From a virus, in the IMG/VR virus record IMGVR_UViG_3300043570_002336, positions 1 to 64,000 of that record: DNA of 64,000 nt; one strand, written 5' to 3'. Of the stretch, positions 1 to 64,000 are shown piece by piece. How positions within the stretch are numbered: the stretch's first letter is position 1; each line of letters begins with the position of its first letter. The position numbers were made by a program, and so were the translations under genes. A model generated the notes under the pieces. That model worked only from the letters and a program-made list of their open reading frames with translations. It ran no database searches and was not told where the DNA came from.

Positions 1-77
1 GTAATTGCTCTCCAGCTACCTGATACTGGTGAAGTACCTGTTAGGTAATAGCCTCCGTTGAAAGTTACTTTAGACAT
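1..77 (-). CDS. N-terminus of an unidentified protein (partial, runs off the left edge)
   Basis: The ATG at 77-75 opens a frame that stays open to base 1, giving 25 residues that begin MSKVTFNGGYYLTG. A late-type CTATTTATAA box lies 16 bases upstream, which supports this start and suggests late expression. Too little is present to name a family. It may be a structural or beta-strand-rich protein, but this is not shown. Confidence 0.55.
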   Translation of the reverse strand, partial: MSKVTFNGGYYLTGTSPVSGSWRAI

Positions 78-92
78 GGCAAGGTTTTTTCT

Positions 93-102
93 TTATAAAT
101 AG
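93..102 (-). promoter_or_regulatory. Candidate late promoter
   Basis: The coding strand reads CTATTTATAA. The box lies 16 bases before the ATG of the partial gene at the left edge and just after the stop of the 70-residue gene. It is the reverse complement of the T4 late box TATAAATA with flanking bases. The same box recurs before several other structural or packaged-type genes here. Confidence 0.5.
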
Positions 103-103
103 A

Positions 104-316
104 TCACTGACAGTGATAGTTAAGGTACCTCTGCAGGGCTTTAGCATATGTAGTACCTTTATCTTTAAGTTTTCCTCTAGCCGCTCTTACTTTAGAGCAT
201 GAAAGCTTACCTAACCTCTTTTTGAGAATGCCAGGATTCATAGGATCGTGAATTCCTTCTGTTAGCACTTCTGCTGCTAGCTCTTGAATCAAGTTCTGGA
301 ATTCAGATTTTTTCAT
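104..316 (-). CDS. Small protein with prohead-type leader (70 aa)
   Basis: It begins MKKSEFQNLIQELAAEVLTEG. The first 20 residues form an amphipathic helix ending in VLTE-G, which resembles a T4 gp21-type cleavage site (L/I-x-E followed by a small residue). The rest is short and basic, with many Lys and Arg, as expected of a DNA-associated internal head protein. Its ATG overlaps the stop of the upstream gene (TAATG), so translation is probably coupled. A role as a packaged head protein is inferred. No family was recognised. Confidence 0.65.
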   Translation of the reverse strand: MKKSEFQNLIQELAAEVLTEGIHDPMNPGILKKRLGKLSCSKVRAARGKLKDKGTTYAKALQRYLNYHCQ

Positions 317-729
317 TACTCCTTATCTTTGATCGGGCCTCCGATCACCCAGGCGTCACAGGTTCTAGCAGCTGCACACTTGAACTTTAAAAAGCGGCAG
401 TAACCAAGCTGACCGGCATCAATAACATCGTAAGGATCTTCCGAACCCATGTCTGATCCGATGCCCTTAGCGATACAGTCTAAAGTCTTAGAAGTAATAT
501 CGAAGGCAGCACAAGTACCGCACACCATATTCTTAAGCTCTTCAGCCGTATCGACCTGCCACATATCCATTTTCTTCTTCCAGAATTTTTCGTTCTTCTG
601 GGAAGGGTCAGCAGGGCCGTATCCGTATTCGTCAATGGCTTTCTGTCTGTTCTCAAGATTGAGATCGATGTTTTGGGTGGCAGGAGGACATTTAACCTCT
701 GCTTCGCTGATGAGTTTACTTAGCTTCAT
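316..729 (-). CDS. Cysteine-rich small protein with prohead-type leader (137 aa)
   Basis: The N-terminus MKLSKLISEAEV has the leader pattern seen in several neighbours (LISE-A). The C-terminal half carries spaced cysteines (CGTC near residue 75, then a C, GYC, KC and TCDAW near 98-125) that could bind a metal or iron-sulfur cluster. I remember phage proteins with a similar GYC...KC...TCDAW pattern but cannot name the family. It sits in a tightly overlapped run of small genes (14-base overlap upstream, 1-base overlap downstream). Confidence 0.7.
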   Translation of the reverse strand: MKLSKLISEAEVKCPPATQNIDLNLENRQKAIDEYGYGPADPSQKNEKFWKKKMDMWQVDTAEELKNMVCGTCAAFDITSKTLDCIAKGIGSDMGSEDPYDVIDAGQLGYCRFLKFKCAAARTCDAWVIGGPIKDKE

Positions 730-937
730 CTTGCTTAACGATTTGATCGTAATGATCCATTGTTAGAGTTTCACCCTCTACAGAGAGTCTGATAGCGTTA
801 TCGGCCATAAAGTGTAGATCTACGTCTGCCTGGGCGTCTTCTCTGGCGTACTCTAGAAGTCTGATGAATAAGGGAATATCAAAAGTAACTTTATCTTCCG
901 GGTTGTTCTCTTCTAAGAGGAGGTCTATTAGTTTCAT
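716..937 (-). CDS. Small acidic protein with prohead-type leader (73 aa)
   Basis: It starts MKLIDLLLEENNPEDK, one of the clearest copies of the MKLIxxLLxE leader found across the window. Behind the leader is an acidic, probably helical body with no recognised motif. It overlaps the stop of its upstream neighbour by four bases (ATGA) and the start of its downstream neighbour by 14. It is inferred to be a prohead-targeted protein. Confidence 0.65.
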   Translation of the reverse strand: MKLIDLLLEENNPEDKVTFDIPLFIRLLEYAREDAQADVDLHFMADNAIRLSVEGETLTMDHYDQIVKQDEAK

Positions 938-1131
938 TTCTTTTCTTTTTTAAGAATCTCTCTTCCAGCCTTAACAGCATCTTTGAAAGCTTTACTGTTT
1001 GGGTGAGAAGGTTTCTCTCCTCTAGCTTTTTGTGCACGGATATTAGCCCATAGTCCGGGCTTCTCCTTGATTACCTCTAGGAGTAGCTCTCGCATAAAAG
1101 CGTGCATAGCAGATTTACTTACCTTGGCCAC
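934..1131 (-). CDS. Small basic protein with LLLE leader (65 aa, GTG start)
   Basis: The longest frame starts with GTG at 1131. An internal ATG at codon 9 would give MHAFMRELLLEVIKE, which resembles the leaders of neighbouring genes. The C-terminus is lysine-rich (AGREILKKEKK). It overlaps the 47-aa gene upstream by 17 bases. The start is uncertain. It could be a small DNA-binding internal head protein, by analogy with its leader and charge. Confidence 0.6.
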   Translation of the reverse strand: MAKVSKSAMHAFMRELLLEVIKEKPGLWANIRAQKARGEKPSHPNSKAFKDAVKAGREILKKEKK

Positions 1132-1258
1132 GGTACTTCTTGGTGTAGTTCTTGCTAGTTTTTAGAACTGAAGTCTTAGTCTTAGAATGTACCCCCGGTC
1201 TGCTGACCTTCGGCCTGTCCTGGAATGTTGAGACCGCTTGAGACTTGATCTTAGCCAT
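1115..1258 (-). CDS. Short basic conserved-type phage protein (47 aa)
   Basis: The ATG at 1258 overlaps the TAA of the upstream gene (TAATG). The product begins MAKIKSQAVSTFQDRPKVSR and has PGVHSKTKTS near residues 21-30 and KKYRGQGK at the C-terminus. I remember very similar short basic proteins in marine and freshwater T4-like phages, always unnamed. It is strongly basic with few hydrophobic residues, so a nucleic-acid contact is plausible. Function unknown. Confidence 0.7.
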   Translation of the reverse strand: MAKIKSQAVSTFQDRPKVSRPGVHSKTKTSVLKTSKNYTKKYRGQGK

Positions 1259-1557
1259 TACTTGACTTTGACTACGTCTGCTTTAAGGACTTTAACTCTT
1301 TTTCCGTCGATGATTGCAACGGCCTTCTTTCCTAGGTTAGAGACGTATTTCTCAATCTTTTTTCCCTGGTAGTATTCTCCTGGAGCTAATGTCTCAGCTT
1401 TCTTCTCTGCTTTAGGAGCAGGGGTTGCTACTGGTGCTTCGATAACTACTGGCTCTTCAACTACTGCTACTTCTTCAACTACCAGAGTCTCTTCTGGAGT
1501 TACTTCAGCTACTACTTCGTCGATAATCTCGTTATCAGTTTGCTTTTTCTTTGCCAT
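1258..1557 (-). CDS. Acidic Pro/Ala/Val-rich linker protein with basic C-terminal domain (99 aa)
   Basis: Residues 1-60 are low-complexity (repeated VEE, APVATPAPKAE). Residues 62-99 are compact and basic (GKKIEKYVSNLGKKAVAI then DGKRVKVLKADVVKVK), perhaps a small beta barrel such as an SH3-like fold. It overlaps the cupin gene by 23 bases upstream and shares TAATG with the 47-aa gene. No family was recognised. A structural or decoration role is possible. Confidence 0.65.
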   Translation of the reverse strand: MAKKKQTDNEIIDEVVAEVTPEETLVVEEVAVVEEPVVIEAPVATPAPKAEKKAETLAPGEYYQGKKIEKYVSNLGKKAVAIIDGKRVKVLKADVVKVK

Positions 1558-1852
1558 GTTTAAAAATTTTTATAAGTAAATGACCGGAACCTTTAATGAC
1601 ACGATGCCAATCGTGCCTTTGTATAAATAGCTTATCTCCCGGCCAGAGCAGGATCGGGAGTTGATCGTCAAATTGTATGTGCCATTCATAACCGCATTCC
1701 AGTATATGAATCTCGCGATCCTCATCGTCTCTATGCCAGTACAGCTCTTGAATATCGATATCGCTATCAAACTTTCGAATGACGTAATGTTCGCCATTCT
1801 CATCGATTCCGCTTTCTAGATCGATGTACGGACGATCACCAGAATCCTCCAA
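1535..1852 (-). CDS. Cupin-fold small protein (105 aa)
   Basis: Residues about 38-98 look like a single cupin barrel: YWHRDDEDREIHILECG, then a strand-rich stretch with LLWPGDKLFIQRHDWHRVI and a closing GSGHLLIKI strand. His residues in WHRDD and DWHR are possible metal ligands. The frame has no ATG. The start appears to be TTG at 1852, inside the 3' end of the upstream gene and next to a GGAGG tract, so translation may depend on coupling. The substrate is unknown. Confidence 0.65.
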   Translation of the reverse strand: MEDSGDRPYIDLESGIDENGEHYVIRKFDSDIDIQELYWHRDDEDREIHILECGYEWHIQFDDQLPILLWPGDKLFIQRHDWHRVIKGSGHLLIKIFKHGKEKAN

Positions 1853-2765
1853 AGCTTGATTTGAGTCCGATAAGCTTGGCGTACCTTGGTAGTCTGCAAG
1901 ACCAGTACCCGGGCTTGGTTTTGTCGTTTTTAGTAGCGCAGTTATGACGGCTGGCGAAGTTCCGGCGTGCTTCAGGATTGTTGATCTTGGCAGTCAGTCC
2001 TGTAGTACCTCCGAAGTTGACTTTGATGATCTTTCCTGTCTTAGGGTTACGAGTATAAACGTAGAATTTCTTAGGTCCTCCTCTTTTGGGTTTGTTTAGA
2101 GCTACTTCTGATCCACGGTACTTAGCCTCTGCTAGAGCCTCGCTTGTGATATCAACTACCCAGATGTCCGGGTCTGTATCCTTGCCTGAAGAAATGAGGC
2201 TATGTAGGATATCTTCTCCTACTACGATTTCGTATTTTACTTGACCGGCTTCCTGGTACTTAAGCACTACTGGCATCTGGATTTGATCGTCGTCTGAAAA
2301 AGTAACTGTTTCTTCTCCTGATAGATCAGCCATCACTGGATCGATGTCTGTGTATTTGGCTGTATATCCAAATCCTCCGGCTGCTTTTGAGATGTCGGAA
2401 AGCTTCTTCCACTGCTCCTCACCCATCTTCTGGATCTGAGGATTGGTAGAGGCTTGCTGCCAGGTTGCTTCTGCATCCGGAATTATAAAGCTAATTTCTC
2501 CAATCATTGGGAAATCTAAAGGTACTTGCTTGCCTTCAAACTCTGCGTACTCTCCTACCTCGGTTTCAAATAGAAGTTCCATATCTTCTAGGCAGAGGCA
2601 CCGTAGTAGACCTTCATTCATAAGAAGACGTGCCTGACGGATGGTAGTAAAGTATTGTTCTGATCCTGGACGGTAGATGTTCTCGTATAAGGGAGTACCG
2701 GTCTGCAAATGGTAGCGAAGACCTTCTGTTAATACCGCAGTAACTTTTGACTCAGTTAAAAGCAT
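1836..2765 (-). CDS. Conserved phage protein with two leader-type cleavage motifs and a C-terminal basic domain (309 aa)
   Basis: It begins MLLTESKVTAVLTEGLRYHL, so two LxE sites (LLTE-S and VLTE-G) occur within 15 residues, and a third (LMNE-G) follows near residue 50. The middle is acidic. The C-terminal 90 residues are basic with KKFYVYTRNPKTGKIIKVNF, an ARRNFASRHNC segment and a YWSCRLPRYAK segment. I remember this tail region from other aquatic T4-like phages as an unnamed domain. Conserved Cys and His suggest metal binding. It is preceded by a CTATTTATAA box 10 bases before the ATG. Confidence 0.7.
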   Translation of the reverse strand: MLLTESKVTAVLTEGLRYHLQTGTPLYENIYRPGSEQYFTTIRQARLLMNEGLLRCLCLEDMELLFETEVGEYAEFEGKQVPLDFPMIGEISFIIPDAEATWQQASTNPQIQKMGEEQWKKLSDISKAAGGFGYTAKYTDIDPVMADLSGEETVTFSDDDQIQMPVVLKYQEAGQVKYEIVVGEDILHSLISSGKDTDPDIWVVDITSEALAEAKYRGSEVALNKPKRGGPKKFYVYTRNPKTGKIIKVNFGGTTGLTAKINNPEARRNFASRHNCATKNDKTKPGYWSCRLPRYAKLIGLKSSFGGFW

Positions 2766-2775
2766 TGGAGTTTCT

Positions 2776-2785
2776 TTATAAATAG
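2776..2785 (-). promoter_or_regulatory. Candidate late promoter
   Basis: CTATTTATAA on the coding strand, 10 bases before the ATG of the 309-aa gene. It overlaps the end of the intergenic gap after the zinc-finger gene at 2786-3358. Confidence 0.5.
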
Positions 2786-3358
2786 TTACTCCAGGTGCTT
2801 CTTAAGGTGCTGTAGGTACTCGTTGACGTTCTTCGTAATTTCGGCTTTCTGCTTGGCAGAATTATTATTCCAATCTTCTATCGTTCCGTCTTCGGTTACA
2901 AAAGTCATAGATTCGTTAATCTGCTCTTGAACCCATTGCTCAAGTCCTTGTGCCCAGGCCTGCATGTTGCCCTGCATCATCTGCTTTTCATACTCCTTGT
3001 AGAGGCCGGCTCTACGTAGACCGGCTTCCATATCAACGGTACAGTCAAAGCAGAAGCCATGGATTTTGTACATCTTCTTGGCTAGGTGATGATTCATTGA
3101 ACCACCGCAGGAAGGACAAGTTAACGGTATTTGAGTTAGCTTTTTAGCAGCATCTAACTTGGTAACATTTTGTTTAAGACCGTTTTTAATGGTCCATGCT
3201 CTACCATCTTCTTCCCAGACGTCACCTTCGCTATGCTTTTCTTTCGCTTTCTCGTACCCGGAACCAACCATGGTACGGGATGTAAAGTTTTTAGAAATAA
3301 TGTTTCGGGCCCGATTTACAGCCCTTTCATCAAATTCTTTCTTCAGATGGCTTGACAT
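2786..3358 (-). CDS. Zinc-finger phage protein (190 aa)
   Basis: An N-terminal basic helix is followed by EGDVWEEDGRAWTIKNG near residues 45-60, then a two-pair zinc ribbon (CPSCGG near 80 and FCFDC near 102). The C-terminal third is helical and polar. I remember closely similar unnamed proteins in other T4-like phages of aquatic bacteria. The ATG is preceded by GGTT, the favoured start context here, and lies 29 bases inside the HAD gene. Nucleic-acid binding is likely. The precise role is unknown. Confidence 0.7.
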   Translation of the reverse strand: MSSHLKKEFDERAVNRARNIISKNFTSRTMVGSGYEKAKEKHSEGDVWEEDGRAWTIKNGLKQNVTKLDAAKKLTQIPLTCPSCGGSMNHHLAKKMYKIHGFCFDCTVDMEAGLRRAGLYKEYEKQMMQGNMQAWAQGLEQWVQEQINESMTFVTEDGTIEDWNNNSAKQKAEITKNVNEYLQHLKKHLE

Positions 3359-3890
3359 AACCTAACTTTTCTAATCTTATAATAACGTTGGATGGGTCTC
3401 CGTTTTCTGGATGGTAGATTCCTACACCTCCTGCATCTATCCATCTCTGAATGGTATCTTCCCTATCGTCGATTAGGATATCATCGGGTCCTGTACACTC
3501 TAGATGCTTTTCTTTAGCCGGACGGAAGATGATCGGAGGAATAGGTTCTAATTCCCTATTTGCCCATTCTACCTTACCGTCTCTTGAAGACTGTTCTTCA
3601 GAGGGGGCAGTTAAGAGAGTTGGGTTAAAATCTCTAATGTGTTCCCATAGCTGTAGGCCGTGCGGGGTCCATTCCATTCCTTCCCAAAAGATCTGACCGA
3701 TAGGTGCAATGACGCTCCAGAAGCCTCCGTCACCTTTTTTCTCCTTGTACTCGTTTGGATGCATACCGAAGTAATGGTCAAAGCGGCCTACAAAATCCGT
3801 AAGCACGCCATCCATATCACAGAATAGTTTGCCTTTTGGTTTTGGATTTTGCTCCTCTTCAGTAAGTAGTAAGTCAGCTAACTTGCCCAT
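3330..3890 (-). CDS. HAD-superfamily phosphatase, 5'-nucleotidase-like, with prohead-type leader (186 aa)
   Basis: Residues 22-32 read LFCDMDGVLTD, the HAD motif I with nucleophile D25 and general acid D27. A TAPS segment near 95 fits motif II, and DILIDDREDTIQRW near 138-151 fits motif IV. The layout resembles small 5'(3')-deoxyribonucleotidases. The extra N-terminus MGKLADLLLTEEEQ matches the LLxTE leaders of neighbours and is not part of the HAD fold, which suggests that the enzyme is delivered in the head. The substrate, probably a nucleotide, is inferred. Confidence 0.8.
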   Translation of the reverse strand: MGKLADLLLTEEEQNPKPKGKLFCDMDGVLTDFVGRFDHYFGMHPNEYKEKKGDGGFWSVIAPIGQIFWEGMEWTPHGLQLWEHIRDFNPTLLTAPSEEQSSRDGKVEWANRELEPIPPIIFRPAKEKHLECTGPDDILIDDREDTIQRWIDAGGVGIYHPENGDPSNVIIRLEKLGYVKPSEERI

Positions 3891-3891
3891 T

Positions 3892-6747
3892 TTATTTTAA
3901 GTTTGGAATACCTCCGATTTGGGGAATTCTGCTCTTCCAAAGATCGTAAATTTTTTGCTTATTTGCAACTGTTATAATTTCACCCTGTACTAGGTCTTCT
4001 AGGTACTGGTCAACGGTTGACTGGAAGTCTTTCTTCTCGTACTTTGACTTTGTATGCAAGCCCTGGATGTTAGCATCTACTTCTTTAGGAAGCATGTAAT
4101 ACTTGTACCATATCTCCGGGTTCTGACGAATAGCTCTTCTTCTAGCTTCGTCCTTTCTCATCCACTTATCCGGGCGAACTTCTACCCCGGATTGGGTTAG
4201 GTGTTCGGTTTCGTGACGAATAAGATCGGTTAAGATTGGTTGGATTTGTTGAAGCATATTAGTCCCGTCAGCCGGATTAAAAGCTAGTATGATATCGATT
4301 TCTCCTTCATCGGAACCGGCTTCACCGTCGATGTGGAATTTGCCCGGTGCTACTTGGTCGGTTTGAGCAAATTTTAAACTTACCCCTACATTTACCGGCT
4401 TGCCGTCTTCTGTCTTAGTTCCTTTCTCGCTTTTGCTTGTAAACTCTCCCAGGTATGCTGATTGATATTCGTTGTAAAGCATAGCTCCTAAAGGAGACAT
4501 TCCGTATTTTTCAGCAAACTCTAAATCCTTTTTAGTAGGCTCTCTTTTGGTCTTAACGTTATATCCTTTTAGCTTTTTACCACTAATTAAGACATTAAGA
4601 GCATCGTTAACAGCTCTTCTAACGTCAGCAACGATTGAACGGTATTTGGTACCTTCTTCCAGGCTATCTTCCTTCTTAATCGAATCTTCGTACTCTCTCA
4701 TGAGCATGCTACCAAGGAAATGAGCTTCCTTTTCAATATCATTTAATGTAGAATCTTCCTGGGTGTTGGTAGTAGTAAAAGCTGGTAGACGATCTTCTAG
4801 GTTCTGCATGTGATGAATCATCTCATGGCAGAATGAACGCAGTACATCTTTAGGGTGACGTCCTGTTACATACAGCACGACTTCTTTCTTAGTAGGATCG
4901 TAGTAAGCAGTCCTACCAAAAACGTTAGCAGCGTTTTCTTCATCTTCTCTAGTTTTGATCTCCGGCAGCGGTAATACCGTCATACCCTTCTTAATCATAT
5001 GCTCTAGAATACCAGCGATATAAGGTACGTAGTTGATAGCTGCTGCAGTATCCTGGTATTCGTCGATAGGTTTCTGCTCGGGAGTGTAGTCAGCTGGTCC
5101 CATCGGTAGAGCTTTGTTGTAGTACATCGGGGTAATAACGATCGATTGACCGTTAAAGTCTACGATCACATCGTCCGGGGCAAGCTTCTGGAAGTATGCG
5201 GTAAGGTTTTGCATTTTCTGACGAATCTCAGAAGGTACTACGGCAATCGGTGCCATGGGAGTTCCCATGGTTACTTCAGAAGTTTCTTCTTCTTTCTTTT
5301 CTGCTTTTTCTTTTGTACCTTCTCCTAGGAAGCTGTTGAATACATCGTCGATGGCTTCTGCCATTTTGTACTCTGGGGTTGCTTTTAGGATTCCTAGTAC
5401 TGTTTTTTTATCGTCTGCTGAAAGTTCTTCAGGCATCCATTGACCTGCTTTTAGGTAGTCCATATCTGTTCTAATTGTAGTAGCAGATAGCTTTTCTTCG
5501 TTGATCGTTGACACAATTTTTAATTTTGCTCTATCGTAGAGATTATCCTTATTGAGCTGTAGAGCTTTAAACTTAGCTAGATCTGCCGGGTCAGTAGAGG
5601 AACCTACTAAGTAGTCTTGTTTTTTGTTAGCTTCGATTTCCTGGTAGATTGAAAGGATAGGGGTGACCGGTGCTATTTCAATTTCAGTGGGCACACCTAA
5701 ATACTTGGCATAGATCCCCCAGATATCTTTTGACTGCTGAGCTGTAATTATTTCTCCTTTTCTGATTGTACCACCGATGTAGATCTTAATTGAATCTACG
5801 TCCTTGGCTAGCTCTTTAGCGATGTGGAAGTGACCGCGGTGAGGGGGTTTGAATCCACCTCCGTAAAGTCCGATGGTGCTTTCTTCTCCTTCTGTTAGAG
5901 TTTGAGCAACTTGTGACAAAGCCTTCTCTTTATTATCTCCTTTAGGAGTACCTACTTCACCGGATTTAACCGATACCATCGAGCGGAAGATTCCTGCTAC
6001 GCGGTTCTTACTTCTAGGATTGGTAAGCGATCTTGTTATCTGGTCTAAAAGCTTTTCAAAGGGCTGATTAAGATCAAAATCCTTTAATAGGTTCTGTACG
6101 TCAGACCAGTTATTTGATTTCCAGATTTCCTCTCTAGCTACTTCTTTAAAGTTGTCTAGGGTTACTTTTCTGAGAGTTAGATTTACGCTAGAAAGGTTAA
6201 ATTCGTATTCCTGATTTGCTTCTAAGGGGGGTAGATTTTTAATTCCCATACGGGCGAATACTTCGGCCGGCTTCTGCTCTACTAATGCAGTCTTAACTAG
6301 TCCTAAGATTAGACCCTGCACTTCGGCAGGTAGGTCTAAAAACGAGTTCTTAAACTGGTGTTCGGTTTCAGAAAGAGAAACCATAACATCAACTTGAATA
6401 GTTTCGCCCGGTGCTCCTTTGATTGGGTAGAGTACCGAGATAATCTCTCCGGAGTTATAAAATTTCTTACCTTTATACCGATCGCTTTGGAAGGGCATAA
6501 TTAGAGAGTCTGGCATCTTAGATACCGTGTCGATGATTGCTTGCTTGGCAAGCTTCTTATCACCGTATTCAAAGGTACTAATAACGTCTAAGTCTCCGAA
6601 GTCGGCTTTAGTGCCAGCTTTAACGCTTCCAGATAGACTTGCAGCTTTGTAACCAGGGATTTTCTTGAGAACTTTATTCTCAAAATCATTAAACGTATCT
6701 TGGACGTCTTGCTTTTTAATTCTATTTCCTCCGGCTACACCGCTCAT
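3892..6747 (-). CDS. Multi-enzyme polyprotein: Pol-beta NTase, NMNAT-like NTase and two HExxH metallopeptidase-like domains (951 aa)
   Basis: Domain order: residues about 20-180, a Pol-beta-type nucleotidyltransferase (GS at 40-41, DLD at 52-54, VDV at 119-121). Residues about 290-440, an HIGH-type nucleotidyltransferase related to NMNAT (GGGFKPPHRGH at 296-306, SATTIR at 421-426). Residues about 500-690, a zincin-like domain (HEMIHH at 641-646). Residues about 700-950, a second zincin-like domain (HETEH at 845-849). Each junction carries LxEG: LTEG at 284-287, LGEG at 474-477 and LEEG at 696-699, like prohead-protease cut sites. I infer a head-packaged polyprotein processed into four pieces. 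It lies between another nucleotidyltransferase and the HAD gene. Substrates are unknown. Confidence 0.75.
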   Translation of the reverse strand: MSGVAGGNRIKKQDVQDTFNDFENKVLKKIPGYKAASLSGSVKAGTKADFGDLDVISTFEYGDKKLAKQAIIDTVSKMPDSLIMPFQSDRYKGKKFYNSGEIISVLYPIKGAPGETIQVDVMVSLSETEHQFKNSFLDLPAEVQGLILGLVKTALVEQKPAEVFARMGIKNLPPLEANQEYEFNLSSVNLTLRKVTLDNFKEVAREEIWKSNNWSDVQNLLKDFDLNQPFEKLLDQITRSLTNPRSKNRVAGIFRSMVSVKSGEVGTPKGDNKEKALSQVAQTLTEGEESTIGLYGGGFKPPHRGHFHIAKELAKDVDSIKIYIGGTIRKGEIITAQQSKDIWGIYAKYLGVPTEIEIAPVTPILSIYQEIEANKKQDYLVGSSTDPADLAKFKALQLNKDNLYDRAKLKIVSTINEEKLSATTIRTDMDYLKAGQWMPEELSADDKKTVLGILKATPEYKMAEAIDDVFNSFLGEGTKEKAEKKEEETSEVTMGTPMAPIAVVPSEIRQKMQNLTAYFQKLAPDDVIVDFNGQSIVITPMYYNKALPMGPADYTPEQKPIDEYQDTAAAINYVPYIAGILEHMIKKGMTVLPLPEIKTREDEENAANVFGRTAYYDPTKKEVVLYVTGRHPKDVLRSFCHEMIHHMQNLEDRLPAFTTTNTQEDSTLNDIEKEAHFLGSMLMREYEDSIKKEDSLEEGTKYRSIVADVRRAVNDALNVLISGKKLKGYNVKTKREPTKKDLEFAEKYGMSPLGAMLYNEYQSAYLGEFTSKSEKGTKTEDGKPVNVGVSLKFAQTDQVAPGKFHIDGEAGSDEGEIDIILAFNPADGTNMLQQIQPILTDLIRHETEHLTQSGVEVRPDKWMRKDEARRRAIRQNPEIWYKYYMLPKEVDANIQGLHTKSKYEKKDFQSTVDQYLEDLVQGEIITVANKQKIYDLWKSRIPQIGGIPNLK

Positions 6748-7655
6748 TGTACTTTATATTTTACTAAATTAGAATCGTCTGGAAGGAACTTACCTTTGAG
6801 CTGCAGTCTCTCCTGATTTGCAATCCAGTAGTCCTGTAAATCTTCCGGAATGTCGGCTCTAGTGCTGTCAAGAATCTTGAGGTAGATATCGTAGACCTTA
6901 TTTAGATCCTGCTCACTTAGATTGTTTTTGAGAGCCTCCATAACACTGAAGTAGTTCTCTAGAATCTCGGAAGTAAAGTCTGCTTTGTAGAGCTTGTTTA
7001 AAAGCTCGATAGCTTCAGTTGGAGATTTAGCTTCTATTTCCTGGGTGTCTCTATTCTTAACTCCGTAGTTGTGAGAGAAGATATATCCTTTATTTGCAAA
7101 TAGGGCAACCAGTAACTGGGTACGGTGCAATCCTTTCACATTTCCAGAATAAACGCTAGAGTAGTAAGCAAATTTAAGCCAGTCAACATCCCCGACATTT
7201 ATATCGATTTGAACGTTGCTATCTAGCTGCTCTCCTGCTTCGTTGTATTGAGGAGCTTGCAGGAATAATGCACCCGAAGCTGAACCTTTTACGTCGACAG
7301 CAAGGTCGGTATCAGCATCTTGGATCTTTTCAGCAATAGCAACAATCACAGCTCTTTTCATAAGCTGCTCTTCCGAGGCTGTTCTTGATCTCTTTTTGAA
7401 GAGTTCGAAAAGCTCCTGGACGTGCTGCTGATCTAGACCCCAGTCCTGAATCTTATCAAAGCTTTTATCGGAAATCGCTAAATCGATATCTCCAGAAACC
7501 TCCTTCTTACCTACAGATCCTAGGGTCTGCATTTGACGGAAGTGAGGTTCTGCTTGAGGAAATAATCTCTTGAATTCTTTTAAAAAGTTTAAGAGGGTAG
7601 GCTTGATGTCCTCCCTCTTAATCTTGTCTGTGGTTCCGAATACGTTTCCTCCCAT
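6744..7655 (-). CDS. Pol-beta-type nucleotidyltransferase (303 aa)
   Basis: It has the GS...DxD signature: LGSVGKKEVSGDIDLAI near residues 45-61, with the third acidic residue probably in VQIDINVGDVDW near 148-159. The C-terminal half is helical (about 215-270). It overlaps the polyprotein start by four bases, so two Pol-beta-like enzymes are made in tandem. There is no LxE leader, unlike many neighbours. Family members transfer NMP to RNA, protein or small molecules. Which applies here cannot be told. Confidence 0.75.
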   Translation of the reverse strand: MGGNVFGTTDKIKREDIKPTLLNFLKEFKRLFPQAEPHFRQMQTLGSVGKKEVSGDIDLAISDKSFDKIQDWGLDQQHVQELFELFKKRSRTASEEQLMKRAVIVAIAEKIQDADTDLAVDVKGSASGALFLQAPQYNEAGEQLDSNVQIDINVGDVDWLKFAYYSSVYSGNVKGLHRTQLLVALFANKGYIFSHNYGVKNRDTQEIEAKSPTEAIELLNKLYKADFTSEILENYFSVMEALKNNLSEQDLNKVYDIYLKILDSTRADIPEDLQDYWIANQERLQLKGKFLPDDSNLVKYKVQ

Positions 7656-7674
7656 TTTGTGCTATTTATCACCC

Positions 7675-7705
7675 TAAAGATAGGCTCTTTATAAATAGCT
7701 TACAA
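7675..7705 (-). promoter_or_regulatory. Composite promoter: host-type with a late box in its spacer
   Basis: TTG at 7705-7703, a 20-base spacer, then TATCTTTA at 7682-7675. The spacer contains a full late-type CTATTTATAA box (7698-7689). It drives the nucleotidyltransferase at 6744-7655 and the polyprotein behind it. The TTG lies inside the last codons of the upstream nuclease gene. Confidence 0.7.
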
Positions 7706-8482
7706 CTTTACCGATAGAGGATATGTCTGAAAGGATGGTTCGTCAGCAGGATGCTCTAAAAGGTATAATTTGTAAATGAGTTGAAACAGTTCGAAGTTTT
7801 CATCGATGTTATCAACTACTTTAAGCTCCCAGCCCTTACCTTGGAATGCTCCGTCTTTGCTAGAGGTAGTTCTCTTGGTTGATTTTAGCCAGATGATACC
7901 TGTCCGGTCGATTTTCTGACCGTACATCTCCTCCCAGGCCTTGGCATAGGCCGACAGCTGTAACTCGTGAGACTTATGCAAAGAGTTAGAGGTCTTGATA
8001 TCTAACAGCCAAACCTCATCACCGATCTTAGCGATGATGTCAGCAGTACCGGCGTACTTATGGACGTCCGAGAAGGTAAACTCTTCTGTAGCGATGACTT
8101 CAGGAGCCATAGCCTTCCAAGCTTCAACGAACTTATTGATCATCTGCCATACCAGCAGCGAGTACTTAGCCTTGCCGTAGTCATCCATCCATTGGACTTC
8201 CCCGCCTTTGATCAGCTCTTCGGCTGCGTTGTGGACTGCCGTCCCCTCTTCACCTGCCCTTCTCATAATGAGATCGGCGTTATGACCTACGTCCTTAATC
8301 CACTGCTCAAAGAACTTATTCTTAGGCATGTACTGCAGGATCGTAGTAACGGAGGGGTAATAAAGGCCTTCGCTTCTTTTATAAACCCGGCGGTCCGGTA
8401 AAGTGATCTGCTTTAGCTCTCCGTCGAACTTAATGCGTTTTTGCTTATGCTCTAAAAGAAAATTGGAACCTGGATAAATCAT
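7700..8482 (-). CDS. RecB/Cas4-like PD-(D/E)XK nuclease (260 aa)
   Basis: The core reads H84 in GTAVHNAAEE, E133/E134 in ATEEF, D148 in GTADII, D161-x-K163 in LLDIKT and Q175 in HELQLSAY, the expected order for RecB-like exonucleases. No cysteine cluster is visible, unlike the second nuclease at 56026-56964. It overlaps the primase gene by four bases (ATGA), so it probably works in DNA replication, recombination or host-DNA breakdown. Confidence 0.8.
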   Translation of the reverse strand: MIYPGSNFLLEHKQKRIKFDGELKQITLPDRRVYKRSEGLYYPSVTTILQYMPKNKFFEQWIKDVGHNADLIMRRAGEEGTAVHNAAEELIKGGEVQWMDDYGKAKYSLLVWQMINKFVEAWKAMAPEVIATEEFTFSDVHKYAGTADIIAKIGDEVWLLDIKTSNSLHKSHELQLSAYAKAWEEMYGQKIDRTGIIWLKSTKRTTSSKDGAFQGKGWELKVVDNIDENFELFQLIYKLYLLEHPADEPSFQTYPLSVKL

Positions 8483-9402
8483 ACGAATGCTAATTTGTAT
8501 CTTAGGAGGTCGCTGAAGGTTAGCTCCTGGGATTGTTGGATATGGTGGGTGAAATTAGTAAAACCCATTTCGGAAGGATCTTTATCGACCATGTCAACAA
8601 GGAACACTCTTTTACCCATAGCAAGGAATTGCTCAGAGTATCGTAGCGCACTTTTTAAAGCATCTTTATCCAACGCTATATAAATGTCTTGAACCTTGTT
8701 AGACACTAATTTCATTAATAAACTCTTAGATAAAGATTTACCTAAGATTGGAACGGCATTACGTTTAACAGCCATGGCATCGAAGACTCCTTCAACCAAG
8801 ATGACGGGCTGGTCCCAGTTAATCATATTTTCAAACCCTACTATATCCTTGGATGCAGAAGGATTCTTATATTTAAAATAACTATTTTCAAATGTTCTAC
8901 CAACAAAGAAGTTTAGCTGATTATTATCATCGTATGAAGGTACGATAATTCTACCGGCATATTCTCCTGTTGTGCAGTAGCCTATGTTATACTTAATAAA
9001 ATCGTTCTCTGTCAAACCTCTCCTGTAGAGGTAGTTTCTGATCTTATTTGCAATTACTGAGGTCTGAGAGGCAGTAGCTAGTGCTTGAAATTCTTTAGGA
9101 AGTTCTACAAACGTTACCTCGTAGTCAGCTGTCTCTCCTTTTCTAACGTACTTAAGCACTTCATTAGCTTCCTCTCTTGAAAGCTTCATCTGTCTTAGAA
9201 GCGATTTAATGGTACGACCTCGGGTATTGCACACCCAGCACTCCCATGGATTTTCCCCCTTCTCGTTGGTCGAGAGTTTAACCTCTAGCTTAGGTTTGCG
9301 ATGATTACAAAACGGACAGCTAAAAGCATAGTTATCCCGAGCTCTCTTATGAGACTTTCCGAGTACGTTTTCAACTGCGTTTAATAAAACAGGGTTCTCC
9401 AT
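8479..9402 (-). CDS. DnaG-type primase (T4 gp61-like, 307 aa)
   Basis: An N-terminal zinc ribbon (CPFC at 29-32, CWVC at 55-58) is followed by a helical linker and a Toprim domain with VEGVFDAMAV near 203 and a LDKDA acidic motif near 245. The length is close to phage primases. It makes RNA primers at the phage fork with a helicase that is not in this window. A host-type promoter at 9428-9458 sits just upstream. Confidence 0.85.
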   Translation of the reverse strand: MENPVLLNAVENVLGKSHKRARDNYAFSCPFCNHRKPKLEVKLSTNEKGENPWECWVCNTRGRTIKSLLRQMKLSREEANEVLKYVRKGETADYEVTFVELPKEFQALATASQTSVIANKIRNYLYRRGLTENDFIKYNIGYCTTGEYAGRIIVPSYDDNNQLNFFVGRTFENSYFKYKNPSASKDIVGFENMINWDQPVILVEGVFDAMAVKRNAVPILGKSLSKSLLMKLVSNKVQDIYIALDKDALKSALRYSEQFLAMGKRVFLVDMVDKDPSEMGFTNFTHHIQQSQELTFSDLLRYKLAFV

Positions 9403-9427
9403 TAGGAGGTATTAACTAGTTATAACC

Positions 9428-9458
9428 TTAATATAAGAACGAAACCGTTCCGAACCAA
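9428..9458 (-). promoter_or_regulatory. Host-type promoter for primase and nuclease
   Basis: TTG at 9458-9456, 20-base spacer, TATATTAA at 9435-9428. The spacer includes the near-palindrome CGGAACGGTTTCG. The ATG of the primase lies 25 bases downstream. A CCTCC tract, which is not a ribosome-binding site, precedes the ATG. Confidence 0.7.
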
Positions 9459-9459
9459 C

Positions 9460-9999
9460 TTAATAGTCGATTAATTTTATCTGACCGTCGGCGGTTGCCA
9501 TTACGTTGTTATCATCTCCGTACATATCAACATCTTCAGGGTCGACTCCGGCTTGAATCATTTCCTGTCTTGCACCGATAAAGACCTTCTGTAGGTACGG
9601 GGATAGATTTGAAAGTATGCTCTTATCTCCTTCCATAAAGAACTCATCTAATATACGAACGTTCTTTTTAATTTCCTGAGAGTATTCTTGCGGTAGTGGT
9701 TCTAAGTTCTCAACCTGGTACCAGCCTCCTTTTTCCATCTCCACTGCCTTGCCAACGTTTGCCAGGTATTTAAAGCTCTTACCTTGAGCCTTGAGCATAG
9801 CCTGCATTTCGATGTCATCCTGAGTAATTTTTACTAGGTAGCCTTCTTTAGGTTCGTATCCGAATTCCGGCACAGGATTGGGTGCATTATAAACAACCCC
9901 ATGAGATCCTCCCCCTACATAGGTAACTCCGGCTTTCTTAAAAGCATCTTTGATTTTAGAGTAAGTGCTCTCAGTAAGAAGGGCTTGTATTAGTTTCAT
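9460..9999 (-). CDS. Small kinase-like protein with prohead-type leader (179 aa)
   Basis: MKLIQALLTESTYSKI is a leader of the MKLIxxLLxE type. After it come GGGSHGVVYNA near residues 29-39 (Gly-rich-loop-like), LVKIT near 55 (candidate Lys), and at the C-terminus MYGDDNNVMAT then GQIKLIDY (catalytic-loop-like D...N and DFG-like D). This order suggests a minimal protein-kinase or aminoglycoside-phosphotransferase fold of about 165 residues, shorter than usual. It is inferred to be packaged and injected. Catalytic activity is unproven. It overlaps the next gene by four bases. Confidence 0.6.
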   Translation of the reverse strand: MKLIQALLTESTYSKIKDAFKKAGVTYVGGGSHGVVYNAPNPVPEFGYEPKEGYLVKITQDDIEMQAMLKAQGKSFKYLANVGKAVEMEKGGWYQVENLEPLPQEYSQEIKKNVRILDEFFMEGDKSILSNLSPYLQKVFIGARQEMIQAGVDPEDVDMYGDDNNVMATADGQIKLIDY

Positions 10000-10448
10000 A
10001 GAAAATCTTTCCTGTAGAATTTACCTAGGATGTTATCATTGTAGTATAAAGGATTATTCTCAATAGCATCGTATTTAAATAAATATTTACACTCAAAGTA
10101 AGTAAGCATCTTTTTGGAAGATACAAACTCTAGGATTTCTTTCTGGAATTCTTCTTTAGGGTAGGTTCTAGTTAGGGTTAGAAACTCTTTATTTGATCCA
10201 TAGTAACTATCCCAATCACTTTCTTTGGTAACGAGCTTGGTAGTTGGCTTGCGGCCAGGACCAGTCTGTTCGGCAATCTCTTTTTTAGTAAGTTTTACCT
10301 TGCGGGTAAAGTATACGACTTTTTTGCCGAGGTATTTTTTGTTGGTAGGGGTGTGAGTAATCTGATAGATAAATCCGTAAGTGCCTTCCGGCATGTCAGA
10401 AATCTCAGTGATACCCCTACCCTTATAAGTCCAGGTAGGTTCAGTCAT
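9996..10448 (-). CDS. GIY-YIG-like phage endonuclease (150 aa)
   Basis: YGFIYQITHTPTNKKYLGKK near residues 24-43 resembles the GIY...YIG core. ESDWDSYYGSNKEF near 75-88 and a FECKYLF segment near 117 follow the pattern of T4-type putative homing or Seg-like endonucleases. It lies between tail genes and the kinase-like gene with tight spacing. It could be a free-standing homing nuclease or a nuclease for host DNA. Confidence 0.7.
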   Translation of the reverse strand: MTEPTWTYKGRGITEISDMPEGTYGFIYQITHTPTNKKYLGKKVVYFTRKVKLTKKEIAEQTGPGRKPTTKLVTKESDWDSYYGSNKEFLTLTRTYPKEEFQKEILEFVSSKKMLTYFECKYLFKYDAIENNPLYYNDNILGKFYRKDFL

Positions 10449-10452
10449 AGTT

Positions 10453-11346
10453 TTAAATGTCTAATGTAATGACGAAAGTCATATCGTTATACCTTGACTT
10501 AGGTATAGGTTGACCTAACTTTCCTACTGCTATAAGTTCGTTAGAATCATTGTATAATCCAACTGTTGTTACATAAGGTTGGAAATAACTTCCGGTAGCA
10601 AAGTCATAAATGTCTCCGTTGCTTCCTGATTTAATTGAAGGATTCTGAGAGTAATTAAAGTCCTGTTCTCTTACTCTGCATTTGTAGTTATGGGTATATA
10701 CTTCGTAGGTAGATTGCCAATGCATACTGTAGCTCGGTAGAGACTGTATCGAAGAGATTGAGGCTGAATCGGTTAGTATTGCAAGACCGTGAGGGTAGAT
10801 TATATCTCCAATTTTTGCAACACTACCGCTTACTAGTAGTTTACCTTCTCCGTCATCGTATATAATAAAGCTTCCTGAGGTTGATCCTACTACATAGCCA
10901 GGACTAACGTAACCTCCTGAAACGTAAGCAGAGATTGCTGCTTCAGTTCCTAGTGAAAAGGTACCGGGTTTGATTGCAGACCCTACAATGTTACGAGGAA
11001 TACTAACAACTAGTAGATCGTTAGAAATAGCTCGAGACATACTAGGCTGTATATCAGTTTGTTTGTAGTCTTCAAAAGAGCTACTAGTTTCTGCTCCTGT
11101 AAAAACACCGGAGTAATATAGATGTTTTAGGGACCTGTGTATTAGGGTGTTGTATTCCGAGTTAGATTGACCGCTAGTATCTGATAAAATCGGGCTAAAG
11201 ATACCCGTATATGATCCTGTAGCTTCAGCTGTAAAAGTTTCGATGCTGTAGTCTTGCAGACTAGCGCTACTAATAGACCAGCTCTTATACGCGGTATAAG
11301 GAGTTACGAATGCATCCTGTTTGTTTAGCTTTATAAATGCACTCAT
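10453..11346 (-). CDS. Tail-associated structural protein, paralogue A (297 aa)
   Basis: Rich in Ser, Thr, Tyr and Gly with alternating strands and no signal peptide. The C-terminal 80 residues (FNYSQNPS, YVTTVGLYNDSNELIAVGKL, then TFVITLDI) match the end of the next gene upstream almost position by position, so the two are paralogues. It is the last gene of the baseplate/tail operon. Probably a baseplate or fibre-attachment protein. The exact part is unknown. Confidence 0.7.
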   Translation of the reverse strand: MSAFIKLNKQDAFVTPYTAYKSWSISSASLQDYSIETFTAEATGSYTGIFSPILSDTSGQSNSEYNTLIHRSLKHLYYSGVFTGAETSSSFEDYKQTDIQPSMSRAISNDLLVVSIPRNIVGSAIKPGTFSLGTEAAISAYVSGGYVSPGYVVGSTSGSFIIYDDGEGKLLVSGSVAKIGDIIYPHGLAILTDSASISSIQSLPSYSMHWQSTYEVYTHNYKCRVREQDFNYSQNPSIKSGSNGDIYDFATGSYFQPYVTTVGLYNDSNELIAVGKLGQPIPKSRYNDMTFVITLDI

Positions 11347-11350
11347 TCAT

Positions 11351-12367
11351 TTAGAAATCAAGCTTGATTCTGATAAGAGCTTCTTTAGTAAAGTCTTTTA
11401 GTAGAGGTCTTGATAGTTTAGCTACTGCTACAAGCTCGTTATTATCATTATACATACCTACTGTTGTGATGTAGCTCTGCGGAGTATCTAACATACTGCT
11501 AATTCTAAGATCCCCGGATCCTGTAATGTAAGAAGGGTTAGTAGAGTAGTTGAACTCGCTGTTTCTTACTCTAGCAAAAACAAACTGAGAAGTTACTGTT
11601 TCTTTGTAATTAAGTTGGAATGAGCTACCTGAGTTAATTAGTTGGAAAAGCTTTCCAGGATTACCTGCATTTGTAGTTCCTCTAGTAGTACCAAGTGCTA
11701 CGCCTTCCGCAGTACCGCTGATATCAAGTGCTGCTCCGTTTAGTAGGATCACTCCGACGTCTGGAAGGAATAGTCCGTAAGATCCTGAAGTACCTGTATA
11801 TCCATTTGCATTAACTCCGGTGTAGGGAGTGCCGTTAGATCCACTGACCACTTGGTAGACTCTACCTGCATCATTGTAACTTACTGTAGTAACTGCCGCG
11901 CTATTGTCTGTTAGCTTTAAAGTTTTATTGCTCGTATTCTTTAAAGTTAAATTAAAAGAAGCTGGCAGTAGAGATTCTTTGAATCTGTCTCTATCAATAG
12001 CAATAGCGTAAAAATATTCTTGATTTACTCCACCAAAGCTAAATGAGGTTTCTTCGTCTCCTAACACTAATGTTCTATACTGTCCGTAGATTGTAGAAGA
12101 AGGTGATTTACCTACAACAGAAGGGTTATAAGGAGCAGATCCTGAACCGTCTAAATCGCCGTAAGCAATTGAAAACTGTACTGCTGCGTTTTCTAAAGTT
12201 GAACCTGTCTGGTATACATCGTAGTAAAACTTACCTGACTCTAGATTAGGTTGAGTAGAGGATGTAAAGAGAGTTGAAAGTATGGGATCTCCTGTTGACC
12301 AAACCGGGGCTGATACAGCTTCGGAAGCGATTACTAAGTCTTCGGCGTCAAATCTTTTAAATGACAT
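11351..12367 (-). CDS. Tail-associated structural protein, paralogue B (338 aa)
   Basis: It shares its C-terminal domain with the gene at 10453-11346: EFNYSTNPSYI, ITTVGMYNDNNELVAVAKLS and IRIKLDF. The N-terminal 200 residues have diverged and are Ser/Gly/Thr-rich. Four bases separate the two genes. Duplicated tail proteins of this kind can form heteromeric rings or receptor-binding parts. This role is inferred from context only. Confidence 0.7.
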   Translation of the reverse strand: MSFKRFDAEDLVIASEAVSAPVWSTGDPILSTLFTSSTQPNLESGKFYYDVYQTGSTLENAAVQFSIAYGDLDGSGSAPYNPSVVGKSPSSTIYGQYRTLVLGDEETSFSFGGVNQEYFYAIAIDRDRFKESLLPASFNLTLKNTSNKTLKLTDNSAAVTTVSYNDAGRVYQVVSGSNGTPYTGVNANGYTGTSGSYGLFLPDVGVILLNGAALDISGTAEGVALGTTRGTTNAGNPGKLFQLINSGSSFQLNYKETVTSQFVFARVRNSEFNYSTNPSYITGSGDLRISSMLDTPQSYITTVGMYNDNNELVAVAKLSRPLLKDFTKEALIRIKLDF

Positions 12368-12373
12368 ATGCTA

Positions 12374-13027
12374 TTAATTTACTTTTGTAATTGTTACAGG
12401 AATGGTCACTCTAGCTCCTGAATCTCTGCCGATAATGGTTAGAGTGGTTTGTAGCTGGGTATTGGTTCCAAATAGAGTGTTTACGTTTGTAGCTGTGATG
12501 TTCAGGCTAGTTCCAATTACAGTCTTAGATACATTTGTTCCAAGAGTTGTAGTGTTATTTAGTCTATTTGCTTCTTCTGTGTTGATTCCTACTCCTTGGA
12601 ATGCAGAAGCAACTCTTGCATCAGCAATTGTAAACGTATATCCGCTTGTTTCAAAAGTCTGATTGTTACCGAGGTAGTTAAGGGTCTGAGGGGTGATAGC
12701 CTCTGATTGACCTTGCTTTAATGTTACTACAGACTTGGTAGCTAGGATTGGAAGACGAGCTGTACCTCTAGGAAGAGTAGTAAGCTTGTACTTCATAATT
12801 TGAGTCTCGTCTGGGAATGCTTCAAGTAGCGGCATAGCTTCAATAGCTTCTCCATAGTAGGCAGAGCCTGAAGGGTGAGAAGTATTGTAAAGTGTGTAGT
12901 CGATTTCATCGTCAGATAGAGCGAATTGAGTGATGCGGAAAGATCCGTCGCCTCTTGCTAGAAGCTCTCTACCTTTTTTGGTAAGGATCGCATCAACTGT
13001 TACTACTGAGTTATTTAAATATCCCAT
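12374..13027 (-). CDS. Conserved phage structural protein with Ig-like tail (217 aa)
   Basis: It begins MGYLNNSVVTVDAILTKKGR, then FRITQFALSDDEIDYTLY and an AYYGEAIEAMPLLEAFPDE segment. I remember similar N-terminal domains in structural proteins of aquatic T4-like phages. The last 100 residues are Thr/Asn-rich strands that look Ig-like. A late box lies 17 bases before the ATG, so this gene can be transcribed separately from the giant gene upstream. Confidence 0.7.
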   Translation of the reverse strand: MGYLNNSVVTVDAILTKKGRELLARGDGSFRITQFALSDDEIDYTLYNTSHPSGSAYYGEAIEAMPLLEAFPDETQIMKYKLTTLPRGTARLPILATKSVVTLKQGQSEAITPQTLNYLGNNQTFETSGYTFTIADARVASAFQGVGINTEEANRLNNTTTLGTNVSKTVIGTSLNITATNVNTLFGTNTQLQTTLTIIGRDSGARVTIPVTITKVN

Positions 13028-13044
13028 TTCTTGTTAGATTTTAA

Positions 13045-13054
13045 TTATAAATAG
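13045..13054 (-). promoter_or_regulatory. Candidate late promoter
   Basis: CTATTTATAA on the coding strand, 17 bases before the ATG at 13027, in the 47-base gap after the 1575-aa gene. Confidence 0.5.
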
Positions 13055-13074
13055 AGCCTAAGGGAGGTTTTAGA

Positions 13075-16000
13075 TTACTGTATTAATGTGAAGGCTTTGT
13101 CCGCATAACTTTCAAAGTTTGCTTGAAGATCCTGGGAGATGTATTGCGGGGTAATAGTTCCAAACTCATCGACTGTTTTTGGGTTTGAAGTATATAGGAG
13201 TACTTTTGTTGGGTCATCTACGTACCTTCTAATTAAGATGTTAGAAAGTAAAGTGCCGCGTGGAACAGGGGGAGCTACTTTTATTACCATTCCTTTATCT
13301 GGTCTAGCTGCAAATAAATGACTATTGTTTATTCGACTGTCCCCTTTCTCCCAGATGTCAATAACTGTATAAACTTTATTCTCGTTACCTTCTGCTCTTA
13401 ATTCATCTCCTAGTTGAATTGTAAACGGAGTTATAAATTCTTTGAACCCTAAGCTTTCATGGTTGTCAGAGGTTTGAAAAGCTCCGAAATTTTCAGTGAG
13501 ACTGGAAGATACCCATATGTAGGGATTGAAGGCAGCGCTTGTAATACTAGTACCTACACTAGAGGTAGGGTGGTATTCAGACGGAGCAAAAGGTACAACA
13601 GCTTGACTAGTTGGAAAAATAACCGATCCTTGTGGTTTAACTTCCTGATCTACTGCAAAGTTTGATTTAAGTTTTCTGTAATCTGGGGGTGTTTGAAATT
13701 TAGGTCCGTGTACAACAGTAGTGATAGCGGGACCGAAAGATCCAAACGCACTATAATTTGTTCCTCTGTATATATTCTCTCTAGCCTTTATTGCAGGCCA
13801 CCCTCCTGCTTTGTATACATCAATATAGTCTAGAAGGTACACATCGTCGTTCCCGGTTGTATTATTTACAACTTTTACTCTTATTTTTTGAGTAGTTAAG
13901 CTTGAACCGAAAGGTATAAACCCAGTAGACATAGTAGCTTTTACGTACACGTAAACTACGCCGGCGGTTCCAGATTCTACGTGTCCTACGATATCAATAC
14001 CATCAGGCTGTTCGTGTTTGACTCCAGACCTATTCCAGGTTGGTTTAATAGTTTTAGTATCTAGAGTCGTCCAAGTACTTCCGTCGTAGTATTCTAACAC
14101 TACGTCTACAGAAATACTGTCTGACCATTTTGAGCCATCTCTATCGAATTCAAGATATACATCAGTATCGTACTTTATACTTGTGTTAGCTTGTATAGAT
14201 GGGAGACTATACGCACGATCAGGTACATCCCATCTAGCGAGGGTGTTACCGCTGCTGGCAGTTGCAAAGTACACGATTAGGGTTGAGCTATTCGTAATCT
14301 GTGTAGCTCGGTCGGTAGATCCTGAAGCTACTCCTTGCAGCCTGTATTCTCCAACGCCGGTATCTTCGCCAAAGAATATCGTATTAAAATAAGATCCTGA
14401 AGTTGTTACTAGTTTTCCGGTAGAATTAAACGATCCACTTTGAGTAACTAGGATAGGTTCAACTCTCTTTCCTCCTTTTTTAATTCTATACTCTCCGTTA
14501 AGTGCAAGCACCTTTCTAGAACCTGATGTGTTAGTTTTAAAAAGTATGGTAGCATTTTTATTCTCTGTAAAGATAAATTGCATATCTTTAGCAGTATCGG
14601 GATTAGTATTAGAAGAATAAATGTCGCCGTTTTGAAACGTCACATAAGGAATAGTCATCTCAACAGCATTAAGTAGGTCTTGAGTTGCTGACATTTGACT
14701 GAAAGTTCCAAAATACGGCACTGTCTGCTCTATTACTGGAGTGCTTCCGTAGGATTTATCAGTTGCTCTGTTGAATACGTTAACCTGTTCTGCAAAAAGC
14801 TGTTTACCTGTATATCTGCCGCTAACAATGCCTGCACTGTTGTAAAGGTACTCCTGTACGTCAGCTATATCTGCTGTATTGTCTCTCAAAGCTTGAATAT
14901 TACTTGGAACCATAACTCCATTTGAATAATCAACCTTACGTAATTTTGCAGAATTTGCAATTGCAGTAGCGTTGTTTAGTAGAGGATTATAATCAGAGTT
15001 TTCAAAAGTAGATGGTAAATATGGCTGTAAAATTACCTGTACTGTTGTGGGAGTAGTTGGGTATGCGGCGGGGCTAAGTCCTAGGCCTGATCCTGGGTCT
15101 CCTAGTGTTAGTACGGTTGTGGACGTAGTTACTGTTTTATTTAAGAAAGGATATTCAACTCCCGCTATCTTTATTTTTTCCAGCTCTAATACAGAGGTGT
15201 ATATGTCTACCCCCCCTGTTAGTGTGTTCCTAAAGCGAATATATCTAAGGTAGTTATACCCTCCTTTGGAATTATACTCCCAGAAAAAGTGCATATTTCC
15301 TACTGATATAACCTGGGTTAGAAAATCGTTTGCTGTTACTTCATCAAATCCTGGCGCCGGGGTAAGGGTTGATAGGTACTCTGTTAATGAGTAGTTAAGT
15401 TCCGGGTGTACTTCATGCTTGAATGGATTTTCATCATTAAGCTCTCCTGTTACTACGTCTATAAAAGAACCTCCTAGTTCTCCGTTATATTTCTCAACTC
15501 CGGTAGTTTTAGTTTCTGTAACAGTTCCTGCAGGAGTTTTTATTTCAACTGTATTAGTTGTAGAGAGTTCATTAATCACTCCTCCATCCTGGGCTTCTAA
15601 GAAAGCTGTGTTAATAGAAGCAGAGTATTCCGGCTGGGTAAGGGATAGAGTAGGTTGTTTTATCTTACCTCTTTCTAGCAGGTGAGGCTTGATAATAATA
15701 CCTGTTGTTGCACTTGCTCTTACAGGTACAAAATCTTTTACCATCTTGAAGACCTGGTTATCAAAGAACTTAATAAGTCTGACAAAGTCAAACATATCGT
15801 ATCTTGATAAATTGCCAAGGCTTGAAGAGATGAAGGGCTGTAGGGTTGTGTATCTAGAATCGTGAGCTGTTCTAGGGTCTCCAATGTAGTTATCTATATT
15901 GAAGCTGCTGGTGATGTTGTCGACTATGTACTTATCTACGTAATAGGTAGGTGAGAAGCCTACTTCTAGTGTATGAATATCTTCTGTATATTCTCCTGCA

Positions 16001-17802
16001 GGGTTTTGAATAGAAGTATACTGAGAGAGCGTATTTCCCGGTACAATGCTTCCTGTATTACTTATTCTGATTTTATCTACAGAGCCTGTTTCAGCTGCAA
16101 AGTAAATAGGAGAAGATCTACCAACTCCACCGAATTCTTTAATTTCTAAAGACCCGCTAGGTATGCCAAAGCAGTTAATAAGCGCCCTTAAACCGCGCTC
16201 GGTTCCCTTTGTCTTAATAAGGTAAGGAAGGTTATGGTACAGTCTCTTGTAAGTTTCCTGGATGATATCTTTATCAGGGGTAGGGGAGTTTGAAGCAGTT
16301 ACAAATGATGTAATTTGTTCAGATCCGCTATCGTACCACTCTCCTAGCAGTAAGGATGAAAGGGAGGCTACTGAGAAGTTTGAGGAGTATAACTTTACTC
16401 CAAAGCTTCTAAGGGCTTCCCCGACTAGATCTTTAGAGATTCCGTAGTCAAGTCTATTATCAGCATCATACTTATCGGTAACAGCTTTAGCATAAATCCA
16501 GATGTTGTCAAAATGCTGACCGATCATGTTTAAAAATACCGAATACGGTGCGTTAGCATCATCCTGGCGGATAAATTCCGGAACAGTATACACTAAGTTG
16601 CTCTGATTCAGTTCGTCGTATAGAGAGGCTGATGCAAATTGAGTAGTGTACCAGTTAGTTACCGTAGCGCTTGATCCGGTAAGATTTATGTAAGGAGGTA
16701 GGTTGTTTGATTTAGGCCAAGCAAAGCTTGTACTCTCAAAGTAAAGATACTGTTCATATCCGTCAAACTTTCCAATAATACCGCTTACTAAATTATCATA
16801 ATATGTACTGCTTTCACTCACTGCAGCAGAAGCGTTTACTGATAGTGTACTCTTGATAGAGATAGATTTACTCTCGTAGTACTGTACTAGACCTATTTTG
16901 TAATTAAAGTTCTCTAACCTCTCTTGGGCTGATGAGAAGTGTATGAAGTTGCTGTAGTCTGAATAATCTATACTGACCTGTATCCCGCTTTGACTGGCTT
17001 GAAGTAGTAACTTATGGTAGCTTCCTGTAACGGGATACGAGAAAAGCTCATTGTAGTTAAGGTAGCCGGTGTTGAGTACGTTTTGTTCTCTATCCTCTAA
17101 TGTAAAATTCGGTCCTTTTAAAAATACTGGTTGTTCTGGTTCTGGAGTAAACGTAGCCTCTACCTGATAAGATATACTGTCTGCTACTAGTTCTACCAGT
17201 TCGAAAGTGTTCTTTAATAGTATGTTGGCAGGAAGCGGTTCGTATAGTTTAACAAGTACGCTACCGTCTGTCTCTATATCAAGATTAACTCCAATAAACA
17301 GATCGTTATTTTTGAAATTTAACCGAAACTCTGTGAAGTATGAGTTAGCTTGTAGCTGAGTTTTGTAGTCGGTTAATATCTGCAGTAATGCAGGAGATAC
17401 TTCTACTCCTCTAGTTCTAAGCTCTGTTCTGTCTGGTGATATATCAGAGATGTATAAAGAGCTTGGCAGGATAGGTCTTAAAAAATGATATAGGAGTGAT
17501 ACTCCACCTTGAGTGTATCCTAAACTATTTGCATCTAAAACCGGATCAATGTATAATGTGCTAGCGCCGTCCTGACCAGCTCCTGCTGAGTTTAGAAGTT
17601 GTTTTTCATTTTGGTAATTGTAGACTGAAGTCAGTAATTCACCTGCTGCAGAATAAGCGTGTAGTTCTATAAAATGCTCATCAACATTGTAGTTAGAGTT
17701 GATTGCGAAAGAATTCACTAATGTAGTATCAGAAGTTGAATAAGTTTCAACTCCTAGATCTGCAGTGTTAGCTGGAATTACGTTGTATTGAACTGTAGCC
17801 AT
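13075..17802 (-). CDS. Giant tail/baseplate structural protein (1575 aa)
   Basis: The largest gene in the window. The N-terminal 230 residues are strand-rich and include DRTELRTRGVEVSPALLQIL. Around residues 515-560 is HNLPYLIKTKGTERGLRAL followed by INCFGIP, a segment I associate with phage tail or baseplate wedge proteins. The rest is long, Ser/Thr/Tyr-rich and beta-structured, with a middle stretch that may form Ig or carbohydrate-binding folds. It is the third gene after the gp6-like gene, so a wedge, pin or fibre-network protein is likely. Confidence 0.75.
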   Translation of the reverse strand: MATVQYNVIPANTADLGVETYSTSDTTLVNSFAINSNYNVDEHFIELHAYSAAGELLTSVYNYQNEKQLLNSAGAGQDGASTLYIDPVLDANSLGYTQGGVSLLYHFLRPILPSSLYISDISPDRTELRTRGVEVSPALLQILTDYKTQLQANSYFTEFRLNFKNNDLFIGVNLDIETDGSVLVKLYEPLPANILLKNTFELVELVADSISYQVEATFTPEPEQPVFLKGPNFTLEDREQNVLNTGYLNYNELFSYPVTGSYHKLLLQASQSGIQVSIDYSDYSNFIHFSSAQERLENFNYKIGLVQYYESKSISIKSTLSVNASAAVSESSTYYDNLVSGIIGKFDGYEQYLYFESTSFAWPKSNNLPPYINLTGSSATVTNWYTTQFASASLYDELNQSNLVYTVPEFIRQDDANAPYSVFLNMIGQHFDNIWIYAKAVTDKYDADNRLDYGISKDLVGEALRSFGVKLYSSNFSVASLSSLLLGEWYDSGSEQITSFVTASNSPTPDKDIIQETYKRLYHNLPYLIKTKGTERGLRALINCFGIPSGSLEIKEFGGVGRSSPIYFAAETGSVDKIRISNTGSIVPGNTLSQYTSIQNPAGEYTEDIHTLEVGFSPTYYVDKYIVDNITSSFNIDNYIGDPRTAHDSRYTTLQPFISSSLGNLSRYDMFDFVRLIKFFDNQVFKMVKDFVPVRASATTGIIIKPHLLERGKIKQPTLSLTQPEYSASINTAFLEAQDGGVINELSTTNTVEIKTPAGTVTETKTTGVEKYNGELGGSFIDVVTGELNDENPFKHEVHPELNYSLTEYLSTLTPAPGFDEVTANDFLTQVISVGNMHFFWEYNSKGGYNYLRYIRFRNTLTGGVDIYTSVLELEKIKIAGVEYPFLNKTVTTSTTVLTLGDPGSGLGLSPAAYPTTPTTVQVILQPYLPSTFENSDYNPLLNNATAIANSAKLRKVDYSNGVMVPSNIQALRDNTADIADVQEYLYNSAGIVSGRYTGKQLFAEQVNVFNRATDKSYGSTPVIEQTVPYFGTFSQMSATQDLLNAVEMTIPYVTFQNGDIYSSNTNPDTAKDMQFIFTENKNATILFKTNTSGSRKVLALNGEYRIKKGGKRVEPILVTQSGSFNSTGKLVTTSGSYFNTIFFGEDTGVGEYRLQGVASGSTDRATQITNSSTLIVYFATASSGNTLARWDVPDRAYSLPSIQANTSIKYDTDVYLEFDRDGSKWSDSISVDVVLEYYDGSTWTTLDTKTIKPTWNRSGVKHEQPDGIDIVGHVESGTAGVVYVYVKATMSTGFIPFGSSLTTQKIRVKVVNNTTGNDDVYLLDYIDVYKAGGWPAIKARENIYRGTNYSAFGSFGPAITTVVHGPKFQTPPDYRKLKSNFAVDQEVKPQGSVIFPTSQAVVPFAPSEYHPTSSVGTSITSAAFNPYIWVSSSLTENFGAFQTSDNHESLGFKEFITPFTIQLGDELRAEGNENKVYTVIDIWEKGDSRINNSHLFAARPDKGMVIKVAPPVPRGTLLSNILIRRYVDDPTKVLLYTSNPKTVDEFGTITPQYISQDLQANFESYADKAFTLIQ

Positions 17803-18143
17803 TATTTACCCTGTTGTACTGAAAGTGCTAATATTTCCTGATTTGCTGAAAGGAGCTGTTGTCTGAGCTGTGTAATCTCGTCAAGGAGAGGTTGTACATC
17901 TACTGATTGTACTTGCTGTGAGTAGAGTTTGGAGCTTTCAGTCACTAGGTACTGGTGGGAGTTTGTATCCCCTTCTACCGGTATACGTAAGTACAGTTTA
18001 TTGTATAGTCTAAAAAGCTCCTCTACGGTATCTGTATCAACAGCAGGTACTGGTTGTGCAAATGTTTTGAAGGAAGTATCTACAACTCTTCTAAAATTAA
18101 CCGGGTCGTAAACCGTTTTTTGTAATTTAACTTCTTCAGCCAT
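17802..18143 (-). CDS. Small tail-module protein with C-terminal coiled coil (113 aa)
   Basis: Starts MAEEVKLQKTVYDPVNFRRV. The C-terminal 45 residues form a heptad-like helix (LLDEITQLRQQLLSANQEIL). It overlaps both neighbours by one to eight bases. Probably a trimerisation, chaperone or adaptor element for the giant tail protein. No named family was recognised. Confidence 0.65.
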   Translation of the reverse strand: MAEEVKLQKTVYDPVNFRRVVDTSFKTFAQPVPAVDTDTVEELFRLYNKLYLRIPVEGDTNSHQYLVTESSKLYSQQVQSVDVQPLLDEITQLRQQLLSANQEILALSVQQGK

Positions 18144-19275
18144 TTCTTACGACTTTAAAAGTTACTCCGTTGTCAAGTACTGATGTTGATCCGTCGATGG
18201 TAGTTTTAATTAGAAGTCTATAATGTCTTTCGGGCTGTAAACCGTTCATATACACATCGAAGTAGTTGCTAGTGTTATCACTACTAATCTTTGTGTAAGT
18301 TGTATCAAAATCTACAACCATTTCTTCTGTATTCTCATCTCTAAGTCCCCAGTACGATGTTGTGGGTAAGTAGTGTTGAGTGATGTAGTTTGAAGAGGTT
18401 ACAAAAGTTCTGGCTGGGTATTTAGGTCTTACGTTTAAGCGGAAGCGGTACTTACCTTCATCAGTGTAACGGTCTTTAGCGTTTTTAATACCTACAATAC
18501 AGGTAGGGTCTGTTACCGCTCGAGTTGCAACCAAACTACTTGTTACAAAATCATTCCACTTAAACTCCAGACACGGAGGGTAAATGGTATGAGTGTTACT
18601 AGAGAAGTACTTTAAGAAGGTGAGACTCCCTGTTTGAAATTCATTAACACTGTTTAACTTTAAAATGAATCCGTTGTTAGTAATACCTGTTAACCCTTGG
18701 GACTGTGAATAATGTAGTTTTACAGAAGGTGTTACATCTAGATCAATATCGTGAGTAGATACTGTGGAATGTGATTGGAAGTGTACTAGATTAATTCCGT
18801 AAGAGCCGGTGTACCAAACACCTCCAATAGCTACGCTTCCAGAATTATAATAAGCTGCTGTATTAGCGGGGGTAGGGTTAGTCCAACGTGTCCCTGGTTT
18901 TGTGTAAAACCAGCTTACTCCTGTTTTATTAATTGGGTTGTCTCCGTATTTTCCAGTTCCTGTATCCCAAGAATCATACAGAGGGGAAGCTTCAATAGCG
19001 TATCCGGTAGGTACTTCCTCTCCTTCTGCTAAGTATAGTTTAATAGATGCAGAAAACTCCATCTGTCCTCCTGCAATAACAGTCGGGGATATTTTACTCT
19101 CTATAACATCCTCAATTTCTGAGTTGTTAAACTGAATTACGGTTCTGTTAGCAAAGCTACTACTTCCTAAGTAGAATGAACTAATCTCAAGGATTTCGTC
19201 TAATCCGGTATTAGAAGCTTCATACCTAGAGTATAAGGTTGCGTCCTTCTCAGGAAAAATTCTGTAGATTGCCAT
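18136..19275 (-). CDS. Structural protein with DNRLRE-like N-terminal domain (379 aa)
   Basis: The start MAIYRIFPEKDATLYSRYEA, followed by a strand pattern ending NRTVIQFNNSEI, resembles the DNRLRE beta-sandwich (ADATVYS...N.G...R..ifF). The C-terminal half continues as beta-strands with YPARTFVTSSNYI. A variant late box (CTATTTATTA-like, near 19282-19290) precedes the ATG. It is placed next to the gp6-like wedge gene and is likely a baseplate-peripheral or fibre protein. Confidence 0.65.
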   Translation of the reverse strand: MAIYRIFPEKDATLYSRYEASNTGLDEILEISSFYLGSSSFANRTVIQFNNSEIEDVIESKISPTVIAGGQMEFSASIKLYLAEGEEVPTGYAIEASPLYDSWDTGTGKYGDNPINKTGVSWFYTKPGTRWTNPTPANTAAYYNSGSVAIGGVWYTGSYGINLVHFQSHSTVSTHDIDLDVTPSVKLHYSQSQGLTGITNNGFILKLNSVNEFQTGSLTFLKYFSSNTHTIYPPCLEFKWNDFVTSSLVATRAVTDPTCIVGIKNAKDRYTDEGKYRFRLNVRPKYPARTFVTSSNYITQHYLPTTSYWGLRDENTEEMVVDFDTTYTKISSDNTSNYFDVYMNGLQPERHYRLLIKTTIDGSTSVLDNGVTFKVVRNG

Positions 19276-19291
19276 CTTTTATAATAAATAT

Positions 19292-21121
19292 TTACAATGA
19301 AGTTACGCGACCGGTAATGTCTGTGTCTGGGAATTTTACTTCAAAGATACAAGGATCGTAGGAAGGGTATACAATATTATTCTTAGTAGCTCCTTTCACA
19401 TCGTAGGCATACTGTGAGTATGCTCCTCCTACTTTGTTTTCTACTTCAATATTTTGAACTGTTTGAACTCCTTTAACTCTATCAAGTAGGGTATACAGGG
19501 TAGATAGATTTATAGGCTGGTTAATTGACCACTTTTCTACTGAGAAGTATTCTTTTAATACTTGAGTGCATGCTAGAAGAACATCTCTACCTGTGTAGTT
19601 AGGTAATACCAAAATATCATACTTTACCCCAATATTAACTACAAATGCATCTTTGATATTGATAGCATCTGTTAATAACCTGTACTGGGAGAGATATGTT
19701 TTTAGATTATTTCGGAGAGTATTAGAAGCTGTAGTAAGTTTCTTATTATTATCGTAAGCTAGTACATATAGAGATAAGGATAAGGGGTTACTGTCTACTA
19801 TATTATCTGTAGTTGACTTAGTAGAGCTTAGCTGATCTTGAACTATATACGCTTTTGCTACAGATCCAAACTTAGAAGGTAGTGATAGGGTACGAATTAT
19901 GTAGTCTTCTTTTGTTACAGCTCTCAGCTGTTCTGCATAAGCTTTTAAACTATTTTCACGTAACTCGTCAGAAGTATCTCCATCTTTTCCTCCAACTGCT
20001 GCAGCGGGATTATTGAATGCTACTGTGTTTTCATACCCTGCTAAAGTAGCAGTTCTAGTGGATGATAGGATAGTAGTTACGGTATCGGAGGGTACGTTTG
20101 CTTCAACTCCGCCGCCGGCTAGGTAGCGGATCGTCAATACTGTGTTAGCAGGAGCTAGACCATATGTTCCTGTAAACATAAAATTTGAAGGGTCGTAGGC
20201 CTTATCTATTTTAGATACCCCTATAATTTGATCTCCTAAACCTACATTAGTAGGATCTGGTGTGAATACAGTATCGGATCCTCCTACTGTTCCTGCTCCA
20301 AATTGAATTTCTAAATTACCTGCTGAGTTAAATCTTGATACGAATCTTCTAGGTACTTTTTGAAGCTGTAGGGTATAGGGTACTAAGCTAGAATCTGCTG
20401 CATTATTTGACTGATCTAAAAAGATACTGTCTTGTGCCAGGTAAGGTACTTCGTACCACCTATTACTACTTGCATCTGTAATATCTAATACACCTAGTAT
20501 ATCGGTATCCTCTACTACAACAGTTCTAAATTTTTCCGGAGCTGTTACTGTGATTGTGGTAGTTTTTACCTCGGCAGAAATAGCTTTAGTTTTTTTCTTT
20601 AATAGAAATAAGGTGGGTTTAACCCCGTCATCTGCATAAACTGATACATCTGTAGGATCGTAAGAGCTTGAGAAGGTAAAATTAATCTTATTATCTATAA
20701 GAAACTTTACAGGAGGATTAGTAGTAGACTGTAGTTGTGAATTTTCACTAATAGTGACTGCGTAATCGTAATCTGGTATCCATTGTCCACTTACTAGCTT
20801 GGAAGGTACTCTTTGGTAGATGTCTAAGTCTACCGTTGCAGCTGCGCTTATTTTAGGACGGTAACCCATCATGTAAGCTAATGTATACAGATTACCTGGT
20901 TCTTTAGCGTACTGTAGGAAGGTTTCTTGAAGCTGTACGTCTTGGTAGAATGAGAGTACATCTCCTACGTAAGCTGCCATCTCCATAAACATCATACCTG
21001 GTGATGTTGGAGAAAAGTCGTTGTAGGTGTCTGGGAAGTAGTTTTTAGCGTAGTCTACTAACTGTTGACGAAAATCGCTAAAAGACTTTCCTACATATTT
21101 TATATCTCTTTCCTGTGCCAT
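19292..21121 (-). CDS. Baseplate wedge protein, T4 gp6-like / baseplate J-like (609 aa)
   Basis: The N-terminus has YVGKSFSDFRQQLVDYAKNY, DTYNDFSPTSPGMMFMEMAA and YVGDVLSFYQDVQLQETFL, the helical signature of gp6/baseplate J proteins. The middle holds IRYLAGGGVEANVPSDTV and GGKDGDTSDELRENSLKAYA, the typical J-protein core. Length and position next to a gp25-like gene agree with T4 gp6. It forms the inner baseplate ring with gp25 and gp53-like partners. Confidence 0.88.
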   Translation of the reverse strand: MAQERDIKYVGKSFSDFRQQLVDYAKNYFPDTYNDFSPTSPGMMFMEMAAYVGDVLSFYQDVQLQETFLQYAKEPGNLYTLAYMMGYRPKISAAATVDLDIYQRVPSKLVSGQWIPDYDYAVTISENSQLQSTTNPPVKFLIDNKINFTFSSSYDPTDVSVYADDGVKPTLFLLKKKTKAISAEVKTTTITVTAPEKFRTVVVEDTDILGVLDITDASSNRWYEVPYLAQDSIFLDQSNNAADSSLVPYTLQLQKVPRRFVSRFNSAGNLEIQFGAGTVGGSDTVFTPDPTNVGLGDQIIGVSKIDKAYDPSNFMFTGTYGLAPANTVLTIRYLAGGGVEANVPSDTVTTILSSTRTATLAGYENTVAFNNPAAAVGGKDGDTSDELRENSLKAYAEQLRAVTKEDYIIRTLSLPSKFGSVAKAYIVQDQLSSTKSTTDNIVDSNPLSLSLYVLAYDNNKKLTTASNTLRNNLKTYLSQYRLLTDAINIKDAFVVNIGVKYDILVLPNYTGRDVLLACTQVLKEYFSVEKWSINQPINLSTLYTLLDRVKGVQTVQNIEVENKVGGAYSQYAYDVKGATKNNIVYPSYDPCIFEVKFPDTDITGRVTSL

Positions 21122-21531
21122 TATTGCTCAAAGTTAATTACAATCTCATCTGTAATGTTGGTTTCTCTAACAGAGTATTTTAATTCAAAAGAGATTAAGT
21201 TTTGGTCCGGTTCTGGTGTAAGTTTTAAAGTCTTAACCTGAACTTGTGGAAAGTATAGTTTTAGTGAGGTCTCTATACGTTCTGTGATCTCTTCAACGCT
21301 ATCTTGGGTAATAGCTTCAAATACAAAATTTCGAAGACCTGCTCCAAAATCTACATTGAAAACTCTTTCATTCTGTCCGGTGAGAAAGAAATTGATAAGA
21401 TTAGCTTTAGTAGCGTCTTTGGTAGTATACGTAGAATTAAAAACAGCTCTACCTTGGAAAGGTAAAGCAACCCCTACAGCTTTTCTAGGCTGAAGGTCTA
21501 ATGGGTTAATTCTCTGTACGTTATACGCCAT
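21121..21531 (-). CDS. Baseplate wedge protein, T4 gp25-like (136 aa)
   Basis: Family features are TKDATKANLINFFLTGQNER, VFNVDFGAGLRNFVFE and EITERIETSLKLYFP, the compact GPW/gp25 fold. It abuts the gp6-like gene with a one-base overlap, the usual gp25-gp6 order, and overlaps the start of the leader-bearing gene upstream by 11 bases. It joins the sheath to the baseplate wedge. Confidence 0.9.
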   Translation of the reverse strand: MAYNVQRINPLDLQPRKAVGVALPFQGRAVFNSTYTTKDATKANLINFFLTGQNERVFNVDFGAGLRNFVFEAITQDSVEEITERIETSLKLYFPQVQVKTLKLTPEPDQNLISFELKYSVRETNITDEIVINFEQ

Positions 21532-21946
21532 ATGGATCTCTCTTCTTATTTGCTTGCTTTACAATTGCTGCTGCTTTATTAACAAAGCTCAACTGGGATA
21601 GATCTAGCCCTACTTTTGGGGCGGCGGCTACAGCTTGAGCTACTGCTCTAGGATCTTCAGAGACTGGTTTGAAGGCCTGCCTGGGCGTGAATGCGCCTCT
21701 ATCAAACATTTCAGCCATATTAGCTGTTGCTGTTCCCATGCTGCGGTAATCTTCCGAAGTCATAGAACGGCTAGTCATATTAAGGGCTTCCATAAGAGGA
21801 TTTCCTCCTGAGAATTGTAATGGCTTAGGTGCAGGTGCTGTAGCTTCAGTCTGCATAGGAGCGGGAGCTTTCATTTCAGAAAGTTCTTCTCTGATAGCTT
21901 CTCTTACAGCTTCTTTAATTAGACTTTTAAATTCACTAGCTTTCAT
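21521..21946 (-). CDS. Ala/Pro-rich protein with prohead-type leader (141 aa)
   Basis: MKASEFKSLIKEAVREAIRE gives LIKE-A and later ELSE-M, similar to the leader of the 70-aa gene at 104-316 (MKKSEFQNLIQEL). The remainder is Ala/Pro/Met-rich with little predicted fold. It sits within baseplate genes, so a head role would be odd by position. It may be an internal protein or a tail-assembly factor. A CTATTTATTA box abuts the ATG with only two bases between. Confidence 0.55.
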   Translation of the reverse strand: MKASEFKSLIKEAVREAIREELSEMKAPAPMQTEATAPAPKPLQFSGGNPLMEALNMTSRSMTSEDYRSMGTATANMAEMFDRGAFTPRQAFKPVSEDPRAVAQAVAAAPKVGLDLSQLSFVNKAAAIVKQANKKRDPYGV

Positions 21947-21948
21947 AA

Positions 21949-21958
21949 TAATAAATAG
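21949..21958 (-). promoter_or_regulatory. Variant late box directly before an ATG
   Basis: The coding strand reads CTATTTATTA, two bases before the ATG at 21946. If it is a promoter, the transcript would be leaderless or start inside the gene. Confidence 0.35.
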
Positions 21959-21960
21959 AT

Positions 21961-23163
21961 TTAATTAACTAGTCGATCAATGGCTAGCTTAAGCTCTTCT
22001 ATAAGAAGTTCGTTAGAGCTAGAGAAGGACTTGTTACCTTCTAGCACGACTGCTCCAATAGAGTCAATAGCTACTGCGTAACGCCTAGGAGCGACTGGTG
22101 GTGAGTTTGGGTCAATACGAACTTCAATCCTGTAACCTTGATATGTACCTAGGTTATTTTCCCCGCTCTGTGAAAGTTGTACTGGTATAAAGTTACCTGT
22201 GTCTATTTGATCTTTACTGCAGGATTGTAGTAGCGTATCAATGATTGTGATAATAGCTTGAACGGTGTTTACTTGAATTGTAATATATGTAACTGTTTTA
22301 GCTGCTTGACAGGCTATCCCGTCTAATCCTTTCTCTCCGTAGCGGTTACTGGGACCTTGAATATCAGGCCTGATGCGATCTGCTAGTCTATAAACTCTAG
22401 CAGTAAGTAGGGCGAACACTCCGGATGCACCGCTTGGGGTAGCGGCGGAAGCAAAAGTACTTGCTTCAGAAGCTTTAGCAGCTTCTTCTAATGCAGTAAG
22501 GGTTAAGCTTATTGCATTGATAGCAGATGAAGTTAGATTTACAACCTGTGTAAGAGTTTGTAGCTTTGTTGCAAGACTGTTTACAAACTTCTTAATGGTT
22601 CTAACTACGTTAATTAGTGTTTGAAGTGTTTGACCGGTTGGACATTGAATCTTTTGAGTAACCTGAGAGAGTATGATGGGGGTCAGAAAGCTTAGAGTGT
22701 AGGCTGTCCCTCTATCTTGGAACCATTGGTTGAACTCTTTCCTCTCTTGTTCTGAAAGTTTATTTAACCCAGTTTTGATTCCTCCTTCAGCTTGTATAAT
22801 TTTAGCAGTGTAAGGAGGTAAAGAGACTCCAGAAGCTTCTATATATAGTACTACATCTGCCTGCTCTTGCGGGGTAAGTTTATCAAACCCTTGAATCAAT
22901 AGTTTAAGAGTGTGTGGGGGTAGGTTTAGTCCAGAAAGTAGTAAGTTGATTGCTTCGTCGGTTTGATTATTTGCAATCAGTCTGAGAAATCTCTCGCTTA
23001 CAAGATCACATGGCTTAACATCTTCTATTCCGAATTCAGTCAAGATCTGGGCTAGTTCATCACAGGATTTTTGCTTGGCTTGAGCTAAGGCTTTTAAAAG
23101 CTCATCGCTAAGCTTTTGTATGAGATGCCTGCCGTCGCAGGGCTGTAGATCAAACTCGCTCAT
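21961..23163 (-). CDS. Tail/baseplate-associated protein with long helical region (400 aa)
   Basis: Residues 1-160 are helical and Leu-rich (LIQKLSDELLKALAQAKQKS). Residues 160-320 are rich in Thr/Ile/Val helices. The C-terminal 80 residues form strands (YRIEVRIDPNSP, YAVAIDSIGAVV). It overlaps the gp5-like gene by four bases. I know of similar unnamed proteins in this position in aquatic T4-like phages. Baseplate hub or tape-related roles are possible. Confidence 0.6.
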   Translation of the reverse strand: MSEFDLQPCDGRHLIQKLSDELLKALAQAKQKSCDELAQILTEFGIEDVKPCDLVSERFLRLIANNQTDEAINLLLSGLNLPPHTLKLLIQGFDKLTPQEQADVVLYIEASGVSLPPYTAKIIQAEGGIKTGLNKLSEQERKEFNQWFQDRGTAYTLSFLTPIILSQVTQKIQCPTGQTLQTLINVVRTIKKFVNSLATKLQTLTQVVNLTSSAINAISLTLTALEEAAKASEASTFASAATPSGASGVFALLTARVYRLADRIRPDIQGPSNRYGEKGLDGIACQAAKTVTYITIQVNTVQAIITIIDTLLQSCSKDQIDTGNFIPVQLSQSGENNLGTYQGYRIEVRIDPNSPPVAPRRYAVAIDSIGAVVLEGNKSFSSSNELLIEELKLAIDRLVN

Positions 23164-24221
23164 TTCTGGATAAGTACTTTGTTTGATTTCATTTGCTCTA
23201 CCTCTAATATGAACCTTGTTGCTCGCTCGGTAAATGAAGCGGCAGGTGCTGTAAGGGGAGCTATACCTAGTGATCCGAGTGCAGCAGTTACCTTAGTAAG
23301 TTCAATTAAAACCGCTGATAGATCTGCTAACATTCTATCTCCTAATATTGCTTTTTGATCTGCCTGTTCTCCTAGTTTGATTTGAGGAGCTTCACTAGTT
23401 ATAGTGTCTTCTGCTTTGATGTTTACAACTCTTCCTGAAGCTTCTAAAGCAGCGGGAGTAGATAAGATCAGGTTGTTGTCTCGAGCGTTAAGTACTACTC
23501 TGCCGCTAGTTAAGATAGCTTGAGGCTGGTCGTACTCGTTTAGTGGTTGGGTAAGCTTGTTACCTGGGGTTAGTGGGAGTTTTTGAGTAGAAGTTAGATA
23601 TAAAGAAGCGTAATCTTCATTTACATCTTCTTTTATGTATTCAAATCCATTATTAACTGTAACTTGACCATTACTCAGAACCATAATAGGTTCTCCTAAA
23701 GGACCATTCCAGGGAGTCTTATTAGGAATACTTTGTGAAAATCTAAGACTCTGCCCTTGCCTTCCTTCAAATAGAACATCCCCAGCGTAAGGAGTAAGCG
23801 GGTTAATATCGCTCCTCTCTGTAAAATCCTTGACAGTCGTTACATTATCTTCATTACCTATAGGAGTCTGCCCGTGTTGAGGATGTTTCCATAAGTTAAG
23901 AGGTTCTAAGTAGTAAGAGTTTTCTAGAGGTGTAGAAGTTTTACCTTGACTCTTTATCTGTGTACGTATGACTAAAACTACCTCTCCCGGTAGGGGTGGT
24001 TTTTTATAAGCGCTACTATATGGAAGCGCTGTACTATATGCTGTACTATCTCTCGATACTGGGTTATCTAGGTCCTTAGTGTACTTAATCTTAAAAGTAC
24101 TCTCAGGATCTACTGTTGAAAGATCTGTGGAGATTACCTTAGCAAGGAATATATCGTAGACCTGCTTTAAGGAACTACCATATTTCCTGTCTTTTTTAGA
24201 CGGGCCGTATTCGTATGCCAT
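23160..24221 (-). CDS. Baseplate central-spike/hub protein, gp5 OB-fold-like (353 aa)
   Basis: It starts MAYEYGPSKKDRKYGSSLKQ. Residues 70-85 (KKPPLPGEVVLVIRTQ) resemble the OB-fold strand of gp5/gpV-type spike proteins. LFEGRQGQSLRFSQS and EPIMVLSNGQ near 150-185 continue the pattern. The C-terminal third has short repeats (VVLNARDNNLILSTPAALEA) like a beta-helix. No lysozyme domain is seen, unlike T4 gp5. Located between wedge genes and the gp55-like sigma gene. Confidence 0.7.
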   Translation of the reverse strand: MAYEYGPSKKDRKYGSSLKQVYDIFLAKVISTDLSTVDPESTFKIKYTKDLDNPVSRDSTAYSTALPYSSAYKKPPLPGEVVLVIRTQIKSQGKTSTPLENSYYLEPLNLWKHPQHGQTPIGNEDNVTTVKDFTERSDINPLTPYAGDVLFEGRQGQSLRFSQSIPNKTPWNGPLGEPIMVLSNGQVTVNNGFEYIKEDVNEDYASLYLTSTQKLPLTPGNKLTQPLNEYDQPQAILTSGRVVLNARDNNLILSTPAALEASGRVVNIKAEDTITSEAPQIKLGEQADQKAILGDRMLADLSAVLIELTKVTAALGSLGIAPLTAPAASFTERATRFILEVEQMKSNKVLIQK

Positions 24222-24559
24222 TATTTTTGCTCTCCTAATGCATTGGCTTGTTCTAGGATCTGGGCTAGTTCTTCTGCTCCTAGTTCAAATCCTGCTGTAT
24301 CACCAGATGTCCTAGCATTATCCATTCTCTGGACGATGGTGAGCATTTTTACGAGCATCTCATCGTTCTTAACTCCGATCTCTAGGTAGTTAGCGATCAT
24401 GGGGACTACTAGGGTAGCGTCCCCGATATTTTCAATAAGAGGCTTAAGCTCTCCGATGAGAGCATTGATCTGTTTATCTTTTTTCTTAGAGTTGTTATAA
24501 ATCTCCTCTAGTACGTTAGAAACAGTCTTGCCGTTAAATAGCTCCTTATCCAGTGCCAT
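24221..24559 (-). CDS. Small helical phage protein (112 aa)
   Basis: Mostly alpha-helical and acidic, beginning MALDKELFNGKTVSNVLEEI. No catalytic motif. It overlaps the spike gene by one base and has a late box 10 bases before its ATG, marking it as the first gene of the baseplate transcription unit. Its function is unknown. A chaperone or assembly factor is possible. Confidence 0.6.
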   Translation of the reverse strand: MALDKELFNGKTVSNVLEEIYNNSKKKDKQINALIGELKPLIENIGDATLVVPMIANYLEIGVKNDEMLVKMLTIVQRMDNARTSGDTAGFELGAEELAQILEQANALGEQK

Positions 24560-24568
24560 ACTCTTTCT

Positions 24569-24578
24569 TTATAAATAG
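24569..24578 (-). promoter_or_regulatory. Candidate late promoter heading the baseplate operon
   Basis: CTATTTATAA on the coding strand, 10 bases before the ATG at 24559. It lies between the gp55-like sigma gene and the first gene of the baseplate block. Confidence 0.55.
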
Positions 24579-24583
24579 AAAGG

Positions 24584-25285
24584 TTAGTTTTTTAGGTCAA
24601 TTAAACCTTCCTGCTCTAATCCATTATATAAAGTATAGAACTCTTCTTTCAATACGTTGATAACTTTAGTAAGGTACGGAGTTTCAGTACCGGTAATCTC
24701 TCGTATATAGATGTATAACGCTTTCTTCTTAAAAATGTCGAGATCGTAACGTTTTTCAAAAAGCGTTAAAATAGCATCAGCTACCTTCTTATCTGATTCT
24801 TTAGGGAAAAGGGCGTCTAGTTTGCTATAAGTACGTTCTATATAGATATCGAAGATTTGACGTAATGTAAACGCGTACGGACGTACTTCAGATGTATCTA
24901 AATCATAGGTTCCGTTAAAGTCTTCGACAGGAGCTAATGATTTGAGGCGCTTGTAGTTCTTATTATTGTAGTTGATTAAGTGCCTTTTCACAATTGTACC
25001 GAAGTACGAGTAGGCTTTTGCACCTCTAGTAGGGTCAAACATATGAATCTTCTCCTCTATTAACAGGGAAATGACCTCGTGTTTTAAATCTTCGAGGTCA
25101 TCAACGTCGGTGTAGTAGAATCTAAAGGTGTGAATGATGTTTTCTACGAGCTTGTAGAAAGGGTAGTAGATTTCATCCGTAAAAATCTTCTGTCTGAAGG
25201 TTGTATCGGTTGAGTTGTTGTAAGCTACTATTGCATTCTCGGTATCTTGTGTAAAATAGTTTGTATTACTCTTCTTTCTTCCCAT
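24584..25285 (-). CDS. Late-transcription sigma factor, T4 gp55-like (233 aa)
   Basis: It begins MGRKKSNTNYFTQDTENAIV. The region-2-like core includes YYPFYKLVENIIHTFRFYY, DVDDLEDLKHEVISLLIEE and FDPTRGAKAYSYFGTIVKRH, followed by LINYNNKNYKRLKSL, matching gp55-type factors of T4-like phages. Region 4 is absent, as in gp55. The protein should direct host RNA polymerase to late promoters. The CTATTTATAA boxes in this window are the candidate targets. A helical C-terminal extension of about 100 residues is larger than in T4. Confidence 0.85.
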   Translation of the reverse strand: MGRKKSNTNYFTQDTENAIVAYNNSTDTTFRQKIFTDEIYYPFYKLVENIIHTFRFYYTDVDDLEDLKHEVISLLIEEKIHMFDPTRGAKAYSYFGTIVKRHLINYNNKNYKRLKSLAPVEDFNGTYDLDTSEVRPYAFTLRQIFDIYIERTYSKLDALFPKESDKKVADAILTLFEKRYDLDIFKKKALYIYIREITGTETPYLTKVINVLKEEFYTLYNGLEQEGLIDLKN

Positions 25286-25288
25286 AGG

Positions 25289-25558
25289 TTATCTTAGTCT
25301 GTAACCATCGAGAGCACTCTGTATTTCTTTTAGGTTTTCAAAGAAGAAACCGACTTCATCATCTGCACTGAAGTGCCCTTTGTCGTCGATTTCACGTAAC
25401 CTTTTGTTTGAATCCTCAATAATATTGGAGATATTCTCAACGTATCTTTGTTGATCTTGAACGGTGTCCTCTAACTTCTCTAGTTTTCTTAGGAGATTCC
25501 ATGTAGAAAACCCGAGGACTGATGCTAATATAGCTAGAAAAATGGATAGAACCAACAT
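25289..25558 (-). CDS. Membrane-anchored coiled-coil protein (89 aa)
   Basis: One N-terminal membrane helix (residues 2-22, MLVLSIFLAILASVLGFSTW) followed by a coiled coil (LRKLEKLEDTVQDQQRYVEN) and a short acidic tail. It lies three bases after the HD gene and three before the sigma gene. It might anchor a phage complex at the inner membrane. No family name is known to me. Confidence 0.65.
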   Translation of the reverse strand: MLVLSIFLAILASVLGFSTWNLLRKLEKLEDTVQDQQRYVENISNIIEDSNKRLREIDDKGHFSADDEVGFFFENLKEIQSALDGYRLR

Positions 25559-25560
25559 TT

Positions 25561-26298
25561 TTAGATGTTTTTTAATAAATTACTTAAATTTTCTGAAGAT
25601 TTAACAGTTTTACCGGTAGAGGTACCTGTTTTACTTACGTTTGGAGTGCTTTTACCTCCGTTTCCTAACCAGCGATCATACTCAATCTTAGAAGCCATGA
25701 AGTCAGCCTGGTGTAGGACAAAGACTATATTGGTTTTGAACCTAGAATCTGGGTTATGATTGAAGAAATACGCCTTATTTGCATCATCGAAGATGCCATC
25801 ATGGAGTCTGATACCTAAATACTCTTTCTGAGACATGGAAATACCGTATTTCTGAAGGAGATAAAGGGATCTATCTTGAATAAGCATAAAATCTAGGGAA
25901 GTATTAATAGAATACTCCTCTTTTAGCTTGTCTCTCCTCCAATTATCGGTTTGAGGTAGGTAACCGTCCTGTTCTCCGTCACCGATCTTACCTAGATCAT
26001 GGTTTAAAGCAGCAAAAACAAGTTCTTCCTCGGTAAAATCAATATTTGCACCGGATACTGCCCAGAATTTCATAGTACGGAGTGCAAGCTCTACTACTCT
26101 ATTAACATGCTCTACATATCCTCCCGGAAATGCATTGTGGTACCATGTTTTTGAGGAGGCAGGAGCAAGAACCATGTGTTCAGCAAGAGATTCGTAAGTA
26201 GCTTTAAGCTTTTCCTTACGTTCTCCGGTAATATAATCTTCAACGTATTGAAGATGACGATTCCAATTAGCTTCTACTTGTTCGGGTGTGAGCTGCAT
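25561..26298 (-). CDS. HD-domain phosphohydrolase (245 aa)
   Basis: The conserved His pattern is AFPGGYVEHVNRVVELAL near residues 55-72, then NHDLGKIGDG near 104-113 (the HD pair), IRLHDGIF near 160 and HQADFMASKIEYDRW near 188-202. Such enzymes hydrolyse nucleotides or cyclic nucleotides. The C-terminal 30 residues are Ser/Thr-rich and unstructured. In this setting a nucleotide-pool or second-messenger role is plausible but unproven. Confidence 0.8.
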   Translation of the reverse strand: MQLTPEQVEANWNRHLQYVEDYITGERKEKLKATYESLAEHMVLAPASSKTWYHNAFPGGYVEHVNRVVELALRTMKFWAVSGANIDFTEEELVFAALNHDLGKIGDGEQDGYLPQTDNWRRDKLKEEYSINTSLDFMLIQDRSLYLLQKYGISMSQKEYLGIRLHDGIFDDANKAYFFNHNPDSRFKTNIVFVLHQADFMASKIEYDRWLGNGGKSTPNVSKTGTSTGKTVKSSENLSNLLKNI

Positions 26299-26300
26299 AG

Positions 26301-26483
26301 TTAAGCTTTAAAGTATTCCTCTTCTCGGTTAATCATAGTTTGCATATCTCGAAGGATCTCTCGAGCTTTATCTAACTCTACATAAGCTTGATCTCTATTT
26401 AGAGTTGCAACACTGTGTTCAATCTTCTTGATTTGTGATTCAAGACGATTAATTTTTTCTTGATATAAATTTTTGTTTTTCAT
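26301..26483 (-). CDS. Short coiled-coil protein (60 aa)
   Basis: Almost wholly heptad-like (NLYQEKINRLESQIKKIEHS), no cysteine and no signal peptide. It is the first gene after a strong host-type promoter at 26576-26606 and precedes the HD gene by two bases. Likely an oligomerisation or inhibitor peptide. Function unknown. Confidence 0.6.
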   Translation of the reverse strand: MKNKNLYQEKINRLESQIKKIEHSVATLNRDQAYVELDKAREILRDMQTMINREEEYFKA

Positions 26484-26575
26484 AAGTACTTAATAATTAT
26501 TAATCTTTATATATAATATACTAATATTATCTATATAATATTTTTACTCTCCCCTTTTTTTCCTCCCCTTCGTTT

Positions 26576-26606
26576 CAAATATACGAAATAAATCAATGCG
26601 AAACAA
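26576..26606 (-). promoter_or_regulatory. Host-type promoter with exact TAnnTTTG box
   Basis: TTG at 26606-26604, 20-base spacer, TATATTTG at 26583-26576. This is the only box here that matches the Bacteroidota -7 consensus ending in G. A 92-base AT-rich leader precedes the coiled-coil, HD, membrane and sigma genes it would drive. Confidence 0.75.
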
Positions 26607-26626
26607 CTGTTTTATAAAAAAGTTTT

Positions 26627-26660
26627 CACACGCGCCGCGCCGCGCACGAAGCCGCCCCGC
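26627..26660 (-). terminator. GC-rich island after the T5orf172-type gene
   Basis: About 30 of 34 bases are G or C, with repeated GCGC/CCGCGC units in an AT-rich surrounding. On the coding strand it directly follows the stop at 26665 and is followed by AAAACTTTTTT, so a terminator is the simplest reading. The stem is imperfect because of the repeated units. Confidence 0.4.
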
Positions 26661-26664
26661 AAAT

Positions 26665-27294
26665 CTAGTAATAGAAAGCATCTCCGATCTTCATTTGTGC
26701 ACCTAACAGTTCAATAACTTCAATAGCACGGTCTAGCGTAACCTCAAAGAATTCACGGGAAGATCCTTGATCGGTAGTCCGGCGGTGGTTAACTAAATAC
26801 TCGTGAACGGAATGCTCTAACAGATAATCATTCTCTACCGGGAGTGAATACCGAAGCTTCCATTCCGAAACAACACCAGCACCGTTAATCTGTTCAACTC
26901 TCCGCAAGGGATTAACCGCTTTACCAATCTTGACAAATCCCGGGTAAGCCTCGTTGGTGAGGATGTAGATATAACTTCCTCTAGAATGATACTGCTTGAA
27001 CTTATTAAGATCTTGAGTCAGCTTAGCAAATAAGTACTTCCAGGAATGGGTATTGGTTTCAGGCTCATAAGCCATAGGGACCTCAATACGGTAGTCACAG
27101 TTAAGCATATTAGAGACATCGGCAGGATTATGCTGACGAAACTTAAAGCGCATATCGGCGTAGTTCTGAAACCATTCCTTAGCCTTGGGGTGATAGTCTA
27201 GCTCAGAGGTATCTGGGTAGAAATCGTAGATGGTAATGAGAGACTCAGATTCAAGTTCTAAAGCCTCTTCGAAGGATAGTTTCTTTAAAGACAT
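26665..27294 (-). CDS. T5orf172/GIY-YIG-type nuclease domain protein (209 aa)
   Basis: Residues about 105-195 fit the T5orf172 subgroup of GIY-YIG nucleases: SYIYILTNEAYPGFVKIGKA, RRVEQINGAGVVSEWKL, ENDYLLEHSVHEYL and SREFFEV. The first 100 residues are a separate helical domain. The role could be homing, host DNA attack or repair. It is tightly linked to the membrane protein upstream (three-base gap). Confidence 0.75.
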   Translation of the reverse strand: MSLKKLSFEEALELESESLITIYDFYPDTSELDYHPKAKEWFQNYADMRFKFRQHNPADVSNMLNCDYRIEVPMAYEPETNTHSWKYLFAKLTQDLNKFKQYHSRGSYIYILTNEAYPGFVKIGKAVNPLRRVEQINGAGVVSEWKLRYSLPVENDYLLEHSVHEYLVNHRRTTDQGSSREFFEVTLDRAIEVIELLGAQMKIGDAFYY

Positions 27295-27297
27295 AAC

Positions 27298-27501
27298 TTA
27301 CTCTTGATCGTTACCGAAAAATAGATTCCTAGCTAAAATAAAGATAAAGAAGAGTATAGTTATCGGCCAGATAATAGTCACGATAATACGCTCTAACATA
27401 GTGAAACGGTTTTCCTCTTTTCGAGTCTTTGAGACAACAAAATCCCATAGGAAGTTAAAAGTAACTCCTACAATGATGTAGTAAATGATCGTACTAAGCA
27501 T
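27298..27501 (-). CDS. Two-helix membrane protein (67 aa)
   Basis: Hydrophobic segments near residues 1-20 and 38-60 flank a short basic loop (SKTRKEENRF). The ATG is preceded by the AAAGGTTATG leader and the promoter at 27525-27555. No known holin family fits clearly. It could be an early membrane-active protein. Confidence 0.6.
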   Translation of the reverse strand: MLSTIIYYIIVGVTFNFLWDFVVSKTRKEENRFTMLERIIVTIIWPITILFFIFILARNLFFGNDQE

Positions 27502-27524
27502 AACCTTTATTTTTTATTGATACT

Positions 27525-27555
27525 TAAAGATAGTAAGTAAATGCTTAAGAAGCAA
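27525..27555 (-). promoter_or_regulatory. Host-type promoter for the two-helix membrane protein
   Basis: TTG at 27555-27553, 20-base spacer, TATCTTTA at 27532-27525, then a leader of about 23 bases ending AAGGTTATG. The -33 part lies within the 3' end of the upstream gene. Confidence 0.7.
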
Positions 27556-27973
27556 CTTCTACTGCTAAAATATTATAAATCTTTTGGATTCGTGCACATC
27601 TTTCATACTCTTCAATACCCTCATAGTGATCTCTTAACTCCTCCATAGCAAAGGCAATTTCCTGAGGAGTAAATTTTCTAGCCTCTACTATATGCTCATA
27701 TCTACTCTCATCGAATCTTTCTAGGTAAGTGAATACTCTATCAAAGTAAGTCTTTCGCACGGTCTGCTCAATTGATTGATATCTCTCTCCGTATTTTTTA
27801 CGGTACATCTCATTAATGATAAAGAAGTTCTCAACGCATTTGATCACGGTACCGAAAATGATGTACGGATGCTGGGTGTAATCGATCACCGCCTTAGTAA
27901 ACCCCTCCTTACTAAGGTCATCCTGATCATCGTAATCGAAGATCGATAGAAAGGCAGGTGGTAGAGCTTTCAC
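27545..27973 (-). CDS. Unidentified helical protein (142 aa)
   Basis: Helical, charged, begins MKALPPAFLSIFDYDDQDDL. No motif recognised. The ATG overlaps the stop of the leader-bearing gene upstream by four bases, so the two are translated together. Confidence 0.6.
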   Translation of the reverse strand: MKALPPAFLSIFDYDDQDDLSKEGFTKAVIDYTQHPYIIFGTVIKCVENFFIINEMYRKKYGERYQSIEQTVRKTYFDRVFTYLERFDESRYEHIVEARKFTPQEIAFAMEELRDHYEGIEEYERCARIQKIYNILAVEVAS

Positions 27974-28353
27974 GCTGATAGTTTAGTTGTAACAGCACCG
28001 TAGCGGCGAAATACCTCTACCGGGTCCGGGGAGATATTCCAAAGCTTACCTAGTTTCTCTCTTACGGCCGGGGTCTGAAGGATTGCTTTGAAGATTTTTT
28101 CATCGTAGAAAAATTCTCCCGTAGTCTCGATATACCTAAAGTGTAAATCCGAAGGCTCTTCATAAGCTATGGTTAAATCCATTTTTAGATCGGGATCGTG
28201 GCCTTTTTTGATAACTAGTCTAGGATGAACAAATCTAGCTAAGGCCTCGTACCCTTTCTCAAACTCCATAGCCGAAGTAGCATCATCAAGGTAAGTTTTA
28301 CCGTCAAAGATACCGCTTTTAGATTCCGAAAGAAGAGCAGAGATAAGCTTCAT
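27970..28353 (-). CDS. Protein with prohead-type leader (127 aa)
   Basis: MKLISALLSESKSGIFDGKT is nearly the same leader as in the kinase-like gene at 9460-9999 (MKLIQALLTES), but the bodies are unrelated. The remaining 115 residues have mixed charge with no motif. A late-type box (CTATTTATAT) lies 8 bases before the ATG, consistent with a late-made, head-packaged protein. Confidence 0.65.
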   Translation of the reverse strand: MKLISALLSESKSGIFDGKTYLDDATSAMEFEKGYEALARFVHPRLVIKKGHDPDLKMDLTIAYEEPSDLHFRYIETTGEFFYDEKIFKAILQTPAVREKLGKLWNISPDPVEVFRRYGAVTTKLSA

Positions 28354-28361
28354 AGTTTTTT

Positions 28362-28371
28362 ATATAAATAG
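28362..28371 (-). promoter_or_regulatory. Candidate late promoter
   Basis: CTATTTATAT on the coding strand, 8 bases before the ATG at 28353. It lies in the divergent gap shared with the only plus-strand gene. Confidence 0.45.
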
Positions 28372-28462
28372 GATTCCTCCTATATTATTAAATATATAAA
28401 GATATAATTATATAGACAACTACATATATAAAAATTTTTCCGGAAAATTTCCCCGGACATAG

Positions 28463-28493
28463 TTGGTTTTTCTACCAAAAGTTCTTATATTAA
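28463..28493 (+). promoter_or_regulatory. Host-type promoter on the plus strand
   Basis: TTG at 28463-28465, 20-base spacer, TATATTAA at 28486-28493. The spacing is identical to the minus-strand promoters. The ATG of the plus-strand gene is 50 bases downstream. Confidence 0.65.
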
Positions 28494-28543
28494 AACCGTA
28501 GTAAGGGTGCTACAAGTGCTTTGACATATATAAAATATATAAT

Positions 28544-28822
28544 ATGGAAACAATATCATTTCTTTTAGGTGTAGGTGCTGTTATTACTTCGGTAGTAGTT
28601 GCGGTTACGTTTATGAACTATGTGACAATTAAGAGTCTTATCAAAGCAGTAGCTGATTTTGAGAAAGCTGAACAAAGGTTATACGAATTTAGTAACGAAC
28701 AGGACAATGCCATAAGGCGGGACCTGGAGGCAGTCTACCGTCATATCGACAGTAGGGTGGATAAATGTGAAGAGAGAACAAAAAAGGAGTTGAAGGATCT
28801 AGCTTCAACTAAATCTAATTAA
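28544..28822 (+). CDS. Membrane-anchored coiled-coil protein, sole plus-strand gene (92 aa)
   Basis: One N-terminal membrane helix (residues 4-28, with GVGAVITSVVVAVTF) followed by a long charged helix (EKAEQRLYEFSNEQDNAIRR). The architecture is the same as the 89-aa protein at 25289-25558, although the sequences differ. It is read opposite to all its neighbours from its own host-type promoter. Function unknown. Confidence 0.7.
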   Translation: METISFLLGVGAVITSVVVAVTFMNYVTIKSLIKAVADFEKAEQRLYEFSNEQDNAIRRDLEAVYRHIDSRVDKCEERTKKELKDLASTKSN

Positions 28823-29018
28823 TTAACCCGTTGAAGCGCTTGTACCCTTGCTTTCTATATATAAATATATATTAGTATACCTTAAAATTTGATCAGCGAT
28901 GCATTACTAGGGTTACCTCTAGCTAACCGTCGAGAAAACCGTATAGTGAAATATACTAGCAGGTTTATAGCACCTTGCCGTCACCCCGCTCTCACCTTGA
29001 CCTCCTGACGACATCAGT
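28823..29018. other. Intergenic region between converging genes
   Basis: About 200 bases with no open frame of note. It holds short inverted stretches such as CTAGGGTTACCTCTAGCTAACC, which may form a weak hairpin. No tRNA cloverleaf was found. A small RNA cannot be excluded. Confidence 0.3.
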
Positions 29019-29045
29019 CAAAAAAAAAGAGCCCCTAAGGGCCCT
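29019..29045 (-). terminator. Terminator of the 75-aa gene
   Basis: The coding strand reads GAGGGCCCTTAGGGGCTC followed by nine T residues. The stem is interrupted (AGAG/CTCT outer, CCC/GGG inner, TTA loop), but the T run and position just after the stop at 29051 support a Rho-independent terminator. Confidence 0.6.
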
Positions 29046-29050
29046 CTCTC

Positions 29051-29278
29051 TTAATCCTGTACTGCCGGGGTATCGATTAGCTCCTGCACCCTGAACCGAT
29101 GTCCGAACTCTCTCAGCATTTGAGCGGTCCAGTTAGGATGGAACATCGGGATCTTACCATCGGCCTTCATCTTGTCTAACTCCTGGATGAATGCATTCTG
29201 CCAGAGCTGTAGTGATTCTACCAATACACCTTCTAGGACTGCGTCAAGCTGGGCTTTAGGATACTTTTTCTTGTTCAT
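29051..29278 (-). CDS. Small accessory protein (75 aa)
   Basis: Helical protein beginning MNKKKYPKAQLDAVLEGVLV. No recognised motif. It has its own promoter at 29311-29341 and its own terminator. GTTC rather than GGTT precedes its ATG. Confidence 0.6.
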   Translation of the reverse strand: MNKKKYPKAQLDAVLEGVLVESLQLWQNAFIQELDKMKADGKIPMFHPNWTAQMLREFGHRFRVQELIDTPAVQD

Positions 29279-29310
29279 GTCTTGCTGTTGTTAGTTGTTA
29301 TTCTGTTTAC

Positions 29311-29341
29311 TAAAGATATGAAGGATACTCTCAGGTGACAA
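29311..29341 (-). promoter_or_regulatory. Host-type promoter for the 75-aa gene
   Basis: TTG at 29341-29339, 20-base spacer, TATCTTTA at 29318-29311, and a leader of about 32 bases ending before the ATG at 29278. Confidence 0.7.
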
Positions 29342-29348
29342 CTCTATG

Positions 29349-29615
29349 TTACTGCTTCCACACCATCATCGTACCGGCGTCATGCCACTCAAAGTACCAG
29401 CCCGACTCCTCAACCAGCTTGTTGAGTGAAGGCTTAACACCGAACGTATCAGCCCAAGCCTCAGACCAGTAGTTGAATAGGTCCGGGGTGTACTCAGCTG
29501 CTACCCAGATACCGTCGATGTGAGTCTTAGCACTGTAGAACTCTGAAGCTGTGCCGCATACCTTCACACCCTTTGCTTTGAGTGCTGACATCATTGAGGT
29601 GATTTCTTTTACCAT
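29349..29615 (-). CDS. Small accessory protein (88 aa)
   Basis: Aromatic-rich: YFEWHDAGTMMVWKQ at the C-terminus and AEYTPDLFNYWSEAWADTF in the middle. It looks like a compact alpha/beta fold. No family recognised. The leader is the AACAACGGTTATG type. Confidence 0.6.
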   Translation of the reverse strand: MVKEITSMMSALKAKGVKVCGTASEFYSAKTHIDGIWVAAEYTPDLFNYWSEAWADTFGVKPSLNKLVEESGWYFEWHDAGTMMVWKQ

Positions 29616-29638
29616 AACCGTTGTTGTTTTTATTTAAC

Positions 29639-29669
29639 TAAAGATAAGAAGAAGGCCCCGAAGGGCCAA
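29639..29669 (-). promoter_or_regulatory. Promoter with terminator hairpin inside the spacer
   Basis: TTG at 29669-29667, 20-base spacer, TATCTTTA at 29646-29639. The spacer contains GGCCC-TTCG-GGGCC (29667-29654), a perfect 5-bp stem with a UUCG tetraloop, directly after the stop of the upstream gene. The element therefore seems to end one transcript and start the next, that of the gene at 29349-29615. Confidence 0.75.
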
Positions 29670-29676
29670 CTCTTAT

Positions 29677-29859
29677 TTAGGCATTAGCGATTGCTTCATC
29701 AGCCTCTTTCAAAGCTTTCTTCATCATCTCGATCTTCTCTTCTTCAGTGTAAGAAGCTACATGATCGATCAGGACATTCATAGTGCCTGAGAGGATGCCT
29801 ACTGCATGAGCGTAAGCATAAGCGACTTCCATTAGCGCTTCTTCTTTGATGTTTGACAT
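29677..29859 (-). CDS. Small helical accessory protein (60 aa)
   Basis: Begins MSNIKEEALMEVAYAYAHAV. Ala-rich helix with an acidic end. AAAGGTTATG leader. No family recognised. Confidence 0.55.
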   Translation of the reverse strand: MSNIKEEALMEVAYAYAHAVGILSGTMNVLIDHVASYTEEEKIEMMKKALKEADEAIANA

Positions 29860-29885
29860 AACCTTTATTTGTTTTTAATTATACC

Positions 29886-29916
29886 TAAATATACGAACTA
29901 AACTCTCTAAAGGCAA
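29886..29916 (-). promoter_or_regulatory. Host-type promoter for the 60-aa gene
   Basis: TTG at 29916-29914, 20-base spacer, TATATTTA at 29893-29886. Confidence 0.7.
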
Positions 29917-29934
29917 CTATTGTAACCAGGAAGA

Positions 29935-29948
29935 GATCCCGAAGGATC
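29935..29948 (-). terminator. Hairpin with UUCG loop
   Basis: GATCC-TTCG-GGATC on the coding strand, about 20 bases before the -33 box of the promoter at 29886-29916 and 60 bases after the stop of the 55-aa gene. No T run follows, so termination efficiency is uncertain. Confidence 0.5.
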
Positions 29949-30006
29949 CCAACCCAGACAAACAACAACCCTGGTGTATATGCGCCCAACCAGGAGGCTA
30001 AATATC

Positions 30007-30174
30007 TTAGTCGACGTAATAGGTTATAATATCCCATCCGTCCGAATCCTGTACTGCAGTGAAGTACCTAGGACCTTTCTTCCTCTCGATGGAGTAGGAC
30101 CCTAGCGAACTAGGATCCCACCTCCGTAGCGTCTTAGCAATCTCTTCAGAGACTCTGATCAGCTTACTCCTCAT
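30007..30174 (-). CDS. Small basic accessory protein (55 aa)
   Basis: Starts MRSKLIRVSEEIAKTLRRWD at 30174, overlapping the stop of the 250-aa gene by four bases (ATGA). The C-terminus is strand-like (GPRYFTAVQDSDGWDIITYY). The coupling and a clean frame support a real gene. Function unknown. Confidence 0.6.
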   Translation of the reverse strand: MRSKLIRVSEEIAKTLRRWDPSSLGSYSIERKKGPRYFTAVQDSDGWDIITYYVD

Positions 30175-30923
30175 TGACCGAGGTACTGAGCCAATTCTTC
30201 AGCACTCTTACCAGTAGTCGTTACATCGATAAAGCGATAAACTGACTCCTCATCATTCTTAAATCCGGGCTTAACAACTAACAGATTACCATTCTCAAAC
30301 TTTACAGTCACAGTATCGAAGGAGTAGTAATCACGGCCTCTAGACGTACCATCACGACCCACCACCACTTCAGCCCCAGGAGCAAGCTTCTGATACTTCT
30401 CAGCAGTATAGCTGAGTACTGACTTCCTATTACGAGTAGATATCATCTCCCATTCAGCAGCAGAATTCTTATCAGCCAACTTCTCTTTTAGCGTACGGAA
30501 GGTAACCCACCGGCCATTATTATTGATAGTATAACACTCTACTTTATTTTGCTCGATACTAAAGCCAGCCGTCGACTGAACAATCGTATCAGAAGTAACT
30601 TCATATCGATCGTAGAGTAATGCACACTGCCCCTTGACGTGCAGAATATCCACAGTAACGATTAATTCAGCATCATTCCAGCCATTAGCATTAACATCTA
30701 CGTTTTCATTTACCTCCTCCATAGAGAAGCTAAAATCCTTACCTTCGACAAAGCCATTTTCTAACAGTAGAGCTTGCTTACGGAGCAAAGAAGCTTTCAG
30801 ATTCTTATTACTCTTATCCAATCGCTCTTTAAATGCTTCCACTCGCTCTATCTGATCGACAGTCAATACTTGGCTTTCAATACCGAGAGTAAGCTGATTG
30901 GGATCTTGAATTTCATTCATCAT
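30171..30923 (-). CDS. Accessory protein of unknown family (250 aa)
   Basis: The largest gene of the 28.5-34 kb accessory block. The N-terminal 60 residues are helical (VDQIERVEAFKERLDKSNKN), and the rest is strand-rich with YDRYEVTSDTIVQSTAGFSI and SRGRDYYSFDTVTVKFENGN. No catalytic motif is visible. GGTTATGATG at the start gives MMNEIQ. Confidence 0.65.
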   Translation of the reverse strand: MMNEIQDPNQLTLGIESQVLTVDQIERVEAFKERLDKSNKNLKASLLRKQALLLENGFVEGKDFSFSMEEVNENVDVNANGWNDAELIVTVDILHVKGQCALLYDRYEVTSDTIVQSTAGFSIEQNKVECYTINNNGRWVTFRTLKEKLADKNSAAEWEMISTRNRKSVLSYTAEKYQKLAPGAEVVVGRDGTSRGRDYYSFDTVTVKFENGNLLVVKPGFKNDEESVYRFIDVTTTGKSAEELAQYLGQ

Positions 30924-30949
30924 AACCGTTGTTTGTTTTTAATTATACC

Positions 30950-30980
30950 TAAAGATACGAACTATACTCTTAGGAGGCAA
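30950..30980 (-). promoter_or_regulatory. Host-type promoter for the 250-aa gene
   Basis: TTG at 30980-30978, 20-base spacer, TATCTTTA at 30957-30950, then the AACAAACAACGGTTATG leader. Confidence 0.7.
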
Positions 30981-31457
30981 CTATTTTTCTAAAAGTGCTC
31001 CGTAGATTTGAGCATCGATGAAGTTGATGATATCTGCTCTATCAAATCCTTCTTCCTGCAAATCAAAAGCCAAACTCTTAACCACAGATTTCAAAATCGC
31101 AACATCAGCAATTCGAACCAATCCATCCATTCGTTCATATGTGTCATCTACACCATTGAACCCTTTTAACTCAATGATATAGCGTGGGTAATTATAACCC
31201 TGTGTATCTACTAGAAACGTTCTACCTTCACTTTCAAATAAGTAAAACTGTTGGTCACCATCTAGGACTTCAATATCCATTAGATCTGCATACCAATCTA
31301 TTTGGAGAATAGGAAAAGATAAAATTGTATCTTTTATTTCACCATCCAACTCACACCACTCAGTTTCATTTGTTTTATACAAATAATTTTCTTTGCGGCT
31401 GTAGTCTAGATTAACCAATTTCTTGTAAATTCCTTCATTCAATTCTTTTACTTTCAT
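30981..31457 (-). CDS. Accessory protein of unknown family (158 aa)
   Basis: Alpha/beta, acidic, beginning MKVKELNEGIYKKLVNLDYS. It has FLVDTQGYNYPRYIIELKGF in the middle and an amphipathic C-terminal helix. No known motif. Base composition is slightly more AT-rich than the tail genes. Confidence 0.6.
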   Translation of the reverse strand: MKVKELNEGIYKKLVNLDYSRKENYLYKTNETEWCELDGEIKDTILSFPILQIDWYADLMDIEVLDGDQQFYLFESEGRTFLVDTQGYNYPRYIIELKGFNGVDDTYERMDGLVRIADVAILKSVVKSLAFDLQEEGFDRADIINFIDAQIYGALLEK

Positions 31458-31480
31458 AACCGTTGTTGTTTTTATTTATC

Positions 31481-31511
31481 TAAAGATAGTAACTAGACTA
31501 ATACCAACCAA
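31481..31511 (-). promoter_or_regulatory. Host-type promoter, copy 1 of a duplicated unit
   Basis: TTG at 31511-31509, 20-base spacer, TATCTTTA at 31488-31481. Bases 31463-31515 match 31953-32005 with a single difference. Confidence 0.75.
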
Positions 31512-31637
31512 CTATTTTCCAGAACTAAATTCCTCCGTTAGAGCTATTTTCAAAACTCCATTAGCTTTATTTGCTTCACCTTTATCTAAAAGCGAAATAG
31601 CTATCTGCATTACTACAATCAAATCATTCTTTTTCAT
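31512..31637 (-). CDS. Short accessory protein (41 aa)
   Basis: Begins MKKNDLIVVMQIAISLLDKG and ends TEEFSSGK. A single amphipathic helix pair is likely. The start sits in the AAAGGTTATG-type leader behind a weak promoter at 31664-31694. Confidence 0.5.
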   Translation of the reverse strand: MKKNDLIVVMQIAISLLDKGEANKANGVLKIALTEEFSSGK

Positions 31638-31663
31638 AACCTTTATTTATTTCTTATTATACC

Positions 31664-31694
31664 TAAATATACGAACAAGATCTGGGTTAAACTA
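31664..31694 (-). promoter_or_regulatory. Weak host-type promoter
   Basis: TATATTTA at 31671-31664. The expected -33 triplet at 31694-31692 is TAG instead of TTG. GGGT and ACCC flank it and may form a short hairpin. Confidence 0.45.
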
Positions 31695-31706
31695 GACCCT
31701 TTATAA

Positions 31707-31946
31707 TTAGGTATTTTCTGGAACTATAAAATAAACATATTGACTTTTATTTTTTTTATGTTTAACTCTATAATATAAACCTTTACGTAAACCCCTTCTT
31801 AATAAGTCAGCAAATTTCTTATTTGCTAACCTAGTTTCATTTCTAAAATAACCCCAAACATTTTCTTGAATTTCAGATTCTGTTTGAAAATTATGCTTTT
31901 TCAAATATTCTACTACTTGATTAACTGAATTTCTAGGATAACCCAT
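31707..31946 (-). CDS. Small basic protein, possibly winged-helix (79 aa)
   Basis: The leader GGTTATG favours the second of two in-frame ATGs (31946). The start at 31952 would add two residues. The product has NSVNQVVEYLKKHNFQTESE, a helical middle with FADLLRRGLRKGLYY and a strand end (SQYVYFIVPEN), which resembles a small winged-helix DNA-binding fold. This would fit a phage regulator. Low certainty. Confidence 0.55.
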   Translation of the reverse strand: MGYPRNSVNQVVEYLKKHNFQTESEIQENVWGYFRNETRLANKKFADLLRRGLRKGLYYRVKHKKNKSQYVYFIVPENT

Positions 31947-31970
31947 AACCATTTGTTGTTTTTATTTACC

Positions 31971-32001
31971 TAAAGATAGTAACTAGACTAATACCAACCA
32001 A
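31971..32001 (-). promoter_or_regulatory. Host-type promoter, copy 2 of a duplicated unit
   Basis: TTG at 32001-31999, 20-base spacer, TATCTTTA at 31978-31971. The 53-base unit around it is nearly identical to the one at 31463-31515. Confidence 0.75.
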
Positions 32002-32004
32002 CTA

Positions 32005-32115
32005 TTAGTTAAGGGAATTATCAAGTTCATCATTCACCCACTCCTTCTCATTTGGACCTAATTGATTATAATCCATTCCAAATTCCTTTTGAGCAAGTAC
32101 ATCACGTACATCCAT
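32005..32115 (-). CDS. Short acidic accessory protein (36 aa)
   Basis: MDVRDVLAQKEFGMDYNQLG followed by an acidic end. The AACAACGGTTATG leader and a promoter at 32139-32169 support expression. Function unknown. Confidence 0.5.
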   Translation of the reverse strand: MDVRDVLAQKEFGMDYNQLGPNEKEWVNDELDNSLN

Positions 32116-32138
32116 AACCGTTGTTGTTTTTATTTACC

Positions 32139-32169
32139 TAAAGATAAGAACGAAATTTCAATTGAGCAA
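32139..32169 (-). promoter_or_regulatory. Host-type promoter for the 36-aa gene
   Basis: TTG at 32169-32167, 20-base spacer, TATCTTTA at 32146-32139. Confidence 0.7.
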
Positions 32170-32177
32170 CTATTTTT

Positions 32178-32378
32178 TTAAAGCTTTGGCTGATTGTCAG
32201 CAAAAAATTCCATCACTGCTTCATACTCATCATCATCTGTGACTGGCAAACCAGTTGAAACTTCAGTCAATTCCTCTGAATAAGACATCAAATCTTCATA
32301 ATAGAAGAGGTTGTAAATATTACCACCGAATTTGATAGTATAATTGATAGTCTGATTTTTTACTTCTACTAATTCCAT
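32178..32378 (-). CDS. Small acidic accessory protein (66 aa)
   Basis: The frame is open to 32432, but those extra codons are the promoter. The leader AACGGTTATG places the start at 32378 (MELVEVKNQTINYTIKFGG). Strand-rich N-terminus, acidic helical end. Function unknown. Confidence 0.6.
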   Translation of the reverse strand: MELVEVKNQTINYTIKFGGNIYNLFYYEDLMSYSEELTEVSTGLPVTDDDEYEAVMEFFADNQPKL

Positions 32379-32401
32379 AACCGTTTTTTTTATTTGTTTA
32401 C

Positions 32402-32432
32402 TAAAGATACGAAGAAGGGTTGGATAAACCAA
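32402..32432 (-). promoter_or_regulatory. Promoter overlapping a terminator-like hairpin
   Basis: TTG at 32432-32430, 20-base spacer, TATCTTTA at 32409-32402. A perfect 7-bp hairpin GGGTTGG-TTTAT-CCAACCC (32435-32417) covers the -33 triplet and half of the spacer. Confidence 0.75.
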
Positions 32433-32439
32433 CCCCCTC

Positions 32440-32682
32440 CTAAAGAAATTCCATTACTTCAGCTAATCCCATCTCCTCTAATTCATCTTGGTTTTCGATA
32501 TCATCACCAAATACTAAACTGATATCTGAGTTATATATAATCAATGATACATCATCTCCCATGACACGACCTATCAACTGGACCTCTTTTGAAGTAAGCT
32601 CTTCAGTAAACACTTCTCCTACTTCACCAGTTTCGAAGTTCCAAGTAAATCCGAAAACTCTTTCTTTCAATTTCAATTCCAT
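32440..32682 (-). CDS. Small acidic accessory protein (80 aa)
   Basis: Begins MELKLKERVFGFTWNFETGE. A beta-rich N-terminus is followed by SLVFGDDIENQDELEEMG. It resembles the 66-aa neighbour in charge and layout. Leader variant ACAGTTATG. Function unknown. Confidence 0.6.
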   Translation of the reverse strand: MELKLKERVFGFTWNFETGEVGEVFTEELTSKEVQLIGRVMGDDVSLIIYNSDISLVFGDDIENQDELEEMGLAEVMEFL

Positions 32683-32710
32683 AACTGTTGTGTTTGTTGT
32701 TATTAATACC

Positions 32711-32741
32711 TAAAGATAAGAAAGAGGGTCGGTAAAACCAA
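32711..32741 (-). promoter_or_regulatory. Promoter overlapping a terminator-like hairpin
   Basis: TTG at 32741-32739, 20-base spacer, TATCTTTA at 32718-32711. Hairpin GGGTTGG-TTTTA-CCGACCC at 32744-32726, with one G-U pair in RNA. Confidence 0.7.
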
Positions 32742-32773
32742 CCCCCTCCTAAACTTTTTTGAAATTATCTTAC

Positions 32774-32926
32774 CTAAATTGGTAAATATTTTGACAAATA
32801 CCGAAGTAGTGCCTCTTTTGCAAAAGGCTTATCCTCAGCTTTTAGCTCATCAAATAATGCTATTACAACTGATTCGTCTAATGCTTCTGCAAATTCAACC
32901 ACCAATTCTTTAATGTTTTCATTCAT
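32774..32926 (-). CDS. Short acidic helical protein (50 aa)
   Basis: The longer open frame runs into the promoter. The AAAGGTTATG-like leader sets the start at 32926 (MNENIKELVVEFAEALDESV). Helical throughout. Function unknown. Confidence 0.55.
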   Translation of the reverse strand: MNENIKELVVEFAEALDESVVIALFDELKAEDKPFAKEALLRYLSKYLPI

Positions 32927-32950
32927 AACCTTTATTTTTTTGTTTGTACC

Positions 32951-32981
32951 TAAATATACGAAGGAAGGTTGGATAAACCAA
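32951..32981 (-). promoter_or_regulatory. Promoter overlapping a terminator-like hairpin
   Basis: TTG at 32981-32979, 20-base spacer, TATATTTA at 32958-32951. Hairpin GGTTGG-TTTAT-CCAACC at 32983-32967. Confidence 0.7.
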
Positions 32982-33002
32982 CCCCCTCCCAAAACTTTTT
33001 TC

Positions 33003-33335
33003 CTAGAAGTTATAATCGTGATGCTTCATCGGGCAGTTAGCAAACTGCAAGAAGCTTCTCTTCATAGAGCTCCTACTGAGAGAAAGCTCAAAGGGCTGCC
33101 CTTCATCGTAGAAGTCATAGTCCTGCTGGTAGTTGTTGACACAATGACCTGCAAAGCCTCCGGGCACAAACTCCATCTTGACCTTATTCTCTCCTGCTTT
33201 CACTCTCTGGACTAGTACCTTGGTCTTACTCTTGATAGATACTATCCTACCTAAGGGCATAATATCCGACCATAGCACCCGGTTGATATAAGTACCAACC
33301 ATCTCCTCATTCAATATTAACTTTTCTTTTTTCAT
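33003..33335 (-). CDS. Accessory protein of unknown family (110 aa)
   Basis: The start is set at 33335 by the AACGGTTATG leader (MKKEKLILNEEMVGTYINRV). A strand-rich body includes GRIVSIKSKTKVLVQRVKAG and a Cys/His-containing end (SFLQFANCPMKHHDYNF). No motif recognised. Confidence 0.6.
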   Translation of the reverse strand: MKKEKLILNEEMVGTYINRVLWSDIMPLGRIVSIKSKTKVLVQRVKAGENKVKMEFVPGGFAGHCVNNYQQDYDFYDEGQPFELSLSRSSMKRSFLQFANCPMKHHDYNF

Positions 33336-33358
33336 AACCGTTGTTTTTATTTGTTTAC

Positions 33359-33389
33359 TAAAGATAGGAACTATATTTAAAATAGTCAA
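33359..33389 (-). promoter_or_regulatory. Host-type promoter for the 110-aa gene
   Basis: TTG at 33389-33387, 20-base spacer, TATCTTTA at 33366-33359. Confidence 0.7.
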
Positions 33390-33635
33390 CTATCGACCCA
33401 TTTCTTTTTCCCATTCTTTATCATCGATAAACATTCCGGGTTTATCTAACTCTTCATTCAAATCTAACTCTTCATTCAGTTCCTCAATCTCATTAAGCTG
33501 CTCCTTAAGGAAACGAATCATTCGAACACGATACCTTTCATCTCTTTCGTTTTCAGCTTCATTCCAGATATTCTCAAAACAATCTAAAAGATCGTTATAC
33601 GTATTCTCAAATCGACAGTAGCTCATGTTTGCCAT
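33390..33635 (-). CDS. Small acidic protein (81 aa)
   Basis: Begins MANMSYCRFENTYNDLLDCF. The C-terminal half has an internal repeat (NEELDLNEELD) of acidic helix. I remember similar MANMSYCRFENT starts in unnamed phage and bacterial proteins. Function unknown. Confidence 0.65.
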   Translation of the reverse strand: MANMSYCRFENTYNDLLDCFENIWNEAENERDERYRVRMIRFLKEQLNEIEELNEELDLNEELDKPGMFIDDKEWEKEMGR

Positions 33636-33660
33636 AACAGTTGTTGTTTTTAATTGTACC

Positions 33661-33691
33661 TAAAGATAGGCACAAACTTTTTTCAATCCAA
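33661..33691 (-). promoter_or_regulatory. Host-type promoter for the 81-aa gene
   Basis: TTG at 33691-33689, 20-base spacer, TATCTTTA at 33668-33661. ACTGTTATG leader variant. It is the last of the uninterrupted promoter series. Confidence 0.7.
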
Positions 33692-33802
33692 CTTTTTTTT
33701 AGTTGGTCACAAACTTTTTTTTTCGTACATTTAGGATGGTTGACGGGCCTGCCCTTGGAAGAGAGGCGGAAGAGTAGACGGGCCGGTACCTTATACTCTA
33801 GA

Positions 33803-33838
33803 CTTAAAGCTTTACTTTAACTTAAAGCTTTGCTTGAA
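33803..33838. repeat. Tandem pair of an 18-base repeat (set 1)
   Basis: CTTAAAGCTTTACTTTAA at 33803-33820 and CTTAAAGCTTTGCTTGAA at 33821-33838. The core TTAAAGCTTTA is palindromic. The pair ends two bases before the stop of the gene at 33841-34185. Bases 33692-33802 show no gene. Confidence 0.75.
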
Positions 33839-33840
33839 GG

Positions 33841-34185
33841 TTATTTCATCCACTGATGCACTACTGCCAGGCGGTCTGGAGTCAGAACTCTCAACTCAGT
33901 TACTCCCTTCACCTGCTCCTGTATACTAAGGTCCTTGCTGCCTAACTCCTGCAGTAGGGCTTGCTCATACCCTAGAGCCTCTACCTTGGTCCTAAATTTT
34001 TTCTGCCCTAGTACTTCTATTTTTTTAAAAAGCGCTCGATAGGAATTTCTACCTTCGTAGCGCTCATTAGCGTCTAGGCGGTACTCCGCATCATGCATCG
34101 ACACTCCTACCTTAAGAATAACCTGAGAGGGAGAGAGGCGGACACCTACATAGTCATCCAGCCTCAGAGCATACACCACGTACAT
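33841..34185 (-). CDS. Small protein, possibly GIY-YIG/T5orf172-related (114 aa)
   Basis: MYVVYALRLDDYVGVRLSPS is followed by VILKVGVSMHDAEYRLDANE, roughly the spacing of GIY...KIG motifs in T5orf172 proteins, and an EQALLQEL helix. The key residues are degenerate, so this is a weak call. The gene is bracketed by the 18-base repeat pairs at 33803-33838 and 34190-34225. Confidence 0.45.
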   Translation of the reverse strand: MYVVYALRLDDYVGVRLSPSQVILKVGVSMHDAEYRLDANERYEGRNSYRALFKKIEVLGQKKFRTKVEALGYEQALLQELGSKDLSIQEQVKGVTELRVLTPDRLAVVHQWMK

Positions 34186-34189
34186 CCGA

Positions 34190-34225
34190 CTTAAAGCTCT
34201 GCTTTAACTTCAAGCTTTGATTTAA
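34190..34225. repeat. Tandem pair of an 18-base repeat (set 2)
   Basis: CTTAAAGCTCTGCTTTAA at 34190-34207 and CTTCAAGCTTTGATTTAA at 34208-34225, diverged copies of set 1. They form the 3' end of the short frame at 34191-34418. Confidence 0.65.
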
Positions 34226-34418
34226 CTGTCCCAGTCTCTAGATCGATCACTAGACGGACGGTTGGCTGGACGGTTCCCTCCCTACGGTTTCCTCCTACGG
34301 TTTTCTGGACGGTTGTCTCCCTACGGTTACCTGGGACGGTTTCCTGGCTACGGTTACCTAGTAGGTACGGTTTTCTGTACGTTAAGGCACTGATGATTGT
34401 AAGGAGGATTATCTGCAT
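34191..34418 (-). CDS. Possible small protein encoded across the AACCGT array (75 aa)
   Basis: An open frame with repeats such as GNRSQETVPGNRRETTVQKT translated from the AACCGT array. It may be a genuine repeat protein or a frame kept open by chance. No leader or promoter of the usual type precedes it. Confidence 0.35.
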   Translation of the reverse strand: MQIILLTIISALTYRKPYLLGNRSQETVPGNRRETTVQKTVGGNRREGTVQPTVRLVIDLETGTVKSKLEVKAEL

Positions 34419-34451
34419 ACGGTTTTCTGGGTTACGGTTTTTTCTACGGTT
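34258..34451. repeat. Array of 12 ACGGTT (AACCGT) units at 12-17 base spacing
   Basis: ACGGTT starts at 34258, 34270, 34284, 34297, 34309, 34323, 34336, 34350, 34367, 34419, 34434 and 34446, with one degenerate ACGTTA at 34379. Spacings are 12 to 17 bases apart from one gap of 40 after the degenerate unit. Flanking bases alternate GGA/AGA before and AG/CC after on the minus strand. Possible roles are iterons, protein operator sites or an RNA decoy. Confidence 0.75.
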
Positions 34452-34460
34452 TACTGAATA

Positions 34461-34578
34461 CTTAAAGCTTTACTTTAAGGTTGAAAATTTAATAAATTCT
34501 ATAGAGAAAAAAGTTGCAAGAGGGGTAGGCAGGTACTAGCTATTGAATCTTTACTTTAACTTCACTCTCTGCTTTAAG
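34461..34578. repeat. Further 18-base repeat copies in a 200-base gap
   Basis: CTTAAAGCTTTACTTTAA recurs exactly at 34461-34478, and partial copies (TCTTTACTTTAAC and TCTCTGCTTTAAG) lie at 34547-34577. The rest of 34452-34658 is AT-rich with no credible gene. Confidence 0.6.
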
Positions 34579-34658
34579 TCTACACACAATTTATATCTCC
34601 ATATCTCTATATCACTCTATACAAATATCTTTATATACGCTACGGTTTCCTCTAAACA

Positions 34659-34922
34659 TCATCCCTTCTTAATCAACTTACGTTTTATCTTAATGAGAGA
34701 AAGGAGATCATTAACAGTCCCTTTAGCAATTTGACGTCCTTGTAGGGAGGTAGGACCAAAGTCTAGCACAAGTCTCTCATAATTTTCTACCATCCTCAGA
34801 CATGCCTCCAGATGTTCCTCCCCAGTACTTGTCCAGATTGTATTCCTAGTTTTAGAGTATGCCTCTGTCCAGTGGTAGCCGAGTAACTCTGCCTTATGTG
34901 TTGATTTTATCTTATTCATCAT
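34659..34922 (-). CDS. Accessory protein of unknown family (87 aa)
   Basis: Begins MMNKIKSTHKAELLGYHWTE. Helical and basic at the C-terminus (LIKIKRKLIKKG). Its ATG overlaps the stop of the 36-aa gene upstream, so translation is coupled. Function unknown. Confidence 0.55.
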   Translation of the reverse strand: MMNKIKSTHKAELLGYHWTEAYSKTRNTIWTSTGEEHLEACLRMVENYERLVLDFGPTSLQGRQIAKGTVNDLLSLIKIKRKLIKKG

Positions 34923-35022
34923 CTTCTAAAGATTCACTGAAGGTTGTCTTTTTTCTTTTGTATGCTGAGAAGATATCTACTCCATCTTCATAGCCATTCT
35001 CTTCTCTTTCTTCACTCTTCAT
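34912..35022 (-). CDS. Short acidic protein (36 aa)
   Basis: MKSEERENGYEDGVDIFSAY then a KRKK patch and an acidic end (SESLEDDE). An ATG three bases upstream (35025) is equally possible. Linked by overlaps to the genes on both sides. Confidence 0.45.
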   Translation of the reverse strand: MKSEEREENGYEDGVDIFSAYKRKKTTFSESLEDDE

Positions 35023-35146
35023 CATCACTCCACTCCTCATCCTCTAGTCCGTCTTGTAATGTATTATCCCATTCCTGGATTGAAGGAAGGTCCCAATTTA
35101 GGTCCCGAAAGGCCGGGTCCTGGTCTAGAGGTATTCTCTTGGTCAT
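35012..35146 (-). CDS. Short acidic protein (44 aa)
   Basis: MTKRIPLDQDPAFRDLNWDL then a strongly acidic tail (EDEEWSDDEE). ATGA overlap with the gene at 35143-35397. Acidic mini-proteins of this kind can mimic DNA, but this is only a suggestion. Confidence 0.5.
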   Translation of the reverse strand: MTKRIPLDQDPAFRDLNWDLPSIQEWDNTLQDGLEDEEWSDDEE

Positions 35147-35397
35147 AGCTTTCTGATTAGATGTTCGACTTCATTCCACCACACCTCCTGTTCGTAGGAG
35201 TATAACTGAAGATAGTACCGCTCGGTCATTGAGACAACTGTTAGGAACTGCATGTTATGGACAGCCGTCCCTTCTTCGGACTTCTTCCATATCATCATAT
35301 CTTCGAAGTTGTCAAATCTTACAACCTCTACTGTCCTCTTCTTTTCATCCTTAAGCACTACTACCCAAGGTTCCCATTTAATACTTCCGTACGCCAT
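35143..35397 (-). CDS. Accessory protein of unknown family (84 aa)
   Basis: The start is placed at 35397 (MAYGSIKWEPWVVVLKDEKK) rather than further upstream, because the longer frame crosses two hairpins. Strand-rich with aromatic residues (EVWWNEVEHLI). Function unknown. Confidence 0.55.
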   Translation of the reverse strand: MAYGSIKWEPWVVVLKDEKKRTVEVVRFDNFEDMMIWKKSEEGTAVHNMQFLTVVSMTERYYLQLYSYEQEVWWNEVEHLIRKL

Positions 35398-35414
35398 TGT
35401 TAAGTTTTGATTAC

Positions 35415-35460
35415 AAGCCCTGCGGGCTTTTGATGAGAATGCGCGTGGCACCTTCGGTGC
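35415..35460. terminator. Two hairpins between accessory genes
   Basis: AAGCCC-TGC-GGGCTT at 35415-35429 and GCACC-TTC-GGTGC at 35448-35460. They lie after the GIY-YIG gene (stop at 35503) and before the ATG at 35397. No T run follows on either strand, so they may act as terminators or RNA-processing sites. Confidence 0.45.
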
Positions 35461-35502
35461 GAGAGAGGGAAACGCCCCCTGCTCGCCCCTCGGCCTCCCT
35501 GC

Positions 35503-35952
35503 TTACCGGACCCTGCTGTTCCACTTTGGACTGTATTTGTTAATCAAAGCGTATTCCAAGCTCCTGCTTAGTGAGAGAATAACACCATGCCAGAATAATT
35601 TATCCCCCTTTGTGGAATATATCTCAAGCATGTGATCGTTCTCAATCATCTTCTTAAAGATCTTCTTGTTAGTTCCGCCCATCTTTGCAAAGCGGCCTTT
35701 GTCGTATCCTTCAAAGCGTTGCTGTAGAGAGTTAGCTGTATACCCGATGTAAAGAATCTCTTCTCCATCGCACATCATATACACTACATCTTCTTCTTTG
35801 GCTAGGTCTGGGTTGAAGTTAAAGATAAGTCTTTTACTTGGGTTAACCTTTCTACCTCTCTTACCTTCTTCACCACCCTTCATCCCGGTAGCCATCGTGC
35901 CTACCAGTTTAAACTTCTGATCGATAATTGCTTTAATCTTAGACATGCTCAT
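35503..35952 (-). CDS. GIY-YIG nuclease-domain protein (149 aa)
   Basis: The core is EDVVYMMCDGEEILYIGYTA then NSLQQRFEGYDKGRF, the GIY-x-YIG motif with the downstream Arg, and YALINKYSPKWNSR near the end with a candidate Asn. The N-terminal 60 residues are basic. The start is uncertain (35952 or 35946). A longer frame to 35979 would overlap the 54-aa gene. It may be a free-standing homing or host-DNA nuclease. Confidence 0.7.
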   Translation of the reverse strand: MSMSKIKAIIDQKFKLVGTMATGMKGGEEGKRGRKVNPSKRLIFNFNPDLAKEEDVVYMMCDGEEILYIGYTANSLQQRFEGYDKGRFAKMGGTNKKIFKKMIENDHMLEIYSTKGDKLFWHGVILSLSRSLEYALINKYSPKWNSRVR

Positions 35953-36103
35953 AGAATCTTTCAACAACACCGAACGCATAACCTTTCTTACACAACCTCA
36001 CAGCGTACGCCATTTGAGAAGTCTTGTGAACTACCTCCCACAGCTGCCCGTCTCTTTCGAAACGGACAGGTGGGGTAGCTTTCTTATCTCTGATCTTACG
36101 CAT
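35939..36103 (-). CDS. Short basic protein (54 aa)
   Basis: MRKIRDKKATPPVRFERDGQ then LWEVVHKTSQMAYAVRLCKK. It overlaps the DUF932-type gene by eight bases and the GIY-YIG gene by about 14. A strand-helix mini-fold is likely. Function unknown. Confidence 0.5.
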   Translation of the reverse strand: MRKIRDKKATPPVRFERDGQLWEVVHKTSQMAYAVRLCKKGYAFGVVERFYEHV

Positions 36104-36917
36104 ACTGCAGAGCAAGTTCGAATAGGTCTTGATTGATCTTCAAGTCTTTCTCGAATGAACGAATCTTACGTACCTGGCGTACCTTAGCTCCATTCAATGC
36201 TCCTTTGAAGCCTCCTTGGGTGATAGCTTCCTGTACTCGGTTGAAAGTCAACCACAAATCATTTCCTTCGTCTTGCTTACGGCGGCTAGAAAGAATACCT
36301 TCCAACACCTCATCTTCTACTTTAACCTCATCGGTTAGTTCGATACCACGACGTAGTAGGTAAGCCTTCAAAGCAAAGTCTTTCTGCTGCTCTTCCGTCA
36401 TCACAACCTCTTTCATCTTGTTGATAACCTCAACCTTCTTAGGTAGCTCCTGCACTGCAGTCTCAATAAGCTTCTGCAGATCCTCAAACGAGTAACCCAT
36501 GTGGCGGATCTTAAAGTTAGCAAACTGCTCATCAGCTACTACCAATCCATTGCTGCACACCAGACGATACAGCCCCATCATAAACTTGAATGATTGAGTA
36601 CCATCGTGAGAGTTAGTCAGAATGATCTGAGGAAATACATCATCACCTTCTGCACCTTTGATAAGGAGGTTAGGGTTCTGAAACTTAATCATGTGCTTAG
36701 AGAAGATAGAAGTCTTACCTGCACGACCTCGGCGTTGAGCAGCTTGAACTGGCTCCCATCCCATCGTCGTTAAGTCTTCAATTACTCGGCTAGTAGGTAC
36801 GTGAACGTACTTGTCTGATACCTGTCGAGTAGGCTTGTCGATGAAGGCAAAAGGAACTACCTTCTTCAACTCTTCGATTGTCATTACGCGGTCTGCATTG
36901 CTGTTTGAAATCATCAT
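36096..36917 (-). CDS. DUF932-type phage/plasmid-like protein (273 aa)
   Basis: Features that fit the DUF932 family: an N-terminal region with YVHVPTSRVIEDLTTMGWEP, a FQNPNLLI segment, then LTNSHDGTQSFKFMMGLYRL followed by VCSNGLVV and FKIRHMGYSFEDL. The C-terminal half is helical. The start is placed at the ATG in GGTTATG. The family is common on phages and plasmids and its function is not established. Confidence 0.75.
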   Translation of the reverse strand: MMISNSNADRVMTIEELKKVVPFAFIDKPTRQVSDKYVHVPTSRVIEDLTTMGWEPVQAAQRRGRAGKTSIFSKHMIKFQNPNLLIKGAEGDDVFPQIILTNSHDGTQSFKFMMGLYRLVCSNGLVVADEQFANFKIRHMGYSFEDLQKLIETAVQELPKKVEVINKMKEVVMTEEQQKDFALKAYLLRRGIELTDEVKVEDEVLEGILSSRRKQDEGNDLWLTFNRVQEAITQGGFKGALNGAKVRQVRKIRSFEKDLKINQDLFELALQYA

Positions 36918-36941
36918 AACCATTTTGTTTTTAATTATACT

Positions 36942-36972
36942 TAAAGATAGGAACTAACTTCGTTGGTTCCAA
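36942..36972 (-). promoter_or_regulatory. Host-type promoter for the DUF932 gene
   Basis: TTG at 36972-36970, 20-base spacer, TATCTTTA at 36949-36942. Confidence 0.7.
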
Positions 36973-36977
36973 CTCTT

Positions 36978-37211
36978 CTAAGTAATAATTCCTAACTTTT
37001 TTGCAGTAAGATATCCTACCACCTTACCTTCATCAGTCATGTACTGGTGTTTGGTCTTAGGTAGTCCTTTATTCTTCTCTTCTAACTCTTCATAGAGACT
37101 CTTATGACCCTTACTGTAAGAGGTTTCAGATGTTATAACCCTTCCATTTTCAGACATAAAGTACCTAATGGTAGTTCCGTCTGAGTGAGTCTTAGATAAG
37201 ATCTCTTGCAT
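36978..37211 (-). CDS. Accessory protein of unknown family (77 aa)
   Basis: Strands at the N-terminus (DGTTIRYFMSENGRVITSE), a helical middle and a short basic end. Overlaps the gene upstream by 20 bases. Function unknown. Confidence 0.55.
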   Translation of the reverse strand: MQEILSKTHSDGTTIRYFMSENGRVITSETSYSKGHKSLYEELEEKNKGLPKTKHQYMTDEGKVVGYLTAKKLGIIT

Positions 37212-37500
37212 CTGAAATCTGTTTGATTAACTGATAGGTATCGATTGCATCATCGTACATCTCTTTCTGCTCATAGATCTCCAGGCATTTAGATAATGCT
37301 TGAGGCCACTCCATAGACGGAAGGCTGATATCAAATGCAGTATCTCCTCCTTCAAAGCTAACTTCAAATAGGTCGGCATGCCTCTTCTTAGCTTGCACAG
37401 CCAGTCGAATACCCTCAGTGATTGCTTCTGTTACTTTGAGATTCTCTCCGGTAAAGAAAGCATCAAACTCTTGCGGAGATTCAAATACAAATTGTTTCAT
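37192..37500 (-). CDS. Accessory protein of unknown family (102 aa)
   Basis: Alpha/beta, acidic, begins MKQFVFESPQEFDAFFTGEN. No known motif. ATGA overlap with the gene upstream. Function unknown. Confidence 0.55.
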   Translation of the reverse strand: MKQFVFESPQEFDAFFTGENLKVTEAITEGIRLAVQAKKRHADLFEVSFEGGDTAFDISLPSMEWPQALSKCLEIYEQKEMYDDAIDTYQLIKQISDARDLI

Positions 37501-37772
37501 AGCTGTCGGGTAGTATAGTTATTCTGCTTGGTAGCTTGCTTATTAGAGCCGTAGTAATATACCGGTCCTTCGTATACATAGGTATGCATAGGTACCCAGG
37601 GGTTACCTCGTTCAGTAAACTGAGGCTCGGTAATGCGGCGAGGTCCGTCGTAAGCACGGAAAGTAGCAGCAGTAACTCGGTACCAGGTTTCGTTATGAAG
37701 TTGAATCTCTAATACACCTGCGGTATTGAAGTCAAATCTGATCTTCTCCGTCTGTCCTCTCTTCTCGCTCAT
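37497..37772 (-). CDS. Tyrosine-rich small protein (91 aa)
   Basis: The start is set at 37772 by the AAAGGTTATG leader (MSEKRGQTEKIRFDFNTAGV). The C-terminal half is rich in Tyr, Thr and Asn (EGPVYYYGSNKQATKQNNYT). The longer frame to 37865 would cross the promoter. Function unknown. Confidence 0.55.
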   Translation of the reverse strand: MSEKRGQTEKIRFDFNTAGVLEIQLHNETWYRVTAATFRAYDGPRRITEPQFTERGNPWVPMHTYVYEGPVYYYGSNKQATKQNNYTTRQL

Positions 37773-37953
37773 AACCTTTATTTGTTTCTTCTTCACTAAA
37801 GATAGTAAAGATGTCTCGATTGAGCAACTTTTCCGACAGCTTTTTATTTTTTTGGTCCTGTTCAAGAAGTTTATCAGCGTGCTTCTTTAGTAGGAACTGT
37901 TTATTCTTCTCTGAATCTAGCTGAGGTCTTTGTCGCTTCTTAGGTACTTTCAT
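37732..37953 (-). CDS. Basic helical protein overlapping the next gene's promoter (73 aa)
   Basis: MKVPKKRQRPQLDSEKNKQF is basic and helical. ATGA overlap with the HNH-like gene suggests coupling. Its last 40 codons cover the promoter at 37797-37827 and the start of the following gene, an unusual arrangement, so the true end or reality of this gene is uncertain. Confidence 0.4.
   Translation of the reverse strand: MKVPKKRQRPQLDSEKNKQFLLKKHADKLLEQDQKNKKLSEKLLNRDIFTIFSEEETNKGYEREERTDGEDQI
37797..37827 (-). promoter_or_regulatory. Host-type promoter for the 91-aa gene
   Basis: TTG at 37827-37825, 20-base spacer, TATCTTTA at 37804-37797. It lies inside the 73-aa frame. Confidence 0.7.
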
Positions 37954-38597
37954 TGCCGAGATATAAATTCCTCACCAGGTTTTTTATTATCTTCCCACAG
38001 TCCTAACTCCTTTAGGTGATCGATATGTGCTTGATCGATCTCCCAATCATAGTCTTTTACTTGCAGCTCTACATAATCCTCCATCTGTTCTACCTGATCA
38101 TCGGAAATAGGAGAAGCAGCATAGAGAAAGGAGCAGTTATAACAAAGTAGCTCGATGTTATCTCGATGGTAGTTATGTTTATTCTTATCTTTGAAAGTAA
38201 GAATGAGAGGTACTTTACCGTCAAGCAATCTAGCTTCTCCAAAGTCACATCTATTACACTGCTCGGCTAGGTACCCTTCTGAAATTAGAGCTGCCTTGAT
38301 CTTAGCTGGCTTAAAATGTTCTACTGGGAACGTTCCGTCTAAGATCTCTTTCAAAGGAGCTTGTTTAGCTCTTCCTGTTAGAAACTTGGGAACTCCTTTA
38401 CCGGCTTGATTGAGATGTGTCTCAAAAAGCGTCCTTCCATCTTCTGCCTTGAAGAGGTTGGCGTACTTTTTGTAATGAGGAAAGGAGCAGTGAAGGTATC
38501 GAGCGGCAGCCTTATTGGATTTAGTCATCCGGATTGCACGCTCGATATCCTCTCTGAGGAGTATCTTACTCGGTCTCCCTCTCTTTCTTTCCTCCAC
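37950..38597 (-). CDS. HNH-like endonuclease with AT-hook-like N-terminus (215 aa)
   Basis: RKRGRPSK at residues 4-11 is an AT-hook-like DNA-binding motif, followed by a helix-turn-helix-like stretch (NKAAARYLHCSFPHYKKYAN). Residues about 114-160 form a zinc-HNH-like module: CNRC, a VPLILTFKDKNKHNYHRDN segment, then LLCYNCS. This fits a sequence-specific or homing nuclease of phage type. The overlap with the zinc-finger gene upstream is one base. Confidence 0.65.
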   Translation of the reverse strand: MEERKRGRPSKILLREDIERAIRMTKSNKAAARYLHCSFPHYKKYANLFKAEDGRTLFETHLNQAGKGVPKFLTGRAKQAPLKEILDGTFPVEHFKPAKIKAALISEGYLAEQCNRCDFGEARLLDGKVPLILTFKDKNKHNYHRDNIELLCYNCSFLYAASPISDDQVEQMEDYVELQVKDYDWEIDQAHIDHLKELGLWEDNKKPGEEFISRQ

Positions 38598-38989
38598 TAT
38601 TCTTCCTCCTCTTCTTCTTCTGAGTCTTCAATTACTTCATCTGGATCTTCTAGAAGTTTTACATCTTCTTCATCATCCAAAAACTTCTCTGCTTTCTCTT
38701 TCAATGCACGAGTATCATCAGCAACCAGAGTTTGATCGTAGTTTTGAATCTCAGGCATCTCTTCTGCTAGACGATCCACACCTAACTCTATAGCTACTAC
38801 CTTGCGGTAGGTTTCTTCGTCAAGAATTTCAATCTCATTGTAAGTATGATCTCCTTCTCCTAAAGTGAGAATACGACCTCGTTTCGCTCCTACAGTAGAG
38901 TGATTAATACAAGTCTTAGTTTCAGGCAGAGCCTTAACACGCAAGGGATTAATCTCATCCCCACACACAGTACAGAACCTTTTATCCAT
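38597..38989 (-). CDS. TraR/DksA-type zinc-finger protein with acidic tail (130 aa)
   Basis: RFCTVCGDEINPLRVKAL and then TKTCINH at residues 4-29 fit the TraR/DksA C4 zinc finger (RCxxCGxxIxxxRxxAxP...C), with His near the last position. The C-terminal 30 residues are almost wholly Asp/Glu (ending in a run of E). DksA-like factors enter the secondary channel of RNA polymerase, so this could tune host transcription. No DksA coiled coil with the DxxDxA tip precedes the finger, so it is not a full DksA. Confidence 0.65.
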   Translation of the reverse strand: MDKRFCTVCGDEINPLRVKALPETKTCINHSTVGAKRGRILTLGEGDHTYNEIEILDEETYRKVVAIELGVDRLAEEMPEIQNYDQTLVADDTRALKEKAEKFLDDEEDVKLLEDPDEVIEDSEEEEEEE

Positions 38990-39006
38990 GTTTTTATTTA
39001 TTTACC

Positions 39007-39037
39007 TAAAGATAGCAAGAAGTTGGTTAGGATCCAA
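39007..39037 (-). promoter_or_regulatory. Promoter overlapping a hairpin
   Basis: TTG at 39037-39035, 20-base spacer, TATCTTTA at 39014-39007. Hairpin AAGTTGG-ATCCTAA-CCAACTT at 39040-39020 follows directly on the stop at 39041. It drives the zinc-finger gene at 38597-38989. Confidence 0.7.
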
Positions 39038-39040
39038 CTT

Positions 39041-39445
39041 TTATTTAAATTTCTGAATAGCTTCCCAAACATCTTCTGGGGTGCGGAATGCAATCTTCTG
39101 CTCTTTTTTACCAACAGTTACTGAGATGCATCCATCCCATTCTTCTTTTTCGTTGTAGTCGATTTCATTCAAGTACAGCTCGATTAGAAAAACTTGTTCC
39201 CTGTTAAAGGTCATTCTCATTAAGTTGTGGATAACTCTAAAGAACTTATCTTCGTAAGCTGCAATATCCATTCCAATTTCGGAAGCTACAAAGTCTGTTC
39301 GATCGTCGATTTCTTTTAACAGCTTAAGTATTTCTATAAATAATTCTTTATGCATAGCTTCTTTATTTCGAGGTACCTCTTTTATTCGGTACTTCAAAGG
39401 TAACTGTTCTTTTAGTATTCGTCTAAGTATTTCCTTAGGATTCAT
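39041..39445 (-). CDS. Unidentified protein (134 aa)
   Basis: Begins MNPKEILRRILKEQLPLKYR, so a weak LxE leader (ILKE-Q) may be present. The middle is helical with many Met/Phe, and the end has strands (WDGCISVTVGKKEQKIAFRT). Its ATG overlaps the stop of the 51-aa gene. Function unknown. Confidence 0.55.
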   Translation of the reverse strand: MNPKEILRRILKEQLPLKYRIKEVPRNKEAMHKELFIEILKLLKEIDDRTDFVASEIGMDIAAYEDKFFRVIHNLMRMTFNREQVFLIELYLNEIDYNEKEEWDGCISVTVGKKEQKIAFRTPEDVWEAIQKFK

Positions 39446-39597
39446 CTAGTGACTTTAAATAGGCTTAAGAAGCTCTTAAGCGGTAAATGTTTTCTTTCTG
39501 CAAAGTACCTAGCAGCAGCAAGGCGGTTAAATGTAAAAGTAGATCCAATAGCCTCCTGGCTACTATCTGTTCGACTGTAGAAAGAGAATCTTTTCAT
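39442..39597 (-). CDS. Short basic conserved-type phage protein (51 aa)
   Basis: MKRFSFYSRTDSSQEAIGST then FNRLAAARYFAERKHLPLKS. I remember close relatives in aquatic T4-like phages, all unnamed. ATGA overlap with the next gene. Possibly DNA- or RNA-binding because of its charge. Confidence 0.65.
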   Translation of the reverse strand: MKRFSFYSRTDSSQEAIGSTFTFNRLAAARYFAERKHLPLKSFLSLFKVTR

Positions 39598-39611
39598 AAA
39601 AGTAAGTTAGG

Positions 39612-39953
39612 TTAAGCTCCAGTTCCTAATGCTTGACGGATAATTTTATCTACATATTCGATGTAGATGAAGAAGCCTACGATTGATTTGTCTTTAAGCT
39701 CTCTGTCTCTCTCTACTTGCATACCGTACTGCTTAAGACCTGTATCAAGCTTTTCAGCTAATGCCATTGCAATTTCATTCTGCTCGGTAGGATTGATAGG
39801 AGACATATCAGCAGGAATGAATTGTACTTTGATTCCTTTTTTGTTTGGATCTTCGTTAACACCCACCTTAAGTACAAACTGCTTACCCTTAAAGTTTACT
39901 TTAGTGGCTTCAGCAATTACGTTTTGGATTTCTTTTAAGAGTAGCTCTTTCAT
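39612..39953 (-). CDS. Conserved-type phage protein with LLLKE leader (113 aa)
   Basis: MKELLLKEIQNVIAEATKVN has two LxE-like sites (LLKE-I, VIAE-A). The body has FKGKQFVLKVGVNEDPNKKG and a GFFIYIEYVDKII end, which I remember from unnamed aquatic phage proteins. The promoter's TATATTTA box ends only five bases before the ATG, so the transcript may be leaderless. Confidence 0.65.
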   Translation of the reverse strand: MKELLLKEIQNVIAEATKVNFKGKQFVLKVGVNEDPNKKGIKVQFIPADMSPINPTEQNEIAMALAEKLDTGLKQYGMQVERDRELKDKSIVGFFIYIEYVDKIIRQALGTGA

Positions 39954-39957
39954 GCTT

Positions 39958-39988
39958 TAAATATAAGAAGAAGTTAGTTTCGATCCAA
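39958..39988 (-). promoter_or_regulatory. Host-type promoter next to an ATG
   Basis: TTG at 39988-39986, 20-base spacer, TATATTTA at 39965-39958. The ATG is at 39953. The -33 part is inside the small gene at 39974-40108. Confidence 0.65.
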
Positions 39989-40108
39989 CTGATCGTCGTC
40001 CTTTTTATAAATAGGACCTACTTTTTTCTTCTTATTTGTCTTGATCGGCTGGTAAGGACGTGCTTCTTCCTGGTAGCGGTCTAGATCTTGCAAATGAATC
40101 TTGCCCAT
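39974..40108 (-). CDS. Short basic protein (44 aa)
   Basis: MGKIHLQDLDRYQEEARPYQ, a KTNKKKKVG patch and an acidic end. It lies between the glycosyltransferase cluster and the 113-aa gene. A CTATTTATAA box occurs inside it (near 40009-40018) and may be chance, because it encodes PIYK. Confidence 0.5.
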   Translation of the reverse strand: MGKIHLQDLDRYQEEARPYQPIKTNKKKKVGPIYKKDDDQLDRN

Positions 40109-40112
40109 TTGT

Positions 40113-41291
40113 CTATAAGTTAATTAAACTATTCTGATATTCGTTCATCTTACTAATTTCTAAAGACATACTACTTACGGTATATGTACCTGGGTTTCCA
40201 TTCATTTGGATAATCTCCGGTAACTGTTGCAGTACTTGAAAGTCATATTCAGTAAAAGTATTTTTATCCACAGTTAGTATGATTTCATTTTGTAAGGTAT
40301 CGAACGGAGTTGTTTTGATTTTCTCTGCAAGATTATATTGAGTGTTATGCTGTTCTTTATCCAAGTAGTGAGTAGTTAGTACCTGCATCTCATCATCGAT
40401 CAGAATTGTTGAACACCAGGGTTCAAGAAGCTCTAATAATTCACTGGTACAATTTGTGACTTTAATACCAATGTCGTACTTAGGAGATACAATTGGTTTC
40501 ATCATACTATCATGTTTTACAAAATGTCCCCACTTCCGAATAAAATTACGAGTAGATCTCATATTTTGAGCTTCCCACTCGCTACTATTTTTACCTGGAG
40601 TTGTCAAGGTAGGATTAAACCTAGACCCTCTGCAGGTCATATGGTATACGTGTCCTTCCCAAGTCTGCACAAATTTAACTCCGTCTAGGTGAAAGCGGTT
40701 AAAAATATCGGAGTCTTCTTTTGATTGCGGAGCATATAAAGGGTCGTGTCCTCCAATCTTCTGGAAGTCTTTGCGGTAGAAAGCCCAGGGAGCAAAAACA
40801 CCTTCTGTAGCTTGCTGCACCTCTAGCTTACTATACCAGTTTAAGAAAGCCTCTTCGTTAAACTCTTCAGGCTCAGTACCAAAGTTAGCTAAAACCTTTT
40901 CTGGTCCTGGAGGGTGTAGTGGTGGCTCAATTCGAGTTAGAGATACAATTACACCTGGCTTAATATGTTTCTCAATAGCAGAAATAGCACCTGGACATAA
41001 GTACATATCAGCATGGTAGATCATCGCTACATCTGCAGTTGCTACATTATTAATTAAACGGTCGTATAAAATAGTATGCCCTAATCTTTCCGGACCTTGG
41101 TTACGAATCCATTTAAAGTTAGGATCTTTTTTCTCCGTCTCTACACACCATGCCCACGTTCCGTCTGTACTAGCATCGTCAGCTACACAAATTTCAATCT
41201 CGTGCTCTCCTTGATTTTTTCTAATTGATTCATAAGACCACTTAAGGTACTTAAGATTATTACGGCTTGGCTGTATTAAGCTAATTTTCAT
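40113..41291 (-). CDS. Family-2-like (GT-A) glycosyltransferase (392 aa)
   Basis: MKISLIQPSRNNLKYLKWSY begins a GT-A Rossmann-like fold, with CVADDASTDGTWAW near residue 35 and the DxD-type metal site in MIYHADMYLCPGA near 90-102. EDSDIFNRFHLDG near 190 fits the acceptor ED motif. The last 100 residues are an extra domain. It is the last gene of the 16-kb sugar cluster and overlaps the epimerase gene by four bases. The substrate is unknown. Confidence 0.85.
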   Translation of the reverse strand: MKISLIQPSRNNLKYLKWSYESIRKNQGEHEIEICVADDASTDGTWAWCVETEKKDPNFKWIRNQGPERLGHTILYDRLINNVATADVAMIYHADMYLCPGAISAIEKHIKPGVIVSLTRIEPPLHPPGPEKVLANFGTEPEEFNEEAFLNWYSKLEVQQATEGVFAPWAFYRKDFQKIGGHDPLYAPQSKEDSDIFNRFHLDGVKFVQTWEGHVYHMTCRGSRFNPTLTTPGKNSSEWEAQNMRSTRNFIRKWGHFVKHDSMMKPIVSPKYDIGIKVTNCTSELLELLEPWCSTILIDDEMQVLTTHYLDKEQHNTQYNLAEKIKTTPFDTLQNEIILTVDKNTFTEYDFQVLQQLPEIIQMNGNPGTYTVSSMSLEISKMNEYQNSLINL

Positions 41292-42127
41292 TTAATAACT
41301 TCTTTTAGGTAATCTGTAAGGTTGCGGGTAGGTTTCCATCCTAGAACTTCTCTAGCAGTATTATCTGTATTCAGGGTAGTTAAGGCTTCGCCTGGGCGTG
41401 CTGGGAAATACTCGGCAGTCTGTTGGAACATTTGTAGTACTTCGTTTACAGAGTAATTTTTACCTCTTCCCAGCTCAAATTCGTATCCGTAAGTCTGCTT
41501 GTACATAACTAGTGTTAGAGCATCAACAATATCATCGACGTGTGTGAAGTCTCTGCGTTGTTCTCCATCGCCATAAATTACGAACTTCTCTTGCTTGTAC
41601 CAACTATTAATCCATCTACCAATTAAAGTTGTATAACCTCCTTCTGTTAATTGATTAGGTCCGTAAACGTTGTAAAACCTCGCAATTGAAGCTTTTAGTT
41701 GGTAGTGTTGCTGGTATAGTTTGATTATATCTTCTCCTAAATCTTTTGAAAAAGTGTAAGGATTTTTGTACCTTCCACTATGCTTAGAAGATGAACCTGC
41801 ATACACAACGGGTACTCCTGATTTAGCACACCAATCTACTAACCTCATTGTACCTAGTGCATTAACTTCAAAATAGTCTTGAGGCTTTTCAAATGAAGGT
41901 TGAATACGAGCAATGGCAGCCATATGGAAAACAAACTCAGGCTTGATCCAATCGTAGCTGGTGATATTTCTGATATCATAGTTCAGGTACTCTGCTCCGT
42001 CTTGGTGATTGCTCTCCAGGCCAGTGCTGTAATTATCAATAGAAACTACTTCATGACCTTCTTCAAGAAGTCTCTTGATTAAATTTGTACCAACAAATCC
42101 TGCTCCTCCTGTTACTAAAACTTTCAT
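41288..42127 (-). CDS. NAD-dependent sugar epimerase/dehydratase, extended SDR (279 aa)
   Basis: GGAGFVG at residues 7-13 is the NAD-binding loop. YTFSK near 130 is the YxxxK catalytic pair and the GSSSKHSG segment just before it supplies Ser. RFYNVYGP near 155 is typical of GalE-type enzymes. It would convert one nucleotide sugar to another for the neighbouring transferases. One-base overlap with the gene upstream. Confidence 0.85.
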   Translation of the reverse strand: MKVLVTGGAGFVGTNLIKRLLEEGHEVVSIDNYSTGLESNHQDGAEYLNYDIRNITSYDWIKPEFVFHMAAIARIQPSFEKPQDYFEVNALGTMRLVDWCAKSGVPVVYAGSSSKHSGRYKNPYTFSKDLGEDIIKLYQQHYQLKASIARFYNVYGPNQLTEGGYTTLIGRWINSWYKQEKFVIYGDGEQRRDFTHVDDIVDALTLVMYKQTYGYEFELGRGKNYSVNEVLQMFQQTAEYFPARPGEALTTLNTDNTAREVLGWKPTRNLTDYLKEVIK

Positions 42128-43059
42128 TACAATACTTCTTTAATAGATTCAAATACCTTAGAGTAATCTCGATAACCTCTCTTAACTATTTCGTCTAAGG
42201 TATCAACTACAGGTACTACCTTTGCTTTAGATAATTTATTGAAGTAAGATTCTCCTTCAAAATAACCCGGTCTAATATCTTTAGAAGTGTTAACGTAAAT
42301 AATAACAGGTTTGTTAAAGTAGCTGCAAAGTATGCTTGAGCCTCCACCCATAGATATAAATCCTTCGGCACTAGAGTATATTGCTAACTGAGCTTCATTG
42401 TATGTACCTCCTACCTGGTTAACAATATCATCGAATAGGTATACATTTTCAAAGTATTCAGTAAGCTGATAATCAGTAATTACTCCTTGACCTTCTACAT
42501 TAGCTAAGATATCTCTATTCTGTAGCTCATTAGGATCGGTAGCAAACTCTGTATTACGAGGTCGTTTATAGATAATGTTATAACCTTTCTCAGTTAAAAG
42601 ATTAAACATTATATACAGACTCTCTATATCAAAGTACCCAATAGGTGTCTGCCCGTGTTCTAAGTTAAACCTATTTGAGATAATAACATAGTTACTCAAA
42701 GCAGGTGTATCTTTCTTGTAATACTTCTCAGCATAAGGAGGTGCTACCCATTGAGAGTAATCTAACCATCCGTTGGCTTGCTTCTGTTCTTCTTCAGTAA
42801 GTAGGCTATAGTCTTTCCCGAAAATAGCTAGAGCATTATGATGTATCCAGCTGTTAGGTAGATTCTGTACTCCGTTAGAGGAATTATCTACAGACCTAGT
42901 TGTATACTTCTCTTCTACTTCGTCACAAAACCAGTAGAAAGGTTTCATTCCTTTGCTTGTTATTACCTTAACATACTCTCCTTGCTCTTTAAGCCAGTAC
43001 GCATAAGGAGCTGCACATACAAGTTCATAGCCAAACTCTGGGTTTAGGTCAACTATCAT
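42127..43059 (-). CDS. Probable GT-B-type glycosyltransferase (310 aa)
   Basis: MIVDLNPEFGYELVCAAPYA opens a Rossmann half. The C-terminal half has ISMGGGSSILCSYFNKPVII, the GGG..S and loop pattern of GT-B donors (ADP-heptose or fucosyltransferase-like families). Overlaps the reductase gene by 11 bases. The family is uncertain. Confidence 0.6.
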   Translation of the reverse strand: MIVDLNPEFGYELVCAAPYAYWLKEQGEYVKVITSKGMKPFYWFCDEVEEKYTTRSVDNSSNGVQNLPNSWIHHNALAIFGKDYSLLTEEEQKQANGWLDYSQWVAPPYAEKYYKKDTPALSNYVIISNRFNLEHGQTPIGYFDIESLYIMFNLLTEKGYNIIYKRPRNTEFATDPNELQNRDILANVEGQGVITDYQLTEYFENVYLFDDIVNQVGGTYNEAQLAIYSSAEGFISMGGGSSILCSYFNKPVIIYVNTSKDIRPGYFEGESYFNKLSKAKVVPVVDTLDEIVKRGYRDYSKVFESIKEVL

Positions 43060-43768
43060 AATAGTATTCTTTTAGCTCAATGAGCTGCTCTTTAATTGAT
43101 TTTGTTTTTATCTCTCCTACGAGGCATTTATTTACTTCTACTGAAGAGTTTGGTACGATTTCAATATCTTTACTAAATACTTCTTTAATCAAAGATAGTA
43201 AATCAAATTTAGAGAGGCAAGTACTTTCAATAGTATTTTCTACTTTGTAGCTATCCCAATCCTGCATTAGTTTATAACATTGTTTAGCCCATTCTAAAGT
43301 TGTAATGCCGCTCCACATAGCTTTGGTGTAGCCTCCTACTGAGTTCTCGCTATTTAAAAACCATTCAAGTAAACTAACTTTAGAGTCTAATTCAGGTCCT
43401 ATGATAGATGTTTTGAGTATCTTAGTACGTGTTCCTTTTTCAATAATAAAGTCTCTAGCTTTTCTTTTAGATACGCCGTAAACATCTTCGTCTACTTCAC
43501 AATCAGTTCCAGGGTGTATAACTCTAGTATTTGCTAGAATATCTAACCAGGTAGGAAGATCTTCGTTGATAGAAAAGTCTTTAGTCCGTTGAGGAATAGC
43601 TCCAATACAGTTAATAATATACTCTCCTTTAAAGGAAGTTACTGCATCAGCAAAATCAGGAGTTAAGTAGCGGAAAGGAGTAACAGTAACTGTAACTCCA
43701 TTATTAGAGAGGTACTCGGAAACCATATGTCCAAGCATGCCTTTATGCCCTAGCACTAAAACGTTCAT
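43049..43768 (-). CDS. RmlD-like sugar reductase (SDR, 239 aa)
   Basis: MNVLVLGHKGMLGHMVSEYL is an RmlD/WbjC-type N-terminus (GxxGxLG). YGVSKRKARDF near 118 is the YxxxK pair and the INCIGAIP segment fits the family. With the dehydratase next door it would form a dehydration-reduction pair that makes a deoxy or 6-deoxy-amino nucleotide sugar, perhaps a FucNAc or rhamnose-type sugar. ATGA overlap upstream. Confidence 0.75.
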   Translation of the reverse strand: MNVLVLGHKGMLGHMVSEYLSNNGVTVTVTPFRYLTPDFADAVTSFKGEYIINCIGAIPQRTKDFSINEDLPTWLDILANTRVIHPGTDCEVDEDVYGVSKRKARDFIIEKGTRTKILKTSIIGPELDSKVSLLEWFLNSENSVGGYTKAMWSGITTLEWAKQCYKLMQDWDSYKVENTIESTCLSKFDLLSLIKEVFSKDIEIVPNSSVEVNKCLVGEIKTKSIKEQLIELKEYYYDS

Positions 43769-44703
43769 TGAAAGTAATTATAGTGTTGTAGAATATCTTC
43801 AAGTTCCTGCTTACTTACTGCTACTTGATCGCTTGTAAATTCTTCCCAGCTTACTTGTCTGTCTGAGATGTCTTTGTAGTGCATGTAGTAAGTATCGTTG
43901 TCCTTGTTGTAGAACGTACGAGGTCTTTCCTCCTTAGATACCATCATTTCATGTAGCTTCTCTGAGATGCGTGGTGTGCCGAGTTTATATTCTAATCCAA
44001 ACTTTTCAGCATAAATTTCAAATAGATCTCTTACCTTAAAAGCCTTTAAATTAGGTATAACATTATAACCAGTTTCCTGTAGTCCTGCTTCTATAAGGTC
44101 GATAGCTTGCTCGATATCGATCATAAAGCGAGTCATCTCAGGAGAGTACAGAGTAAGTTTATAACCTTTCTTAATTGCATCCCACATCAAAGGAATAATC
44201 GAACCGGTTGAGTTTAGTACGTTACCATAGATAGCAGTTGAAAGCTTAACGTTAGACTTCTCTGCGTTTACAATAAAAGCTTCTCCTGCTACAAACTTCA
44301 TAGCACCGTACAGGGTTGTAGCTGCTCTAGATTTATCTGAAGAGATAAAGCAAGCTGCTTTAAAGTTATTCTCTTCTGCTACTCTTCTAGAATTAATAGC
44401 TCCATCTACAATCACTCGTACTCCTTCTTCTACATTCTGATCTACAGCTTCAATCTGTTTTAAAGATGCAGCAAAAATCCCAATAGTATGTCCGGCGGAA
44501 GCTCTTCTAAGCAAGTCGTAGTTGCGAACGTCTCCTACGACGCAATTAATGTTTGGGAACTCTTTTTTAAGGTAGTAGTGCTTTGCTTCGTCTCTAGAGT
44601 ACACTGTTATTTCATTATCAGTGTAATACCTCTCGACAAGATTTCGGCCCAGGTACCCTGCTCCGCCGGTGATAAAAATTTTTTCACCTTTCATAACCTT
44701 CAA
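43765..44703 (-). CDS. Sugar 4,6-dehydratase-like SDR (PseB/FnlA type, 312 aa)
   Basis: ITGGAGYLGRNL near residue 10 is the NAD loop. SSDKSRAATTLYGAMKFVAG near 120 has the Ser-Asp-Lys and YxxxK motifs of UDP-GlcNAc 4,6-dehydratases. It should generate a 4-keto-6-deoxy sugar, the branch point for several unusual sugars. GGTTATGAAAGG suggests a start at 44694. A CTATTTATAA box lies 48 bases upstream, inside the upstream gene. Confidence 0.8.
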   Translation of the reverse strand: MKVMKGEKIFITGGAGYLGRNLVERYYTDNEITVYSRDEAKHYYLKKEFPNINCVVGDVRNYDLLRRASAGHTIGIFAASLKQIEAVDQNVEEGVRVIVDGAINSRRVAEENNFKAACFISSDKSRAATTLYGAMKFVAGEAFIVNAEKSNVKLSTAIYGNVLNSTGSIIPLMWDAIKKGYKLTLYSPEMTRFMIDIEQAIDLIEAGLQETGYNVIPNLKAFKVRDLFEIYAEKFGLEYKLGTPRISEKLHEMMVSKEERPRTFYNKDNDTYYMHYKDISDRQVSWEEFTSDQVAVSKQELEDILQHYNYFQ

Positions 44704-45589
44704 AATATTTTAGATTTTCTGTAAAAGACATAACAGGATTTACTCCACTATTATAAATAGGTTTAACAAATGTCTGTTCATCGTGATCAGGAAGACGGCC
44801 CCACTTGCTGTTAAATTTGTTGATGTTTGCTTGCTCTGCTAGCTGCTGTCTATCTGATTTAACTGCTAGGTTATCGTCCTTAAAGTGACTTCCTCTAGCA
44901 GAAAAATGGTATAGTACCGAAGTAGCTACCATTCTGAATTCAAAGCCTTCTAGCTGCATTCTTACAAACAGGTCCATATCCTCCCAACTAGAGGGAGCAA
45001 AGAGAGGATCGTTTCCTCCTATGTGGGTAAAGTCTTCTTTGCGGCAGAAGAAGCCAGCTCCTCCTCCTTTTCGAACTTCCGTACCTTTGTTAAGTTCGGA
45101 GAACTCTGAGGCAAACTGATCGAATAACTCTGTATTAAAGTTGTAATGGTACTCCCCAAAAACTTCTGATGGGAAGAAAACTGTACCGGGTCTGTAGTCC
45201 GGATCAGCTGGGAAGATTTTAGGTTGAATTCTAAACGAAGATGCGATCAGCCTGCTGTTATTATTTTCAAATAGCTTTAATAACTCTAGGTCTTGATTAG
45301 GACCGATCCACATATCTGAGTGGATAATATTTACGAATTCAGTTTGAGCTTTGTCTACACAGAAGTTCATCCCACCGCCAATACCTTTAGGTTTGGTGTT
45401 GTGATCTATGTAGTACTCAATACCTACCTCACCTGCTTGAGCTTTCAACCATTCGTCTGTACCGTCTGTGCAATTTTCAGCATGTACAATAATAGGTTGA
45501 TCCTTATAGTATGCATTCTTTCTTACAGAAGCAACTGCTAGCTTAAGGTAGTTTAAGTTGTTGTTAGTGGAGATGCACGTGGTAATCAT
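44684..45589 (-). CDS. Family-2-like glycosyltransferase (301 aa)
   Basis: MITTCISTNNNLNYLKLAVA, then HAENCTDGTDEWLKA near 35 and the DxD-like VNIIHSDMWIGPN near 90. WEDMDLFVRMQLEGFEFRMV near 205 is the ED motif. It is clearly related to the transferase at 40113-41291 (same HADMY/HSDMW and acceptor layout). ATGs overlap by 20-26 bases at each end. Confidence 0.85.
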   Translation of the reverse strand: MITTCISTNNNLNYLKLAVASVRKNAYYKDQPIIVHAENCTDGTDEWLKAQAGEVGIEYYIDHNTKPKGIGGGMNFCVDKAQTEFVNIIHSDMWIGPNQDLELLKLFENNNSRLIASSFRIQPKIFPADPDYRPGTVFFPSEVFGEYHYNFNTELFDQFASEFSELNKGTEVRKGGGAGFFCRKEDFTHIGGNDPLFAPSSWEDMDLFVRMQLEGFEFRMVATSVLYHFSARGSHFKDDNLAVKSDRQQLAEQANINKFNSKWGRLPDHDEQTFVKPIYNSGVNPVMSFTENLKYFEGYER

Positions 45590-46310
45590 CGACTTCGTTT
45601 TCCCAGTTGATTAAAGGAGACATAAAATAAGTCTCTCCATGAGTTGAGTACCCGGGTATCGGGCTTATTAATACACGCTTGCGAGCGTTTAATTCCAAAA
45701 ACATAGAGAAGTCATAAGGATGGCCTGTAACTTTTCCACTCTCTGGATGTATGCCGTTTGTATACTTCCGTAGGATGTCTTCGTCTGCTTTTAATGTCTT
45801 TGCTTTAGCAGCAAAGGTCATAGTAGTTGAATTAGTAACCTTCCAGTGAGAGTAGCGAGATACAAATACACGAGTAATCTCAGGACCATCTTTACATAGT
45901 TTGTTTCCTCCATGTTCTGCTAGTACGTACTTATCTGGATGATCGTAAAGAGTAATGTACTGTACTCCTGTCTGAAAGATTTCTTCTAGAGCTTGTCTAG
46001 CTCCTGCTCTATGCAGGTAGTCATTTTCTACGAAGTATACTGTAGTGTCATCTTCTAGCTGAAGGGCTTGATCTAAAGCAAGATTGAATGTACCTGCTCC
46101 ATTACCTACAGAATGTCTTTGAATATTTTCAGCCGGTACATACTTGCAGATCATTTCAAAAGTCTCCTCTCCTATATTATCCGCAATTACAGTAATAGAG
46201 CTAGGATCGAAATGCTTTACAAAGTTTCGCAGGCAATTCTCATTATTAATATAAGGTGGTTTAATCTTATTATAACCTGCCTCAGATATTCTGTAGTATA
46301 TTTTAAGCAT
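45564..46310 (-). CDS. Glycosyltransferase-like protein (248 aa)
   Basis: The VYFVENDYLHRAGARQAL segment near residue 90 looks like a DxD-containing donor site. The N-terminal half has SSITVIADNIGEETF and the C-terminal half a HPYDFSMFLELNAR acceptor-like part. It overlaps its neighbours by 8-26 bases, consistent with one operon. The exact family is not clear. Confidence 0.6.
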   Translation of the reverse strand: MLKIYYRISEAGYNKIKPPYINNENCLRNFVKHFDPSSITVIADNIGEETFEMICKYVPAENIQRHSVGNGAGTFNLALDQALQLEDDTTVYFVENDYLHRAGARQALEEIFQTGVQYITLYDHPDKYVLAEHGGNKLCKDGPEITRVFVSRYSHWKVTNSTTMTFAAKAKTLKADEDILRKYTNGIHPESGKVTGHPYDFSMFLELNARKRVLISPIPGYSTHGETYFMSPLINWENEVDDYHVHLH

Positions 46311-47265
46311 CTTTAAAAACGTCCTGCCAGGTGTAGGACTTGTAGTTAGGGTTGAATAAATTGTTGGTATTGGTTCTGCAATATTCGTTAGCTAATTTAT
46401 ACCAGTTATGAGATTTTCTCTTATTATCGATATCCACGCTTTCAAAAGATTGCTCTCCGGCAATGTAGTTTCTCTTCTGAGGATGTTTTCTATTGTGTAC
46501 TACTAGCAAATTCCTAAAATGGTATTGAGGAGTAGTAGGGAGTAACTGATGCAGTACGTGCATGAACGCTGTATCTTCGTGAATAAAGAAAACAGAGGAA
46601 GGAATGTTAACTCCTGCTTTAATAACTTCTGAAGATATTACTAATCCGCATCCGTTAAATTTGTGCGGACTAATAGTAGATACTTGTAGTTCTTCAATGT
46701 TGTTAAAGCTATTCATTTCCTCTTCTGACATAGTATAAGGAATGCTCCACCAATTTTCTGTATCTCCTTCTATAAAAGGTTTATTTGTAAATTCTGGATG
46801 CTCTAGTGGTTCCCAGCTTTTATCCCACATTTTACAAATACCGAATGTTGCAATGTACTTAGGAGTATGTTTTACATTCTGGTGTAGGTGATCTGTGACT
46901 ACAAATGCCTGCTTTGGGACTAACATATCTGATTCACCCCACACCAGTACATCAACCATAGTACAGTACTTGGCATTAAACTCTCTTCGATAATCTGCTA
47001 TAGTTATAAGAGTTTCATCAATATAAACATTTGCTGAGTATTCATTAAGTCTTTCCACTTGCTTCTCAAACTGAGATAGAATATAAGCTAACCTGTCTGG
47101 ATTATCTAATTGTTCTAGTTCTTGGTTAGTGGTGAGCTTAATATCGATAAGTACTTGGTCTTTATCGTATATGTCAACAGCTGCTAAAAGAGTATCAATA
47201 TACTCTGGAAGCATTTCAATTTCGTACCATTGTACTAGACAGCCAATTGCAAATTTAGTTTTCAT
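46303..47265 (-). CDS. Glycosyltransferase-like protein (320 aa)
   Basis: The DVLVWGESDMLVPKQAF segment near residue 110 resembles a metal-binding DxD, and VFFIHEDTAFMHVLH near 225 resembles an ED acceptor motif. The start FAIGCLVQWYEIEMLPEY has the layout of nucleotide-sugar transferases. Unclassified, probably GT-A. Confidence 0.6.
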   Translation of the reverse strand: MKTKFAIGCLVQWYEIEMLPEYIDTLLAAVDIYDKDQVLIDIKLTTNQELEQLDNPDRLAYILSQFEKQVERLNEYSANVYIDETLITIADYRREFNAKYCTMVDVLVWGESDMLVPKQAFVVTDHLHQNVKHTPKYIATFGICKMWDKSWEPLEHPEFTNKPFIEGDTENWWSIPYTMSEEEMNSFNNIEELQVSTISPHKFNGCGLVISSEVIKAGVNIPSSVFFIHEDTAFMHVLHQLLPTTPQYHFRNLLVVHNRKHPQKRNYIAGEQSFESVDIDNKRKSHNWYKLANEYCRTNTNNLFNPNYKSYTWQDVFKDA

Positions 47266-47992
47266 ATTGATCTCTGTATTTGCTCCAGGTCTGACTCATA
47301 AAATGAACACGGTGCTCTTTATCAAAGCCGTTAAAATGCCATACGTAACCGCAATCTACAAACATAAAATCGTTAAGAAGTTCTTTGCGATTTAAGTGAG
47401 TGAGATTCCATCTCTTATTAAGTAGAGTTACATCGTAGTCTAACTGCCGTGTAAGGTAGTTAACAGGTGTTTGATCTGTACCTTTGCGCAAAGTTGTCTG
47501 CAGGTTTGTTAACGTTTCTGCGTTATTATGCCAGAAATCTGTAATAGCAGTGCACAATTCTTTATGCTGTTTGTTTATTACAACAAATCCGCAGTTGTAA
47601 TAGTTGACCCAATCCAGCTTTACTTCTGGAAATAAGTGTTGGTAGCCTTCCAAGCTCTGCCATACCCAACCTACATTATCGTTATCGACACAGGCTGCTA
47701 GGTTGTGCTTAGTTTCATTAAAGAAATTAGGAGCATCCCAGTGTATCATCGTATCAATATCCACTAATGCTACTTGATCGTATTCAATATTATTTGTCTC
47801 TAGTATGTCTAAGACGTACCACCTCTGCCAGGTAGCTTTCATCTCAGTAGGATCTACTAGAGGTTGATCTAATACGATAAGTTCTACATCGTGTCGCTTA
47901 CACCAGTGCTGCCAGGTAGCTAAGCAGAACTGAGAATAGTTAACAGTGTCGTAATTAGTGTTAAGGTTTGTGATAAAAACAACGTTACGCAT
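47255..47992 (-). CDS. GT8-like nucleotide-sugar transferase (245 aa)
   Basis: The start is set at 47992 (MRNVVFITNLNTNYDTVNYS). An alternative ATG at 48025 has a promoter-like TATATTCA box directly before it. ALVDIDTMIHWDAPNFF near residue 80 is the DxD site and YNCGFVVINKQHKEL near 125 the family-typical loop. Overlap of eight bases with the gene upstream. Confidence 0.75.
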   Translation of the reverse strand: MRNVVFITNLNTNYDTVNYSQFCLATWQHWCKRHDVELIVLDQPLVDPTEMKATWQRWYVLDILETNNIEYDQVALVDIDTMIHWDAPNFFNETKHNLAACVDNDNVGWVWQSLEGYQHLFPEVKLDWVNYYNCGFVVINKQHKELCTAITDFWHNNAETLTNLQTTLRKGTDQTPVNYLTRQLDYDVTLLNKRWNLTHLNRKELLNDFMFVDCGYVWHFNGFDKEHRVHFMSQTWSKYRDQYEN

Positions 47993-48719
47993 ATGTGTAG
48001 TTTGCAGAGAGAGTTCTGTATTCATTGAATATACGAACTAAATCGTTATCTTCAAAGAACTTGAACATATTTCCTTCAGCATTACGGCAATATTCATTAA
48101 GAGATAAGTCACTCTTTTCCTGCTTGTAGGTCTGAGCAGAGTAATGTATGACTGGACACCAGTCAACAACTCCTACTTTCCAGTTGTTCTGTTCACAAAC
48201 AATACCTGAGTATACATCCTGTCCCCAGCCGTAGATCAGCTGATTAGAAAACTGACTAATCTTCTCAACTAAGTCTCTATGCATTAAAGGTGCTTGAAAG
48301 TCTACCCACTTAACATCACGTACTTCGGTAGCAGACCAGCAATGAACATACTTCCATTTGCACTGGTTCTTTTGAGGCTGTAGTACACAAGGAGAAACAA
48401 TTTTGTAATCTTTTTCGAACATAGCTTTGCGAAGAGATTTAACAAAGTTACCTCCATGTAGAATTAAATCGTTATTGAGAGAAAGCAGACTGTCGTATTC
48501 TTTGTTCTCTAAAAACAATTGCATAGCAAGGTTTAAAGCTCCCCCAAAGTAAACATTCTGTCCTGTCTCGTGAGTAGTGTATTTGCTTTTACCTTCCGGT
48601 GTAGAACCGTTATCTATAATGATTAGGTCATAAGAATCATCTCTATGTGCTTCTAGAGATTCAAAAAGCTGATCGGTTAGATCAGGAAGATTGTGGTTGT
48701 AAATAACTGCTAGTGTCAT
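47985..48719 (-). CDS. Family-2-like glycosyltransferase (244 aa)
   Basis: LIIIDNGSTPEGKSKY near residue 33 and LLSLNNDLILHGGNF near 80 (donor DxD replaced by NND, as in rhamnosyl-type transferases). The layout resembles rhamnosyltransferase-like GT2 enzymes. It overlaps both neighbours by four to eight bases. Confidence 0.8.
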   Translation of the reverse strand: MTLAVIYNHNLPDLTDQLFESLEAHRDDSYDLIIIDNGSTPEGKSKYTTHETGQNVYFGGALNLAMQLFLENKEYDSLLSLNNDLILHGGNFVKSLRKAMFEKDYKIVSPCVLQPQKNQCKWKYVHCWSATEVRDVKWVDFQAPLMHRDLVEKISQFSNQLIYGWGQDVYSGIVCEQNNWKVGVVDWCPVIHYSAQTYKQEKSDLSLNEYCRNAEGNMFKFFEDNDLVRIFNEYRTLSANYTYA

Positions 48720-49600
48720 AATGCTTTAATATAGTTAGGATGAGTATAGATCTCCAACGGGTGATCTATATTAATTCGAGTTATATAACGTAGAGGATCA
48801 GCTTCTAATCTATCCGGCCTGATAATAATATTGTCCTGGTTGTTATGCTTAGCCTGCTCTAATGCAGACTTAAAAGCATTTCTGTAAGCTTCTGGGCGTA
48901 TGAGTTGTCTAAATCTAAGATCTTTATACTTACCGGGTCTCCACCAGGCATAGTGAAATACGTATCTTGGAAAGATTGTTAGTTGAGGGTATTTCTGACT
49001 TGTGAAGTTCTTTACAACCTCTCTGTAGTATTCCCAGGTTCCAAACTTAATAACAATTCTTCTTTTATGAATGCGGGAAGGATCTAAACTTTCTGCCTCT
49101 ATGTAGTATTGATTCTCCATAAAGTCTAAGTACGGAGCTTGAAGACCTTCATCAGGATTTAAATTGGAGATAAGTTCTTCTAGTAAGTCGGTATCATTTT
49201 TGTGAAAGAATACATCTCCTTCGAGAGGAAATATCAAATCTCCTTCTTGTACAACTACACCTAATTCTTCAAAGTTACTAACTGAATGTACGTAGCAGTC
49301 GTTAGCATCTATGGCTGAGTAGTCTACTGCATTCCAGGTAATTTGTATCTCGGGGTACTTTATTTGAGCTTCTTTTACAGCTGCTTGTACTACTTGCGTA
49401 TCCCAGGCTAGGTTAGTATCCTCGAAACAGAACTCTTTACGAAAGCTTTCATCTACTCCTCCTTTATTTTCAGGTCCTTTTGGGAATAGTCCTTCATTGT
49501 AAATAATGTGAGTAGGCTTTATAGTGTTTACAAGATTTTCAATCTGTAAGGCAGTAAAGTGCCCTTCACCAAAGCAAGGAATTATAACAATCCGCTTCAT
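48716..49600 (-). CDS. Glycosyltransferase-like protein (294 aa)
   Basis: The start is placed at 49600 (MKRIVIIPCFGEGHFTALQI), two bases after the epimerase stop. FPLEGDVFFHKNDTDLLEEL near residue 120 is a possible donor site with the EGD triad. The C-terminal half is Trp/Tyr-rich (FHYAWWRPGKYKDLRFRQL). Unclassified. Confidence 0.6.
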   Translation of the reverse strand: MKRIVIIPCFGEGHFTALQIENLVNTIKPTHIIYNEGLFPKGPENKGGVDESFRKEFCFEDTNLAWDTQVVQAAVKEAQIKYPEIQITWNAVDYSAIDANDCYVHSVSNFEELGVVVQEGDLIFPLEGDVFFHKNDTDLLEELISNLNPDEGLQAPYLDFMENQYYIEAESLDPSRIHKRRIVIKFGTWEYYREVVKNFTSQKYPQLTIFPRYVFHYAWWRPGKYKDLRFRQLIRPEAYRNAFKSALEQAKHNNQDNIIIRPDRLEADPLRYITRINIDHPLEIYTHPNYIKAL

Positions 49601-49602
49601 GT

Positions 49603-50601
49603 TTATTTTTTCCAGAACGAATAAATTCCTTTTTCTATTTCGTAATTCTCCCAAACAAATCTCTCTCGTTTAGGTTGGTGCTGAGCCCATTCCCACATCT
49701 TAGTCAAACCTTCTTTAAGATCTGTTTTGTGCTGGAATCCTAGTAGCTCGATAGACTTGTCGTAGGTTGGGATAGCGTAATGTACCTCGTGGCGTTTCTC
49801 TAAATAAACTCTTTCAGCACCTCCAACAACTTCAGTTAGAATATCAGCTGCTTCGTTGATAGAATACTCTTGAATACCTCCTAGGTTAATAATCTGCTTG
49901 GAAGCTTCAGGGCGTACTGCAGCATTCCATAGAGGCTCTAAAGAATCATCGATGTAACTAAATGCTCTCTTTTGAGTACCGTCTCCAAAAATAGTTACCG
50001 GCTGACCTTCCATATGATAGTACATCCAGATTCCAAGAACGTTGCGGTACTTATCCCAGATGTTTTGGTTAGCACCGTAGACGTTATGAGGTCTGATAAT
50101 ACAGTAGTCAAGTCCGTGCTGTTCGTTTGCAATTTCAATATCATGCTCACAAGCTGCTTTAGCTACTCCGTAAGGATCGATAGGAGCTCGTCTCATATCT
50201 TCGTGGAAGATTCCTCCTTCCCCAAAGCCGTAAACTGCCATGGTGGAAGTGAATACTAGTCGCTCTACATCGTGCTTGATACATTCATTAACGATCCGAG
50301 CTGTAGCTACGAGATTGTTCTTGTAATTGTAAGTCCGAATAAAAGGAGAGAGACCTTCTGCGGCATAGGCTGCAAAGTGAAAAACGTAGTCTGGTTTATG
50401 AACTTCAAAGCAATTTTCGATAGGATGATTGACTAAATCCATCTGCCAGAACTCAACTTCTGGGTTAACGTTTTCTTTATATCCGCCGCTAAGATCGTCA
50501 ATACCTACTACCCTGTAGCCGGGTTTATTTTTTATAATCCAATCTGCTAGTCTAGATCCTAGTAGGCCAGCTACACCTGTAATTAAAACAGTCTTGTTCA
50601 T
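49603..50601 (-). CDS. GalE-like NAD-dependent epimerase (332 aa)
   Basis: ITGVAGLLGSRLADW near residue 6 is the NAD loop, FTSTMAVYGFGEGG near 118 supplies Ser, YGVAKAACEHD near 144 is YxxxK and IIRPHNVYGANQN near 168 is family-typical. Likely a UDP-sugar 4-epimerase. ATGA overlap with the 142-aa gene. Confidence 0.85.
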   Translation of the reverse strand: MNKTVLITGVAGLLGSRLADWIIKNKPGYRVVGIDDLSGGYKENVNPEVEFWQMDLVNHPIENCFEVHKPDYVFHFAAYAAEGLSPFIRTYNYKNNLVATARIVNECIKHDVERLVFTSTMAVYGFGEGGIFHEDMRRAPIDPYGVAKAACEHDIEIANEQHGLDYCIIRPHNVYGANQNIWDKYRNVLGIWMYYHMEGQPVTIFGDGTQKRAFSYIDDSLEPLWNAAVRPEASKQIINLGGIQEYSINEAADILTEVVGGAERVYLEKRHEVHYAIPTYDKSIELLGFQHKTDLKEGLTKMWEWAQHQPKRERFVWENYEIEKGIYSFWKK

Positions 50602-51026
50602 TTTTCAGCTATGCGTTTAAATATTTTATCGATATTGTTTTTGTTGGCTGCTCTACCTTCGTTAGCTTTGCGAAGCCTTTTTTCGTTAACAACCATTCTT
50701 TCAAGATTAGGTTTGCTTTTTTTAGTCTCTTCTAATCTAGCTCGATCGGCTTCTCCTATGTTGATATCGTTTCGGATAAGCTCCTCTAGCTGTTCAACAA
50801 TAGAATTTTCGTCAAAGGTACGATGCTCTTCTAAATAAATATAAGACCTATTTTCTAGAGAGTCAACTAGTAGTTCGGTTATTTTTCCTTTTACTTCTTT
50901 AATTAAAAGCTTCTGGTGGCTAGCTTTTTCATCTAGGTTATCTTTCTCAAAGAAGTATAGCTTAATATTTTCAGTGATCAACCTATCCAAGTACGCACTC
51001 AGCGTATCTATATTAGTTATTCTCAT
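50598..51026 (-). CDS. Unidentified helical protein within the sugar cluster (142 aa)
   Basis: Almost entirely helical and charged. N-terminal MRITNIDTLSAYLDRLITEN, C-terminal basic (RKANEGRAANKNN). No enzyme motif. It overlaps both neighbours and may be a scaffold or regulator for the glycosylation genes. Confidence 0.55.
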   Translation of the reverse strand: MRITNIDTLSAYLDRLITENIKLYFFEKDNLDEKASHQKLLIKEVKGKITELLVDSLENRSYIYLEEHRTFDENSIVEQLEELIRNDINIGEADRARLEETKKSKPNLERMVVNEKRLRKANEGRAANKNNIDKIFKRIAEK

Positions 51027-52038
51027 ACCCTATCCCCTCTACTGTTGATAACTGTTTGTAAAAATATTCTACTAAGCTCTGATTAGAGTACTGAGTAGTG
51101 TAAGCTCTTCGCATATTCTCTACTAAGTAGGGTTGAAGTTCTTTATAGTTCCTGAAGATGTGTTCGATCTTTTCTTCTACATCCGACCAATCGTACTTAC
51201 AGGCAATATAGGTTTCATTATCCTGGTAGATAAACGGATAAGAATCTAGATGAGACATATCAGGTTTAAGAAGAATACTTCCAAAGCTTGCTGCTTCAAT
51301 ATCCCGTACTGCCATCTCTCCATATCCGATAGGAGCTGTTACAATCTTAGAGTTGTACATATTCTGGTAGAATTGCTCTTGAGGAATTTTTACTCCTTTT
51401 TCTCTCCTTGCAACCTTATAAGAAGTACCTTCTAACTTCTCTAGTAACTCTTTGCGGTGGGTGTCGTAGTAAGGAGAAGTTAAATTTGTATACTCATAAT
51501 TTAAATTATCCCCCCAGCTAAACATACACGACACATCGTAAGGCTTGTCTGAAGAGTAATTATACCAGGTTGGGGTGATTGTAGAGAGCCAGTTTGTACC
51601 GCTTAGCTTAATCCTGTCCTTAACTTGATTAATAAAAGGTACTTTGTAATCTCCAGCACCCCAGTATGTTCTTCCATTAACCCAGCCCTGTTCGTATAGC
51701 GAGAGATCTTTGAGTAAAGTATTCTTAAATAAAACTTTTACCTCGGTTGCTTGGAGTACTTCAACTGTTCCTATTAGGGAATGTGAATCTTGTCCATCAA
51801 GCAGTAGAACATCCTTACCAAACTTTGATACAAACTCAATACCTTTCTCAACCGATTCGGCTAAGCTTGCTTGCTTATCTATGAAGCTTGCTTGAGCAAT
51901 AAAAGCAAAATCGTATGAACTATCCTCGGTTGTAAACTCTATACCTACCTCTTTGAATAAGTCTTTAGCTCTCCAATATGGACGGAAAGCAATCTCATTG
52001 CGGTGTAGGTCAGGTTGTACTAACCGAATCTTTATCAT
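51013..52038 (-). CDS. Glycosyltransferase (CgeB-like GT-B, 341 aa)
   Basis: The N-terminal half is Rossmann-like (MIKIRLVQPDLHRNEIAFRP, KDVLLLDGQDSHSL) and the C-terminal half has APIGYGEMAVRDIEAASFGS and VEEKIEHIFRNY, resembling the donor-binding half of CgeB-type transferases. ATGA overlap with the next gene. Confidence 0.7.
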   Translation of the reverse strand: MIKIRLVQPDLHRNEIAFRPYWRAKDLFKEVGIEFTTEDSSYDFAFIAQASFIDKQASLAESVEKGIEFVSKFGKDVLLLDGQDSHSLIGTVEVLQATEVKVLFKNTLLKDLSLYEQGWVNGRTYWGAGDYKVPFINQVKDRIKLSGTNWLSTITPTWYNYSSDKPYDVSCMFSWGDNLNYEYTNLTSPYYDTHRKELLEKLEGTSYKVARREKGVKIPQEQFYQNMYNSKIVTAPIGYGEMAVRDIEAASFGSILLKPDMSHLDSYPFIYQDNETYIACKYDWSDVEEKIEHIFRNYKELQPYLVENMRRAYTTQYSNQSLVEYFYKQLSTVEGIGYENN

Positions 52039-52661
52039 AAAGTATCGTAGTAAGCGTTTTGTTTTTCTTGACGCTGGATTGTTTTAGGATGGAACAAGCA
52101 CCATTCTTCCTGAGGGGGAAGCGGGGAAGCGGTTTTAAATCCTTCTAGGTATTCATGTACCTTGCTTACCCATTTAATATCTGAAGATCTTTTATAGATC
52201 CTCCATTGATAGTCTGGAAAGTTTACCCAGTCTTTTTCGTTAATAGCCCAGTTCCACTTCTGTACATGCTCTAGGGTTAGTCCTTCTACTGTGTTGATTC
52301 GAGGTACTAGTATAACATCTACCTGATTCATTTCAAGTAGAGCAGGGAGATGCTGCATTAGAAAACTGCTAGGCATCTCATCAGCATCAATCTGAAAGAT
52401 ATAATCTCCCAAGCAAGCTTCAGTCAAAGCATTCTTCATGTTAGCAAAGTGCCCGTCGAAGTGGTAACTAATGTACCGAAATGGAGCAAATGTATTCGTA
52501 GATAGACTTCTTAGATACTCATCTACTGCCTTAGTTCCATTATTGGAATCGTAAAAGATAATGATCTCATCCTCCTGCCTCTTGTTCTGAATTAGGAAAG
52601 GAAGCAGTCGTTGTATCTCTACAAGCTCATTACAAACCGTTACTGCGTAACTAATTTTCAT
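52035..52661 (-). CDS. Family-2-like glycosyltransferase (208 aa)
   Basis: MKISYAVTVCNELVEIQRLL, YIFQIDADEMPSSFLMQHLP near residue 90 (DxD), and KWVSKVHEYLEG near 165. The domain is the short form of GT2. It follows the zinc-ribbon gene with a one-base overlap. Confidence 0.85.
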   Translation of the reverse strand: MKISYAVTVCNELVEIQRLLPFLIQNKRQEDEIIIFYDSNNGTKAVDEYLRSLSTNTFAPFRYISYHFDGHFANMKNALTEACLGDYIFQIDADEMPSSFLMQHLPALLEMNQVDVILVPRINTVEGLTLEHVQKWNWAINEKDWVNFPDYQWRIYKRSSDIKWVSKVHEYLEGFKTASPLPPQEEWCLFHPKTIQRQEKQNAYYDTL

Positions 52662-53098
52662 TACATTTCGTAAAAGCCAATTACTTGTAATGCGTCCATA
52701 AAGTCTCTCTGTTCGAAGTTTTGAGCTCCTTTCATATCCATTTTATGAGTCTGCCCTTCAGGGTACTTGTGCTGTTCTTCTTTAAGAATCTCAACAGCTT
52801 TAACGGCTGCCCATCTCCAATTCTCTTTAGTACTGCCGTCGATAAACACCATTCCTTTACCAGGCAGTGTTACCGTAGCAGGCATCCATATATGATCGTC
52901 TTGATCTTTATGAAGAAGGTCTTTGTAGAGTTCTGGAGAGGATTCTAAGGCTTGAGTGACTGGCTGGCTTCCTTCTGTCATAACAGTAGAGGTTGTAAAG
53001 CCACATCCCATACATAACCAGGTTGTTAGCTGTTCGTTGATGTGCTGTTCGTAGCAGGCATTAGAGCCGCATCTTTTACAATCGGTTAACTTATCCAT
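52661..53098 (-). CDS. Zinc-ribbon protein of unknown role (145 aa)
   Basis: CKRCGSNACYEQHINEQLTT and CMGCGF near residues 8-35 form a four-Cys zinc ribbon. The rest is a small alpha/beta domain (WMPATVTLPGKGMVFIDGST). It overlaps the transferase genes on both sides, so it is likely part of the glycosylation operon. Function unknown. Confidence 0.65.
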   Translation of the reverse strand: MDKLTDCKRCGSNACYEQHINEQLTTWLCMGCGFTTSTVMTEGSQPVTQALESSPELYKDLLHKDQDDHIWMPATVTLPGKGMVFIDGSTKENWRWAAVKAVEILKEEQHKYPEGQTHKMDMKGAQNFEQRDFMDALQVIGFYEM

Positions 53099-54362
53099 TT
53101 ATTTTCTGTAGTTTAGGTAGCTGTAATGTTGGTAGTTTAAGTTCAACTTGCTTAGGGAACTCAGGAAGATTACTTGAGAGAATTTGATCTAATTGCTCTG
53201 CCATCTTCTCCCAGCTAAAGTTTGTACGAGACTTATATCCCTGTCTCTTAGCTAGCTCTGCATACTTCTTATAGTTGTCAAATACCATACGCAAAGCAGT
53301 TCCTGTCTGTGCATCGTCTGGTGTAAACCATTGAGCTTCTTTTAATAGCATTTTATCTATTGCAGCACTCTTATGTACGTTAGTCAGAGTACCGGCAACA
53401 AGGTAAGTAAATTCCTTATCTAAGAAGTCGATATGCCCTGACCATCCTGAAGCTATGATAGGTTTATTCACAGCTGAGAATTCTAGAAGAGGTCTGCCAA
53501 ATCCTTCTCCTTTAGTAAAGCTAACCATTGCTTTGACTTTAGGATGATTGTATAACATATTAACTTCTTCATCAGACATCTCTCCGTGAAGTAGGTAGAT
53601 GTTAGGTAAAGTACCTTTAATACTCTTTCTAATATCGTCAATCTTTTTTAGTACTTGGTTTCTATCCAAGATAGAAGCGTTAGCAGATTGAGTCTTTAAG
53701 ATTAAAGCAGGAGCGTCTTTCTTATTCTTAAAACTTTCTAAGAAAGCTTTTACAAGGTATCCTACATTTTTTCTATCCTGTCCAAAGTCTCCTTGCAGCC
53801 AATGTCCTACAAAGAGGTAAGCAAAAGATTCTTCTACTGCAGAGAGGTTAAAAGTACTACTAGTAACAGGTTTATATTTTTCAATATCCAATCCTTCAAA
53901 TAATACTTCAATAGGCTTCTGCAGTTCAATTGTACCTGTAGTCTTACCCTTATCTTGCACTTCAAACTTACTTCTCTCAAAAGTTTCTTTAGCATGCTGA
54001 GAGGATACTAGTGTGAGGTTCATTCTATTACAGCCTTCAATCCAACTTGGATCACAGATTGTAGTTTCGATACCGGCTGTAACTCCTATGTTATACTTTC
54101 CAATAGGTTGGAACTCATTAGGTACTGTAATTTGAATCCAGATATCAGGTTGACCTGTAACGTTTGGTACAATCTTTGAAGCTAGATCATGCTCTGAATG
54201 GTCTTTTAGATATCCAAACCGAGTATTCCCCCAGCGTTGAGATAGAATATAGACATTATATTTACCTGTACTAATTAAGGCTTTAACAAAATCTCTAGAA
54301 CGGCCTCCGTATCCAGAGTACGTATCAATTGGACAACTAACTAAAACTGTTGGCTTACTCAT
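53091..54362 (-). CDS. GT4/GT1-type glycosyltransferase (423 aa)
   Basis: VSFTKGEGFGRPLLEFSAVN near residue 280 is the E-x7-E donor motif, followed by PIIASGWSGHIDFL. The N-terminal domain (VLVSCPIDTYSGYGGRSRDF) is a GT-B fold. A hexosyltransferase using an NDP-sugar is likely. Eight-base overlap with the next gene. Confidence 0.88.
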   Translation of the reverse strand: MSKPTVLVSCPIDTYSGYGGRSRDFVKALISTGKYNVYILSQRWGNTRFGYLKDHSEHDLASKIVPNVTGQPDIWIQITVPNEFQPIGKYNIGVTAGIETTICDPSWIEGCNRMNLTLVSSQHAKETFERSKFEVQDKGKTTGTIELQKPIEVLFEGLDIEKYKPVTSSTFNLSAVEESFAYLFVGHWLQGDFGQDRKNVGYLVKAFLESFKNKKDAPALILKTQSANASILDRNQVLKKIDDIRKSIKGTLPNIYLLHGEMSDEEVNMLYNHPKVKAMVSFTKGEGFGRPLLEFSAVNKPIIASGWSGHIDFLDKEFTYLVAGTLTNVHKSAAIDKMLLKEAQWFTPDDAQTGTALRMVFDNYKKYAELAKRQGYKSRTNFSWEKMAEQLDQILSSNLPEFPKQVELKLPTLQLPKLQKING

Positions 54363-55803
54363 ATACCATTGGGTGTTTTACATATTTAGTAGGAAGATCT
54401 TCAACCTTAATCACATCGTATCGGCTACGAGGTGTAAAGTTTTCAAATGTTTGATCGATAGATAGAATCACATTCTTGGACATATTCTTAGCAGACATCA
54501 TTGCTTCGTCTGATGTTACCCATTCACGTCCGGCAAGTCCTTTCTGCTTTCTTTCTTCGGGAGACAATATGTAGATTCTTTCAAGGACATCAGCTACATC
54601 TCTGAAGTCGCATCTGTCATCGTGGATGTACGGAGTAGGTACCGAACCTACTAGTGAGATGTTGGAAGGGTAGACAGGCATAGCCCACTCTCCATGCTCT
54701 AGATAAGTACCCATGTGGTTGGAAGGTATTTCAAGCGAAGGAGTATACCACTGACCTTTATCATCTACAAATCTCATCTGGTCTTGCATACCACCGGTAA
54801 CGTTACCAATGATCATAGTACCTGCCATCATAGATTCAGTCAAGCTTAAGCCCCATCCTTCATTAGAAGAGATGAGCATAGTAACATCTGCGAGGTTGTA
54901 CAGCCAGTTCATCTGCTCGTGACCTAATCTGTCCTGAGAGAAGAATACATTAACGTAGCTCGGATCGCAAATAGCTTCTCTAACTGCGTAAAGATCTGTT
55001 CCGTTTTCATCTACAGGCTGGGTGTGCATAATTAGAGCACATTTCTTTGCTTTCTCTGGACCTACTTGATCACAGAACTGTCTATAGGCTAGAATAACAT
55101 CACCCGGTGATTTACGTCGGATGTTTCTAGAGTTCCAGAACGCTACAAACTCAATATCTTTTCCTTCAAAGATGCTCTTTTTGAACTCCTGGTACTTGTC
55201 GTAATTCTTAGACTCAGGTGTAATAGGGAAGAAGTGCTCTTCGTTAATACCGTGAGGTACATAAGTAAGTACCTTACCTTTAGCAGCATCTTCTAGCACA
55301 AGCTCGTTAATATTCTTAGTCTGTTTTGAAATAGACATAAGAAGATCACAGCACTCGTAATAAGCTTTATTGTAAAGAGGGGTAGGGTAATCGTCCCAAA
55401 TGTTTAAGTACAGGAGAGGCATTGTTGTTCTAAGCTCTCTTTCGATATCAAACAACCAAGCCCAGTATCTAGGATCGGTAAAGAGCATGATAGCGTCAGG
55501 CTTTTCAACTCTTAGAAGCTCTCTTATAACCTCAATAGTGCCGTAGCCTGATGTTGCATATAGCTTCACTGAAGCATCTGTTATACCGGTCTGCTTGTTA
55601 ACATCTTCTGAGAGATCAAAGGCTTTCTTTTCATCGGGATGCTTCATAGCACCTCCTAAGTTTACCCAATTGAAGTGATGTGATGTGCCTACTACAATCT
55701 CTCTTGCCATAGTAGCGACTCCGGAATGGAGTCTTATATCATCACACAGCAGAAGAATCTTTTTTCGATCTTTCTGCTCAACATAACGAAATTTGTCTTG
55801 CAT
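54355..55803 (-). CDS. GT4/GT1-type glycosyltransferase (482 aa)
   Basis: SSNEGWGLSLTESMMAGTMI near residue 310 is the E-x7-E motif, followed by GNVTGGMQDQM. The N-terminal half includes KILLLCDDIRLHSGVATMAR. Its stop overlaps the next transferase by eight bases. It is the first transferase read after the ribbon-helix-helix gene, so the whole block may start at 55985. Confidence 0.88.
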   Translation of the reverse strand: MQDKFRYVEQKDRKKILLLCDDIRLHSGVATMAREIVVGTSHHFNWVNLGGAMKHPDEKKAFDLSEDVNKQTGITDASVKLYATSGYGTIEVIRELLRVEKPDAIMLFTDPRYWAWLFDIERELRTTMPLLYLNIWDDYPTPLYNKAYYECCDLLMSISKQTKNINELVLEDAAKGKVLTYVPHGINEEHFFPITPESKNYDKYQEFKKSIFEGKDIEFVAFWNSRNIRRKSPGDVILAYRQFCDQVGPEKAKKCALIMHTQPVDENGTDLYAVREAICDPSYVNVFFSQDRLGHEQMNWLYNLADVTMLISSNEGWGLSLTESMMAGTMIIGNVTGGMQDQMRFVDDKGQWYTPSLEIPSNHMGTYLEHGEWAMPVYPSNISLVGSVPTPYIHDDRCDFRDVADVLERIYILSPEERKQKGLAGREWVTSDEAMMSAKNMSKNVILSIDQTFENFTPRSRYDVIKVEDLPTKYVKHPMVYE

Positions 55804-55985
55804 TATTTTAAGTTTATATCGTTCTGATTATGTACCTTGTCTCTAAACGTATCGTCTGTAAGATAGAAAAAAATAGCTCTATCTGCCAACTTTTGAAAAG
55901 AAAATTTATAGCGTACGCATTGAACTTTAAACTCGTCGAATAACTGCTGTTCTACTCTAACGCTTGTCAGCTTTTTGTTGTCCAT
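55803..55985 (-). CDS. Ribbon-helix-helix DNA-binding protein (60 aa)
   Basis: The frame is open further upstream, but the start at 55985 (MDNKKLTSVRVEQQLFDEFK) is better placed behind the CTATTTATAT box. A strand (TSVRVEQQ), two helices (FDEFKVQCVRYKFS, FQKLADRAIFFYL) and a polar tail match the Arc/MetJ-type RHH fold. It abuts the glycosyltransferase block by one base, so it may control it. Confidence 0.65.
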   Translation of the reverse strand: MDNKKLTSVRVEQQLFDEFKVQCVRYKFSFQKLADRAIFFYLTDDTFRDKVHNQNDINLK

Positions 55986-56008
55986 AGCCTTTATATGTTT
56001 ATATACAT

Positions 56009-56018
56009 ATATAAATAG
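56009..56018 (-). promoter_or_regulatory. Candidate late promoter of the sugar cluster
   Basis: CTATTTATAT on the coding strand, 23 bases before the ATG at 55985. AT-rich bases TATATGTATATAAAC separate box and start. Confidence 0.45.
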
Positions 56019-56025
56019 CTTGGAA

Positions 56026-56964
56026 TTATAAAATAGCTGCGCTACAGAGAGGGCTTTTGTTAAACGGACAGAATCTACAGTTGTTTTTAGATGCATTCTT
56101 ATTATAGTCTTTCTCAAGATATTCTCCTGTATCCGAAAATGCTTCTTCTACAAATCTATTTAAGCCGGACATCGCCTGACCTCGCTTAATCTTTCCTGAA
56201 GCAGGTCTGAATTGCTGTACTCTTTTGGGTACAAACTCTCCTCCTTCGTAAATCTTTCTACGTACGATAAAGAATTCTACATCGATGTTCTCTACATCGG
56301 TATTGAATTGCTTGGCAAAGAACTCTTTGTAGAATAGTACCTGAGAGATCTTAGTATCGCTTTTCTTTTCGTAATCACTCCAACCCTTAGTCGAAGTCTT
56401 GATATCTAAGATCAAATACTTTCCTGTAACTTCATTGTAGAAGACCAGATCAAGATAGGCTTTGAAGTACAATCCAGTCTTAAGCTGCTGTACCAGCGGC
56501 ACCTCTACTCCTACCAGGTAAGTTCCTTTTGTGCTAAAGTATATCGAACGTTTCTTTTTTAGGTAGTCCATTATGGCTACTCCGTCGTTGTGAAACTCTT
56601 GAAGCTCCTGAGGAGTTGTAAAGTCTTTGTGTCCGTTATTAAATCTTTCTTTCTTGTAAGTCTTCTTCATTCGGTCAATCAGATACTCTGATAGATCGAT
56701 TTCAGTAGCAGCCTTTACCGATTGGTTGTAAAGTACATCCAACCAGTTCTGAGCTGTCTCGTGTAGAGCAGTTCCAAAGACTGTATGAATGCTAGGAGTA
56801 TAAGGTGCTAGCTTTTTCGGATACGAAAGATACCACTGATGTGGACAAGTACTGTAGATTGAGTATTGACTGTAGGAGATGTTTTTGTTCTCCTTTGTGT
56901 CGTACTTCTCTACTTTGTATTCACGAACCAGGCTTACCTCCTTAGGGAGTTTCTTCTTAGCCAT
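56026..56964 (-). CDS. Cas4/AddB-type PD-(D/E)XK nuclease with iron-sulfur cysteines (312 aa)
   Basis: YSQYSIYSTCPHQWYLSY near residues 31-48 (C40), H68 in GTALHET, E154, D172, D187-x-K189 in LILDIKT, and CRFC plus C307 at 296-307. The four cysteines (40, 296, 299, 307) are placed as in iron-sulfur RecB-family nucleases (Cas4, AddB). Likely a recombination exonuclease. It is the second such nuclease in the window; the first, at 7700-8482, lacks the cluster. Confidence 0.85.
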   Translation of the reverse strand: MAKKKLPKEVSLVREYKVEKYDTKENKNISYSQYSIYSTCPHQWYLSYPKKLAPYTPSIHTVFGTALHETAQNWLDVLYNQSVKAATEIDLSEYLIDRMKKTYKKERFNNGHKDFTTPQELQEFHNDGVAIMDYLKKKRSIYFSTKGTYLVGVEVPLVQQLKTGLYFKAYLDLVFYNEVTGKYLILDIKTSTKGWSDYEKKSDTKISQVLFYKEFFAKQFNTDVENIDVEFFIVRRKIYEGGEFVPKRVQQFRPASGKIKRGQAMSGLNRFVEEAFSDTGEYLEKDYNKNASKNNCRFCPFNKSPLCSAAIL

Positions 56965-56965
56965 T

Positions 56966-57325
56966 TTACTTCTTCCACATACCTCGAGCCACTAACTGAG
57001 CAATGATGCCGTAGTTAGCCAGGTCTTGATAAGTATCCATTAAGGATTCATTCTGTACACTACGTCGATTAATCAGCAGATTCTTCCAGCGGTTAACCTT
57101 ATCTGAGATTCGGTACCAGAGTCCGGTCAATGCAAAGCCAATCTCATCTTCGTTAGCAAGTTGAGTACCTGCAGTGATGTTATGCATTCCGTAATCTAAA
57201 TGCTTCTTTGCAAAGAGCTCTAACTGCTCTGCTTGAATCTGAATGTAGCCGTAGTAGATAGTCGGGTATTCTTCCTTGAGGATCTCGACTGCGCCTCTTT
57301 CGTATATATTTTTATCTTCGCTCAT
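56966..57325 (-). CDS. DUF1599-type protein (nucleotide-modification-associated, 119 aa)
   Basis: KKHLDYGMHNITAGTQLANE, GLWYRISDKVNRWKNLL and YQDLANYGIIAQL give the all-helical MazG-like pattern of DUF1599. Family members occur near nucleotide metabolism genes in phages and are thought to be pyrophosphatases or modification-associated. The promoter box ends five bases before the ATG. Confidence 0.75.
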   Translation of the reverse strand: MSEDKNIYERGAVEILKEEYPTIYYGYIQIQAEQLELFAKKHLDYGMHNITAGTQLANEDEIGFALTGLWYRISDKVNRWKNLLINRRSVQNESLMDTYQDLANYGIIAQLVARGMWKK

Positions 57326-57329
57326 AACC

Positions 57330-57360
57330 TTAATATACGAAAAAAGCCCCTGCGAAGCAA
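57330..57360 (-). promoter_or_regulatory. Promoter with intrinsic terminator embedded
   Basis: TTG at 57360-57358, 20-base spacer, TATATTAA at 57337-57330, ATG at 57325. A terminator (next entry) lies across the -33 box and spacer. Confidence 0.75.
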
Positions 57361-57365
57361 GGGCT
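57338..57365 (-). terminator. Intrinsic terminator of the holin/endolysin unit
   Basis: AGCCCTTGC-TTC-GCAGGGGCT on the coding strand (57365-57345), nine pairs with one G-U, followed by TTTTTT. It is the strongest terminator found in the window and follows the holin stop at 57377. Confidence 0.85.
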
Positions 57366-57376
57366 CTTTAAACTTT

Positions 57377-57793
57377 TTATTCTTTTCTTTCTCCTTTGTG
57401 AGGATCTATTCGATCTAAGATCTTATTTAAGTCCCCTATATGGATAAAGCCAGACATCGAAGCGTTCTTAAGAGCACTTATAAGCTGAAGTAGAATGAAA
57501 GGTACGATAATGGTTTCAGATAACCAACTAGTTCCTGCAAAGCCTCTTTCGACCATCAGGATAACAGTTAGGAACATTACCCATACTATTGTTCTTTGTA
57601 GTACTCTAACAGCTTTAAAGGTCTTAAAACCTTCTCTCTTGATTCCAGCAATGATGCCAAAAAATCCATCTACAAACACCACAGCAATTAGAGCAAGGTA
57701 CTGCTCAAAGTTACCCATTGTCAGCTCTAGAAAATAAGAGCATCCGAATGAAAGTGTGGTGGCGATAGACAAAAATATGGCTGTTGGTTTCAT
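57377..57793 (-). CDS. Holin-like membrane protein (138 aa)
   Basis: Three to four membrane helices (PTAIFLSIATTLSFGCSYFL, YLALIAVVFVDGFFGIIAGI, IVWVMFLTVILMV, ETIIVPFILLQLI) and a charged C-terminus (LDRIDPHKGERKE). It overlaps the endolysin gene, which strongly suggests a holin. Number of helices and cytosolic tail fit class I or a phage-holin-4-like family. Confidence 0.75.
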   Translation of the reverse strand: MKPTAIFLSIATTLSFGCSYFLELTMGNFEQYLALIAVVFVDGFFGIIAGIKREGFKTFKAVRVLQRTIVWVMFLTVILMVERGFAGTSWLSETIIVPFILLQLISALKNASMSGFIHIGDLNKILDRIDPHKGERKE

Positions 57794-58404
57794 TACTTCA
57801 CGTATTCGTAGTACTTCTTAGTCTTGGCATTTCTGTCTTCAAGTCCGTGAGTACCGCCGTTGATGCGCTTGGTCAGTTCCAGGATAGCTGCATCGTTGAT
57901 GCCCTTATCACAGATAGTCCATAGCTTATTTCTTTCAAAGAAAAACATAGCTGATTCAAAAGCGTATTTAGTAGCAACCGTATCAGGGTTAGTCAAGACC
58001 TCGTCATTGCCTAAGTACTTTGCAAATGCTTCGTAGTTGGCTTTACCAGTCAACTGAAGAGCTCCTCTGCCTCTGAACTTGTATCCATCCCCTGATGCTT
58101 CGGCTCCGTTGCCCATCCTGTCGGCGTAGACTCGGTTTGCAATCTTTTCAGGCTGGCGGGCGTAAGACTCTTCGAGGTTACCGGGGAAGTACTTGCCGAA
58201 GATACCTTGCAGGCCTTGGGCGGAGTAGTTTAGGTTCTCTGAAAATGCTTTAAAGCCTCCTGTTTCGTGGGCTGTTTGAGCGAAGAAGTGTGCAGCTCTA
58301 ACTGGAGTCAACTTATAAAACTCCATTGCCTTCTTCATTGTTCCGGGACCAAAAGCGCCATCAGCGGCTATGCCCATCTTCTCTTGTAAACTTTTTAAGC
58401 TCAT
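57793..58404 (-). CDS. GH19-type endolysin with N-terminal peptidoglycan-binding part (203 aa)
   Basis: Residues 1-30 look like a peptidoglycan-binding repeat (LQEKMGIAADGAFGPGTMKK). AQTAHETGGFKAFSENLNYS at 42-61 holds the GH19 catalytic Glu residues (E47, E56), and RGRGALQLTGKANYEAFA near 110 is family-typical. It should cut peptidoglycan glycan strands at lysis. No signal peptide, so it depends on the holin. Confidence 0.88.
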   Translation of the reverse strand: MSLKSLQEKMGIAADGAFGPGTMKKAMEFYKLTPVRAAHFFAQTAHETGGFKAFSENLNYSAQGLQGIFGKYFPGNLEESYARQPEKIANRVYADRMGNGAEASGDGYKFRGRGALQLTGKANYEAFAKYLGNDEVLTNPDTVATKYAFESAMFFFERNKLWTICDKGINDAAILELTKRINGGTHGLEDRNAKTKKYYEYVK

Positions 58405-58414
58405 AGTTTAATTT

Positions 58415-58657
58415 TTAATCGTTATTTTCTTCTTTCTTTCCTCCGAAGATCTTTCCTGCTTCGGCGATACCAAATGCACCTAGAGTGATCATTACAAATG
58501 AATTGAAGATAGTATCACTGATTACCAGTTGGTTACCTAAAATACCTGTAACGATGTCAGCTCCAGCGAAGATAGCCATCACCGAGAATGATAAAAAGCC
58601 AACGATTGTTTTCTCGTTGAAGTCATTTTTATCTTTAAAAATGTCCCAAAATGCCAT
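58415..58657 (-). CDS. Two-helix membrane protein of the lysis module (80 aa)
   Basis: Hydrophobic segments at residues 18-38 and 46-68 with a basic tail (GKIFGGKKEENND). Encoded just before the endolysin, it may be an antiholin, second holin or spanin-like protein. It has a late box 66 bases upstream and a TTGCC...CTATAAG stretch nearer the gene. Confidence 0.6.
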   Translation of the reverse strand: MAFWDIFKDKNDFNEKTIVGFLSFSVMAIFAGADIVTGILGNQLVISDTIFNSFVMITLGAFGIAEAGKIFGGKKEENND

Positions 58658-58722
58658 AAATTGTTATTTAAAAAGTTTAACTTATAGAACTGATTAAGAA
58701 AACAATTGACGGCAACCCTTTG

Positions 58723-58732
58723 GTATAAATAG
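58723..58732 (-). promoter_or_regulatory. Candidate late promoter of the lysis module
   Basis: CTATTTATAC on the coding strand, at the junction between the exported-protein module and the lysis genes. Confidence 0.45.
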
Positions 58733-58734
58733 AC

Positions 58735-59157
58735 CTAGTCTAGGGCATCCACAATAGCTTTTTTAACAGCTACTGAAAATTCTGTTCTTTCGAAAGGAAG
58801 ATTTTCATCTTGCAGCTGCATTAATGTAGCAGCAACGTTTGTATTAGCTTTTCCTACTCCGTGATAGACTGATGAACCGATTGCAATATCTACCTCAACG
58901 ATTGTTTTCTTTTGTTTGAATTCAAAAGGTCCGATTCTAATTCCTTGAGTAGGAGCTTTAATTTCAGTTACTGTAACGTAGATCGGACTTGCATTAAGAT
59001 CGCTTTCCGGGCATAAAGGATTTCCTCTTTCATTGAGAACGTCCTCGGTGATTTGTCTTAGTCCGAAAGTAAATTTTTGATTGTCGATACCGGCAAGGTT
59101 GGCATTTGAAGTCACCGTAGCGACGTAAAAGCACATAGTAAGGATTGGATTGATCAT
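58735..59157 (-). CDS. Exported protein of unknown family next to the CsgG-like module (140 aa)
   Basis: A short hydrophobic N-terminus (MINPILTMCFYVATVTSNAN) may be a signal peptide. The body is strand-rich (PIYVTVTEIKAPTQGIRIGP, TIVEVDIAIGSSVYHGVGKA). It could be a periplasmic partner of the CsgG-like protein at 62504-63244, in place of CsgE/F, but no sequence match to those was seen. A variant box (TAATAAATAG on the plus strand) lies about 50 bases upstream. Confidence 0.5.
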   Translation of the reverse strand: MINPILTMCFYVATVTSNANLAGIDNQKFTFGLRQITEDVLNERGNPLCPESDLNASPIYVTVTEIKAPTQGIRIGPFEFKQKKTIVEVDIAIGSSVYHGVGKANTNVAATLMQLQDENLPFERTEFSVAVKKAIVDALD

Positions 59158-59166
59158 GATATTGAC

Positions 59167-60162
59167 TTAGTATTGTAACGTGGCTTGGTTAGAGTATCCA
59201 GGCGATAATAAATAGAAGTTGCTTATACCTCCTGAAGTAGGAGTAAAGGTAAAGTTAGATTGCAAGCCAGGTATTGAACCCATTAGGTTTGAAGAACCGC
59301 TATTAAGGCTAGTCCATTGAGCATTTGTAAAAAGCAATGTGCTTTTAGTAAAAGGTGCTCCGTTAATTCTATCAGCTATAATGCAAATATCGGCAGTAGT
59401 AATCTTTCCTTCAAGGTTTAAATCGTACTTGTGATAGTGGAAGGGTCTTAAGGTAACTTTCTGAGTTACAACATCACCCACTCCTTCAAAATCTGCAGAA
59501 GTAAGATTAGAAGTTACAGTAGGAACTACTACTTCGATATACCACTCAACGGAAGGATTGGTGGGTTGGGAGAAAGAATACTGCCCATTTAAATTAGTGA
59601 CTGATGTGGCTTGAATAGTCCAGGCAGTAGTAGTAACTATGTATTCAAACTCTAAAACATAGGGCAAGTTTACATTGTTAGGTAGGTCATTCCATTTTCC
59701 ATTACCGACAAACTGAACGTAGTCTTCATTACCTGCGTTGTTTGGCTCTCCAGGGTTCCAAGAAGTGTAAGAGTAAGCTTCACCGGTAACCCATCTCCAT
59801 ACTCCTTCATTTACTTCATCGGTTAATCCTATCCAACCCGATGGCCATAACCCAAATATAAAGTTATTTTCAGCCTGCGTGGTGACTGTTACTAGATGTC
59901 CACCCATGTTGTCACAGGCAGCTTTGGCTGCTGACCAAAATGCTGAACCTGTTGACCTGTAGTAGGAATGACCGTTGTAGTTCTGCTGATTTGTAAAACC
60001 TGTAATGACTGGGGTGACTCTTTTATAAAGGTTGACTGTTACTCCTGGAACTCCTATATTGCCTTCGGTCCTTATAGCACCCGAGTGAGTAAAGGTCTGA
60101 GAGAGACCTAGTAACTGTACCAGGAATACAAAAGCTGAAGTGATAAGAACCTTAGAAGTCAT
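59167..60162 (-). CDS. Secreted C-type lectin-domain protein with dockerin-like repeat (331 aa)
   Basis: The signal peptide (TSKVLITSAFVFLVQLLGLS) is followed near residues 60-170 by a C-type lectin fold: ACDNMGGHLVTVTTQAEN, WIGLTDEVNEGVWRWVTGEA, WNPGEPNNAGNEDYVQF and GKWNDLP. The EPN and WND motifs are the classic calcium and mannose-type sugar ligands. Near 245-265 is DLNLEGKITTADICIIADRI, like an EF-hand/dockerin loop. The C-terminal part is Ser/Thr/Gly-rich. No DGR repeat or reverse transcriptase was seen. Host surface or matrix binding is likely. Confidence 0.85.
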   Translation of the reverse strand: MTSKVLITSAFVFLVQLLGLSQTFTHSGAIRTEGNIGVPGVTVNLYKRVTPVITGFTNQQNYNGHSYYRSTGSAFWSAAKAACDNMGGHLVTVTTQAENNFIFGLWPSGWIGLTDEVNEGVWRWVTGEAYSYTSWNPGEPNNAGNEDYVQFVGNGKWNDLPNNVNLPYVLEFEYIVTTTAWTIQATSVTNLNGQYSFSQPTNPSVEWYIEVVVPTVTSNLTSADFEGVGDVVTQKVTLRPFHYHKYDLNLEGKITTADICIIADRINGAPFTKSTLLFTNAQWTSLNSGSSNLMGSIPGLQSNFTFTPTSGGISNFYLLSPGYSNQATLQY

Positions 60163-60970
60163 AATTAGCGCCTATTGAAACGATATAAGGCGTGGTTTTG
60201 CTGTATCCATTCTCTATATCAGATATATCATAAGTATAACTAGTTCTAAACTTCGTAGCAAATGCAAATACATCAGTAACATTGTATTGAATAGTAGTAC
60301 CGAAGTAAGTAGTCAAGTTAGTTCTATTCCAAAACCAGATATCTAAATAATCTTCCGAGTCCTCTAAATGTTTAAAGTGGGTTCTAAGAGATGACAACAT
60401 AAAGATCTCAGGTCTTGCCACCCATCTTCCTGCTTGAAACTCTTTCATTCCTAAGAGCATGACACTGAACTTAGTCTGGAAGCCTGCCGGGATGTAAGTA
60501 TCAAGGAATTGAAACCCGTCCCAGCTATTATCCTTCACAAACAAAGTGTACCCTAGCTTGTAGCTACTCTTCTGGTAAGTCTGATTAAGGAAAGGAGTAA
60601 CTGAAATTGTATTCACTCCTACATCACTCCCTCCTATCGTGAGGCTGTATGTGTTGGTTCTAAGCAGGCCGTTAGGGAATTCTTTCTCTCTGATGTAGTT
60701 GTAGCCGAACTTAGTAAAATTAAATGAAGGAGTCCTTGAAAGGAAGAACCCGTTGGTGTGATTCTTATTCTTAAGCTGGTAGGCGAGATTATAGCTGAAG
60801 ATACTAAACTGACCTAGGAACCCGAAGGATAGGCTTGAACTACTAATGATGTCGTTATCAAGATCAACGTACTGAATTGAAGTCCACTCCGAGACTGATT
60901 CAGAGCCCTCTTGGGTAGTCTGGGCAAAGACATTGAAAGGTATTAAGATGAGTAGTAAAAATTTTTTCAT
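60152..60970 (-). CDS. Outer-membrane beta-barrel-like protein (272 aa)
   Basis: Signal peptide (KKFLLLILIPFNVFAQT), then many alternating strands (SSSLSFGFLGQFSIFSYNLA, TNTYSLTIGGSDVGVNTISV) and a C-terminal Phe (SIGANYDF), all typical of Bam-inserted barrels. Overlaps both neighbours (11 and 4 bases). It may be an outer-membrane pore or receptor change. No family assigned. Confidence 0.7.
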   Translation of the reverse strand: MKKFLLLILIPFNVFAQTTQEGSESVSEWTSIQYVDLDNDIISSSSLSFGFLGQFSIFSYNLAYQLKNKNHTNGFFLSRTPSFNFTKFGYNYIREKEFPNGLLRTNTYSLTIGGSDVGVNTISVTPFLNQTYQKSSYKLGYTLFVKDNSWDGFQFLDTYIPAGFQTKFSVMLLGMKEFQAGRWVARPEIFMLSSLRTHFKHLEDSEDYLDIWFWNRTNLTTYFGTTIQYNVTDVFAFATKFRTSYTYDISDIENGYSKTTPYIVSIGANYDF

Positions 60971-62514
60971 AACAGTATTTTTGTTCCTGTTGATATCTGG
61001 TAATTAAGTATTTCTGCATTCCATTGATAAGCTCCTGAGAATGAAATACTCCATTTGAACTTATCAGTTAATTTAAAATCTATGTTAGCTAGAGGTACTA
61101 GTAGCATTCCTGAACTGTACCACTGACCTTGGTAGTAGAAGATATAAGGTGAATATACGCCCAACAGCATTACGTTTCCACCTATTGATTTTCCTCCTTT
61201 AAAGTTTGTAAATCCTCCTCCGACTATGGACCAGTTCCGGAACCAGCTCTTCCCCAGCTGCCCGGCAGTAAAATTAGTACCCAACATCATTGTAGCAGGT
61301 CCTGCTTTTTGAGCTGCTAGAGCTGTGGTTGTATTAAACCAATCGGTCTTAAAGTTAGTCATCACCGAATTGGAGAATACCCCCATAAACCCTTTAGCTT
61401 TATAAGAACCATATAGAGTAGTATTCAGAACATTCTCACCGGTAGTGTAATTCAGATTAACTCCTTTGATAAAGTTTTGCTTGGTATTGACATGGGTGAT
61501 GGAGGAGTTGAACCTAAAATTATCCTGACCCGTGTCCCTGATGTTGCCGGAGTTTCTGATGGCGACAAAGTCACCGGAGCCTATGAGAGCTCCTCTACCT
61601 ACTTTCTCTTGCCTGCTTTTTTGCTTTTGACCTCCGCCGCCGCTTTTACCACCACCATTGCCATTTGACGAGCTTTCAGACTCCCCACCTGATGCTGAGG
61701 TTGTGTTTTCTTGCCCACCGACTGCTCCTGATTCCGTACCACCGCCCTCAGTCGAGCCTCCTCCTCCTGAAGATGGAATAGATCCTCCTCCGCCTTCACC
61801 CTGACCGGAGGAAGGTTGACCTGATCCCGAACCACCCGATCCCGAACCGCCTGAGCCTGAGCCGCCTGAAGAACCAGAGCCTCCAGTTCCTGAACCTCCT
61901 CCGGAACCTCCGCCAGAACCCGAGCCAGAGCCACCGCCACCAGTACTACCGCTACCGCCACTCCCACCAGTGCTCCCTCCACTGCCTGTAGAGCCTGTTC
62001 CGGAGCTACCGGAGCTAGACCCAGAACTACTACCGCCATTCCCAGAACTACTAGAGCTGCTACCAGAAGAATTCGAACCATTGTCATTATTATTTGTATT
62101 TGAAGTTCCACCACCTGCTACACCTCCGCCCGGAATAGCGGATGATCCTATGTTCCCGCCTAGACTGGCGGCGATACTAACTATGCCTGATACGTTATTG
62201 ACCGTATTAGTGCCAATAGCTGCATTTGATCCTGTTGTGATAGTACCCCCGCCTCCAGCGCAGGGGTTACTTCCTGCAGGCACACTTGCATTAACACTTT
62301 GTACCCAAAGCTCGAAGGCTCCGGCCTGTAGCTGGGCTGCTGTAAAAGTATTGTATTGTCCGGCATAAAAGAGCGTTACAGAGCCTGATGGCTGGGTAAT
62401 GGTAACAGAGTTAAGTATTCCTGTGCAAGGATCGGTGTAGGTATAGATATACTGACTATACCCTTTGAACCATGCAATTAGAAATATTAACGCTATTTTC
62501 CATTTACCATCCAT
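60967..62514 (-). CDS. Exported protein with long Gly/Ser tract and C-terminal barrel-like domain (515 aa)
   Basis: A signal-like N-terminus (WKIALIFLIAWFKGYSQ) is followed by a strand region with two Cys (about 33-90), then about 200 residues of Gly/Ser/Asn repeats (about 90-310), and a C-terminal strand-rich part of about 200 residues with alternating hydrophobics and TGTKILL at the end. The Gly/Ser tract is a flexible surface spacer. Its other frames contain long false frames. A surface adhesin or anchor is likely. Confidence 0.7.
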   Translation of the reverse strand: MDGKWKIALIFLIAWFKGYSQYIYTYTDPCTGILNSVTITQPSGSVTLFYAGQYNTFTAAQLQAGAFELWVQSVNASVPAGSNPCAGGGGTITTGSNAAIGTNTVNNVSGIVSIAASLGGNIGSSAIPGGGVAGGGTSNTNNNDNGSNSSGSSSSSSGNGGSSSGSSSGSSGTGSTGSGGSTGGSGGSGSTGGGGSGSGSGGGSGGGSGTGGSGSSGGSGSGGSGSGGSGSGQPSSGQGEGGGGSIPSSGGGGSTEGGGTESGAVGGQENTTSASGGESESSSNGNGGGKSGGGGQKQKSRQEKVGRGALIGSGDFVAIRNSGNIRDTGQDNFRFNSSITHVNTKQNFIKGVNLNYTTGENVLNTTLYGSYKAKGFMGVFSNSVMTNFKTDWFNTTTALAAQKAGPATMMLGTNFTAGQLGKSWFRNWSIVGGGFTNFKGGKSIGGNVMLLGVYSPYIFYYQGQWYSSGMLLVPLANIDFKLTDKFKWSISFSGAYQWNAEILNYQISTGTKILL

Positions 62515-63244
62515 ACTGCTCCATGCGCTTGACGAGGTTTACAGTCGCAACCTCTAACGCACGTTGTGTAGCAACGCCAACTGTTGAACCATCAAACCCC
62601 ATCTGAGGATTCTTAAAGAAGCCCTCACCAACTTGGGTTGAAGTTCCTTGACCTGAAGCCACAATATACTGTCCGTTATCCACATTTACCATTCGGATCT
62701 GAATGCCGATGATAGTAGTATTGGTCTTATTTGTTTTACCTTTATCGTAAGTCTCAGCATATGATACAGAGAAGTCATAGATCTCAGCATACACAACATA
62801 CTTAGGAACGGCAATGCCTTCCATTGTAAGTTGAGTCTTGCCATTTGAAAGTCCGTTTAGTTCAGTCTCCCAAGCATCAAGCATCTGATTCTGAATTGCT
62901 TCTTTCTCTTCAGCGTAAGTAAAGCGACCGGTCTGTTCGAAGTTCTCAATGATTCTATTCGATACACCCATACCCACTCTCTTGTCTCTTAACTCAGGGA
63001 ACATATCCCAAAGCTCTTTATTGACATTAAGCTTAGATAGCTGCACTACCTGCTTCTGACCGGTAAAGGCTGGAAGAGTATTTAGAGCTTCTGCTTTCTC
63101 AAACTCGGCTGTATACTGTTGTACACCTACAGAAGATTTACATGAGGTCGCTAACGTACCTACAACTAACATTCCACCTACAACCAGAAGTACCCCTATA
63201 GGAGCGAAAATCTTTTCCATAATCTCGTCTCTTCTAGTTCTCAT
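62504..63244 (-). CDS. CsgG-like curli secretion lipoprotein (246 aa)
   Basis: N-terminal hydrophobic stretch with LATSC (lipobox-like, Cys near residue 35). The C-terminal half has IIGIQIRMVNVDNGQYIVAS and STVGVATQRALEVATVNLVK, the CsgG/HfaB pattern. CsgG forms an outer-membrane secretion channel for curli fibres. I recall csgG/csgF-like genes reported in some marine T4-like phages. The start may be 63244 or the ATG at 63220. TAATG overlap upstream. Confidence 0.8.
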   Translation of the reverse strand: MRTRRDEIMEKIFAPIGVLLVVGGMLVVGTLATSCKSSVGVQQYTAEFEKAEALNTLPAFTGQKQVVQLSKLNVNKELWDMFPELRDKRVGMGVSNRIIENFEQTGRFTYAEEKEAIQNQMLDAWETELNGLSNGKTQLTMEGIAVPKYVVYAEIYDFSVSYAETYDKGKTNKTNTTIIGIQIRMVNVDNGQYIVASGQGTSTQVGEGFFKNPQMGFDGSTVGVATQRALEVATVNLVKRMEQYGW

Positions 63245-63624
63245 TACTTACCGGCGTTCTGGTCTTCTCTCTGCTTTTTAAGGCGAGCCATTCTTTCGGC
63301 TGGAGTTTCTTTCTTCTCTTCAGCTGGAGCTGCTGGAGCTGGTGCTGCTGCTTGAGCTGGTACTTCACGAACAGTCTCTTTGATGATAGTAGTACCACCA
63401 CCGGAGTTGTTCTGCTGCTGGGTATTGTTGTTCTCAAGGTTAACGATAACTGGAGCCGGGGCAGGAGCTACCTGCTCAGTTTTAGTCTCCTCTTCATCCT
63501 CAATACCTAACAAGCTATTAATGTGAGTAGTAGCCCAGATACCAATACCTGTTACAGCTGTACCTAATACTCCTAGGACTGTCTTCTTTACGCTAGACAT
63601 TCCGCCTTCTTGTTCTTCACTCAT
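63244..63624 (-). CDS. Membrane-anchored Pro/Ala/Glu-rich protein (126 aa)
   Basis: A membrane helix near residues 12-35 (VLGVLGTAVTGIGIWATTHI) is followed by low-complexity Pro/Ala, a QQQNNSGGG stretch and a basic helix (AERMARLKKQREDQNAGK). It could bridge inner membrane and envelope for the CsgG-like channel. No family assigned. Confidence 0.6.
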   Translation of the reverse strand: MSEEQEGGMSSVKKTVLGVLGTAVTGIGIWATTHINSLLGIEDEEETKTEQVAPAPAPVIVNLENNNTQQQNNSGGGTTIIKETVREVPAQAAAPAPAAPAEEKKETPAERMARLKKQREDQNAGK

Positions 63625-63629
63625 GACTT

Positions 63630-64000
63630 TTAGAATTTAATTAATTTGTAAACTTTATCTCTGTCGTTCATAACCAGTCTTACGAAGTAAGTACCTTTTG
63701 GTAAATCACCCAGGTAGATTCCTTTGTATTGGAAGCCTAGATCTGTTTGATTAATTTTTTCAGCCTTTAGGATTTGACCTTGCATGTTTGCAATCACCAT
63801 AGTTAGAGGCTGCTTATCTTCTGTGTAGAATTCTGCTATAGCCCATCCACCGGTCATATCCGATACTGGGTTAGGGTATACGTGGAAGCCGTAGATCTTC
63901 TCCGTTGTAATAGGATCTAGAGTAGCTCTTCCGTTGATGATCGAACCATCGTTAAGAGAAGGCTTAACTGATAGGTCATCTGCTTTTTCGTTACCAGCTG
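63630..64000 (-). CDS. C-terminal part of a type IX secretion cargo (partial, runs off right edge)
   Basis: The open frame reaches the right edge in phase (residues include KADDLSVKPSLNDGS). Then comes FHVYPNPVSD and 75 residues ending LPKGTYFVRLVMNDRDKVYK and LIKF, the type A C-terminal sorting signal of the Bacteroidota type IX system. The cargo domain lies outside the window. It implies secretion by host machinery to the cell surface, and that the host carries T9SS. Confidence 0.85.
   Translation of the reverse strand, partial: AGNEKADDLSVKPSLNDGSIINGRATLDPITTEKIYGFHVYPNPVSDMTGGWAIAEFYTEDKQPLTMVIANMQGQILKAEKINQTDLGFQYKGIYLGDLPKGTYFVRLVMNDRDKVYKLIKF

Follow-up and report, generated by a model that had tools for sequence, protein, structure and literature searches.

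A putative phage polyprotein of four enzyme-like modules with conserved, predicted prohead-protease sites at its joints

Introduction

Four enzyme-like modules joined in one phage reading frame raise the question of whether the chain works as a whole or is a precursor that is taken apart and, if so, by which protease. The frame lies in a stretch of 64,000 nucleotides (the window) that belongs to a 95.8-kb viral record. A sequence-only reading had described a 951-residue protein with four such modules, separated by the short motifs LTEG, LGEG and LEEG (residues 284-287, 474-477 and 696-699), and had proposed that the prohead protease cuts it there. The reading frame agrees with this description and is on the minus strand. 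We have examined its modules, its relatives among viral contigs and its genomic surroundings. In what follows a slash within a motif marks the putative cut.

Results

Four modules in one reading frame

The reading frame and its modules are as follows:
3892..6747, minus strand: polyprotein reading frame, 951 aa (ATG at 6747, stop at 3892-3894)
5890..6747, minus strand: M1, residues 1-286, Pol-beta/X-family-like nucleotidyltransferase (Foldseek, AlphaFold2)
5320..5889, minus strand: M2, residues 287-476, NMNAT/cytidylyltransferase-like (profile matches, motifs, AlphaFold2)
4654..5319, minus strand: M3 including its linker, residues 477-698, zincin-like, metallopeptidase-like (alignment A3)
3895..4653, minus strand: M4, residues 699-951, second zincin-like module (alignment A4, stand-alone genes)

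The same intact frame is present in four viral contigs (L001-L004), one of which (L004, also G001) is the 173-kb contig IMGVR_UViG_3300042878_001497, where the protein is 100% identical. The module assignments rest on predicted fold and on motifs and are worded as "-like" for that reason. M1 carries a GS..DLD motif (residues 40-54) and its modelled fold resembles DNA polymerase lambda/beta (Foldseek, best E 1.8e-6); it gave only sub-threshold matches in Pfam and PDB profile searches, and a relative (L245) matched Pfam DNA_pol_B_palm at 2.8e-4, below the cut-off. Its C-terminal helix (residues 271-285, KEKALSQVAQTLTE) is read as a propeptide-like spacer. M2 belongs to the HIGH-superfamily NMNAT/cytidylyltransferase-like proteins (Pfam CTP_transf_like 0.0026, below the cut-off; NMNATs in the PDB profile search, up to 4.3e-5). 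It contains GGFKPPHRGH and SATTIR (421-426), that is, the (H/T)xGH and SxTxxR motifs of NadR/NadM-type NMNATs, and ends in a helix (458-473). M3 and M4 found no convincing sequence match in Pfam and PDB profile searches. Each has an HExxH motif and a downstream Glu (HEMIH 641-645 and Glu 674 in M3, HETEH 845-849 and Glu 889 in M4), kept in both module alignments.

Candidate cleavage sites lie in linkers

LxEG occurs in the 951-aa protein only three times, exactly at the junctions named by the sequence-only reading. At the second joint there are two candidates, and the position of the second of them (2b) is the conserved one in most relatives:
5887..5898, minus strand: site 1, LTE/G, residues 284-287 (cut 286/287), between the folded cores of M1 and M2
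5317..5328, minus strand: site 2a, LGE/G, residues 474-477 (cut 476/477), in the linker 473-503
5272..5283, minus strand: site 2b, candidate, TSE/V, residues 489-492 (cut 491/492), at the equivalent position in relatives
4651..4662, minus strand: site 3, LEE/G, residues 696-699 (cut 698/699), corresponding to the xE/G of M3-M4 fusions

Near relatives have LGE/S or LGE/L at site 2a. Site 2b directly precedes the conserved GTP start of M3 and is replaced in most relatives by [VI]KE/GSSGTP, VAE/V or VEE/V.

An AlphaFold2 model built with 81 sequences had a mean pLDDT of 82 and a pTM of 0.39, which suggests confident modules without a fixed mutual arrangement; M1, for instance, is mostly above 85 over residues 10-250. 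An earlier model from 9 sequences, with a mean pLDDT of 50, was set aside. In the model, site 1 is at the end of the helix 271-285, between two cores (block mean 67), sites 2a and 2b are within a disordered stretch (473-503, pLDDT below 50) and site 3 adjoins residues 693-696, also below 50. All three LxEG sites are thus predicted to fall within linkers or at their edges, and none inside a folded domain.

The joint motif is conserved among relatives

Three module searches of viral contigs yielded 134 non-redundant ORFs, about 88 of them multi-module. The architectures were M1-M2-M3-M4 (25), M2-M3-M4 (28), M1-M2-M3 (17), M2-M3 (9), M1-M2 (7) and M4 alone (34, including a few fragments or parts of other ORFs), plus others. 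LxE is a weak motif, the linkers are rich in Glu and the relatives cannot count as independent samples; nearly all of them chain into one group at 55% identity, so we claim no independent-sample statistics.

At the M1-M2 joint LxE was found in 48 of 50 fusions, mostly as LSE/A, LAE/A or LTE/A. The strict form [LIVM]xE[GAS] was present in 41 of these 50, against a mean of 9.0 (maximum 18) in 1000 shuffles of the same linkers with their composition kept; some fusions have D, E, N, Q, R or V at P1' instead of G, A or S. Joints hold the strict motif at 7.2 times the density of module cores (Fisher p 3e-59, a value that ignores the kinship of the relatives). Most proteins have [VI]KE/GSSGTP before M3, and directly before M4 stands xE/G in 53 of 54 M3-M4 fusions (MAEG, LNEG, LEEG, LKEG, VKEG and others), kept even where the preceding stretch has an unrelated origin, as it often does. 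The sites are therefore conserved among homologues, the exceptions to the canonical motif being two M1-M2 joints (L241, L253) and one M3-M4 joint (L018). M4 is missing from 30 proteins, two of which run into further modules; the other 28 end shortly after M3 (e.g. FRNWEDKIKNG), and [LIVMF]xE is absent from the tails of all 28.

Natural splits of the chain were also observed. In L064 (3008-5110 and 5064-5705) and in L065 the split falls before M4, and the M4 ORF has lost its site (VMRNNKY). In L198 (6137-7777 and 7782-9284) there are separate M1-M2 and M3-M4 genes, the second with LIEGASGTP before M3.

Stand-alone genes and inserted modules

M4 is found as a gene of its own behind a minimal leader, MKLKxLILE/G (MKLKxLILE/GMYDKL). 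Nearly all stand-alone M4 genes have a leader of 8-13 aa that ends in xE/G (once xE/S) at the position of the fused xE/G; examples are MKLKELILE, MKLTDLLNE and MISMKTLITE. Separate genes with LxE leaders, which the sequence-only reading had suggested looking for, thus exist for M4. The stand-alone M3 genes L049 and L096 open with a helix similar to those before the joints, and the M2-first polyproteins of the L170 lineage start with MNSLVKSLIQPLLE/A.

Of the 15 large inserts, 13 carry [LIVM]xE at each end; over 5000 shuffles the mean was 2.3 and the maximum 8. Modules therefore appear to enter at sites, each bringing a new site with it. The inserts include a RegB-like module between M2 and M3 (L013, L014, L040, L047; in L013 Pfam REGB_T4 at 2.6e-4, below the cut-off), a YunG-like one between M1 and M2 (L099), one of unknown type before M3 (L074, L206), and helical or zinc-ribbon inserts before M4 (L013, L016, L017, L041, L160, L170). 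Matches of the L170 protein to phiM12 and Melnitz as M3 were rejected; they actually correspond to its inserted RegB-like module. A short element, [DN]PQ.GKAAPYGSGY, is conserved in unrelated proteins of these phages (L020, L061, L068, L017, L106, L116 and others), usually just past xE/A or similar.

Genomic context, protease and capsid protein

Among named phages, Flavobacterium phage immuto (NC_055915; host Flavobacterium sp. LMO8) comes closest. Its homologue (YP_010114595.1), annotated as NMN adenylyltransferase only, shares 43% identity across 99% of the length and has TLAE/A, VVKE/G and VMAE/G at the joints before M2, M3 and M4. The immuto genes follow each other on one strand: tail genes, primase, exonuclease, a 302-aa nucleotidyltransferase-like ORF and the polyprotein, and downstream of it a 5'(3')-deoxyribonucleotidase, small genes, terminase, portal, Peptidase_S77 protease, core proteins and gp23. 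The minus strand of the window has the immuto order from the tail genes to the nucleotidase, with these immediate neighbours:
6744..7655, minus strand: upstream, 303-aa ORF, nucleotidyltransferase-like by motif, with no LxE leader (the immuto equivalent also adjoins the polyprotein)
3330..3890, minus strand: downstream, 5'(3')-deoxyribonucleotidase-like (PHROG 2643, E 2e-23), with the leader MGKLADLLLTE/E

Peptidase_S77 was found above the curated cut-off in 12 of 13 records and a Gp23-type capsid protein in 11 of 11. There was no S77 match in G007, a record with stand-alone M4 that may be a fragment. On the 173-kb contig that carries the identical polyprotein, a gene for a T4 gp21-type protease follows on the same strand, about 13 kb downstream. 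This protease has TITE/S near its start and SLNE/T near its end, and the gp23-type capsid protein of this contig has AKQIIKE/SNAT around residue 60, where T4 gp23 is cut (65 residues); the immuto capsid protein has the equivalent AKQIVSE/ANVT. These cuts are predicted by position. The immuto protease (gp070) and capsid protein match PF03420 (8.9e-35) and PF07068 (6e-84), respectively.

Within the first 30 aa a loose leader motif is present in 23 of the 71 window genes, against 11 expected, a signal that is weak alone and on which we do not rely. Leaders of the MK.xLLxE type were seen in the window genes at 104-316, 316-729, 716-937, 1836-2765, 3330-3890, 9460-9999, 27970-28353 and 30981-31457, whose products may also be packaged in the head. 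A scan of genome contigs for relatives found none, and a nucleotide search against phages gave no match. Elsewhere in the window, about 14 ORFs at 40113-55803 resemble glycosyltransferases, sugar epimerases and dehydratases (judged by eye), and the 515-aa protein encoded at 60967-62514 contains a long low-complexity stretch rich in Gly and Ser.

Discussion

How the chain would be processed

We consider it quite probable that a T4-superfamily phage makes this polyprotein as a precursor of injected internal-head proteins and that the S77 protease cuts it in the prohead. The idea of a prohead-protease polyprotein, first put forward in the sequence-only reading, gains strong support from the comparison with relatives, where the joint motif is conserved and M4 genes have leaders, and further support from the location of the motif in linkers and the presence of S77 and gp23 in the same phage. 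The four modules would be translated as a single chain and taken into the prohead core, where the gp21-type protease (Peptidase_S77) would cut after the Glu of [L/I/V/M]xE at the joints, at 286/287, at 476/477 and/or 491/492, and at 698/699. M1, M2, M3 and M4 would be freed and then injected with the DNA; we infer this role of S77, as well as the packaging and injection of the parts. In front of each downstream module would stand a short propeptide, often helical and closed by xE, comparable to the capsid-targeting propeptide of T4 internal proteins; new modules would be gained by insertion at the sites, and equal amounts of the parts would follow from such a polyprotein. The chain itself starts with MSGVAGG..., with no LxE, and so has no capsid-targeting leader of the kind found on gp21-processed internal head proteins. 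Since some stand-alone M3 genes start with a similar helix, the helices before the joints may guide the leaderless chain into the core. No virion proteomics for any polyprotein relative was found in the open-licence literature, and the paper on Baltic Flavobacterium phages reports none.

Two of the modules could themselves be the protease, M3 and M4 cutting the chain before packaging or after injection as in a self-processing polyvalent protein. Both have HExxH with a conserved downstream Glu, and such a role has been argued for zincins of polyvalent proteins, citing P1 DdrB, in the text of PMC5512222. We judge self-processing unlikely because the sites remain in proteins that have no zincin: complete M1-M2 proteins keep them (L244, LSE/S; L232, LAE/S), and the zincin-less NMNAT-ligase protein of Microcystis phage Mel-JY01 has IIAE/GG. 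Furthermore, a leadered stand-alone M4 would need to trim itself, and presumed substrates of the head protease in the same phage carry this very motif. Cutting by another protease, of host or phage, in the cytoplasm, with products used during infection and not packaged, would agree with the missing N-terminal leader of the window polyprotein and with the adjoining replication genes (primase and exonuclease). Against this, the stand-alone M4 leaders have the form known from packaged T4 proteins, and the immuto gene has tail genes on one side and head genes on the other, all on one strand. Cytoplasmic processing is, in our opinion, extremely unlikely.

It is also conceivable that nothing is cut, the LxE motifs being flexible linkers or parts of the M2, M3 and M4 folds in a chain that works, or is injected, whole. 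Cleavage of the polyprotein is a prediction from sequence, the linkers are Glu-rich, the xE/G ahead of M4 could owe its conservation to a place in the M4 fold, and the N4 virion RNA polymerase is packaged unprocessed (PMC5512222). However, the same motif stands ahead of unrelated modules and in low-confidence linkers of the model, and shuffled linkers of equal composition show it far less often. The M3-ending proteins without a site, together with the leadered stand-alone M4, make an uncut chain very unlikely in our view.

Comparison with known systems

With internal proteins IPI-III and Alt of T4 the proposed system would share (I/L)xE sites, a Peptidase_S77 prohead protease and injected enzymes, injection being in our case a proposal. 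T4 gp21 cuts the injected enzyme Alt at both ends, ITE-6 and LTE-619, and the capsid-targeting propeptides of T4 internal proteins have 10-20 residues (PMC5694885), the short form seen in the stand-alone M4 leaders. As in gp21-processed ejection proteins, (L/I)xE is found at the predicted product boundaries in phages with S77 and gp23-type genes. Unlike IPI-III and Alt, which give one product each, one chain would here yield four or more enzymes, and its first module has no N-terminal leader.

The polyvalent proteins (Iyer et al. 2017, PMC5512222) are likewise large, multidomain and presumed injected, with nucleotidyltransferase and zincin-like domains and modular shuffling, and the proteins described here also combine conflict-type domains, at least two per polypeptide, that are shuffled among phages. 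The difference is in processing, credited there mainly to zincin domains or to a C-terminal assemblin-like peptidase; the excerpts of that paper do not mention a separate protease of gp21 type that would cut at LxE joints (PMC5512222). The ejection proteins of phiKZ and SPN3US, with S80-type prohead proteases and SxE/AxE sites, are comparable in that many head proteins are injected after the prohead protease has removed their propeptides, some of which have several sites (PMC5694885). The reported cuts remove propeptides, and a multi-enzyme polyprotein was not found in the parts of that article on these phages (PMC5694885).

What appears new is the proposed serial cutting of a polyprotein, set against T4 internal proteins with propeptides and polyvalent proteins with a proposed zincin self-processing, as far as these sources describe them. 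We found no description of a polyprotein cut serially by a prohead protease in open-licence papers.

Wider occurrence and meaning

Three phages with stand-alone M4 have a second kind of long LxE protein (L313:915-3911, minus strand; L314:611-3631, plus strand; and L315). Their leaders (MGNLIKEWVK..xE) are MGNLIKEWVKSVIVE/S, MGNLIKEWVRGILVE/E and MGNLIKEWVKEILTE/D, followed by an NMNAT-like domain, then ILE/G, LLE/G or ISE/A and an unknown module, after which two of the three have LNE/D or LDE/D and a zincin. The final module is ligase-like (xE/GGAYGHM, KTDG motif), in L315 (G007) with an intein-like insertion after the ligase lysine (EK/CVYGD ... VHN/TDGQ, the slashes here marking the ends of the insertion). 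In a 344-kb phage, L019:5424-11420 encodes a 1999-aa protein that combines WG repeats, M3 and parts resembling zinc fingers and nucleotidyltransferases, and that has several LNE/G or INE/G sites. Together, these proteins make the design look wider than a single gene.

We lean towards the view that several lineages of large tailed phages have modular effector polyproteins, of at least two kinds (M1-M2-M3-M4; NMNAT, unknown, zincin, ligase), in which cassettes are swapped at prohead-protease sites and maturation releases an injected set in fixed ratio. The most speculative part, a guess, is that the set is a kit for the first minutes, directed against host defence or serving nucleotide/NAD and RNA metabolism; that M3 and M4 act on host proteins is equally a guess.

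Prohead proteases are known for trimming propeptides and digesting the scaffold. If the view of modular effector polyproteins is true, they would also free several enzymes from polyproteins, and the polyprotein strategy of viruses would be at work in DNA phages. The rule of [LIVM]xE before a module would predict packaged phage proteins and the mature starts of injected enzymes, a prediction testable in a cultured phage, Flavobacterium phage immuto. Recurrent module swapping would give these phages a changing arsenal of injected enzymes (nucleotidyltransferase, NMNAT-like, RegB-like, zincins and ligase-like).
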